Assembly: GCA_028687545.1 (NCBI GenBank)
Contig: JAQTZZ010000042.1
Location: 1-34,460, forward strand
Length of the DNA: 34,460 bases
Reading direction: 5' to 3'
From: Candidatus Wallbacteria bacterium
GTDB taxonomy: Bacteria > Muiribacteriota > JAQTZZ01
Positions 1-34,460 of this stretch are shown here, piece by piece (positions within the stretch are counted from its first letter, which is position 1; the number at the start of each line of letters is the position of its first letter). The position numbers and the translations under genes were made by a program. The notes below the pieces were generated by a model, which was not told the origin of the DNA, made no database searches, and saw nothing but the letters and a program-made list of their open reading frames with translations.

Positions 1-128
1 CGGGCGACAACATCAGCATCGAAGTAAAATTGATCACCCCGATCGCCATGGAAAAGGAACTGCGCTTCGCGATTCGCGAAGGCGGCAGGACCGTGGGCGC
101 CGGTGTCGTGGTTTCAATAGTTGAATAA
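1..128 (+). CDS. tuf: Elongation factor Tu, C-terminal end (partial)
   Basis: Only the last 41 codons are inside the window, read from base 3 to the TAA at 126-128. The residues [17 protein letters not shown] and the ending [15 protein letters not shown] are the conserved end of domain 3 of EF-Tu, the GTPase that delivers aminoacyl-tRNA to the ribosome. Its place directly before rpsJ matches the common str-S10 linkage in bacteria. The 17-base gap to rpsJ suggests co-transcription. The 5' part lies outside the window. Confidence 0.95.
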
Positions 129-145
129 TATAAGGGGGAAGATTA

Positions 146-454
146 ATGGCAAGACAGCAGAAAATCAGAATCTACCTGAAGGCCTACGATCACAAGATCC
201 TGGACAATTCCGTGCAGAAGCTTGTGGAAGCAGTCAAGAGCAACAATGCTAAGATTGTCGGCCCGGTTCCGCTTCCGACTGAAATCAGGAAGTATTGCGT
301 CCTTAGGTCGCCTCATTCCGACAAGGACTCCAGAGAACAGTTCGAGATGAGAATTCACAAAAGATTAATTGACATCGTCGGCGACCAGAGCGCGGTTGAC
401 TCCCTGACCAGGATTGACCTGCCTTCAGGCGTTTACGTCGAGATCAAGCTGTAA
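146..454 (+). CDS. rpsJ: 30S ribosomal protein S10
   Basis: The product has 102 residues, the usual S10 length, with the conserved segment [13 protein letters not shown] in the middle and the ending [10 protein letters not shown]10 sits in the head of the 30S subunit and, as NusE, also pairs with NusB in transcription antitermination. The start ATG at 146 follows an AAGGGGGAAG ribosome binding site. It is the first gene of the S10 block and lies 11 bases before rplC. Confidence 0.97.
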
Positions 455-465
455 TTGGAGGGCAT

Positions 466-1140
466 ATGAAAGGGTTGATCGGGAAAAAAATAGGAATGAC
501 GCAGATCTTTCAGGAAAACGGCGATGTGGTCTCTGTGACCGTTGTGAATGCCGGTCCATGCACAGTGATTCAGCAGAAAGGTATGGACAAGGAAGGATAT
601 ACAGCTGTGCAGCTCGGTTTTGAAGAGCTCAAACTGAAGACGAAGGAAGTCAAGAAAGCCGGCAGCAAAGTGAAGCGGCAGGTCGTACCTACAATGCCTG
701 TAGCAGGGCATTTTAAGAAAGTCGGAGTCAAGCCGATGCGATACCTCAAGGAATTCCGCTATGAAGGTGATTTGAAGCTGGAAGCTGCGCAGGTGCTTGA
801 TGTCAGCATTTTCAATCCGAACGACATTGTGGATGTCATCGGTGTGACAAAAGGACGCGGTTATGCTGGCGGCATGCGCAGATTCGGACATCATGGAAAC
901 CGCGCTTCTCACGGCGTCAAAACCCACAGGGAATGCGGATCCATGGGAAGCAACACCTGCCCCGGCCGTGTTTACAAGGGACACCATCTCCCTGGGCAAT
1001 ACGGCAACGTAAGGGTCACTGTGAAAAATGTTAAGGTTATGAAGGTGGATAAAGAGAATCATCTTCTGATCCTGAAAGGTGCTGTACCCGGCTACAATGG
1101 CACCGTGCTCTATGTCAAAGACCCGAGCGTGAAGGTCTGA
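466..1140 (+). CDS. rplC: 50S ribosomal protein L3
   Basis: The 224-residue protein begins MKGLIGKKIGMTQIF, the standard L3 N-terminus, and carries the conserved loop RFGHHGNRASHG that reaches toward the peptidyl transferase centre. L3 is an early-assembling 23S rRNA binder. TTGGAGGGC precedes the ATG at 466. The gene lies between rpsJ and rplD as in the canonical S10 operon, with a GAGGA site just after its stop serving rplD. Confidence 0.97.
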   Translation: MKGLIGKKIGMTQIFQENGDVVSVTVVNAGPCTVIQQKGMDKEGYTAVQLGFEELKLKTKEVKKAGSKVKRQVVPTMPVAGHFKKVGVKPMRYLKEFRYEGDLKLEAAQVLDVSIFNPNDIVDVIGVTKGRGYAGGMRRFGHHGNRASHGVKTHRECGSMGSNTCPGRVYKGHHLPGQYGNVRVTVKNVKVMKVDKENHLLILKGAVPGYNGTVLYVKDPSVKV

Positions 1141-1149
1141 GGAGGAAAA

Positions 1150-1773
1150 ATGCTTAAAGTAAACGTTTACGATAAAGAAGGAAAACAGGTCGACAGCCTG
1201 GAATTGACGAATGAAATCTACGGGATGAAACCGCACAGAATAGCCCTGCATCAGGCTGTTGTTTCTTATCTTCACAACCAGAGACAGGGAAATTCCTGCA
1301 CTAAAACCAAGGGTGAAGTTTCGGGCGGTGGATGCAAACCATGGCGGCAGAAAGGCACGGGCCGTGCGAGGGTCGGAAGCATCCGATCACCGCTTTGGAG
1401 AAAAGGCGGTATCACCTTCGGACCGCGGCCGCGAGATTTTTTCATGCAGATGAACAAGAAGGTTAAGAAGCTGGCATTGGCTTCTGCACTTGCCTCCAAG
1501 GTCCAGGACCAGAACTTAGTGGTAATCGACCAATTGGATTTCGAAGCCCCGAAAACCAAAAGTGCAGTCAAGCTTCTGGTGAATGTGGCTGAACACAGGA
1601 CCGCACTCGTAATCCTGGACAATAACAATAAAAACACACAACTGTCGTTCAGAAACCTGCCCGGCATAGCAGTGCGTCAGGTCGAAAATCTGAATGTCTA
1701 TGAAATGCTCAAACACGAGAAATTCATTGTCACCAGAGAAGCGCTGAAGAAAATCGAGGAGGAATTCGTATGA
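1150..1773 (+). CDS. rplD: 50S ribosomal protein L4
   Basis: The 207-residue protein has the long basic loop GTGRARVGSIRSPLWRKGG at about residues 76-94, which in known ribosomes lines the nascent-chain exit tunnel. In Escherichia coli L4 also represses its own operon; nothing in this sequence shows whether that holds here. Its stop codon overlaps the start of rplW (ATGATG across 1770-1775), which implies translational coupling. The GAGGAGGAA ribosome binding site for rplW lies inside the end of rplD. Confidence 0.97.
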   Translation: MLKVNVYDKEGKQVDSLELTNEIYGMKPHRIALHQAVVSYLHNQRQGNSCTKTKGEVSGGGCKPWRQKGTGRARVGSIRSPLWRKGGITFGPRPRDFFMQMNKKVKKLALASALASKVQDQNLVVIDQLDFEAPKTKSAVKLLVNVAEHRTALVILDNNNKNTQLSFRNLPGIAVRQVENLNVYEMLKHEKFIVTREALKKIEEEFV

Positions 1774-2057
1774 TGGAATCCCGAGATATCCTGCTGGAAC
1801 CGATCATGAGCGAGAAGAGCGTCCAGGGAATGGAAGAACAGCATTACAGCTTTATCGTCCATCCCAGCGCCAACAAAATCCAGATCCGCAAAGCGGTGGA
1901 ACAGCTCTTCAAGGTACATGTGGTCTCGGTCCGGACACAGAATTATGAAGGCAAACCCAAACGGCTGGGCAGATTTGAAGGAAAACGGCCGGATTTTAAA
2001 AAAGCTATCGTGACCATCAAAACCGGGGAAAACATCCCCATGTTTGAAGGCGTATAA
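1770..2057 (+). CDS. rplW: 50S ribosomal protein L23
   Basis: The product has 95 residues and starts MMESRDILLEPIMSEKS, followed by the family pattern of an RNA-binding beta sheet with the PKRLGRFEGKRPDFKKAIV segment. L23 sits at the tunnel exit and docks trigger factor and SRP. Two ATGs (1770 and 1773) are adjacent; either may start translation, and both overlap or abut the rplD stop. The spacing from GAGGAGGAATTC slightly favours the second. Confidence 0.95.
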   Translation: MMESRDILLEPIMSEKSVQGMEEQHYSFIVHPSANKIQIRKAVEQLFKVHVVSVRTQNYEGKPKRLGRFEGKRPDFKKAIVTIKTGENIPMFEGV

Positions 2058-2070
2058 CTGAGGAGGAAAT

Positions 2071-2898
2071 ATGGGAATTAAAGGATTTAAACCAATCACT
2101 CCGGGCCGCCGATTCATGACGATTTCCACCTTTGAGGAAATAGACAAGCTCAGTCCGGAAAAAAAACTGACACACGGCAGGAAAGAACCGGCCGGCAGGA
2201 ACAACCTGGGACGTGTCACAGTCAGGCACCAGGGTGCAGGCCATAAAAAGCGCTACCGGGAAATTGATTTTCTGAGGGATAAATATGGAGTTCCTGCAGT
2301 TGTACTTGGAATTGAGTATGATCCGAATCGCTCCGCCAACATCGCGCTTTTGCAGTACCATGACGGCGAGAAACGTTACATCATCGCCCCCAAAGATCTG
2401 AGGACAGGTGACAAAGTTCTTTCATCCAAGGATGAAGTTGAAGTGTCGATAGGGAATGCCTGTCCAGTTTCCAAAGTACCGATCGGGACGATTGTCCACA
2501 ATGTTGAACTTAAACCCGGCAAGGGCGGCCAGATTGCCCGTTCAGCCGGTTCCAGCGCCCAGATCGTCGGCACTGAGGGCAACTATTTCCATGTCAAGCT
2601 GCAGTCCGGTGAAATCAGGGCAATCCGCAAGGAATGCATGGTGACAATCGGGCAGGTCGGAAATATTGACCATTCCAACCAGACTATCGGTAAAGCCGGA
2701 CGCACCAGATGGCTTGGTATCAGACCCACGGTCCGCGGATGCACCATGAACCCATGCGACCACCCCCATGGCGGCGGTGAAGGACGTTCAAACTCCCACC
2801 GTCATCCGACTTCTCCCTGGGGACAGCCCGCCAAGGGTTACAAGACACGGAAAAACACCCAGTCCGATAAATACATCATTTCCCAGCGGAAACGGTAA
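2071..2898 (+). CDS. rplB: 50S ribosomal protein L2
   Basis: This 275-residue protein has the usual L2 length. It carries the conserved C-terminal motif [20 protein letters not shown], which includes the histidine region near the peptidyl transferase centre, and the central [12 protein letters not shown] segment. L2 is a primary 23S rRNA binder required for subunit association. AGGAGGAAAT precedes the ATG at 2071. Order rplW-rplB-rpsS is canonical. Confidence 0.97.
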
Positions 2899-2911
2899 AG
2901 GAGGACCCCGC

Positions 2912-3196
2912 ATGAGCAGATCGCTGAAAAAAGGACCTTACATACTCCCGGCCCTCGTGAAGAAAGTCAACGAGATGAACGCCAAGGGAGACAAAAAGCC
3001 GATCAAGACCTGGTCCAGGGCATCTCAGATCTCGCCGGAGATGGTTGGACACACGATCGCAGTTTACAACGGAAAGAAGCATATTCCCATCTACATAACG
3101 GAAAACATGGTCGGGCACAGGCTTGGAGAGTTCGCTCCCACCAGATTTTTCAAAGGCCATGGGAACAAGACAGAACGAACCATCGCACTGAAGTGA
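2912..3196 (+). CDS. rpsS: 30S ribosomal protein S19
   Basis: The reading frame is open from 2768, inside rplB, but the real start is the ATG at 2912: it follows AAAGGAGGACC and gives a 94-residue protein beginning [11 protein letters not shown], exactly the S19 N-terminus. The motif [11 protein letters not shown] near the C-terminus is conserved. S19 binds 16S rRNA in the 30S head with S13. The 13-base gap to rplB and 7-base gap to rplV show tight operon packing. Confidence 0.96.
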
Positions 3197-3203
3197 GGAG
3201 GAC

Positions 3204-3770
3204 ATGATGGAGGAGAGAAAAGAATCCAGAGCGTGTGTAAAGTCGGTGAGGATCACTCCCAGAAAGATGCGCCTCACTGCAGATTTGATCCGTGGCAAGG
3301 ACGTGGAATCAGCCTTTAAAATTCTGAAATATACGCCTAGGAAGGCAGCCAGAATCTTGAAGAAACTGCTGAAAAGTGCAGTAGCAAACGCCGAAAATAA
3401 CCACGGCATGGATGTCGACAGGCTGTATGTCGACAATATCCAGGTAGGACAGGGGGCGACATGGAAGAGAGTTCTTTCACGGTCCATGGGACGCGCCAAT
3501 CCAATTCTGAAGCGCACTTCGCATACAACTGTAGTCCTGCGGGAACTTGATGAAAAAGTGACGAAGGCTGAGGCTCCGAATGAATCAGGGAAAAAGACAG
3601 AAAAAGGCGAGAAGTCAGCAGCAAAAGCCGTGAAAAAGACCACTGTCAAGAAACCAGCCACTAAGAAACCGGCGGCCCAAAAACCGGCAATCAAGAAAAC
3701 ACCTAAGGCTGCGGCCAAGAAATCCACAAATTCTCCCAGAAAGGAGGCAACCAGTGGGACAGAAAGTTAA
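3204..3770 (+). CDS. rplV: 50S ribosomal protein L22 with long basic C-terminal tail
   Basis: Residues 1-115 are a complete L22, with RITPRKMRLTADLIRGK near the start and the exit-tunnel hairpin segment KRVLSRSMGRANPILKR. L22 usually has about 110-120 residues; this one has 188. The extra 70 or so residues are rich in Lys, Ala and Pro, with repeats such as KKPATKKPAAQKPAIKK, and look disordered. The last 17 bases overlap rpsC, and the tail codons contain the rpsC ribosome binding site AAGGAGG at 3741-3747. Start is ATG 3204 or 3207; the second is better spaced from GAGGAGGA. Confidence 0.95.
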   Translation: MMEERKESRACVKSVRITPRKMRLTADLIRGKDVESAFKILKYTPRKAARILKKLLKSAVANAENNHGMDVDRLYVDNIQVGQGATWKRVLSRSMGRANPILKRTSHTTVVLRELDEKVTKAEAPNESGKKTEKGEKSAAKAVKKTTVKKPATKKPAAQKPAIKKTPKAAAKKSTNSPRKEATSGTES

Positions 3771-4434
3771 TCCTATCGGAATGCGATTGGGCATAAACCG
3801 GGACTGGAATTCCAGATGGTTCGGAACCAGGAAGCAGTTCGCCGGCTGGCTGCATGAGGATCTGAAGATCCGCAAGTACATCATGGGTAAAGTACCGAAT
3901 GGCGATATCAGCAAAATTCAGATCGAAAGGCCGTCGGAACAAAGAATCAAAGTGACCATCTCAAGCTCCAAAGTCGGAATTGTGATCGGCAAGAGCGGCA
4001 AGGAAGTCACTGAGATGAAAAAGAAACTGCAGGAACTTATTAACCGTGAGGTTTTTATAAATATCCGCGAAGTCAAGGAACCACTCAAAGAAGCTACACT
4101 GGTGGCAGAATCCATTGCCGCTCAGCTGGAGCGGAGGGTTTCCTTTAGAAGAGCCATGAAGAAAATGCTGGAACGGGCCAGCGAGATTGGAATTCCAGGC
4201 ATGAAGATAATGGTCAGCGGTCGTCTTGGCGGAGCAGAAATTGCCCGCAGGGAATGGTACCTGCATGGTCGGGTACCGCTTCACACTCTGAAGGCTGATG
4301 TGGATTTCGCCCTTGCCAAGGCCGTCACAAAATATGGAGTGATCGGTGTGAAAGTGTGGGTATACCGCGGTGACATCGAGAGTTCGGATCAAGCTGACAG
4401 CAATCTCGGCGAAGAAATGATAGCCGCTGAATAA
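3754..4434 (+). CDS. rpsC: 30S ribosomal protein S3
   Basis: The protein has 226 residues and starts with GTG at 3754 (MGQKVNPIGMRLG, the invariant S3 N-terminus), supported by AAGGAGG seven bases upstream. The type II KH domain is visible with GKSG as the GXXG loop at residues 79-82. S3 sits at the mRNA entry and contributes to ribosomal helicase activity. The gene overlaps the end of rplV by 17 bases in another frame, so their translation is probably coupled. Confidence 0.97.
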   Translation: MGQKVNPIGMRLGINRDWNSRWFGTRKQFAGWLHEDLKIRKYIMGKVPNGDISKIQIERPSEQRIKVTISSSKVGIVIGKSGKEVTEMKKKLQELINREVFINIREVKEPLKEATLVAESIAAQLERRVSFRRAMKKMLERASEIGIPGMKIMVSGRLGGAEIARREWYLHGRVPLHTLKADVDFALAKAVTKYGVIGVKVWVYRGDIESSDQADSNLGEEMIAAE

Positions 4435-4449
4435 GCAGAGGAGGAAATT

Positions 4450-4863
4450 ATGTTGATGCCAAAAAGAGTAAAATATAGAAGAGTTCAGCGGGGTACCATG
4501 AAAGGTGTAGCCAACCGGGGGAACGAGGTCGTTTACGGAGCATTCGGAATCTCCGCTCTGGAACCCTCCTGGATCACCAGCCGCCAGATTGAGGCAGCCC
4601 GTGTGGCGATCAACCGCGCCATGAAAAAACACGGCAAGATGTGGATCAGGATTTTCCCCCATAAATCGGTAACTAAGAAACCAGCTGAAACGCGTATGGG
4701 GAACGGCAAGGGTTCTCCGGAATTCTGGGTGGCAGTGGTCAAACCCGGAAAAATCCTCTTCGAAGTGGACGGATGCGATGAGCGAGAAGCCAAAGAAGCT
4801 TTCCGGCTGGCTTCTCACAAGCTGCCCATTAAGACCAAATTCGTGGCCAAAGAAGAGCATTAA
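4450..4863 (+). CDS. rplP: 50S ribosomal protein L16
   Basis: The 137-residue protein starts [15 protein letters not shown] and carries [14 protein letters not shown] and [12 protein letters not shown], all hallmark L16 segments. L16 organises the A-site region of the 50S subunit. AGAGGAGGAAATT precedes the ATG at 4450. It lies between rpsC and rpmC as expected. Confidence 0.97.
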
Positions 4864-4881
4864 GACAGGGGGAATGAAAAA

Positions 4882-5097
4882 ATGAAGGGAAATGTTTTAA
4901 AGGAACTTACTTTCGATGAACTTAAGCAGAAATACAGCGATTTCAAGGAAGAGCTGTTCAACCTCAAGTTTCAAAGGGTAATGGGACAACTCGAAAACAA
5001 CATGCGGATCAGAGCAGTGAGAAAAGACATTGCCAGAGTCCTCACCCTGATGACCCAGAAGGAGAATACCAAGTCGGCGAAGGAGGCTAAGGCATGA
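4882..5097 (+). CDS. rpmC: 50S ribosomal protein L29
   Basis: A 71-residue, mostly helical protein with the family signature LKFQRVMGQLENNMRIRAVRK (split here as LKFQRVMGQLE and IRAVRKDIAR). L29 lies beside L23 at the tunnel exit. The last four bases overlap the start of rpsQ (ATGA at 5094-5097), so translation is likely coupled. The N-terminus MKGNVLKELTFDELKQK fits the family. Confidence 0.94.
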   Translation: MKGNVLKELTFDELKQKYSDFKEELFNLKFQRVMGQLENNMRIRAVRKDIARVLTLMTQKENTKSAKEAKA

Positions 5098-5357
5098 GCG
5101 AGACGACACGCAATATTAGAAAGACCAGGGTGGGGAAGGTCTTATCACGCAAGATGGAAAAGACTTGCGTAGTGGTTGTGGAGCGATCCTATCAGCACAC
5201 TCTTTACAAGAAAACCTTGCGCACTACCAAGAAGTACAAGGTTCATGATGAGAAGAACGAAACCAACCCCGGCGACAAAGTCCTGATTATGGAAACCAGG
5301 CCTCTGAGCAGGGAAAAGCGCTGGCGTCTTGTTAAGATCCTGGAAGCGGCCCGGTAG
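5094..5357 (+). CDS. rpsQ: 30S ribosomal protein S17
   Basis: The 87-residue OB-fold protein has the conserved segments [17 protein letters not shown] and [20 protein letters not shown] (the last quoted at 20 residues). S17 is a primary 16S rRNA binder. It overlaps rpmC by ATGA, with the ribosome binding site AAGGAGG inside rpmC. Length and order are normal. Confidence 0.95.
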
Positions 5358-5367
5358 AGGAGGGACA

Positions 5368-5736
5368 ATGGTACAGCATAGAACAATGTTGAAAGTGGCT
5401 GATAACAGCGGAGCTAAAAAGCTCCAGTGCATTCACGTTTACGGCGGCAGCGGCAAGAAAATAGCCCGGATCGGAGATGTCATCTGCGCCACGGTCAAAG
5501 AAGCTGTTCCGGACGGGAATGTGAAGAAGAGCCAGGTGGTGAAAGCCGTTGTGGTTCGGACCAGAGGAAAGCTCAGGAGAACCGACGGTTCCTATATCCG
5601 TTTTGACGACAACGCAGCCGTGATCATAGATGAAGCCAACAATCCTAAAGGAACCCGCATTTTTGGCCCCATCGCCAGAGAACTGCGGGAGAGGGATTTC
5701 ATGAAAATTATTTCCCTGGCTCCTGAAGTGGTCTGA
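5368..5736 (+). CDS. rplN: 50S ribosomal protein L14
   Basis: The frame is open from 5329, but the ATG at 5368 is the real start: it follows AGAGGAGGGAC and gives the 122-residue length typical of L14, beginning [17 protein letters not shown]. The ending [20 protein letters not shown] is conserved. L14 forms part of the subunit interface and the binding site of the silencing factor RsfS. It starts 10 bases after rpsQ ends. Confidence 0.96.
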
Positions 5737-5747
5737 AGGAGGAAGAG

Positions 5748-6080
5748 ATGGAAAACAAAACCAAAGTTAGAATCAGGAAAGACGACATGGTGATGGTGCA
5801 GACCGGCAAGGACAAGGGAAAGATTGGAAAAGTTCTGTCAGTCTTGCAGAATGAAAACAAAGTAATAGTGACGGGCGTGAACATGGTGAAGCGCCATCAG
5901 AAAGCTAATAAACAGCACCGTCACGGAGGAATCATCGAGAAAGAAGGACCGATTTTTTTAGCGAAAGTAATGCTGGTTTGTCCAAAGTGCAACCTGCCAA
6001 CCAAGATCGGGCACAAGTTGGTGAACGAAGTGAAAGTCCGCATTTGCAAAAAGTGCGAAGAAATCGTGGATAACGTCTAA
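5748..6080 (+). CDS. rplX: 50S ribosomal protein L24, zinc-motif type
   Basis: The 110-residue protein has a KOW motif at about residues 15-30 (VMVQTGKDKGKIGKVL), the RNA-binding signature of L24, which initiates 50S assembly. The C-terminal half contains two Cys pairs (C78/C81 and C100/C103) that can hold a zinc ion, as in many non-proteobacterial L24 proteins. The ribosome binding site is AAGGAGGAAG. Order rplN-rplX-rplE is canonical for the spc block. Confidence 0.95.
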   Translation: MENKTKVRIRKDDMVMVQTGKDKGKIGKVLSVLQNENKVIVTGVNMVKRHQKANKQHRHGGIIEKEGPIFLAKVMLVCPKCNLPTKIGHKLVNEVKVRICKKCEEIVDNV

Positions 6081-6090
6081 GAGGTAAGAT

Positions 6091-6633
6091 ATGACCAGAT
6101 TAATGAAACTTTACAGGGAAAAAGTAGTCAGTGAAATGATGAAAAGCAGGAGCTACAAGAATGTGATGCAGGTTCCCAAGATCCAGAAGGTCGTTCTGAA
6201 CATGGGAATCGGCGAAGCCAAGACTAATCCTAAGATCGTCGACGGCGCTATGAATGACCTGAAGGCCATCGCCGGTCAGAAACCGCAGCTCCGGAAAGCC
6301 AAGAAGTCCATCTCGAACTTCAAGTTGCGCGCAGGTATGACAGTCGGTGTAAAGGTCACTCTGCGAGGCGACAGGATGTACTACTTCCTGGATAAACTCT
6401 TCAACATCGTGCTTCCACGCGTGAGAGACTTCCGTGGCGTGTCACGGAAGTCTTTTGACGGCCGCGGCAGTTACACTTTCGGCGTCAAGGAACAGATCGT
6501 GTTCCCTGAAATCGACTACGATAAAATCGACCAGATCAGGGGAATGGATGTATCCATCGTGACAACCGCCGGGACTGATGACGAGTCTCTGGAACTGCTG
6601 GAACGCATGGGAATGCCTTTTACAAAAAAATAG
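6091..6633 (+). CDS. rplE: 50S ribosomal protein L5
   Basis: The 180-residue protein contains [36 protein letters not shown] and RVRDFRGVS, all standard for L5, which binds 5S rRNA and contacts the P-site tRNA. Its ribosome binding site AAGAGGTAAG is weaker than that of its neighbours. It lies 10 bases after rplX and 13 before rpsZ. Confidence 0.96.
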
Positions 6634-6646
6634 GGAGGAATGAGGA

Positions 6647-6832
6647 ATGGCCAGGAAAACGTTTTTCGAAAAGCAGAAAAGGACACCTAAGTTTTCTACC
6701 AGGTGGAGAAACCGCTGCCTGATTTGCGGGCGTCCCAGAGGTTTCATCGGTGATTTCCAGATGTGCCGGCTCTGCTTCAGGGGCCTCGCCTCAAAAGGCG
6801 AAATTCCCGGAATCATCAAATCCAGCTGGTAA
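6647..6832 (+). CDS. rpsZ: 30S ribosomal protein S14, zinc (type Z)
   Basis: At 61 residues this is the short, zinc-binding form of S14, with Cys pairs C24/C27 (CLICG) and C40/C43 (CRLC). The longer zinc-free paralogue seen under zinc limitation in some bacteria is not in the window. S14 assembles in the 30S head near S3 and S10. GGGAGGAATGAGGA precedes the ATG at 6647. Confidence 0.95.
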   Translation: MARKTFFEKQKRTPKFSTRWRNRCLICGRPRGFIGDFQMCRLCFRGLASKGEIPGIIKSSW

Positions 6833-6853
6833 AAACAAGGGAGGAATGACAAA

Positions 6854-7249
6854 ATGATGACAGATCCTATTGCCGATATGCTGACTCGAATCCGCAACGC
6901 CGGCTCCACCAACAAGGACGCGGCCGATGTACCCGCCTCCAAGGTGAAGCTGGAGATTGCCCGACTTCTCAAGGAAGAAGGGTACATAAAGGATTACAAG
7001 TACATCAAGCAGAGCTCCAAGGGTGTGATCCGGATTTACCTGAAATACACGAAAGAAAAGGAGCTTGCGATCAAAGGAATCAGACGCATCAGCCACAGCG
7101 GCAGAAGAGTTTACGCGGGTAAAGATGAGATACCCAGGGTGCTCGGCGGACTCGGCGTGGCGATTATATCCACTTCAAAGGGCATCATGACTTCCAGGCA
7201 ATCCCTCCAGGAAGGGGTTGGCGGGGAAGTCATCTGTTATGTGTGGTAA
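6854..7249 (+). CDS. rpsH: 30S ribosomal protein S8
   Basis: The 131-residue protein begins [17 protein letters not shown] and ends with GGEVICYVW, both diagnostic of S8. S8 is a primary 16S rRNA binder and in Escherichia coli the translational repressor of the spc operon; no matching operator was recognised here. Two adjacent ATGs (6854, 6857) follow GGGAGGAATGAC. Confidence 0.96.
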
Positions 7250-7261
7250 GGAGGAGGAACA

Positions 7262-7801
7262 ATGTCTAGAGTAGGAAAGAAACCAATCAATATTCCCAAG
7301 GGTGTGACAGTAACCCATGACCCTAAGAAACAGTCCATGAAGGCTAAGGGTCCCAAGGGTGAAAACGAAATGACCTACCATCCGTTGATGGAAGTGACCA
7401 TCGACAAAGAGACGATTCACGTGAAAAGGCCTGATGATTTGAAAGTAAACAAATCCCTTCATGGAATGACCCAGCGGATGATTGAAAACCTGATCATAGG
7501 GGTTACAAGCGGTTTTGAAAAAAAATTGATAATCAACGGCATAGGATTTAAGGCCGATGTCAAGGGTACAGACCTGGTCCTGAGCCTGGGATTTTCCCAT
7601 CCTGTGGAAATGAAGATGCCCAAAGGAGTAAACGCCAAAGCCGAGAAAGGCATGGTCACTCTCACCGGCATTGATAAAGAAGTGCTGGGACAGTTCGCTG
7701 CAGATGTGAGGGCTAAGAAGCCCACTGAACCATACAAGGGTTCAGGTATCAGATATGAAAACGAGAGAGTCAGGAAGAAGGCCGGTAAAAAGGCTGCCTA
7801 A
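7262..7801 (+). CDS. rplF: 50S ribosomal protein L6
   Basis: The 179-residue protein starts [15 protein letters not shown] and ends with the conserved [21 protein letters not shown] (20 residues or fewer quoted as [17 protein letters not shown]). L6 lies near the sarcin-ricin loop and factor-binding site. Its two repeated domains are visible by length. The ribosome binding site is AAGGAGGAGGAAC. Confidence 0.96.
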
Positions 7802-7824
7802 TCAATCAGGAAAGAGGTACTGCA

Positions 7825-8187
7825 ATGAAGAAGGATAAAGTTGCCAAGAGGACCGACCGTCACAACAGGATCAGATTGAAAGTTTCAGGAACGGCTGAAA
7901 AACCCAGGCTGTCGGTGTTCAAATCCACCAAGCACATCTCAGTTCAGATTATTGATGATACTAAGGGAGCGACGCTTGTAGCCGTATCGACTCTGGAAAA
8001 AGAAGTCAAGGATAATCTGAAACATGGCGGAAATATCAAAGCTGCCGAAATTGTGGGCGCTCTGATAGCCAAACGTGCCAAGGAAAAGAACATCGAGACA
8101 GTTGTCTTTGACAGAGGCGGATTCAGATATCATGGCTGCGTAAAAGCCATTGCTGAAAAAGCCCGTGAGAATGGACTGAAATTTTAG
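7825..8187 (+). CDS. rplR: 50S ribosomal protein L18
   Basis: This 120-residue basic protein has the L18 pattern [22 protein letters not shown]-like N-terminus (here [19 protein letters not shown]) and the ending [21 protein letters not shown]18 binds 5S rRNA with L5. It is followed by the longest gap inside the spc block (118 bases), which holds three hairpins before rpsE. Confidence 0.95.
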
Positions 8188-8277
8188 AAGCTGTTAAATA
8201 TGAGCGCAGCGAATATTTTACAGCTTCTTATCCCCGGAGCACAGCAAAGGGGATTAGTGTCCCAGTTATATAGGGAC
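8188..8277 (+). promoter_or_regulatory. Three consecutive hairpins in the rplR-rpsE gap
   Basis: Directly after the rplR stop, three inverted repeats can be read. The first pairs 8188-8201 with 8213-8226 (14 pairs with one mismatch) around a GAGCGCAGCGA loop. The second pairs ATCCCC (8230-8235) with GGGGAT (8249-8254). The third pairs GTCCC (8259-8263) with GGGAC (8273-8277). Other gaps in this operon are near 10-25 bases, so the insertion is conspicuous. It may be a repeat element or an RNA structure controlling rpsE or downstream mRNA; function is unknown. Confidence 0.6.
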
Positions 8278-8305
8278 CGAGATTGAGAACAGTTTAGGAG
8301 GATAC

Positions 8306-8818
8306 TTGAATATCCAGGATACCAGAGGAAATGAAAACGAACTTAAAGAACGCGTGATCTATGTAAATCGCGTTTGCAAGGTTGTCAAGGGCGGTAAGCG
8401 ATTCTCTTTCAGTGTACTGGCCGTTGTCGGCGATTCGCACGGCAAAGTAGGATATGGACTTGGAAATGCCAAGGAAGTACCTGAAGCGATGAGAAAAGCC
8501 GTGGAAAGAGCCAAGCGCGAAATGATTGTATTTCCGATGATCAAGGGTACGATCCCGCACGAAATTCTAGGAAGATACGGCTCCGGTAAAGTGCTCCTGA
8601 AGCCGGCAGTCCCTGGAACAGGAGTCATCGCCGGCGGAGCTGTGCGCGCCATCGCCGAACTTGGCGGGATTACTGATGTATTGTCCAAATGCATCGGTTC
8701 CAGAACCAAGATCAATGTGGTCAAGGCTACTTTTGAAGGATTGAAAGCATTGCGCTGTGCTGATACAATAGCCAAGGGCCGCGGAAAGACATCCAAAGAA
8801 ATACTCGGAACGACATAA
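8306..8818 (+). CDS. rpsE: 30S ribosomal protein S5 (TTG start)
   Basis: The 170-residue protein contains [21 protein letters not shown] and [18 protein letters not shown], the S5 double-stranded-RNA-binding-like domain and the fidelity-related region. Only TTG at 8306 can start it near the correct place; TTTAGGAGG ends four bases upstream, and no ATG or GTG lies in frame before the conserved region. S5 acts in decoding accuracy and mRNA entry. The rare start codon and the preceding hairpin cluster may lower or tune its translation; this is inference. Confidence 0.95.
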
Positions 8819-8829
8819 TTGGAGGAATA

Positions 8830-9012
8830 ATGGCCAAGCTGAAGATTACATTAAAGAAAAGCTGCTGCCGCAAACCGGAAAAAGTTCGCCGCGTGATCGA
8901 ATCACTGGGACTCCGTAAGGTCGGTGGAAGCAAGATATGCGAAGATAATCCGGTGATCCGTGGCATGATCGACAAGACTTCATACATGCTTGAAGTCGAA
9001 TCTGTTGATTAA
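8830..9012 (+). CDS. rpmD: 50S ribosomal protein L30
   Basis: A 60-residue protein of the single-domain L30 family: MAKLKITLKKSCCRKPEKVR, then LGLRKVGGSKI and a C-terminal MIDKTSYMLEVE. The double Cys at residues 12-13 replaces the more usual Ser/Ile region. It lies between rpsE and rplO as is canonical. Ribosome binding site TTGGAGGAA precedes the ATG. Confidence 0.93.
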   Translation: MAKLKITLKKSCCRKPEKVRRVIESLGLRKVGGSKICEDNPVIRGMIDKTSYMLEVESVD

Positions 9013-9023
9013 GGGAGGTTTAG

Positions 9024-9466
9024 ATGAAATTACATGAACTCGCTCCCAATGAAGGTGCAAAGAAGCTCGGTAAGAGAGTTGGAAGAGGGCCATCCTCAGG
9101 GCATGGCGGTACATCATGCAGAGGGAACAATGGACAGAATTCCAGGAAAAGCGGTCCCGTAAGGATAGGCTTTGAGGGGGGGCAGATGCCTCTGTACAGG
9201 CGACTTCCCAAGAGGGGCTTCAAAAACATCAATAAGAAACATTACAGCCTGGTGAATGTCTGCGATCTGGAAAAATTCGAACCACATACCATCATCACCC
9301 CTGAATTTCTGGTTGAGCAAGGTCTGGTGAAAAAAGTGGAACCCAATGGGATCAAAATTCTGGGCAATGGGGAACTGACAAAACCCCTGAAGGTTCTAGC
9401 CAACAAATTCACCAAATCAGCCATCGAAAAAATTGAAAAAGCACAGGGAAACATTGAGGTGTTGAA

Positions 9467-9470
<4 letters not shown>
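9024..9470 (+). CDS. rplO: 50S ribosomal protein L15
   Basis: The 148-residue protein has the Gly/Arg-rich N-terminus [19 protein letters not shown] and [17 protein letters not shown], both diagnostic of L15, a late-assembling 50S protein. Its TGA overlaps the secY ATG (ATGA at 9467-9470), so secY translation is likely coupled. GGGAGGTTTAG precedes the ATG at 9024. Confidence 0.96.
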
Positions 9471-10792
<1,322 letters not shown>

Positions 10793-10803
10793 GAGGATCC
10801 AGC

Positions 10804-11463
10804 ATGAATCTGATTCTGTTCGGGCCCCCTGGGGCCGGAAAAGGCACGCAGGCACAGTATCTCATCGACCGTTTGAAGGTTCCCCAGATTTCCACAGGAG
10901 ACATTCTGCGTGAGAATGTCAAGAAGGGAACTGAAACCGGCAGGCGCGCCAAGCAGGTCATGGACAGGGGCGAACTCGTTCCTGACGAGATCCTGAATCA
11001 GATGATCGAGAATCGGATCGCCGAAGCGGATTGCGCAGGAGGATATATCCTGGACGGATATCCACGTAATCTGAATCAGGCAGGGTTCCTGGCCTCTTTA
11101 TTGAAGAAAAGGAAAAAAGCACTGGATGCAGTGATTTCGCTCAAGGTGGACGATGAAGAACTGGTCAGCAGACTATCCGGCAGACGGCTCTGCCGAACCT
11201 GCGGCAAAAGCTACCATGTAAAGTTCCAACCCCCGAGTTCGGCTGGAAAATGTGACAGCTGCGGAGGTGAACTTTATACCAGGGACGACGACCGGGAAGA
11301 GACTGTCAAAAACAGGCTCAAAGTTTACCACAGCCAGACCAGTGCCGTGCTGGAATTTTACAGGAAATCCGGGGTGCTCCACGAGATCGACGGGAGCCAG
11401 GAGATTGACAGCGTGAGAGAAAAGATTTTCCAGGTGCTTGGCACCGGGAAAGCGGAAAAATAG
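10804..11463 (+). CDS. adk: Adenylate kinase, zinc-LID type
   Basis: The 219-residue enzyme converts ATP and AMP to two ADP. The P-loop GPPGAGKGT lies at residues 7-15, DGYPRN at 84-89 replaces the common DGFPRT, and the long LID domain carries four cysteines (C130, C133, C150, C153) that form a structural zinc site. AGGAGGATCCAGC precedes the ATG at 10804. Adk after secY is canonical, but the map gene often found next is absent; a repeat-rich gap leads to infA instead. Confidence 0.97.
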   Translation: MNLILFGPPGAGKGTQAQYLIDRLKVPQISTGDILRENVKKGTETGRRAKQVMDRGELVPDEILNQMIENRIAEADCAGGYILDGYPRNLNQAGFLASLLKKRKKALDAVISLKVDDEELVSRLSGRRLCRTCGKSYHVKFQPPSSAGKCDSCGGELYTRDDDREETVKNRLKVYHSQTSAVLEFYRKSGVLHEIDGSQEIDSVREKIFQVLGTGKAEK

Positions 11464-11500
11464 AAGGAATGCCCTGAGCAATTGCTTTGGGGTGACGCAT

Positions 11501-11567
11501 GAACTAAACCCCGCTCGCTTCGCTCGGGGTGGTGTAAAGAACTAAACCCCGCTCGCTTCGCTCGGGG
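11501..11567 (+). repeat. Two direct copies of a 29-bp GC-rich hairpin repeat
   Basis: The 29-base unit at 11501-11529 recurs exactly at 11539-11567; it starts GAACTAAACCCC and ends GCTTCGCTCGGGG. Each copy has arms CCCCG and CGGGG that can pair, with an inner two-base-pair helix. The copies lie in the 176-base gap between adk and infA. They resemble dispersed REP-like palindromic units. On the opposite strand the core GAGCGAAGCGA differs by one base from the loop of the first hairpin in the rplR-rpsE gap (GAGCGCAGCGA). Confidence 0.8.
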
Positions 11568-11571
11568 GTTA

Positions 11572-11621
11572 AGTAGCAGTAGCAAAAACCCTCGCGGAGC
11601 TCGTGCTTTTTAACTGCTACT
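11572..11621 (+). promoter_or_regulatory. Hairpin abutting the infA ribosome binding site
   Basis: AGTAGCAGT at 11572-11580 is the exact reverse complement of ACTGCTACT at 11613-11621, and further partial pairing is possible between the A-rich and T-rich inner flanks. The infA ribosome binding site AAAGGAGG begins at 11622, immediately after the stem. Such a structure could affect access of ribosomes to infA or protect the mRNA end; the role is inferred from position only. Confidence 0.5.
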
Positions 11622-11639
11622 AAAGGAGGACGCGCATTT

Positions 11640-11858
11640 ATGGCCAAAGAAGAGCCAATTGAAGTAACGGGAAAAGTAGTGGAAATACTTCCGAATGCTA
11701 ATTTCAAGGTGGAGCTGGAAAATGGACACCGGGTGCTGGCGCACATTTCAGGGAAAATGCGCATGCATTTTATCCGGATACTTCCCGGAGATAAAGTGAC
11801 AGTAGAACTTTCGCCCTATGACCTCACCAAAGGGAGAATTGTCTACCGGTTCAAATAA
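11640..11858 (+). CDS. infA: Translation initiation factor IF-1
   Basis: The 72-residue S1-like OB-fold protein matches the usual IF-1 length and has the family features [39 protein letters not shown] and a final RIVYRF. IF-1 occupies the ribosomal A site during initiation. AAAGGAGG precedes the ATG at 11640. Its position between adk and rpmJ is canonical for bacteria that lack map here. Confidence 0.97.
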
Positions 11859-11887
11859 AAAGAAAAAGCTTTACAAAACAGCGGATG

Positions 11888-11932
11888 TTGACTTAAAATA
11901 GTTTGACTTTAATTGGTTTGACCAAGATAAAA
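11888..11932 (+). promoter_or_regulatory. Three 15-bp TTGAC repeats with a promoter-like match before rpmJ
   Basis: TTGACT occurs at 11888 and 11903 and TTGACC at 11918, exactly 15 bases apart, each followed by an A/T-rich stretch. The second box is followed after 17 bases by GATAAA (11926-11931), a 4/6 match to the sigma-70 -10 element. This is a plausible promoter for the alpha block (rpmJ to rplQ). The exact 15-base spacing could also mark regulator half-sites. No regulator can be named. Confidence 0.45.
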
Positions 11933-11958
11933 ATTAAAATAAACCGAGGAGGAATGAA

Positions 11959-12072
11959 ATGAAAGTGAGAGCTTCAGTGAAGAAGATCTGCGACAAATGC
12001 AAGATTATCAAGAGAGCCGGGGTCGTTAGAGTTATCTGCGAAAATCCTAAGCATAAGCAGAGGCAGGGGTAA
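11959..12072 (+). CDS. rpmJ: 50S ribosomal protein L36, zinc type
   Basis: A 37-residue open frame starts at ATG 11959 after GAGGAGGAATGA and ends with TAA at 12070-12072. The peptide begins [19 protein letters not shown] and ends [10 protein letters not shown]11, C14, C27 and H32 form the C+ zinc ribbon of L36, a small 50S protein near the factor-binding region. It sits between infA and rpsM, its normal place. Confidence 0.96.
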
Positions 12073-12081
12073 GGAGGAAAC

Positions 12082-12462
12082 ATGGCACGTATTGCAGGAG
12101 TTGATTTACCCAAAAACAAAAGAGTAGAAGTTGCCTTGACTTATATTTATGGAATCGGCAGACCCACTTCGCAGAAAATCCTGAAAGCCACTGCCATAGA
12201 TATCAATAAGAGGGTTCACACTCTTACTGACGAAGAAGTAACCAAAATCAAGGAATATATCGACAACAATGTCAAGGTCGAAGGTGATCTGAGAAGAGAC
12301 ATCCAGATGTCCATCAAAAGACTGGTCGACATCGGCTGTTACAGAGGAATCCGTCACAGAAGAGGATTACCTGTCCGCGGCCAGAGAACAAGAACCAACG
12401 CCAGAACGAGACGCGGCATCAGACGTACAGTCGGCGCCAAGCGTGGCGAAATAGCGAAGTAA
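12082..12462 (+). CDS. rpsM: 30S ribosomal protein S13
   Basis: The 126-residue protein begins [20 protein letters not shown] and has [20 protein letters not shown] and [11 protein letters not shown], the S13 signature. S13 lies at the top of the 30S head and contacts tRNA and the 50S subunit. AAGGAGGAAAC precedes the ATG. Gene order rpmJ-rpsM-rpsK-rpsD-rpoA-rplQ is the canonical alpha operon. Confidence 0.97.
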
Positions 12463-12476
12463 GGGGAGGATGATAA

Positions 12477-12869
12477 ATGGCTAAAAAAGCTGCCAAGAGC
12501 GAAAAAAAGAGGGACAGGAAGCTGATCACCAATGGTGTGGCTCATATCGAGACGACTTTTAATAATACTATAGTCTCAATTACAGATCAGAAGGGAAATC
12601 TGATTGCCTGGTCTTCCGGAGGCAATGCCGGATTCAAAGGTGCCCGCAAGGGAACTGCCTATGCAGCTCAACTTGCAGCGGAATCTGCCGCCAAAAAAGC
12701 CCTGGACCTGGGTCTGCGGGAAGTCGAAGTGCGGCTCACGGGTCCTGGAGCCGGCAGAGAAACCGCCATCAGAGCGCTTCAGACTACCGGACTGGATATC
12801 AGATTGATCAGGGACGTGACGCCAATCCCGCACAATGGCTGCCGCCCGCCGAAAAGAAGAAGGGTTTAA
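12477..12869 (+). CDS. rpsK: 30S ribosomal protein S11
   Basis: The 130-residue protein shows a Lys-rich start, then [34 protein letters not shown] and the ending [18 protein letters not shown], all conserved in S11, which lines the mRNA path on the 30S platform. GGGGAGGATGATAA precedes the ATG at 12477. Confidence 0.97.
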
Positions 12870-12883
12870 GGAGGATATATTTC

Positions 12884-13513
12884 ATGGCCAGAAACCTGCT
12901 ACCATCCTGCAGGCAGTGCAGGAGAACCGGAGAGAAGCTCTTTATGAAGGGCGTCAGATGCTATAGCGAAAAGTGCGCCTTTGAGAGAAGGAAGTTTGCT
13001 CCCGGGATGCAGTCCGGCAAGAGGAGAAGCAAGCTCTCGGATTACGGAATGCAGCTCAATGAAAAACAGAAGTGCAAGAAAATGTATGGTATGATGGAGG
13101 CACAGTTCCATCGCTATTACTATATCGCCAACAAGATGGCTGGTGTTACAGGCCACAATTTACTGAGACTCCTGGAAAAAAGGCTGGACAATGCATTGTT
13201 CCGCAGCGGATTTGCAATTTCCAGGACTCAGTCCAGGCAGTTTGTTCGGCATGGACATGTGCTGATCAACGGGAAAAGGGTAAACATCCCTTCCTACCAG
13301 ATTAAAACCGGTGATGTGTTGGAGATCAAGACCACATTCAGGCAGAATGAAAACTTTAAGGTCCTGCTCGAGGCCGGCAAATCCAGAGAAATTCCCGGCT
13401 GGCTGCAGGTGGACTTCGAAAATTACAAATCCAAGGTTCTCAGGGAACCAGAAAGAGCCGACATCCAGGGTACGATCAACGAGAACACGATCGTGGAATT
13501 CTATTCCAAGTAA
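12884..13513 (+). CDS. rpsD: 30S ribosomal protein S4, zinc-motif type
   Basis: The 209-residue protein has an N-terminal Cys cluster (C9, C12, C26, C31) like the zinc-binding S4 of Thermus, followed by SDYGMQLNEKQKCKKMYG and an S4 RNA-binding domain with RQFVRHGHVLINGKRVNIPS. S4 starts 30S assembly and in Escherichia coli represses the alpha operon. AAGGAGGATATATTTC precedes the ATG. Confidence 0.97.
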   Translation: MARNLLPSCRQCRRTGEKLFMKGVRCYSEKCAFERRKFAPGMQSGKRRSKLSDYGMQLNEKQKCKKMYGMMEAQFHRYYYIANKMAGVTGHNLLRLLEKRLDNALFRSGFAISRTQSRQFVRHGHVLINGKRVNIPSYQIKTGDVLEIKTTFRQNENFKVLLEAGKSREIPGWLQVDFENYKSKVLREPERADIQGTINENTIVEFYSK

Positions 13514-13548
13514 TACCTGGAATTGAATCTGACGAGAAAGGGAGTTTT

Positions 13549-14559
13549 ATGAACTGGGATCTTGCTCAGTATATAGTTGAGGGAGAAAATGAAAAAGAAT
13601 TCGGGCGTTATGTGCTCGAACCCCTCCCCAAGGGAATCTCCTCAGTGGTGGGAAATGCCCTCAGAAGGCTGATCCTTTCCGCAGTTCCCGGCGCAGCAGT
13701 GACCGCAATCCTGATCGATGGTGTTGTGCATGAATTTTCTACGCTACCCGGACTATACGAGGATGTCCCTGATCTGGTCCTGAACATGCGTGAAGTGATC
13801 TTCAAAGTTACGGGACAGGACGTGACGGTGGTCAAGATGGAATCCCAGGGACCCTGCGAGATTTTCGCCAAGGACCTGATCCTTCCACTCGGCGTGGAAG
13901 TGCTCAATCCTGAGCATTACATCTGCCGCATCAACCGCAACGGCTCGATCCACGCGGAGATTTATGTCGGCATCGGCAGAGGATTCGTTCCTGAAGAGGA
14001 AAACAAGGACGAGAGTATGCCGATCAATACGATTTTCGTGAATTCCAACTTCTCCCCGATCAGCAAGGTTAATTATCGCACTGAGGTATACGAAAATGAC
14101 TCAGCTCAGGAACGTCTGATCATCGATGTGAAGACCAACGGCTCGGTCAGCCCGACCAAGGCCTTGAAAATCGGTGCGGTTTATTTGAACAAAGTACTCG
14201 GGATCATGAAGGATTTTGAAGAATTCGATACAAGGAAGGTAGCTGAGGAAGAAATGTACCCGAAAACCAAAGATACCAAGAATGTATTGGAACTTCATGT
14301 TTCAGAGCTTGGTCTTTCCCGCAGGTCTTCGAACTGCCTGAAGGCAGGGGAAATCACCTTAATCGGCCAACTGGCCCAGATGAGCAAGAATGACCTGATG
14401 AATCTTAAAAACTTCGGCAAGAAATCCTTGGATGAGATCAGGGAAAAGCTGCACGAATACGGACTGAGCTTGAAGGACGAGCAGCTTGATGAAACGGATG
14501 AAACAGACAAGGATATTGTGGACGAAGTAACAGAGGAGGAAAATAACGATGAGACATAA
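13549..14559 (+). CDS. rpoA: DNA-directed RNA polymerase subunit alpha
   Basis: The 336-residue protein has the dimerisation domain (about residues 1-230, with EPLPKGISSVVGNALRRLIL near the start) and the C-terminal DNA- and activator-binding domain, recognisable by LGLSRRSSNCLKAGEI and LMNLKNFGKKSLDEIREKL. The last 25 or so residues form an unusually acidic tail of Asp, Glu and Thr. It overlaps rplQ by 11 bases, with the rplQ ribosome binding site GAGGAGG inside its tail codons. Confidence 0.97.
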   Translation: MNWDLAQYIVEGENEKEFGRYVLEPLPKGISSVVGNALRRLILSAVPGAAVTAILIDGVVHEFSTLPGLYEDVPDLVLNMREVIFKVTGQDVTVVKMESQGPCEIFAKDLILPLGVEVLNPEHYICRINRNGSIHAEIYVGIGRGFVPEEENKDESMPINTIFVNSNFSPISKVNYRTEVYENDSAQERLIIDVKTNGSVSPTKALKIGAVYLNKVLGIMKDFEEFDTRKVAEEEMYPKTKDTKNVLELHVSELGLSRRSSNCLKAGEITLIGQLAQMSKNDLMNLKNFGKKSLDEIREKLHEYGLSLKDEQLDETDETDKDIVDEVTEEENNDET

Positions 14560-14908
14560 AATGCAAAGGGAAAAACTGGGGAAGTCGATCCCCCATAAAA
14601 AAGCCATGATCAGAAACATGGCCACTTCCCTTCTGGAAGTCGGCCGGATTAGAACCACTCTTCCCAAAGCCAAAGTGTTAAGGAAATATGTGGAGCACCT
14701 GATCACTCTGGCTAAAACAGACAGTCTGCATCAGCGAAAACTGGCTCATGCTTTCCTGAAGACCCACGAATCCGTGAAGAAGCTGTTCACCGAGATCGCT
14801 CCCCGCTATAAAGAGCGCAACGGCGGATATACCAGGATCTACCGGACCGGAGTCAGGATCGGCGATGCTGCAAGCATGGCACTGATCGAACTGATCACTG
14901 AAAACTGA
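14549..14908 (+). CDS. rplQ: 50S ribosomal protein L17
   Basis: The 119-residue protein contains HKKAMIRNMATSLLEVGRI and GGYTRIYRTGVRIGDAASMA, hallmark L17 segments near the tunnel exit. It overlaps rpoA by 11 bases. Its TGA stop is the first part of an eight-base-pair inverted repeat that ends right at the start codon of the next gene. Confidence 0.97.
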   Translation: MRHKMQREKLGKSIPHKKAMIRNMATSLLEVGRIRTTLPKAKVLRKYVEHLITLAKTDSLHQRKLAHAFLKTHESVKKLFTEIAPRYKERNGGYTRIYRTGVRIGDAASMALIELITEN

Positions 14909-14938
14909 TTTGCCAGAAGCTATCCGCTCCGGCAAATC
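14907..14938 (+). terminator. Hairpin between rplQ and the EcfA-like gene
   Basis: GATTTGCC (14907-14914) is the exact reverse complement of GGCAAATC (14931-14938), with a 16-base loop. No T run follows, so it is not a standard intrinsic terminator. It includes the rplQ stop and ends one base before the start codon of the next gene, which has no clear ribosome binding site. It may mark mRNA processing or limit read-through into the next gene. Confidence 0.4.
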
Positions 14939-15766
14939 ATGATCAAAATTAAGAATTTAAGTTTCTCTTATAAAGAAAAAGGCTCCTTGGCATTGAAAGG
15001 GGTCGATTTTTTTATGGAGAAGACGGAGTTTGTGGCGATACTAGGCGGAAACGGCTCAGGAAAAAGTACGCTGGTCAAGGTGATGAATGGTCTTCTCAGC
15101 CCATATCAGGGTGAAGTGGAAGTTCTCGGCTGCTCTCCTGCTGATCACGAGCAGGTGATCAAGATCAGGAAAAAACTCGGAATGGTGTTCCAGAACCCCG
15201 AAAATCAGATTGTCTGCGCGATCGTCGAGGATGACGTTGCATTTTCACTGGAAAATCTTGGTTTCCCAAGAGAAGAAATCAAGACGCGAGTGGAAAAGGC
15301 TCTTGTAATGACAGGTCTCACTGAAAAACGTTTTGCCCAGACCGCGGATCTCTCAGGGGGGCAGATGCAGCGACTTGCAATTGCGGCGATTCTGGCCTTG
15401 CATCCGGAAATGATCATTTTTGACGAGTCCACCTCCATGCTTGATCAGCAAGGCAAAGAGGAGATTTTCAATCTGATCCTCAAGTTAAATGAGGAAGGGA
15501 TCGGAATCATTTATATTACCCATTTCATGGAAGAAGCCGTCTATGCGGACCGTGCAGTTTTAATGAAAAATGGTTCTATCGCTGGGAGCGGCAAACCCTG
15601 CGAAATCTTCAATAAACCGGATCTTCTGAAATCGTGTGAACTGGATCTGCCTGAAGCCAAGGAGCTGGCCTCTGAATTCAGCAGAAGGGGAGTGAAGATC
15701 GACTGTAAGGAGATCCTCACCAGTGATCAGCTGCTGGAAGCAGTGGAAAAGATCCGGAATCGATAA
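14939..15766 (+). CDS. Energy-coupling-factor-type ABC transporter ATPase
   Basis: The 275-residue protein has a complete ABC ATPase core: Walker A GGNGSGKS at 36-43, Q-loop Q85, signature LSGGQ at 138-142, Walker B ending in D162-E163 (DEST) and H195. The QNPENQ segment after the Q-loop and DESTSMLD are typical of EcfA/CbiO ATPases that energise vitamin or metal-ion uptake. EcfA genes after rplQ are common in Firmicutes, usually as ecfA1-ecfA2-ecfT. Here there is only one and no EcfT or substrate-binding S component. No good ribosome binding site precedes the ATG. Substrate unknown. Confidence 0.85.
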   Translation: MIKIKNLSFSYKEKGSLALKGVDFFMEKTEFVAILGGNGSGKSTLVKVMNGLLSPYQGEVEVLGCSPADHEQVIKIRKKLGMVFQNPENQIVCAIVEDDVAFSLENLGFPREEIKTRVEKALVMTGLTEKRFAQTADLSGGQMQRLAIAAILALHPEMIIFDESTSMLDQQGKEEIFNLILKLNEEGIGIIYITHFMEEAVYADRAVLMKNGSIAGSGKPCEIFNKPDLLKSCELDLPEAKELASEFSRRGVKIDCKEILTSDQLLEAVEKIRNR

Positions 15767-15828
15767 TATGAATTGTCTTCAAACTGCTCTCGGCAACAAA
15801 AATTTACAGAAATTCAGGCATTCTAGTA

Positions 15829-15855
15829 TTGACAAACTGATTTACCAACTATAAT
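15829..15855 (+). promoter_or_regulatory. Sigma-70-like promoter before the efflux block
   Basis: A perfect -35 hexamer TTGACA (15829-15834) is followed after 15 bases by a perfect -10 TATAAT (15850-15855). The spacing is two bases shorter than the optimum. The first efflux gene starts 33 bases after the -10. The 121-base gap after ecfA contains no other gene. This probably begins a new transcription unit. Confidence 0.7.
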
Positions 15856-15887
15856 ATTTACCTAGTTAAATAAATTAGGGTTAAACT

Positions 15888-17102
15888 ATGCTTTTCATCA
15901 CCATCATCAAAGTTGCACTGCGCAGCCTTCTTTCCAATAAATTACGCTCGTTTCTCACCATGCTGGGCATCATCATCGGAGTTGGTGCAGTGATCGCCAT
16001 GCTTGCCATCGGCAACGGCGCCAGGGATCAGATCACAAATCGCATCAAGTCCATGGGCAGCAATCTGTTGTTAATCAGACCAGGTTCCTCGATGGGTCAC
16101 GGTGTAGCCGGCGGGCAGAGGCAGTCCCTGAAGTATGACGACCTGGCTGCGCTGCTCTCAATTGATAACGTGAAATCAATTACTCCGGAAGTCAACAAAG
16201 GCTGCCAGTTGAAGTATTTCAACAGCAACACGAATGTTGAAGTAAATGGTGTGGCTCCCACATATTTTGAGATGCGAAATTTCGTTGTGGAGCAGGGCCG
16301 GGCTTTTAACGATGAGGAACTGGCTGGAGTGCAGAGAGTGGTTATACTCGGACCTGATACATCCGACATACTTTTCGGGAACGAGTATCCGATCGATAAG
16401 ACCATCAAGATCAAAGGTCTCAGTTTCACAGTGATCGGCGTGACCAAGAGGAAGGGCGGCGCAGGCTGGCAGAATCCTGACGAAACTGCCATCATTCCCT
16501 TTACTACCATGAACAAGAAAATAGCAGGTACTGATTATTTCAACAATATCGATATTTCAGTTTACGAAGAAAAAGGCATGGACAAGGTCAAGGAAGGAAT
16601 CACCAAAGCTTTAAGGACGACTCATAAGCTCAGGAAAGATGCAGCAGACGATTTCCAGATCCGTGACATGGCGGAAATGCTGGCTGAGATGGAATCCACG
16701 ATTTTCACATTCAAGCTGCTGCTGGCAGGTGTGGCTGCGCTGTCGCTTCTGGTGGGCGGCATCGGCATCATGAACATCATGTATGTGACTGTTACAGAGC
16801 GGACCCGGGAGATCGGAGTACGCAAAGCCCTGGGCGCAAAAAATCGGGACATTTTGAATCAATTCCTGCTGGAAGCAGTAGTTCTGACTGTAATCGGGGG
16901 GCTGATGGGCATTGCTTTTGGTTTCGGCAGTGTCCTGATATACAACGGCGTCTCTCCGGACACATATTTCAAGGGTACCATTGATATTCTATCGATTATT
17001 GTCTCTGTCTCTTTTTCAGTGGCTGTAGGTGTTTTTTTCGGATTCTACCCTGCTCAGAAAGCAGCCAAGATGAATCCGATTGATGCGTTGAGGTATGAGT
17101 AA
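15888..17102 (+). CDS. MacB/FtsX-type ABC transporter permease
   Basis: The 404-residue protein has an N-terminal membrane segment (about 15-45, with SNKLRSFLTMLGIIIGVGAVI), a large extracytoplasmic MacB core domain, and three C-terminal membrane segments with the FtsX pattern VTERTREIGVRKALGAKNRD. It lacks the ATPase domain that is fused in Escherichia coli MacB; the ATPase is a separate gene at 18605. With the adaptor at 17163 and the TolC-type channel at 19282 it should form a mechanotransmission pump that expels substrates from the periplasm. A weak TTAGGG precedes the ATG. Confidence 0.92.
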   Translation: MLFITIIKVALRSLLSNKLRSFLTMLGIIIGVGAVIAMLAIGNGARDQITNRIKSMGSNLLLIRPGSSMGHGVAGGQRQSLKYDDLAALLSIDNVKSITPEVNKGCQLKYFNSNTNVEVNGVAPTYFEMRNFVVEQGRAFNDEELAGVQRVVILGPDTSDILFGNEYPIDKTIKIKGLSFTVIGVTKRKGGAGWQNPDETAIIPFTTMNKKIAGTDYFNNIDISVYEEKGMDKVKEGITKALRTTHKLRKDAADDFQIRDMAEMLAEMESTIFTFKLLLAGVAALSLLVGGIGIMNIMYVTVTERTREIGVRKALGAKNRDILNQFLLEAVVLTVIGGLMGIAFGFGSVLIYNGVSPDTYFKGTIDILSIIVSVSFSVAVGVFFGFYPAQKAAKMNPIDALRYE

Positions 17103-17122
17103 GGGCACAGCATGCTGTGCCC
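17103..17122. repeat. Perfect 20-bp palindrome
   Basis: GGGCACAGCATGCTGTGCCC reads the same on both strands and begins directly after the permease stop codon, within the 60-base gap before the adaptor gene. As RNA it would form a strong hairpin without a T run. It is either a dispersed palindromic unit, an mRNA-stabilising stem or a dimeric operator site. The reading frame of the next gene is also open through it, but the better start lies downstream. Confidence 0.8.
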
Positions 17123-17162
17123 GTACGAAGAGCAATATGCATGTGATCATAAGGAGATTCAA

Positions 17163-18470
17163 ATGAAAAAATGGAAAATCTGGATTGCGATACTGGTCAT
17201 TCTGATCGGGGGCTGGCTGTTTTTCCGAAAAAGCGGCAATACAACTGAAAAAACCCAGGATAAAAAAGTAGAACAAGTGACTGCCGAGGTCAGTGATATC
17301 AGGCTGAAGATTTCAGCCACAGGCACGGTTAATTCCAACTTTGACGTGGACATCAAGTGCAAATCATCAGGCCAGATCATAAAGCTGCCCTTTGACATCA
17401 GTGATCCTGTAAAGAAAAACGATTTGATTGCTGAACTCGATCCAGTAGACGAGCAGCGCAATGTGGACATGTCCAAGCTTTCACTGACCACTGCTCAGGC
17501 AGGGAGGGATAAAGCCCAGGCCTCGCTCCGCAACCTGATGATCGAGCAGGATGCGGTGAAGAAAGGATTGGGGCCAAAGATCAAGGCTGCCATGGTGGCC
17601 AAGGAGAATTCAGAGAAAAAATACGGCCGCGAAAAGGCTCTGTTCGAACAGAAATTGATCAGCACTCAGGAGCTTGAAGACAGCCTGGCAGATCTTGAAA
17701 CAGCCAGGAATTCACTTTCCCAGGTCCAGATGGATGATCTGAGGCTCGCCAAAATGGATAACGATTACCTGACAGCTAGCGCAGAAGTGAGACTCGCTGA
17801 AGTCAAAGTAAAATCCGCACAACTGGACCTGGACAATGCCCAGAGAAGACTTGACGAGACTAAGGTATATTCACCGATCGACGGATTTGTTTCGGACAAG
17901 CTGGTTCAAGTAGGAAACATAGTGGCTTCAGGTACTTCCAATGTCAGCGGAGGCACCAAACTGTTTACGATCTCAGACTGCTCCAAGATGTTCGTGATGG
18001 TTTATGTTGATGAAGCAGACATCGCGGGAGTATCAGTGGGCAACCGTGCCCAGATGACTTTCGACGCCTTTCCCAATAAAAGATTCAGAGGAGAGGTGAT
18101 CAGAGTGGCCATCTCAGGCTCCACCACCAGCAATATCACTACTTTTTCAGTACTGCTTCAAGTGACTGACAAGGATTTTGCCCTGCTCAAGCCAGGAATG
18201 AGTGCGAGTGTCGACATTATCACCAGCGAGAAAAAGGATGCGCTGGTTGTACCGATCGGGGCTGTGTTCGAGGACAGGAACGGGTATTACGTGAAAACCC
18301 CGGGCAATCCTCATCTGCCGGTCAAACTCGGCCTGAAGACTTTCGATAAAATCGAGATTCTCGAAGGGCTCAAGGATGGGGATAAAGTTATCAGCGAAAC
18401 TTCAGCCAAGAACCAGTTCTCGAACAACGGACAGAATCAGCGCAGAGGCGGCCCACCGATGATGCACTGA
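17163..18470 (+). CDS. MacA-type periplasmic adaptor (HlyD/RND membrane-fusion family)
   Basis: The start ATG at 17163 follows AAGGAGATTCAA and gives a 435-residue protein; the upstream in-frame ATG at 17112 would lie inside the palindrome and lacks a site. Residues 1-20 (KKWKIWIAILVILIGGWLFF) are a membrane anchor. Then come a lipoyl-like domain, a long alpha-helical hairpin (about 95-225), and beta-barrel and membrane-proximal domains (IDGFVSDKLVQVGNIV; ALVVPIGAVF). It should link the permease at 15888 to the outer-membrane channel. The C-terminus is a short polar tail. Confidence 0.9.
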   Translation: MKKWKIWIAILVILIGGWLFFRKSGNTTEKTQDKKVEQVTAEVSDIRLKISATGTVNSNFDVDIKCKSSGQIIKLPFDISDPVKKNDLIAELDPVDEQRNVDMSKLSLTTAQAGRDKAQASLRNLMIEQDAVKKGLGPKIKAAMVAKENSEKKYGREKALFEQKLISTQELEDSLADLETARNSLSQVQMDDLRLAKMDNDYLTASAEVRLAEVKVKSAQLDLDNAQRRLDETKVYSPIDGFVSDKLVQVGNIVASGTSNVSGGTKLFTISDCSKMFVMVYVDEADIAGVSVGNRAQMTFDAFPNKRFRGEVIRVAISGSTTSNITTFSVLLQVTDKDFALLKPGMSASVDIITSEKKDALVVPIGAVFEDRNGYYVKTPGNPHLPVKLGLKTFDKIEILEGLKDGDKVISETSAKNQFSNNGQNQRRGGPPMMH

Positions 18471-18604
18471 TGCAGACAAGCATTGTGTATGGTATTCATG
18501 TCACTTTTTGCTCTAGGAAGTTGATAAGATAGTAAGTTGGTATGTCGAGAAGTGATGCTGGAGAAAATGTTGGCAAACCACGAATAGAATATGAGGCACT
18601 TTAA

Positions 18605-19267
18605 ATGGAAGAACTGATCAGAATTGAAAATATCAATAAAAGCTACCAGATGGGGGAGAATAATCTTCAGGTTCTGAAGAACATCAACCTCATTATCAAT
18701 CGTGGTGAGATGGTGGCGATAGTCGGAAAATCCGGAAGCGGAAAGAGCACACTGATGAACCTGCTCGGCTGCCTCGACGTTCCTGATTCGGGTAAGTACA
18801 TACTGGCCGGCGAGGATGTGGCTAAACTTTCAGACAACCAGCTGGCAGAGATCAGAAACCGGAAAATCGGCTTTGTCTTCCAGAATTTCAACCTGCTTCC
18901 CAGGATGAACGCTTTAGAAAATGTGGAACTGCCGCTACTTTACACCGGCCTCGCCCAGGCTGCAGAAAGAGCCGCTTCAGCCCTCAAAAAAGTGGGTATG
19001 GAAGACCGCATGCATCATGAACCTAATCAGCTCTCAGGCGGCCAGCGGCAGAGGGTGGCAGTCGCCAGGGCCATTGTCACGGAACCTGAAATGATCCTGG
19101 CTGACGAACCCACCGGAAATCTGGATACTTCCACGAGTGTGGAAGTAATGAACTATTTCCAGAAACTGAACAAGGAAGGCACAACTATTGTCGTCATCAC
19201 CCACGAACTTGACATTGCGGCATATTGCTCACGGAAGATCAGGATCGAGGACGGAAGAATCTTATAG
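18605..19267 (+). CDS. ABC transporter ATPase, MacB/LolD type
   Basis: The 220-residue stand-alone ATPase has Walker A GKSGSGKS (41-48), Q-loop [20 protein letters not shown] beginning near residue 92, signature LSGGQ (143-147), Walker B with D167-E168 (ADEPTGNLD) and H200. The QNFNLLP and ADEPTGNLD patterns are typical of the MacB/LolD/FtsE branch that drives FtsX-type permeases. It is the missing motor for the permease at 15888. A 134-base gap without a recognised gene or clear promoter separates it from the adaptor gene. Confidence 0.93.
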
Positions 19268-19281
19268 CTCTGGAGGAAATG

Positions 19282-20535
19282 ATGAAGCTGTTTTTATTAT
19301 TTACATTGATCGCTTGTTTTCCATCTTACTGCGCCTTGCCTGACAAGCTTTCCACCTTCCTGGACTATGCATTCAAAAACAGTCAGGAATACAGGCAGCT
19401 CGAGCTTTCTCATCAGATTGACATCTGGAGCAGCGACCTGCAGTTTTATTCCTACAAACCGAAGATTAAAATCTCAGGTGATGATTCAAACAACAGAAGT
19501 CTGAGCGTATCTGATTCCCTGGATGACGGGTTGAGCCTGAATTATGGAAGATCAGAAACACTAGGGACGCCCGGCACTGGACTGAACTCCATTACCCTGA
19601 GTTCGAACATCCTGACCAGTCTGTCGGATTACAGCCGCAGAATTCTAAAACTCAGCAGAGAAGACCTGGATGTATCGTTCACCAGAGATAAAGAACAGTT
19701 CAAACTCAAAGTCATCAATGCAGCCTATGATCTTATGAATCGAAAAATGCAGCTGGAAGTGCAGAAGGAATCCCTGACGCACTGGAAAAACACCTATGAT
19801 CTGAACAACGCCAAATTCAAGCTAGGTTCTTCGGACAAACTGTCTCTTCTAAATGCTGAAGTGAATTATCTGCAACAGGAAAACAATGTTGTCCAGAGTG
19901 AGAAATCCTTGAATGATGGAGTCGATCAGTTCAAGATCCTGATCGGTTATTCATTTACCGACACTCTGGAAATCAATCAGGAGCTAACTGCGGAAGCCTA
20001 TGACTGGATTAAAATACCGCTTTACAGTTCATTTGATGAACGCCTCTCTGAACACAGCCTGGAAAAAAAAGAGCTCCAGTACAGATCTGCCAGGAACCAG
20101 GCTCCAGGTGATCTTGCCTTGAATTCGACTTTCCAAAGCGGTTCGACCAGGAGCTATTCCGGCACCCTTTCCTATACCTTCAACCTGGGAGAGCAGAAGA
20201 ACGCCCTTACTGCAAAGAGCGCTGAGTTCTCACGAAATCAGGGTAAACTGGCGCATGAACTGCAGCGGAAACAGAGCGAATCTGACAGGCGCGAAATCAT
20301 CAGGCGTTATGATGCATTGAAGAAAACTCTTGAGGTGTCAAAAAAACGCAAGGAAAGCGCAGAAGAAAGCTATGGCTATGCACTGATTTCAATCCAGAAG
20401 GGAATGCTTTCACTGCTGGATCTCCAGGATGCCCAGCAGAAACTTACCAGCGCTCAGCTGGATTATTTAAATGCCACGATCGATTTCAACAAGCTGAAAT
20501 ACGAAATCATCAACACCTTCGGCGGGACAATTTAG
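19282..20535 (+). CDS. TolC-family outer-membrane efflux protein
   Basis: The frame is open from 19225, but GGAGG at 19272-19276 points to ATG 19282 (or the adjacent 19279). The 417-residue product starts with a signal peptide (MKLFLLFTLIACFPSYCALP); cleavage after SYCA is likely, although LIAC resembles an early lipobox. Two internally similar halves of long helices (for example KFKLGSSDKLSLLNAEVNYLQ and the LISIQKGMLSLLDLQDAQQ helix) are typical of TolC/OMF channels. It begins just after the ATPase gene and should provide the outer-membrane exit for one or both adjacent pumps. Confidence 0.88.
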   Translation: MKLFLLFTLIACFPSYCALPDKLSTFLDYAFKNSQEYRQLELSHQIDIWSSDLQFYSYKPKIKISGDDSNNRSLSVSDSLDDGLSLNYGRSETLGTPGTGLNSITLSSNILTSLSDYSRRILKLSREDLDVSFTRDKEQFKLKVINAAYDLMNRKMQLEVQKESLTHWKNTYDLNNAKFKLGSSDKLSLLNAEVNYLQQENNVVQSEKSLNDGVDQFKILIGYSFTDTLEINQELTAEAYDWIKIPLYSSFDERLSEHSLEKKELQYRSARNQAPGDLALNSTFQSGSTRSYSGTLSYTFNLGEQKNALTAKSAEFSRNQGKLAHELQRKQSESDRREIIRRYDALKKTLEVSKKRKESAEESYGYALISIQKGMLSLLDLQDAQQKLTSAQLDYLNATIDFNKLKYEIINTFGGTI

Positions 20536-20544
20536 GACATACCA

Positions 20545-21018
20545 GTGAACAATGAAATGAAACTGGATCTGGCTCAGGAACTGGCTCAGATCATTCTTCA
20601 GATCAAGCGGGCGATGTGGCAGCCTGTAACAGGCGAAGGGCTCAGATACAGGGAATTCATGCTATTGACCACCATCATGGATGCGATTGACCCGAAAATC
20701 AGGGGAATCAAGTTATCTGAACTGAGCGCCAGATTGAAGGTCACTCCAGCTGCAATTACGCAGATGGTGAACACTCTGGCAGAAGGCGGCTATCTGGAAC
20801 GGCTCTCTGACTCGGACGACAGGCGGGTCGTACTTGTTGCCCCGACGGAGCTGGGGCGTAAATTTGTAAGAATGAAGGAACAGAAATTCCTGGAGAATTT
20901 TCGGGAACTGGTGGAATACATGGGAGAGCATGACAGCAGGGAACTCCTGCGCCTCATGACCCGGCAGCTTTCTTTTTTTCAGAAGAACAGGAACCGTGAG
21001 GCACAGAGCAGAACCTGA
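20545..21018 (+). CDS. MarR-family transcriptional regulator
   Basis: The 157-residue protein has a winged helix-turn-helix of the MarR type: LSARLKVTPAAITQMVNTLAEGGYLERLSDSDDRR, followed by the wing and RRVVLVAPTELGR. MarR proteins are dimeric repressors that often respond to small toxic ligands. It starts with GTG at 20545 (an in-frame ATG follows at 20557). Its place between the TolC-type gene and the EmrAB-type genes suggests that it controls the efflux block; no operator was identified with confidence. Confidence 0.9.
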   Translation: MNNEMKLDLAQELAQIILQIKRAMWQPVTGEGLRYREFMLLTTIMDAIDPKIRGIKLSELSARLKVTPAAITQMVNTLAEGGYLERLSDSDDRRVVLVAPTELGRKFVRMKEQKFLENFRELVEYMGEHDSRELLRLMTRQLSFFQKNRNREAQSRT

Positions 21019-21054
21019 TACTACAAAGACTGCTGAAATGACAGGGGGCTGAAA

Positions 21055-22131
21055 TTGTCTGAAAGCAAAAAACAGAAGAACGGAAAACCGATTCTGATAG
21101 CTGTCTGCCTGCTTCTGGCTATGGCTATTTTTGCGTTTTTTTACTGGTTTTTCTTCATGTATGGAATCGTCTATTCAGATGACGCCAGGATTGAAGGCGA
21201 AATGATCGATCTTTCCCCGCATTTCAGTGGCGACCTGGTCCAGATAGCGGTCAGAGAAGGGGACATGGTAAAAAAGGACCAGCTTCTTTTTGAGCTGGAC
21301 CGCAAACCGCTTGAAGTGGCTCTGCTGAAATCAAAGGCTGATCTTGCTGCAGCCAAAGCCGGTCTGGCTGTAGCCCAAGCTCAGTACGACAAAGCTTTCA
21401 ACGGACCCCTGACGGATGAAATCAGGATTTCCAAAGCAGCCATGGATCAGGCTGATGCTCAATTCAAGCAGGTGGGGAACGACTGGCAGAGGATCAAAGT
21501 TCTCAGCGACAAGCAGGTGATTTCAGATTCAGAACGCGACAAGGCCAGGACGCTGCTGGAGACCTCTCAGCAGGCGTATGAAAGCGCCAAATCTAAACTG
21601 GAACTGCTCAAGAAAGGCACCAGATCCGAGGAATTGAGGATGGCTGAAGCCACACTGCAGCTTCGGGAAGCGGAAGTGGGAGCAGCTGAAGCTTCAGTGC
21701 AGCAGGCTGAAGTGAATCTCGGCTATGTGGGAACACTGGCTCCTTTTGACGGTGTAGTCACCAGGCGCTGGCGTGATCCTGGTTCCATGGTGATGGCAGG
21801 CACTCCGATCTTATCTCTGCTGGATCCGAAGTCCCTTTATATAGCAGCCAATGTGGAAGAGCGTTATCTGTCCTGCGTGGCTGTCAATGATCGAACTGAT
21901 GTTTCAGTGGACGCGTATCCGGACTTAAAGCTCACAGGCCGTGTCACAAAGATTCTAGCCGCCGCCAATTCCCAGTTCAGCCTGATCCCGTCAGAAGGCG
22001 TAAGCGGCACATTCATCAAGGTCAGCCAGAGGGTTCCGATCAGAATCAAACTGGACACGATTCCCGCGGAGCTGGTCGGACCAGGGCTTTCTGTAGTAGT
22101 TCACATCCACATAGGATCGTCAGAGAAATAA
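21055..22131 (+). CDS. EmrA-type periplasmic adaptor (HlyD family)
   Basis: The 358-residue protein starts with TTG at 21055 after CAGGGGGCTG. A single membrane segment (about residues 14-38) is followed by YSDDARIEGEMIDLSPHFSG, the EmrA/HlyD lipoyl half-motif, a long coiled-coil hairpin (about 90-210) and the second half-motif LGYVGTLAPFDGVVTRRWRD. It should bridge the MFS exporter encoded next to an outer-membrane channel. The gene ends four bases before the exporter start, so the two are co-translated. Confidence 0.92.
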   Translation: MSESKKQKNGKPILIAVCLLLAMAIFAFFYWFFFMYGIVYSDDARIEGEMIDLSPHFSGDLVQIAVREGDMVKKDQLLFELDRKPLEVALLKSKADLAAAKAGLAVAQAQYDKAFNGPLTDEIRISKAAMDQADAQFKQVGNDWQRIKVLSDKQVISDSERDKARTLLETSQQAYESAKSKLELLKKGTRSEELRMAEATLQLREAEVGAAEASVQQAEVNLGYVGTLAPFDGVVTRRWRDPGSMVMAGTPILSLLDPKSLYIAANVEERYLSCVAVNDRTDVSVDAYPDLKLTGRVTKILAAANSQFSLIPSEGVSGTFIKVSQRVPIRIKLDTIPAELVGPGLSVVVHIHIGSSEK

Positions 22132-22135
22132 TCCA

Positions 22136-23698
22136 GTGAATCCCGAATTCTTAGAAAGATATTATCGCTGGGTAGCCCTGTCCATAATCATGCTGGGTAC
22201 ATTCATGGCAGTATTGAATTCCAGCATAGTCAATGTGGCACTGCCACACATGATGAGCGCTTTCGGAGTCAACCGCGACCAGATCCAATGGATTTCCACT
22301 GGTTTCATGCTGGCCACTGCAGTCGCCATGCCCCTGGTGGGCTGGCTGACCAAGAATTTTGGCCACAAGCAGATCTATCTGAGTTCCCTGGCACTCTTCA
22401 CGATCGGCTCTGCTTCCTGCGCCTTTGCATTCAGTTACAATGCCATGCTCTTCGCCAGGATCATGCAGGCTATCGGTGGGGGCGCGATCCAGCCTGTAGG
22501 AATGTCGATCATCACTGAGCTGTTCGAACCGCACGAACGCGGCAGGGCACTTGGCATCTGGGGTATCGGCATCATGGTGGGTCCCGCAGTCGGTCCCACC
22601 CTGGGAGGCTATCTCTGCGATTATTTCAACTGGCGCGCTATTTTCTCAGTAAATCTGCCCATCGGAGTCCTCACGCTGCTGCTTGGACTGCTGGTGATGA
22701 AAAGCGACAGAAAACCCAGAGAGGGTTTGACACCTTTCGATTTCTGGGGCTACCTGTTCCTGTCGATCGGATTGATCGCTTCTTTGCTGGCACTTTCCAA
22801 TGGTCAGGAAAAAGGCTGGGATTCAGACTACATCAGGATCTGTGAAATCCTGACAGCGATCGGTTTCACAATGTTCGCAGGGATCGAAGCAACTGTTTCA
22901 CATCCCCTGTTTCCTCTCAAACTGCTTCTCTACCGGAATTTTACTTTGGGCATGATCCTGGCGGTTTTCCGAGCCATCGGACTGTTCGGAGGCGTTTTTT
23001 TATTACCGATTTTTCTGCAGACCCTTGTCGGTTACACTACCATCCAGACTGGGTTGTGGCTGATGCCTGGAGCTGTCGCAATGGGATTCTTCATGCCGGT
23101 CGCAGGCAGGCTCGCCGATCGCTATCCGGCTAACATTCTGGTTACAATCGGAGCCCTGCTCAGCGGAATTTCGATGCTCTTTTACGGAAATCTTGATCCA
23201 CTGTCCGGCGCATTCCTGATCATAGGCTCGCAGATTGTGAGGGGTGCAGGCCTGGCCCTGATGATGACTCCGCTGATGACTACGATCCTGAACTCGGTTC
23301 CCAGGCATCAGGTACCTACAGTATCGAGTTTTCTCAATGTCGCCCAGAGTGTAGGCGCTTCTTTCGGGATAGCGCTGCTTAACACCTATGTGACAAACTC
23401 CATCCACTGGCATGCCGTGCGGATTGGAGAGAAATTACCTGTCCAGTCCGAAGCTTTTTTCAATCTGTACCTGAAAGCGCCTCAGTTTGTGTTCAGAGGT
23501 GTACAGGGAATCGCTCTGGATGACTCGATCAAGAGTGGCTTCATGGCAGCCAAGGCGATCATGCATCGCGCCAGTGTGCTGGGTTTTGACAACGGCTTCG
23601 TAGTTGGTGGTATAATCGTTCTGTGCTGTATTCCGCTCTGCCTGATGTTGAAAACAGTCAGACATGCAAAGCTGGGTGCAGTAACAGTGGGAGAATGA
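22136..23698 (+). CDS. EmrB/QacA-type MFS multidrug exporter (DHA2 family)
   Basis: This 520-residue protein starts with GTG at 22136. It has about 14 hydrophobic segments and the DHA2 motifs LNSSIVNVALPHMMSAFG in the first segment and GPAVGPTLGGYLCDYFNWRAIF (motif C region, quoted part GPAVGPTLGGYLCDYFNWR) in the fifth. Such transporters expel hydrophobic drugs by proton exchange and work with an EmrA-type adaptor, encoded immediately upstream. Substrate cannot be read from the sequence. Confidence 0.93.
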   Translation: MNPEFLERYYRWVALSIIMLGTFMAVLNSSIVNVALPHMMSAFGVNRDQIQWISTGFMLATAVAMPLVGWLTKNFGHKQIYLSSLALFTIGSASCAFAFSYNAMLFARIMQAIGGGAIQPVGMSIITELFEPHERGRALGIWGIGIMVGPAVGPTLGGYLCDYFNWRAIFSVNLPIGVLTLLLGLLVMKSDRKPREGLTPFDFWGYLFLSIGLIASLLALSNGQEKGWDSDYIRICEILTAIGFTMFAGIEATVSHPLFPLKLLLYRNFTLGMILAVFRAIGLFGGVFLLPIFLQTLVGYTTIQTGLWLMPGAVAMGFFMPVAGRLADRYPANILVTIGALLSGISMLFYGNLDPLSGAFLIIGSQIVRGAGLALMMTPLMTTILNSVPRHQVPTVSSFLNVAQSVGASFGIALLNTYVTNSIHWHAVRIGEKLPVQSEAFFNLYLKAPQFVFRGVQGIALDDSIKSGFMAAKAIMHRASVLGFDNGFVVGGIIVLCCIPLCLMLKTVRHAKLGAVTVGE

Positions 23699-23704
23699 AA
23701 TACA

Positions 23705-23754
23705 ATGGGGATAGGCCTTGACATTTAGGAACAAATGTCAAGGCCTGTCCCCAT
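23705..23754. repeat. 22-bp inverted repeat with 6-bp loop
   Basis: The arm 23705-23726 (ATGGGGATAGGCC then TTGACATTT) pairs with 23733-23754 at 21 of 22 positions. The element fills most of the 73-base gap between the MFS exporter and the secreted protein gene. It lacks a T run. The ATGGGGA start recurs in the palindromic site near 32203, so both may be dispersed palindromic units of this genome. A role as a bidirectional mRNA end or as a REP-like element is inference. Confidence 0.8.
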
Positions 23755-23771
23755 ACCTGCAAGGAGGATTC

Positions 23772-24575
23772 ATGAAAAAGTATTTCCTGACAGTGATTCT
23801 GGTGTGTTCGTTTTCTGCCATGGCAGGTCCGACAATAACCCTTGGCGATAATTTCGACCTGAAACCCCTTGGACAGCCGCCGATCGGCTGGGCTGCGGTC
23901 TGCGACGGAGACGGCAAGTGCGGGATATTCAGCGGAGAATACTATTCTGCACCCAACTGCTTCAGGATTGGTAATCTGGCGAACTGGGACGGTTGTTACA
24001 GTCACGCCCTGTCTGCAACAGGTGAAATCCTAGTGATAAACTTCAAGCTGAAAGGCCAGGCCAATGTCTGGTTCAGACCTTTTTTCAACGTGACTGTAGA
24101 CGGCAGGAGATACGGCGGAAGCTATGATGCTAAAAGCGGCCGGATCACCTGGGTGAATGGCGAGGCCTTGGTACAGGGATCGCATCTCAACGAATGCGTC
24201 TGGTATTCGGTCTCGATCATTGTCAACCGCACCACTGCTACTGCCAGTTATTATCTGAACGATGCCCTCGAGACTGTCGGTAATTCCTTCTGGACTCCTG
24301 GTGCAGCAGCCAACGGCGACTGTATTGCACTTGCTTCAGGGAGCGGTGGAGCAGGAGTGGTTTATTACGACGATCTGTATGTCTACCCAACCTGCCAGTA
24401 TGATTTCCAGAGCCAGGCTTCAGTTCAGGCCGGCTTCCAGGCTCCCCGCGAGTATAAAACAACTGTGGTGATCTTTCCCTGGGATCATCAAAGGCACGAA
24501 GATCATCACTGGAGCTGGGACTGGCGCTGGGACGACAGGCATGACAGGAGAGATGATCATCACGGACGGCACTAG
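23772..24575 (+). CDS. Secreted lectin-like beta-sandwich protein with His/Asp/Trp/Arg tail
   Basis: The ATG at 23772 follows AAGGAGGATTC; the frame is open earlier only through the inverted repeat. The 267-residue product begins with a signal peptide (MKKYFLTVILVCSFSAMA). The body, from DNFDLKPLGQPPIGW to VVYYDDLYVYP, resembles concanavalin-like/LamG jelly-roll domains by its DNF..P.G.PP.GW start and YYDDL ending; no catalytic residues are evident. The last 33 residues contain 8 His, 8 Asp, 5 Trp and 6 Arg, with pieces such as HHWSWDWRWDDRHD. This tail may bind metal or polymer. The TAG stop lies inside the 24571-24680 element. Family assignment is tentative. Confidence 0.65.
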   Translation: MKKYFLTVILVCSFSAMAGPTITLGDNFDLKPLGQPPIGWAAVCDGDGKCGIFSGEYYSAPNCFRIGNLANWDGCYSHALSATGEILVINFKLKGQANVWFRPFFNVTVDGRRYGGSYDAKSGRITWVNGEALVQGSHLNECVWYSVSIIVNRTTATASYYLNDALETVGNSFWTPGAAANGDCIALASGSGGAGVVYYDDLYVYPTCQYDFQSQASVQAGFQAPREYKTTVVIFPWDHQRHEDHHWSWDWRWDDRHDRRDDHHGRH

Positions 24576-24680
24576 TGATCCGTTACATTTGAATTTACCA
24601 ATCGCGATTTCGCGTAATGCTGCAGTAGCAGCATTTTCAAAGTTAACCATTATGAAATTCAAATGATACGGCGCACTAGT
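24571..24680. repeat. 110-bp inverted-repeat element spanning both converging gene ends
   Basis: The 26-base left arm 24571-24596 pairs with 24655-24680 at 22 of 26 positions, including ACTAGTG, CCGT and an 11-base perfect block CATTTGAATTT. Inside are two smaller hairpins: CGCG-ATTT-CGCG (24603-24614) and AATGCTGC-AGTA-GCAGCATT (about 24616-24635). The TAG of the + strand gene (24573-24575) and the TAG of the - strand gene (24676-24678) lie at symmetrical places in the two arms. It could be a MITE-like insertion or a bidirectional end-of-transcript structure. Confidence 0.8.
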
Positions 24681-26316
24681 ATTTCTGCAGCCCTTCGGGT
24701 ATAAAGGCTTTGGTGAAGTTCAGGAAACCATCGGCTGAGTTGGACAGCTGACGGATTCTCTTGTCGACAGCGACGATTTTCTCTTCCGAAAACAGGAAAA
24801 TCATCGGCTGGTCCTGATGCAGGATGGCGTGCAGCTGGTGACACAGTTTCTCCTGCACACTGCGGTCCGTGGACGAGCGGTATTCTTCGAGCAGCCTGTC
24901 CGCTTCAGGATTGCTGTAGCCGATAGTATTCAGCCCCTTCAGTTTCTTTTCCTTGTCCGGAATCATTGAAGAATGCCAGAAAGAATACGGATCGACGTGC
25001 GGGCCATAAAAAAAGCCCAACAGGGCCGCATCCAGCTGGCGGTTATTGAGACGGTCCGAGAAATCCCCCCATTCGAGACGTTCGATCCTGACATCCACAC
25101 CTATTTCCTGCAGGCATTTCTGGATCTGCAGGGCGACCAGGCGCCGGATCTCATTGCCGTTGTTGGTACTGATCGTGAAACTGAATCTGCGACCTTCACG
25201 CTCCAGAATTCCATCACTTGCCGGCCTGTAACCAGCCTGCGAAAGAAGCGTGACTGCTTCAGAAGTGGAATAGGGCCAGGGCATTATGCCACGGTCATAA
25301 GCCCAGTAGTCCGGCGGGAACGGACCGCTGATCTGTTTGCCGTAGCCGTACAGGACGTCGTCGATGATGGCCTGGCGATTCACGGCCATGGTCAGGGCGC
25401 GCCGCACCAGCCTGTCTGAAAAGAGCGGATTGTCCAGGTTGAATCCCAGGAAAGTATAATCCAGGGAGAAAAAACGCTGGATATTGTATCTGGTTTTGAA
25501 TTCGGTTTCATCAGCGTGCTTCAGGTACTGGTCCGGCGTCAGCCTGAGTATGTCGATGTCTCCCCTGAGGAGCCCGAGATACGCCATCGAAGGGTCAGGG
25601 ATGACAGTGCAGATGTAATTGTCGATGAAAGGCCTGCCTGTAAAATAATCGCTATTGGCCTTGAGAATGATTTTCTCCTGCGGGACCCATTCCACGAACC
25701 TGAACGGTCCTGTGCCGACTGGTTGCCTGTTGTAACTGGATTCCGCCAGATTTCCCCCCTGGTATAAATGCCTGGGCAGGATTTGAAACAGCCAGCATTT
25801 CAGATAGGAGGAAGTGATTTTCTTGTACCTGGCCCTGAGCGTGAACGGATCGATTATTTCAAGAGTATCGACTTCATCCAGAGTGGAGCTCAGGCCGATC
25901 GGGGTGACCGTATGCAGCAGCAAGTCATAGGTGAATTTCACGTCTTCAGCCGAAAAGGGCACACCGTCATGCCATTTTATCCCCTGATGCAGGTGGATGA
26001 TCAGCTCCCGGCTGTCCTGACCTTGTTCCCAGCTCTCGGCAAGATCGCCCTTGATCTGCAGTTTTTCGTCAAGGACCACCAGCGAATCGAACACCATTTC
26101 TATAATGCTGAGGGAAAACCTATCGTTGTACAGAAGCGGATTCAGAGTCATCGCATCTGCGATCGAGGAATCGACGATGGTGTCCCCGTAGGATGGCGAG
26201 TCGACGAATGATTCCATGGTATTCGCACTTGCCGGATGAGATGCAGGTTTACCTCCGCAGCCGGAAATGAACGCAAAGGACGTCAGTAAAAGCCAGGCTG
26301 CAGTTAACGTGCGCAT
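24676..26316 (-). CDS. Peptide ABC transporter substrate-binding lipoprotein (SBP family 5)
   Basis: The 546-residue protein has a lipoprotein signal (MRTLTAAWLLLTSFAFISGC, lipobox ISGC) and the OppA/DppA body: DAMTLNPLLYND, LAESWEQGQDSRELIIHL, IKWHDGVPFSAEDVKFTYD and RRALTMAVNRQAIIDDVLYG. Such proteins deliver oligopeptides, including murein peptides in some species, to an inner-membrane ABC permease. No permease or ATPase gene lies next to it. It is the only - strand gene in the window, and its stop codon lies in the inverted-repeat element. The C-terminus (FIPEGLQKY) looks natural, so truncation is not evident. Confidence 0.92.
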   Translation of the reverse strand: MRTLTAAWLLLTSFAFISGCGGKPASHPASANTMESFVDSPSYGDTIVDSSIADAMTLNPLLYNDRFSLSIIEMVFDSLVVLDEKLQIKGDLAESWEQGQDSRELIIHLHQGIKWHDGVPFSAEDVKFTYDLLLHTVTPIGLSSTLDEVDTLEIIDPFTLRARYKKITSSYLKCWLFQILPRHLYQGGNLAESSYNRQPVGTGPFRFVEWVPQEKIILKANSDYFTGRPFIDNYICTVIPDPSMAYLGLLRGDIDILRLTPDQYLKHADETEFKTRYNIQRFFSLDYTFLGFNLDNPLFSDRLVRRALTMAVNRQAIIDDVLYGYGKQISGPFPPDYWAYDRGIMPWPYSTSEAVTLLSQAGYRPASDGILEREGRRFSFTISTNNGNEIRRLVALQIQKCLQEIGVDVRIERLEWGDFSDRLNNRQLDAALLGFFYGPHVDPYSFWHSSMIPDKEKKLKGLNTIGYSNPEADRLLEEYRSSTDRSVQEKLCHQLHAILHQDQPMIFLFSEEKIVAVDKRIRQLSNSADGFLNFTKAFIPEGLQKY

Positions 26317-26446
26317 ATTGAGAGGTCCCTTCCCTGAGAGGCATTATTTACAAAGTTTACCTGAACCCTGGAAAAAGTAAAGAAAATCGAAAAAATGCAT
26401 ATTTTACTGATTTTTAGCAGAAAAAACCAGCATTCGCTGAATTTAC

Positions 26447-26475
26447 TTGATCCTGGCCGAAATTCCGGATATAAT
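26447..26475 (+). promoter_or_regulatory. Sigma-70-like promoter of the first C1-family gene
   Basis: TTGATC (26447-26452) and TATAAT (26470-26475) are separated by 17 bases, the optimum. The start codon lies 36 bases beyond the -10 and is preceded by GGGGAGGATAGAGT. The CCGGATATAATGAA context resembles CCGGTATAATGAA before the second C1-family gene at 33717. Confidence 0.7.
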
Positions 26476-26511
26476 GAAAGAGTATAGTAGTATATGTGGG
26501 GAGGATAGAGT

Positions 26512-27465
26512 ATGAATAAGATCAATTTTTTCACAAGATTCCTTTTTTTCATTCTGATTGTTTTCATTGCAGGCTCTCTATTTGCCGGTACCAATGAGCA
26601 ATTCAAGCTTACCGCCTCAGACAGATCAACGATCTATAACGGGGCGCAGCAGGCAGCCGCTGAATACGGCGATAAATTCAAAGTATCTGTTGCGGCTATC
26701 CCGAGTCGCTGGTATATCAGTGATCTCAAGTTTCCTGCCCTCAATGAAAATCAGAAGCAGCTGGTGCGTGATTTTTCTGCCACAGGGTATGTGCGGAGCA
26801 GGGGAGCCAACAGACTGCCTGCCAAATGGGACTGGCGGGATAACAATGGTGTCACTCCTGTCGGTGAACAGCAGAACAGCGATTGCTGGGCCTGGGGAGC
26901 TACCCACACCTTCGAACATTGCATAAAAGTGAAGGACAAGCAGGAAGTCAGGCTTGCTGTTCAGGATACCATCAGCTGCAGTGGAGCAGGCACTGCTGCA
27001 AACGGCGGTGATTTTGTGACTGACTTTTTTATATCCAAAGGCTGTGCCCTGGATGCAGATTATCCCTATACAGGGCAGGATGATCAGTGCAGAAACGATA
27101 TCAAGAGAGAGCATAAACTCTCAGATGCAAAGGTCTTCAATTTGGGTGATGCGGCATATCCTGACTTTAAGAGCATAATTCCTGCGATTCAGCAGATGGT
27201 CTACGAGCAGGGTGCAGTAGTGACAGCCTGCGTTTCCCAGGAGCTTGGCTTCAGAGCTTATGCTGGAGGAACCTACAATGTCCCGTCTAGGGTTGAAGAT
27301 AAGACAGACCACATTGTCCTGATCTGCGGCTGGGACGATAACAAGGATGGCGGAGCTTTCCTGATCAAAAATTCTTACAGCACACAGTGGGGTGAAGGCG
27401 GTTACGCCTGGATAAAATATGGCAGCGCCCAGGTTGGTTTTTACAACTGCCAGTATAAGTATTGA
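26512..27465 (+). CDS. Secreted papain-family (C1) cysteine peptidase
   Basis: The 317-residue protein has a signal peptide (residues 1-25, ending SLFAG), a propeptide-like region and a C1 peptidase domain from about residue 101 (LPAKWDWRDNNGVTPVGEQ). C125 (in SDCWAWGA), H267 (TDHIVLICGW) and N287 (IKNSYSTQWGEGGY) match the catalytic Cys, His and Asn of papain. The oxyanion Gln is probably Q120, five residues before the Cys instead of the usual six, and the CGSC motif is altered to NSDC. Activity is therefore likely but not certain. The gene has its own promoter and terminator, and so is monocistronic. Confidence 0.88.
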   Translation: MNKINFFTRFLFFILIVFIAGSLFAGTNEQFKLTASDRSTIYNGAQQAAAEYGDKFKVSVAAIPSRWYISDLKFPALNENQKQLVRDFSATGYVRSRGANRLPAKWDWRDNNGVTPVGEQQNSDCWAWGATHTFEHCIKVKDKQEVRLAVQDTISCSGAGTAANGGDFVTDFFISKGCALDADYPYTGQDDQCRNDIKREHKLSDAKVFNLGDAAYPDFKSIIPAIQQMVYEQGAVVTACVSQELGFRAYAGGTYNVPSRVEDKTDHIVLICGWDDNKDGGAFLIKNSYSTQWGEGGYAWIKYGSAQVGFYNCQYKY

Positions 27466-27495
27466 ACATCAGGCAAAACAGTAAAACTGAAGTAA

Positions 27496-27519
27496 AAAAC
27501 CGCTCGAAAGAGCGGTTTT
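27496..27519 (+). terminator. Intrinsic terminator after the first C1-family gene
   Basis: A perfect ten-base-pair stem, AAAACCGCTC and GAGCGGTTTT, closes on a GAAA tetraloop and has an A run before it and T residues within the 3' arm. It lies 31 bases after the stop codon. The symmetry of A and T runs would allow action on both strands. The 165 bases from here to the next gene hold no recognised feature. Confidence 0.9.
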
Positions 27520-27684
27520 CTGTTTGCAGGTTCTTGTTTTCAGTGGGTTGCTGGAGAATACAGAATTCCGATGCAAATTTATGTCTTTAAAACAGGGAAT
27601 ATCTGGAAAAATAAACTTTTTTGATGGATAATATTACTTAGAACTTGTTTCTATGTATTTCGAATTATCATCACAGGAGAATTA

Positions 27685-28848
27685 ATGATCACCAGCGGTT
27701 TCACCTATCTTGCCACCATCCTGTTCATTGCCGGAATTATTGTACTGCTTGACAAGACGTACCAGAATCTTTTCAAGCATCTGCCAGGCGTTGTCCTGCT
27801 CTACTTTATTGTAATGCTCTGCACTACATTTGGATTGTGGCAGCAGTCGCCAGACGTGAAACTCTACTACAAGATGGTGAAAGACGCGGCCATCCCCTGT
27901 ATGATCTTCCTGATGCTGCTGCGCTGCGATCTGCGCAAGATCGCCAAACTCGGACCCAAGATGCTGATCGGCTTTTTCTCTGCTACGCTTACCATCTGCA
28001 CAGGCTTCATCGTCACTTACGGCCTGCTGAAAAACCAGTTCGAGCCGGAATTCTGGAAACCCCTTTCCACGCTCTGCGGATCCTGGATCGGCGGCACTGG
28101 CAATATGGCGGCAGTACAGGGAGCTCTGCAGGTCCCAGACGCCAAGATGGGGAATGTGCTTTTAATGGACTCAGTCTGCTATGGGATCTGGGTAATGTTC
28201 CTGCTGGCGATAGTTCCATATGCCAGATATTTCAACAAATGGACCCACGCTGATACCAGACTGATCGACGAAGTTGGTGCTAAATTGAAGCAGGAGCAGC
28301 TTTCTGCTACAGGCCAGGTGGATTTTTCAAGTCTTTTTCTGCTGCTCGGCACCAGCCTGTTTGTTTCTGCAGCCTGCCAGAATCTGGCAGCTTCCGAGTA
28401 CATACCAAAGACACAATTTCTTTCAACTTCCACCTGGGCGATTCTGTTTGTGACTCTGGCAGGTACACTCTGCGCTCTGACGAAAATGGGTCAGATCCCT
28501 GGCGCGTCGCCGCTCTCCAACATCATGCTCTATACGATCATAGGGTTATATGGATCGCAGGCCAATTTCCGCGAGTTGACCCAGGCTCCGTTTTATATTG
28601 CAGCAGGATTCATGATCATGGCGATCCATGCAGGTCTGATGGTGGCGCTGGCCCGGATTTTCAAGCTCGACCTGTTCACATGCGGCGTGGCGAGCCTTGC
28701 CAACATAGGAGGCGCAGCCTCGGCTCCGATCCTGGCTGCCGCCTACAGCGAGGTGCTGATCCCGATCGGAGTGCTGATGGCTTTGCTTGGATATCTGGTC
28801 GGCACTCAGGGGGGACTGATAGTAGGAAAAATATTGTCAATGATATAG
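27685..28848 (+). CDS. DUF819-family membrane protein (YjcL-like)
   Basis: The 387-residue protein has about ten to eleven hydrophobic segments and the DUF819 features AAIPCMIFLMLLRCDLRKI, GSWIGGTGNMAAVQGALQ and, near the end, ASLANIGGAASAPILAAAY. The two small-residue-rich re-entrant-like segments suggest a secondary carrier. The family has no settled substrate. Genes of this family are often found next to dipeptide epimerase genes, and here an epimerase and a murein peptidase follow, so a role as a peptide or muropeptide carrier is a reasonable guess. CACAGGAGAAT precedes the ATG. Confidence 0.85.
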   Translation: MITSGFTYLATILFIAGIIVLLDKTYQNLFKHLPGVVLLYFIVMLCTTFGLWQQSPDVKLYYKMVKDAAIPCMIFLMLLRCDLRKIAKLGPKMLIGFFSATLTICTGFIVTYGLLKNQFEPEFWKPLSTLCGSWIGGTGNMAAVQGALQVPDAKMGNVLLMDSVCYGIWVMFLLAIVPYARYFNKWTHADTRLIDEVGAKLKQEQLSATGQVDFSSLFLLLGTSLFVSAACQNLAASEYIPKTQFLSTSTWAILFVTLAGTLCALTKMGQIPGASPLSNIMLYTIIGLYGSQANFRELTQAPFYIAAGFMIMAIHAGLMVALARIFKLDLFTCGVASLANIGGAASAPILAAAYSEVLIPIGVLMALLGYLVGTQGGLIVGKILSMI

Positions 28849-28875
28849 AGTCTGTTAAAAATTTCTGGAGGATTG

Positions 28876-30270
28876 ATGAAATTATTTACCGCAGTTCCGG
28901 CAGTTATTTTGCTGATCATTTCAGCAGCATATGCAGAGGAAACAATGAGCAATGATTTTTTCTCGAGGATTCCTAAAGTGACGAGTGAAATGCAGCACCC
29001 GGATTTCTGGGTAAAACTTGCTCCTGATCCTGATCAGATCCTGGCAACACAGGCTCAACTTGACCGCTATAATGGTGATGTTTTAAGGAAAACCGCGCCC
29101 TGCGCAGACATCTGGAATCTCAAGCAGATACTTTCAGAAACCGATCTCAGGGAGATGATCAAAAAAGTCAGCAGCCCTCCTTCAAAAGCCAAGTTTATCA
29201 ACGGAAAACCGATCAAACCCGCATATTTCAAAAAATTGGAACGCAATCTGAATTTAGGGGGCATCAAGGGGATCAACAAAGTGCGCTATGGCCTTACAGT
29301 GCGGCGCAGCGTGATGCGGACTTACCCGACTTATGACCGCACGTTCACTGATGCTTCGGACCAGGAATTCGACAGATTCATAGAAACAGCAGTCTATCCT
29401 GCAGAACCACTGGTAATCCTCCATCAGAGTCATGACGGGAAATGGTTTTTCGCCAGGGCTTACAATTATCTGGCCTGGATTCCGGTGATAGATGTAGCTG
29501 TCGGTTTGAAGGACGAAGTCATGAATTATGCACAGAAACCGCATTTCCTGGTCGTGACAGGGAAGAAGGCTTTCACTAACTTCAATCCGGAATTGCCTCA
29601 ATTATCAGAATTGCAGCTGGAGATGGGAGTGAGAATCCCTCTGGCAGCCTCAGCTGAAATTGCCGACGATGTTTATGGGCAGGGAACTGAGGGCAATCAT
29701 GTGGTCTCTCTGCCTGTCCGCACCGCAGCAGGCGGGCTGGAATTCAAACAGGGATTGATTCCAGTCACAGAAGACGTCTGCCTGGGATATCTGCCATATA
29801 CAAGGAGAAATATCCTGACCCAGGCTTTTAAATTTCTGGGGCAGCGCTATGGCTGGGGCGGGCAATACAATACCAGGGACTGCAGCGCCTTTATCATGGA
29901 CATTTTCAGGAGTATGGGTGTGCTGCTGCCGCGCAACTCAGGCGAGCAGGGCAAGCTCTGTCCTGGCGTCAAACATGACATGGTTGAGGGACTGAGCCTT
30001 GATGAGCGTAAAAAGATTTTCGATGCTCTGCCTGCCGGTTCCGCGCTTTACATGAGCGGACATGCCATGCTGTTTCTCGGAAAATTCGGCGACGATTACT
30101 TCATGATCCATGATTTTGCAGGGTTTTCAGTGAAGAGTGGCGATGGCAGGGTTACTCCACATAAAGCATTGGAAGTGGCAGTAACTCCGCTGCTCTCCAT
30201 TTACCTTGGAGACGGGCAGAAAAGCTTCATGGAGGGGTTGTATACTGCCAGGGAGTTCATAGAGCAGTAA
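28876..30270 (+). CDS. Secreted NlpC/P60 cell-wall peptidase with SH3-type domains
   Basis: ATG 28876, four bases after CTGGAGG, is preferred to the in-frame TTG at 28873. The 464-residue product has a signal peptide (MKLFTAVPAVILLIISAAYA), an N-terminal NlpC/P60-associated helical domain, two SH3-like domains (about 135-215 and 220-310) and a C-terminal NlpC/P60 domain from about 311. C336 (TRDCSAF), H396 (SGHAMLFLG) and H412 (MIHDF) form the Cys-His-His catalytic set. Related enzymes cut between gamma-D-Glu and the diamino acid of murein peptides, releasing L-Ala-D-Glu. It starts 27 bases after the DUF819 gene and is probably in the same operon. Confidence 0.9.
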   Translation: MKLFTAVPAVILLIISAAYAEETMSNDFFSRIPKVTSEMQHPDFWVKLAPDPDQILATQAQLDRYNGDVLRKTAPCADIWNLKQILSETDLREMIKKVSSPPSKAKFINGKPIKPAYFKKLERNLNLGGIKGINKVRYGLTVRRSVMRTYPTYDRTFTDASDQEFDRFIETAVYPAEPLVILHQSHDGKWFFARAYNYLAWIPVIDVAVGLKDEVMNYAQKPHFLVVTGKKAFTNFNPELPQLSELQLEMGVRIPLAASAEIADDVYGQGTEGNHVVSLPVRTAAGGLEFKQGLIPVTEDVCLGYLPYTRRNILTQAFKFLGQRYGWGGQYNTRDCSAFIMDIFRSMGVLLPRNSGEQGKLCPGVKHDMVEGLSLDERKKIFDALPAGSALYMSGHAMLFLGKFGDDYFMIHDFAGFSVKSGDGRVTPHKALEVAVTPLLSIYLGDGQKSFMEGLYTAREFIEQ

Positions 30271-30368
30271 GTTTTGTTGTCAGATGGCCCGGGAAAACCT
30301 CTTAATCTCTAACCATTTTTTTCCTGCAAAATAACCATTTATAGGTATTGAATTAAGGTAATTTTATC

Positions 30369-30396
30369 TTGACATACTAACATTTGTGAATATTCT
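30369..30396 (+). promoter_or_regulatory. Sigma-70-like promoter of the tetrad-repeat gene
   Basis: TTGACA (30369-30374) is followed after 16 bases by TATTCT (30391-30396), a 4/6 match to TATAAT. The start codon lies 29 bases beyond and is preceded by TGGGAGGTTGC. The 155-base gap before the gene has no other feature that could be recognised. Confidence 0.6.
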
Positions 30397-30425
30397 TTAT
30401 TTAATACACAATTCTGGGAGGTTGC

Positions 30426-32135
30426 ATGAAATTTTTGTGTGGCTTACTGTCCCTTTTGATCTGTGCCGCTTACCCTGTTCCGATTTATGCAGGCGATTCT
30501 GATCTGAAATCGTACAATCCACTTGTTCCGGTAATTACTGACAACAATCATAATGACCCAACTCCTTCATTTTATCCCAATCCACACCCTAACCCTAATC
30601 CTAACCCAAACCAAAATCCCAATCCGCACCCAAACCCCAATCCGCACCCAAACCCTAATCCGCACCCAAACCCTAATCCGCACCCAAACCCGAATCCTAA
30701 TCCTAACCCAAATCCGAACCCTAACCCCAATCCGGATCCAAATGATCAACTGGATTACCAGAACGGCTTCAATCAGGGTATGGAACGCGGCAGGGGGGAT
30801 GGATACATCGCCGGACACCGCGACGGTCAGATTGAGGGTACTTCCCAGGGCGAACGGGATGGCAGAACTGCCGGATCATCCGAAGGTCACAGCAAAGGCC
30901 TCCAGGCTGGACAGCTTGCAGGACGTGAGCAGGGCATGCAACAAGGCAAAGCAGATGGAGAATCCAAAGGAACAGCGCTGGGTCAGAAAGCCGGGCAGGA
31001 TCGCTGCTATAATGAAGGCTATGCTGCCGGAGAAAATGAAGGCTATATAGACGGCTATGCAGAAGGCGAACACGGCAATTTCTATAACAACGGAATGGCT
31101 CAGGGCAGCGCTGACGCAGCCAAAGCCGGAAAGGACCAAATCTATCAGGCCGGCTATAAATCTGGATTCGCGGACAGGGAAAAAGAAATCCACGATCAGC
31201 CAAGGAACACCAGGACCGAAAATTCCCGCAACAATGTCCAGAATGATCTAATCACAGACATTCAATCTGTAAGTGACGAAAAACTCGCTGCAGCCAGATT
31301 CGGAAATTCACCTGCCTATCAAAGAGGATTCAATGACGGTTACAGGCAGGGCTACAACCAATCCTATGAGCGGGCCAGATCACAGGCTTACAGCGAAACT
31401 TACGGAAACGCATATTCCCAGGCCTATCAGACCACCTACCCTGATGCCTACAATAATGCTTACAGCCAGGGTTATGACCAGACTTACCAGACAGCCTACG
31501 ACAATACATATACTCAGAGTTACAACAGCGCATACCATTACAGTCTGTCCCAGGAATATCCTTCCTACAGAGCCAGTGGCCATAGCGCAGGCTACCCGGT
31601 AGGTAAAACCGAGGGTTTCAATGAAGCCAGCAAAATGCAATATGACAAGGGTTATACAGACGGGTACAACAAAACCGCAGCTAAAAAGGATCCCAAGGCT
31701 TACGCAGACGGCAAAGCCAAGGGCGTGGCAGAGGCCGATAAATACTACCAGAAAAATGCTGTGCTGGTTATAGAAAAGACCTTTGTCCTCGACAGCAATA
31801 GCAACAACATCAACGAAGCCGGCGAAGAGCTTAGGCTATGCATCGAAATCGTCAACTATGGATCTCAGGATTCAACCGCACTCACAGTGGATTTGAGCAC
31901 TGCCAGCCAGGGATTGACCCTCAAGGGACCATCCTCCATATCTGCGATTAAAGGAAAGTTGCGCACTCAACTTATTCTGCCACTCGGCAGAGTGAACAAT
32001 GATGTCATTAACTGCACGAGCGCAGCGCTCAAAATCTCCTTAAACGCTAACGGCTCAGTCGTCAGCTGCAAAGTGATGCGGATCATACTCAACAACCAGA
32101 GTCAGATGATCGGCAAATCCACACTTCCGCAGTAA
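30426..32135 (+). CDS. Secreted tetrad-repeat protein with Pro-Asn rod
   Basis: The 569-residue protein is not a recognised full-length family. It has a signal peptide (about 1-22), a 56-residue rod of 28 dipeptides, mostly PN or PH (51-106), 19 consecutive GXXX tetrads (114-189), a mixed GY zone (about 195-245), a polar linker, 19 tetrads of small residue-aromatic-X-X (about 297-372, for example AYSQAYQTTYPDAYNNAYSQ), further GY repeats, and a C-terminal beta domain (about 446-560) with DSNSNNINEAGEELRL, reminiscent of CARDB/Ig-like domains. The GX3 zone recalls the deca-GX3 motif of Yae1. It probably acts outside the cell or on its surface. It has its own promoter and terminator. Confidence 0.85.
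   Translation: MKFLCGLLSLLICAAYPVPIYAGDSDLKSYNPLVPVITDNNHNDPTPSFYPNPHPNPNPNPNQNPNPHPNPNPHPNPNPHPNPNPHPNPNPNPNPNPNPNPNPDPNDQLDYQNGFNQGMERGRGDGYIAGHRDGQIEGTSQGERDGRTAGSSEGHSKGLQAGQLAGREQGMQQGKADGESKGTALGQKAGQDRCYNEGYAAGENEGYIDGYAEGEHGNFYNNGMAQGSADAAKAGKDQIYQAGYKSGFADREKEIHDQPRNTRTENSRNNVQNDLITDIQSVSDEKLAAARFGNSPAYQRGFNDGYRQGYNQSYERARSQAYSETYGNAYSQAYQTTYPDAYNNAYSQGYDQTYQTAYDNTYTQSYNSAYHYSLSQEYPSYRASGHSAGYPVGKTEGFNEASKMQYDKGYTDGYNKTAAKKDPKAYADGKAKGVAEADKYYQKNAVLVIEKTFVLDSNSNNINEAGEELRLCIEIVNYGSQDSTALTVDLSTASQGLTLKGPSSISAIKGKLRTQLILPLGRVNNDVINCTSAALKISLNANGSVVSCKVMRIILNNQSQMIGKSTLPQ
30576..30743 (+). repeat. Tandem DNA repeat encoding the Pro-Asn/His rod
   Basis: These 168 bases are built from six-base units encoding Pro-Asn or Pro-His. 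In the middle, an 18-base higher-order unit (AATCCGCACCCAAACCCT and close variants) occurs about four times in a row. Such in-frame tandem repeats can change length by slippage, so the rod may vary between strains. Third-base differences between units show that it is not very recent. Confidence 0.85.
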
Positions 32136-32154
32136 ATTGACTCTTAAAAGTAAT

Positions 32155-32183
32155 GAAAAACCGGGGAAACCCCCGGTTTTTTT
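32155..32183 (+). terminator. Intrinsic terminator after the tetrad-repeat gene
   Basis: The stem AAAAACCGGGG pairs with CCCCGGTTTTT around a four-base loop, and the T run continues to seven T residues. It lies 19 bases after the stop codon, a standard strong Rho-independent terminator. Confidence 0.93.
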
Positions 32184-32204
32184 ATGCCATTTCAGGAAAT
32201 TATG

Positions 32205-32216
32205 GGGACGCGTCCC
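32205..32216. repeat. 12-bp palindrome in an ATGGGGAC context
   Basis: GGGACGCGTCCC is a perfect palindrome directly preceded by TATG. It sits 22 bases after the terminator in the gap before the epimerase gene. The ATGGGGAC start resembles the arm of the inverted repeat at 23705. It may be a decayed copy of a dispersed palindromic unit. Confidence 0.5.
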
Positions 32217-32229
32217 GTCAGGCTGATAT

Positions 32230-32258
32230 TTGACAAAATTGATAATTGAGGTTGAAAT
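32230..32258 (+). promoter_or_regulatory. Possible promoter of the epimerase gene
   Basis: TTGACA (32230-32235) and TGAAAT (32253-32258, 4/6 match) are 17 bases apart. This would give a leader of nearly 90 bases before ATG 32355. A second -10-like TATACT (32319-32324) is closer but lacks a convincing -35. The gene follows a terminator, so some promoter must exist here. Confidence 0.4.
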
Positions 32259-32354
32259 ATTAAATTTGATGAACATGGATATTACTCTCAATTTCAAGGA
32301 CAATGATGATAAAATATTTATACTTATCTGAAATAAATCTGCTTGGAGTTGAAA

Positions 32355-33443
32355 ATGAAAATCACTAAAATCAGGACCGGCTTGCTGACAATCGGATTGA
32401 AGAAGCCTTTCAAAACCGCACTCAGGACTGCAAACTCACTGACAACAGTGATCGTAGCCATAGATACTGATGCGGGCGTCACTGGCTATGGAGAAGGTTC
32501 GCCCTCTGGCTCGGTGACAGGCGATTCGCTGGGCGGGATTCAGGGAGCGATCAGGGAATACTTTGCACCCAGGCTCATGGGGAAGCCAATCGAGAATCTG
32601 GAGGAGAATCTCTGCCTACTGGATGCCGCCTGCATCGGCAACAGCAACGCCAAAGCAGCCTGCGACATAGCTTTACACGATTTATACGGGAAGCTGCATC
32701 AAATTCCTCTCTACAAACTGTTCGGAGGATTCAGAAAGGATTTCCAGACAGACCTTACGATCAGCGTGAATGATCCGGAGGAAATGGTGGCAGACAGCCT
32801 TTCTGCAGTGCAGCAGGGCTTCAGTGTCATCAAGCTCAAGGTGGGCAAAGACCCTGAGCTGGACATCCGGAGAATCAGGTCCATCAGGGAAGCTGTTGGA
32901 GCAGGAATCGTGATCAGGGTGGATGCCAACCAGGGCTGGACCCCTAAAGAGGCGGTCAGCATTCTGCGAAAGCTTGATCAAGCGGGGCTTGGCATAGAGC
33001 TGGTGGAGCAACCCGTGCCTGCCTTAGACCTCGAGGGCCTGAAAATGGTCACAGACAGTTCTCCGATTCCTGTGATGGCTGATGAGAGTGTACACTCAGT
33101 CAGGGACGCGATCGGAATCGTGACTGCCAAGGCAGCGGATTTCGTCAATATCAAGCTGATGAAGTGCGGAGGTTTGCATGGAGCACTCAGAATCTGCGCA
33201 GTAGCTGAGGCTTATAAAATGGAATGCATGCTTGGCTGCATGCTGGAGAGCAAGCTTAGTGTAACAGCAGCCGGCCATCTGGCCGGCGGAAAAAGTATTG
33301 TGACCAGATTCGATCTGGACGGCCCTTCTCTGTGCAGTTCAGACCCGATTGAAGGCGGGCTTGTAATCAATGGACCAAAACTGACTCTACCCGATGCTCC
33401 GGGGCTTGGTATAAGTGGAGTTCAGGGTGTCAGGTGGGAGTAA
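32355..33443 (+). CDS. L-Ala-D/L-Glu (dipeptide) epimerase, enolase superfamily
   Basis: ATG 32355, six bases after TTGGAG, is preferred to the in-frame TTG at 32343, which would lie inside that ribosome binding site. The 362-residue product has the MLE/enolase fold: KLK with catalytic K162, metal ligands D190, E218 (VEQP) and D243 (ADES), catalytic K267 (NIKLMKCGG), and FDLD (D320, D322), the DXD motif that binds the dipeptide in L-Ala-D/L-Glu epimerases. It converts L-Ala-D-Glu from murein into L-Ala-L-Glu, which can then be hydrolysed. With the NlpC/P60 enzyme it suggests murein peptide recycling. Symbols used elsewhere are ycjG and ykfB. Confidence 0.92.
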   Translation: MKITKIRTGLLTIGLKKPFKTALRTANSLTTVIVAIDTDAGVTGYGEGSPSGSVTGDSLGGIQGAIREYFAPRLMGKPIENLEENLCLLDAACIGNSNAKAACDIALHDLYGKLHQIPLYKLFGGFRKDFQTDLTISVNDPEEMVADSLSAVQQGFSVIKLKVGKDPELDIRRIRSIREAVGAGIVIRVDANQGWTPKEAVSILRKLDQAGLGIELVEQPVPALDLEGLKMVTDSSPIPVMADESVHSVRDAIGIVTAKAADFVNIKLMKCGGLHGALRICAVAEAYKMECMLGCMLESKLSVTAAGHLAGGKSIVTRFDLDGPSLCSSDPIEGGLVINGPKLTLPDAPGLGISGVQGVRWE

Positions 33444-33463
33444 TTCTTAATAACTCGACTTTT

Positions 33464-33628
33464 GCAAATTTTCCATATCATGCCGCTGAAACCCTTGTGG
33501 GGTGGCCAGGCGTAACTTATTTCTCGATCTGAGCTTTGCGAAGGAGAGAAAAAGTTATGCCAGGACAGGACCCGCCACAAATCAAGGTTTTTTAAATAAA
33601 TATCTGGCTGCACACCATAAAAATTTGC
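33464..33628. repeat. Long imperfect inverted repeat in the epimerase-C1 gap
   Basis: Three paired blocks occur in the correct nested order: GCAAATTTT (33464-33472) with AAAATTTGC (33620-33628); AAACCCTTGTGG near 33489-33500 with CCACAAATCAAGGTTT (33575-33590); and CCAGGCGTAACTTATTTCTC (33506-33525) with 33544-33564 allowing a few mismatches. The apex loop is about 18 bases. It fills most of the 273-base gap. It may be a degenerate MITE or a structured transcript end; no open frame of note lies in it. Confidence 0.55.
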
Positions 33629-33660
33629 CAAACTCAATTTAATAAGTTGCATTTTCTGCT

Positions 33661-33687
33661 TTGAAAAACCCTGATTACCGGTATAAT
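33661..33687 (+). promoter_or_regulatory. Possible promoter of the second C1-family gene
   Basis: A perfect TATAAT lies at 33682-33687, with TTGAAA at 33661-33666 (15-base spacer, shorter than ideal). The block CCGGTATAATGAA resembles that before the C1-family gene at 26512. The start codon follows 29 bases later after GAGGAAAG. Confidence 0.5.
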
Positions 33688-33716
33688 GAATTTATCAGTT
33701 AAGTGCCGAGGAAAGC

Positions 33717-34460
33717 ATGTTTAAAAATTCAGTCCTGATTCTGTTTTTTCCGGTACTCCTTTATGCAATGGAAAATCCAGCTGTAAACCTTACCGCCCGT
33801 TTTAATGCAGCCAGGGAACTGTTTAGGATTGAAAAGGCTACTTATACAGTTTCTGCTGCAGCGGCATCCAGTGGAACCGTCAGTCTGGCAGGCCTTGTGT
33901 TTCCGGAAAGAATCAGCAGATCGTCTGTTTTAAGGCTGGACAGCTCGGAAATTCAGCTTCCAGCAAAATTTGACTGGCGGGAATTCCACTGTGTGAGTGC
34001 AGTCAAGGATCAGAAAAGCAGCTGCTTCGGCTGCTGGTCTTTTACGCTCTGCGGAATGCTGGAATCTCAAATTCTGATGAAGGACTCGATTGAAGTCGAT
34101 CTTTCAGAGCAGGATCTGATAAATTGCAACCAGAACGGTTACAACTGCAGGAATGGCGGATTTCTGGATGCAGCAAAAAATTTCCTCGACGGAGCTGCCC
34201 TTGAACAGGACTGCCCATACCTTGACGCAGATGGGGAATGCCGGAAGGATCTGCAGAGACCTTATAAGATCAGAGACTGGAAATACCTGAGCCTGAGTCT
34301 CAATTCACCGCCACAGGTTGAAGTGATCAAGCAGGCTATCATGCAATACGGACCTGTAGGCTGCGGTGTGGGGCAGACGACACCTTTGGATTTTACAGCG
34401 GCGGTGTTTACAATCACGAAACCCTGCCCATGGTCAAACCTAATCACGCAGTGATGCTGG
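33717..34460 (+). CDS. Secreted papain-family (C1) peptidase, frameshifted and cut by the window end
   Basis: The protein starts MFKNSVLILFFPVLLYA, a signal peptide, and has a propeptide-like part and a C1 domain from about residue 81 (LPAKFDWREF). Q99 and C106 (in SSCFGCWSF) fit the oxyanion and catalytic positions, with one extra residue between them; LSEQDLINC is conserved. At 34391-34394 (GATTTTAC) the frame breaks: the annotated frame stops at 34454, whereas the -1 frame continues with FYSGGVYNHE and PNHAVML, the expected catalytic-His region. One extra T would restore it. It may be a sequencing error, a true frameshift or, less likely, slippage. The 3' end is beyond the window. Confidence 0.85.

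Follow-up and report, generated by a model that had tools for sequence, protein, structure and literature searches.

Two converging genes end in the arms of a long inverted repeat within the 34,460-nt stretch of DNA analyzed here (hereafter, the window), which raises the question of how the repeat came to lie there and whether its arrival altered either gene. The features of the locus are as follows.

23772–24575, + strand: converging gene of 267 aa, read from the ATG at 23772, with a His/Trp/Asp-rich C-terminus and no family match
24573–24574, no strand: left TA target duplication, which is also the TA of the + gene's TAG stop (element-junction table)
24575–24676, no strand: 102-bp core of the family A MITE, carrying no separate ORF, with TA on both sides and homologous copies elsewhere in the assembly
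24575–24596, + strand: left terminal inverted repeat, GTGATCCGTTACATTTGAATTT, with 1 mismatch to the family pattern
24603–24614, + strand: inner hairpin 1, CGCG-ATTT-CGCG (fold prediction)
24616–24635, + strand: inner hairpin 2, AATGCTGC-AGTA-GCAGCATT (fold prediction)
24655–24676, − strand: right terminal inverted repeat, GTGCGCCGTATCATTTGAATTT (sequence given for the − strand), with 1 mismatch to the family pattern
24677–24678, no strand: right TA target duplication, which also contributes to the − gene's TAG stop (element-junction table)
24676–26316, − strand: converging gene for a family 5 extracellular solute-binding protein (SBP_bac_5, PF00496) of 546 aa

Results

We examined the inverted repeat itself. 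The preliminary description had reported 26-nt arms at 24571–24596 and 24655–24680, each giving TAG to one of the genes, with two smaller hairpins between them, and all of this was confirmed: the arms are complementary at 22 of 26 positions (85%) with 58 nt between them, the + gene stops at 24573–24575 and the − gene at the complement of 24676–24678, and both inner hairpins are predicted on the + strand. The arm pair is the top inverted repeat of the whole window. Arms of 26 nt separated by 3–100 nt and mismatched at no more than 4 positions occurred once in the window and in none of 20 random sequences of window length (first-order Markov, with the window's dinucleotide content). The folding energy of the 106-base element was −35.8 kcal/mol on the + strand and −38.3 kcal/mol on the − strand (z = −6.3 and −6.4 against shuffles), and 0 of 200 shuffles folded as well on either strand. 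The mobile unit is 24575–24676, lying between the TA duplicates with terminal repeats of 22 bp each, and the outer AC/GT of the arms as first described are flank bases. In a listing of ORFs of 60 aa or more, none was confined to this core.

The same assembly (G000; 4.54 Mb in 108 contigs) was searched for further copies, and relatives were found, which supports the MITE-like reading that the preliminary description had offered. Beyond the window, family A was represented by copies on contigs C64 (86% identity), C6 (73%), and C17 (73%), a diverged partial copy on C39, and a short arm remnant on C60. The primary sequence of inner hairpin 1 is common to the C64 copy and is not found in those of C6, C17, and C39, and the family A consensus has a stem at the position of inner hairpin 2. 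The window copy is mutated at its ends on both sides (GTGATCCG / GTGCGCCG) and may therefore be immobile now. The arm pattern NAGTGGNCCGNNNCANNTNNNTTT, with at most 1 mismatch, matched the assembly 16 times, and the reversed control matched 0 times; all of these matches belonged to MITEs except C3:14592 (1 mismatch), which apparently lies within a gene and outside any element.

Two further families were recovered in the same assembly. Family B (core 272–275 bp; 6 full copies and 1 fragment, with a mean column identity of 95%) was found via the arm pattern and has the same outer repeat as family A, GTGGTCCG..ACA.TT.AATTT. Family C (core 268–269 bp; 5 full copies), which has other ends (GAACCCATTTCATAAG), was found through a 51-nt inner stretch of family B; this stretch is common to both families at approximately 90% identity (L073–L077, L066) despite their different ends, suggesting that inner parts were exchanged or that the two families have an inner module in common. 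At C3:153457–153514, a 48-bp family C core consists of hardly more than the two arms.

Converging genes often have a hairpin between them, and on that ground the repeat could be taken for a palindrome that arose by chance or for an ordinary terminator, in neither case of mobile origin. The dispersed copies already refute this, and the TA duplications and the absence of such arms from all 20 random sequences count against it as well; we regard it as virtually inconceivable. The feature at 24575–24676 is short and non-coding, has terminal inverted repeats, dispersed copies, and a target site duplication, and, judged from its sequence, is a MITE that forms a new family within a known kind of element.

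We tabulated the target sites of 16 elements (5 of family A, 6 of B, and 5 of C). TA was present on both sides in 15 of them, the exception being the C39 copy (CA/TG), and the targets of these 15 were all YTAR, comprising CTAG in 7, TTAG in 5, and CTAA in 3. Because the window outside the element contains 1217 TA sites, among which 171 are YTAR and 14 CTAG, this preference is strong: with the window TA sites as background, the chance probability was 1.6e-13 for 15 of 15 YTAR and 1.6e-10 for at least 7 of 15 CTAG. CTAG is rare in the window, with 16 occurrences against 132 expected from base composition. Additionally, the junction 4-mers differed between the two sides in 8 of the 15 TA-flanked copies, indicating that the duplication is 2 bp (TA) and not YTAR, with a 4-bp duplication excluded for those copies; on the same count, the element departs from an IS5-type MITE with a 4-bp YTAR duplication, such as MITEPsy1. 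On contig C6, a family B copy abuts a family A copy with one TA in common, as expected if one had inserted into the target duplication of the other.

A second palindromic repeat lies at 33446–33646 of the window, with 27-nt arms (81% complementary) and 147 nt between them. A stretch 78% identical to it occurs at approximately 1339–1503 of locus L089, on the C8 contig, directly left of a family C element that seems to have inserted at the edge of that stretch. The repeat at 33446–33646 is probably a further short mobile family.

The preliminary description had proposed that the insertion rewrote both gene ends. An insertion inside one or both genes would have truncated or extended them, and their present C-termini would then be products of the insertion. 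In line with this, the final base of a TAG stop comes from the terminal repeat on either side, and to the left of the C6 and C16 elements ORFs of at least 100 codons continue into the element, although that of C16 may be spurious. Against it stands the predicted empty site, obtained by joining the flanks at TA (CGGACGGCAC-TA-GTATTTCTGCAG): without the 104 bp, ...GGACGGCAC-TAG-TATTTCTGCAG... reads ...CAC-TAG-TAT..., in which the TAG stops of the + and − genes, both in frame, lie in one CTAG as a 4-bp tail-to-tail overlap. A stop codon was found at the junction in 5 of the 16 elements, giving 6 stops (C42 on both sides, C17, C8 of family B, C14, and C24), and all 6 persist in frame in the predicted empty sites, that of C24 as TAA. 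Moreover, the − protein ends in ...LQKY, and 12 of 12 aligned relatives without the element (10 from its own genome and 2 from G001, chosen among the matches listed) end 0–4 residues away, so the end of the − gene was not rewritten. Similarly, RibD adjoining the C17 copy matches TIGR00326 up to profile position 341 of 343. That the present C-termini were created by the insertion is thus highly improbable, and the proposed rewriting finds no support in either the empty site or the relatives.

How the stops were kept follows from the junctions. TA is duplicated, and the first and last bases of the core are G and C, so that CTAG is restored at either junction and neither gene loses its stop. As far as the junction sequences indicate, the insertion probably made use of a stop codon common to the two converging genes and rebuilt it, and the element probably sits at the gene ends without having changed either protein. 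Contact with a stop was seen in 5 of the 15 TA-flanked elements, against 7 of the 58 YTAR sites of the window that are non-disruptive (P approximately 0.03). This count left out the C39 copy, which lacks the TA pair, as well as the fragment on C86, the arm on C60, and the mini copy of 48 bp on C3. The preference for stop codons is a hint only, as the null was drawn from one hand-picked gene list in one window.

Regarding the two genes, the family of the solute-binding protein encoded by the − gene is greatly expanded, with 36 matches in this genome, counting the protein itself, versus 1–12 in the 38 further phylum genomes searched. The + gene had no homologue in the other 38 of the 39 phylum genomes, no protein family match, and no solved structural relative. 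Part of its His/Trp tail had been suspected to derive from the insertion; this found no support, in that the tail lies outside the target duplication and has internal repeats of its own. The His/Trp/Asp-rich tail (24480–24572) contains a tandem repeat of 12 nt as well as a repeat of 24 nt (75%), and these may reflect growth by internal duplication. In BLAST against the fetched loci, its own locus was the sole match.

Upstream of the + gene, between it and a transporter gene, 23705–23754 holds a 22-nt palindrome, ATGGGGATAGGCCTTGACATTT (95%, 6-nt loop), whose arm had no second place among the fetched loci and which, by eye, we take to be REP-like.

We then considered whether the hairpin has a role of its own, as a bidirectional terminator or an RNase III-processed 3' element selected for its hairpin whatever its origin; the preliminary description had likewise raised a dual terminator or RNase-protected element. 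A strong hairpin on both strands exactly between converging genes fits such a role, and there are precedents in Correia elements, on which RNase III acts (PMC10969869; PMC2649163). Conversely, no T-run terminator was found inside the element (two sites were called in 24300–24950, both outside it), and some of the other copies lie elsewhere than between converging genes. There is also little sign of selection for pairing: two positions per arm (TA vs AT) are unpaired alike in 4 of 5 family A copies, and 4 of 31 pairs in the family A consensus show two-sided pair-keeping changes, three of these four in the diverged C39 copy. In family A, conservation of the repeats largely accounts for the pairing, which fits ends conserved for a transposase better than a selected RNA structure. 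Selection for the hairpin as the explanation of the element is unlikely in our judgment, whereas a role in 3'-end processing, by analogy with Correia elements, is possible. Neither a sigma-70-like promoter in the element nor an outward promoter in the region was called.

The source of the element was sought in several collections. Pfam DDE_3 and DDE_Tnp_1 had 0 matches each in the assembly, from whose 108 contigs multi-copy IS may be missing. Across the phylum, 20 DDE_3 (IS630-type) loci were present in 9 of 39 genomes, none of them with matching paired ends. The search for an empty site or related DNA matched 1 of 95 genomes, namely the element's own, and none of the 94 others. The end AGTGGTCCGNNACANTTNAATTT was found in 2 stretches among 84,980 species genomes, both without inverted repeats, and these look like chance matches in coding DNA. 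In viral contigs, the A/B end occurred in 0 stretches and the C end in 5, none with a second end; plasmids gave short, weak BLAST matches only (E approximately 6). Rfam returned microRNA models below threshold (E = 0.54 and 0.68), which we rejected as chance matches to a palindrome. Literature searches, judged by titles and the openings of abstracts, turned up no description of these elements or of MITEs splitting overlapping stops at CTAG.

Discussion

Taken together, the locus is very probably explained by mobilization in trans of a non-autonomous MITE: a transposase that duplicates TA and prefers YTAR, CTAG above all, would have moved it into a CTAG shared by two genes whose stops were kept. 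Going by the predicted empty site, the converging genes would once have ended in this one CTAG, with a TAG on each strand. The transposase acting in trans, with its preference for palindromic YTAR and above all CTAG, would have placed the element in the TA of the CTAG and duplicated that TA. The element's terminal G and C would then have restored CTAG at each junction, leaving stops and protein ends unchanged, and a 4-bp overlap would have become a 100-bp spacer able to fold into a hairpin on either strand. A further-reaching proposal is that the transposase steers these MITEs to YTAR and into stop codons, including overlapping convergent ones, with proteins unaltered, and that the hairpin subsequently persists as a 3'-end element that works in both directions and separates the transcripts. 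We consider it decidedly unlikely in this full form. The repeats, copies, TA duplication, YTAR preference, and junction stops can be read from the DNA; the empty site, the transposase in trans, and any 3'-end role of the hairpin are inferred from them.

When the target is YTAR and its TA is duplicated, an insertion that strikes a TAG or TAA stop rebuilds that stop at the junction, which gives a mobile element a simple and harmless way of landing at a gene end. In a genome where CTAG is rare, such insertions can leave genes that overlapped tail to tail separated by a hairpin-bearing spacer. In addition, the elements mark past transposition in a lineage whose assembly gave no matching transposase (DDE_3, DDE_Tnp_1). 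By analogy with known systems, the mover would most likely be an IS630-like or IS5/IS427-like transposase.

Tenzen and Ohtsubo reportedly found in 1991 that IS630 prefers TA within 5'-CTAG-3'. The 2-bp TA duplication and the CTAG preference seen here agree with a MITE driven by IS630/Tc1/mariner, whereas ends matching those of the element were absent from the 20 IS630-type loci of the phylum. RUP of Streptococcus pneumoniae is a MITE of 107 bp that has TA targets and is attributed to IS630-Spn1 (PMC2229807), and ISY100 of the IS630 family likewise duplicates TA (PMC2170065). IS630/Tc1/mariner MITEs of the RUP kind resemble our element in size (approximately 100 bp), terminal inverted repeats, and TA target, but in our case no DDE_3 was found in the element's own assembly and no DDE_3 locus with these ends in the phylum.

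MITEPsy1 of Pseudomonas syringae is 100 nt long with 18-nt repeats, IS5-type ends, CTAG or YTAA targets, and a 4-nt duplication (PMC3189936). It is similar to the present element in its size of approximately 100 nt and in having CTAG among its targets, but its duplication is 4 nt rather than the 2 nt seen here, and its terminal repeat differs. Correia/NEMIS elements of Neisseria are approximately 107 or 155 bp long, with 24-bp repeats, TA ends, and hairpin transcripts (PMC2229807). They share the size of approximately 100 bp, the terminal repeats, and the TA ends with the window element and differ in that no outward promoter was called here. We also take their tip, TAGTGG, to be similar to that of our element.

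A parallel for the stop codons comes from IS870, a member of the IS5/IS427 group. Fournier et al. reportedly found in 1993 that IS870 requires 5'-CTAG-3' as its target and that a stop codon thereby arises at the element's edge. In IS870, the target ends the element's own ORF, whereas here it ends the host genes, and the MITE carries no ORF.

Follow-up and report, generated by a model that had tools for sequence, protein, structure and literature searches.

A 569-amino-acid (aa) protein encoded in a 34,460-nucleotide stretch of Candidatus Wallbacteria DNA (hereafter, the window) appears, on the basis of sequence searches, to represent an undescribed family of tetrad-rod proteins in which a known packing motif is used at unusual length. 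The gene, an open reading frame with homologues of the same domain order, lies at positions 30426–32135 of the + strand, as an earlier note on this DNA had correctly placed it. From the N- to the C-terminus, the protein consists of a signal peptide, a PN/PH rod, a first tetrad zone, a linker, a second tetrad zone, an Ig-like beta domain, and a short tail. Pfam and NCBIfam hold no model for the whole protein, with only its Gly tetrads (Yae1_N, FliH) and the SH3 domain of its relatives being matched, and no known family has this full architecture, which the note had not recognised either. Searches of phage, IMG/VR, and anti-phage-defence data returned no match, and no description of the family was found in open-access papers.

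Zone 1 begins with Gly-X-X-X repeats (residues 114–217; 30765–31076, + strand) that were delimited using the sequence, the relatives, and a Yae1_N match. Gly recurs at every fourth residue from 114 to 190, Cys194 follows in the same phase, and G198–G214 complete the series (26 in-phase slots). The strict four-residue Gly period described earlier is therefore confirmed, although the count of 19 tetrads becomes 20 consecutive ones before Cys194 and five more after it. In the second part of zone 1 (residues 218–257; 31077–31196, + strand), recognized from relatives and from the model helices, the tetrads are offset by one residue and include a conserved AGYKAGF motif. This part had been taken for a mixed GY bridge between the zones; it belongs to zone 1, and a non-repetitive linker of 30–45 aa comes after it (residues 258–288; 31197–31289, + strand; pLDDT <50), which is variable (33–45 aa in relatives). 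Zone 2 (residues 289–448; 31290–31769, + strand) contains small-Tyr-X-X and then Gly-rich tetrads in a single phase, based on the sequence and the alignment. A small residue followed by Tyr or Phe fills five slots at 297–313 and 13 at 321–369, with a single break (Ala-Arg at 317); the four-residue period of the 19 small-aromatic-X-X tetrads reported before is thus retained, but they amount to 18 of 19 consecutive slots. The small residue alone is unbroken over 22 slots (289–373), and its phase runs on to residue 445 with gaps. When tetrads were pooled across the family, Gly, Ala, or Ser occupied position a and charged or polar residues positions c and d, and position b of zone 2 was Tyr in 78%.

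Using 5000 composition-preserving shuffles, we found longest tetrad runs of 8 (Gly) and 4 (small-aromatic), compared to the observed 20 and 13. Synonymous codons are mixed (GGC/GGA/GGT/GGG: 14/11/5/2; TAC/TAT: 18/9), therefore the pattern exists at the protein level and a recent DNA repeat expansion is ruled out. The idea that one repeat had drifted into the other is not supported, because each of the 34 relatives examined has both zones as separate units in colinear order.

The genome that carries the protein (G000) encodes three paralogues (32–48% identity), and one copy each was found in another Ca. Wallbacteria genome and in Ca. Muiribacterium halophilum. The same domain order occurs in five close homologues and in about 28 more sequences from Elusimicrobiota. 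The comparison of related genomes suggested in the earlier note yielded this order in 34 sequences, all of which show a signal peptide, zone 1 with RCY[NDK]EG[YF], AGYxxGF, the linker, zone 2, and the Ig-like domain in succession. A profile (alignment) scan of genome contigs recovered 30 loci, mostly from Elusimicrobiota, and profile matches in Elusimicrobiota span all 525 model positions; a single-sequence pattern scan of genome contigs found no relatives. The distribution is patchy: within one Elusimicrobiota family, the gene occurs in 37 of 59 genomes (usually once, rarely in two copies), and 28 of 295 genomes in a sample of the phylum have a full-length match, while a 29th genome (G270) has no more than a weak partial one. 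In the phylogenetic tree, the Elusimicrobiota sequences group together (100/100) and the 569-aa protein groups with its paralogue L021 (shown as L046), with several branches being long. Another paralogue from the same genome (L048; G000 contig C32) clusters with L077, which comes from the other Ca. Wallbacteria genome, and not with the 569-aa protein (96/82), hence the duplications may predate the split of the two Ca. Wallbacteria genomes. An Elusimicrobiota-type copy was also found on a contig binned as Actinobacteria (L053; HGW-Actinobacteria-6), which is probably mis-binned because this copy is near-identical to an Elusimicrobiota sequence (sister, 100/100).

Both tetrad zones are nearly fixed in length (~150 aa each) in all relatives, which come from two distant bacterial groups. 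All 25 relatives of alignment A3 have a zone 2 of exactly 155 aa (152 aa as cut in the 569-aa protein), and zone 1 is 146–152 aa where the aligned stretch is complete (26 aligned sequences), with shorter values reflecting the point where the match began. The family is under purifying selection, as shown by nine close pairs in which dN falls far short of dS (ratio ~0.08–0.47). The Cys194 codon (31005–31007, + strand) lies within the RCY[NDK]EG[YF] motif and is present in all 34 relatives; this invariance is partly a collection effect, given that the motif was used to collect sequences, and Cys194 is also invariant within alignment A1, the rows of which were gathered by whole-protein tblastn. 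In most members, the aligned region contains just one Cys besides Cys194, located in zone 2, and in six members Cys194 is the sole Cys of the aligned mature region and is still kept.

AlphaFold2, run with 26 sequences, predicted that most of each zone in the 569-aa protein is helical and that a beta sandwich is present (mean pLDDT 66.7, pTM 0.50), and the same picture with an additional C-terminal beta domain was obtained for an Elusimicrobiota member (mean pLDDT 67.8, pTM 0.41). The pLDDT is 70–90 for the helices over most of both zones and <50 in the first 45 residues and the linker. These models support the earlier proposal that the tetrads form long helices, which are predicted at residues ~108–257 and ~298–443, well beyond the ~76 residues assigned to each zone. 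The opposite outcome, in which both zones are disordered and unconserved, was not observed, with helices predicted and both phase and length conserved. On a helix of 3.6 residues per turn, an exact period of four implies a right-handed supercoil with 36 residues per turn, for which we computed a crossing of ~41 degrees at 3.2 Å radius and an axial length of ~21 nm for 152 residues. This angle is close to the known crossing of GxxxG pairs. In a test of low power, zone-to-zone covariation gave no significant register (426 diagonals, Neff ~19; best z 3.3 antiparallel and 2.5 parallel).

The signal peptide (residues 1–22; 30426–30491, + strand) was read from the sequence as a Lys, a hydrophobic stretch, and an A-X-A-like site, with likely cleavage after IYA and no lipobox, and a signal-peptide-like N-terminal stretch occurs in every relative. 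From this signal peptide, we infer that the protein is exported via the Sec pathway. The PN/PH rod (residues 50–105; 30573–30740, + strand) has the 28 dipeptides counted before, although only 26 of them are PN or PH and the other two are one QN and one PD. Across relatives, the rod ranges from absent to >100 residues and its composition is also free to vary: there is none in L023–L025, PN/PH in L021 and L022, and PQ, PGQP/PGQ, or PGGDHGG segments in Elusimicrobiota. The rod is not peculiar to this protein: some family members are rodless, and the same genome encodes several other exported proteins, unrelated to the family, that carry PN/PT rods; such rods are a lineage-wide linker habit. PN, PT, or PNPA/PNPG rods were found in L026, L030, L031, and L023:4770-6077 (G000 contigs C2, C65, C46, and C30), with the unrelated rod-bearing proteins being of beta-propeller, DUF6345, and unknown types.

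The second tetrad zone is followed by an Ig/CARDB-like beta-sandwich domain (residues 449–555; 31770–32090, + strand), which AlphaFold2 predicts with eight strands (pLDDT mostly 74–85). Foldseek matches in the PDB covered this beta domain only and were all Ig-like beta sandwiches. The CARDB-like domain recognized earlier is consistent with this fold and with a weak CARDB match (E 0.046) in paralogue L023 (14.4 bits vs. the cut-off of 22.7); CARDB (PF07705) had no match in the 569-aa protein. Alignments show that relatives run on into an SH3-like domain where the 569-aa protein has only a short C-terminal tail (32091–32132, + strand). SH3_3 was matched in L021, L022, and L024, most relatives have an SH3-like C-terminus, and two members end in a different tail. 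The SH3 domain has been lost from the 569-aa protein.

The SMN-type YG zipper is the nearest precedent for the Gly/Tyr tetrad. This precedent goes beyond the earlier note, as do Cys194, invariant and in phase, and the SH3-like domain at the C-terminus of most relatives. Tyr and Gly interdigitate at this spacing in the SMN YG box, the helices of which pair into a parallel, face-to-face dimer (PMC8287954; structures PDB 4GLI and 4RG5 as cited therein). The same interdigitation of Gly and Tyr with period four was found in zone 2 (18 of 19 slots at 297–369) and in the family composition. Small residues on the third face are likewise shared, and the SMN helix self-associates; however, the SMN YG box has about three tetrads and is eukaryotic and intracellular, whereas the 569-aa protein has up to 22 consecutive small-residue slots and is bacterial and probably exported. 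Zone 2 alone showed no match to the SMN YG box in Pfam and PDB sequence searches, and PDB sequence searches gave compositional matches only (e.g., other GX3-like or Gly/Tyr-rich tails). The likeness of the GX3 repeats to Yae1 that had been pointed out earlier is borne out by PF09811 matches in 26 of 26 relatives scanned. The whole 569-aa protein scores 23.1 bits, below the cut-off of 27.5, and zone 1 alone 28.9 bits, above it; L023, L024, and L025 also pass. Zone 1 shares tandem Gly-X-X-X with the Yae1/Lto1 deca-GX3 proteins, the pairing of which is abolished by deca-GX3 mutations (PMC4523923). In contrast, Yae1/Lto1 has ten tetrads and is a cytosolic eukaryotic Fe-S adaptor, the 569-aa protein has neither an Fe-S partner nor the Trp tail, and the Tyr zone occurs only in the latter; the signal peptide also argues against a cytosolic Yae1-type role as an Lto1 partner in Rli1 recruitment. 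The FliH equivalog of NCBIfam aligned to the repeat alone (best 64.2 bits, far below the cut-off of 180), with no match to the FliI-binding C-terminal domain. FliH/YscL proteins share Gly-tetrad repeats, which in FliH are dimeric AxxxG(xxxG)nxxxA helices with Tyr or Phe common after Gly (PMC2674601), but FliH itself is a cytoplasmic flagellar export protein with a variable repeat number. None of FliH, Yae1/Lto1, and SMN is exported, and their repeats are far shorter than those of the 569-aa protein.

The gene stands alone between a sigma-70-like promoter (TTGACA-16-TATTCT; 30369–30396, + strand; 10 of 12 consensus matches, plausibly placed relative to the gene) and a likely terminator found by sequence scan (32156–32183; a GC-rich hairpin flanked by T/A tracts), although such sites and hairpins occur in the region at a frequency close to chance. 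A ribosome-binding site (GGGAGG; 30416–30421, + strand) lies four bases upstream of the ATG. The neighbours of the gene are an NlpC/P60+SH3_6 gene upstream and an enolase-superfamily gene (MR_MLE) downstream, the latter possibly a dipeptide epimerase. Elsewhere, an amidase with SH3 adjoins L021, a triple-SH3 protein L023, and NamZ and MltA L076; of the four copies in the genome that carries the 569-aa protein, three have peptidoglycan genes next to them. No gene neighbourhood is conserved across loci, most Elusimicrobiota loci have no peptidoglycan neighbours, and near neighbours (58 proteins) compared to farther ones (61) show only a weak peptidoglycan excess. The window also contains a housekeeping region (146–14908) with ribosomal protein operons (L3, L2, L22, L5, L6, S4), SecY, adenylate kinase, and RNA polymerase alpha, and two cysteine proteases of the papain family (C1), both probably carrying signal peptides (26512–27465 and 33717–34454), flank the region of the gene.

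Our favoured reading, which we place just short of probable, is that the 569-aa protein is a stiff, fixed-length spacer or tether in the envelope, with packed tetrad helices and a C-terminal anchoring end. After Sec export, the protein would stay in the cell envelope, where each tetrad zone is predicted to be a single long alpha-helix and the zones would pack via Gly, Ala, and Ser, with Tyr rings against the neighbouring backbone, much as in glycine or YG zippers. Folding into an antiparallel hairpin at the 33–45 aa linker, dimerization, or a combination of the two would give a stiff rod of fixed length (~20–21 nm at full extension). The Pro-rich segment near the N-terminus would act as a flexible tether of variable length, and the Ig-like domain (with the SH3-like domain in most relatives) would be the anchoring end, most likely on peptidoglycan. 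This picture of rod, tether, and anchor points to a spacer or tether rather than an enzyme. Lpp-type envelope spacers are comparable in being exported long helices that link or space envelope layers, but Lpp has a heptad coiled coil, a lipid anchor, and a covalent peptidoglycan link, all of which the 569-aa protein lacks. The spacer reading draws on the two long helical zones predicted in both modelled proteins, the near-constant zone lengths while rod and linker vary, dN well below dS, the tetrad composition, the period-four supercoil geometry, the SMN YG box and Yae1-Lto1 precedents, and the SH3-like C-termini of most relatives, with mild support from the peptidoglycan neighbours. Against it stand the moderate model confidence, the lack of a significant covariation register, the absence of SH3 from the 569-aa protein, the other tail of two members, and the unconserved neighbours at most Elusimicrobiota loci.

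Two other arrangements of an exported tetrad protein were considered. The rather unlikely first is a homodimeric parallel tetrad coil with an inter-chain Cys194 disulfide, which would provide the C-terminal domains with an oligomerisation scaffold outside the cell. Cys194 shares the phase of the Gly (interface) positions and is retained even where it is the only Cys, and the dimers known from the YG box have a parallel, face-to-face arrangement (PMC8287954); however, the second Cys in zone 2 of most members makes an intramolecular bond conceivable as well, and equal zone lengths with a linker fit a hairpin better. We give somewhat less weight still to a surface adhesin or biofilm matrix protein, with the rod projecting the tetrads and Tyr faces that stick or crosslink. 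The signal peptide, Pro-rich rod, Tyr-rich zone, and similar rods in other exported proteins of the genome agree with an adhesin, but several members have no rod, neither an outer-membrane anchor nor a signal for surface sorting was seen, and most relatives end in an SH3-like domain; moreover, almost every tetrad places Tyr beside the small packing residue, which is what buried packing would predict. That the protein is low-complexity and mostly disordered, its pattern reflecting compositional drift, is highly improbable despite the Gly-rich composition and the poorly modelled N-terminus and linker, given that shuffles never reach such runs, helices are predicted with pLDDT 70–90 over most of both zones, phase and length are the same in relatives of separate phyla, and selection is purifying.

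A broader extension of the spacer reading, which we regard as doubtful, is that these proteins form a new envelope class in which two ~150-residue tetrad helices would build a continuous right-handed glycine/YG-zipper rod of constant length, acting as a molecular ruler between envelope layers in Elusimicrobiota and Wallbacteria. Published GX3/YG tetrad helices are short, with about 3 to 12 tetrads (PMC2674601, PMC4523923, PMC8287954), and the present family reaches ~26 and ~39 slots in phase, at lengths that separate phyla have in common. The family would lend itself to testing how long a right-handed tetrad zipper can become, and the protein would be a candidate structural component of the envelopes of Elusimicrobiota and Wallbacteria, which have been little studied.
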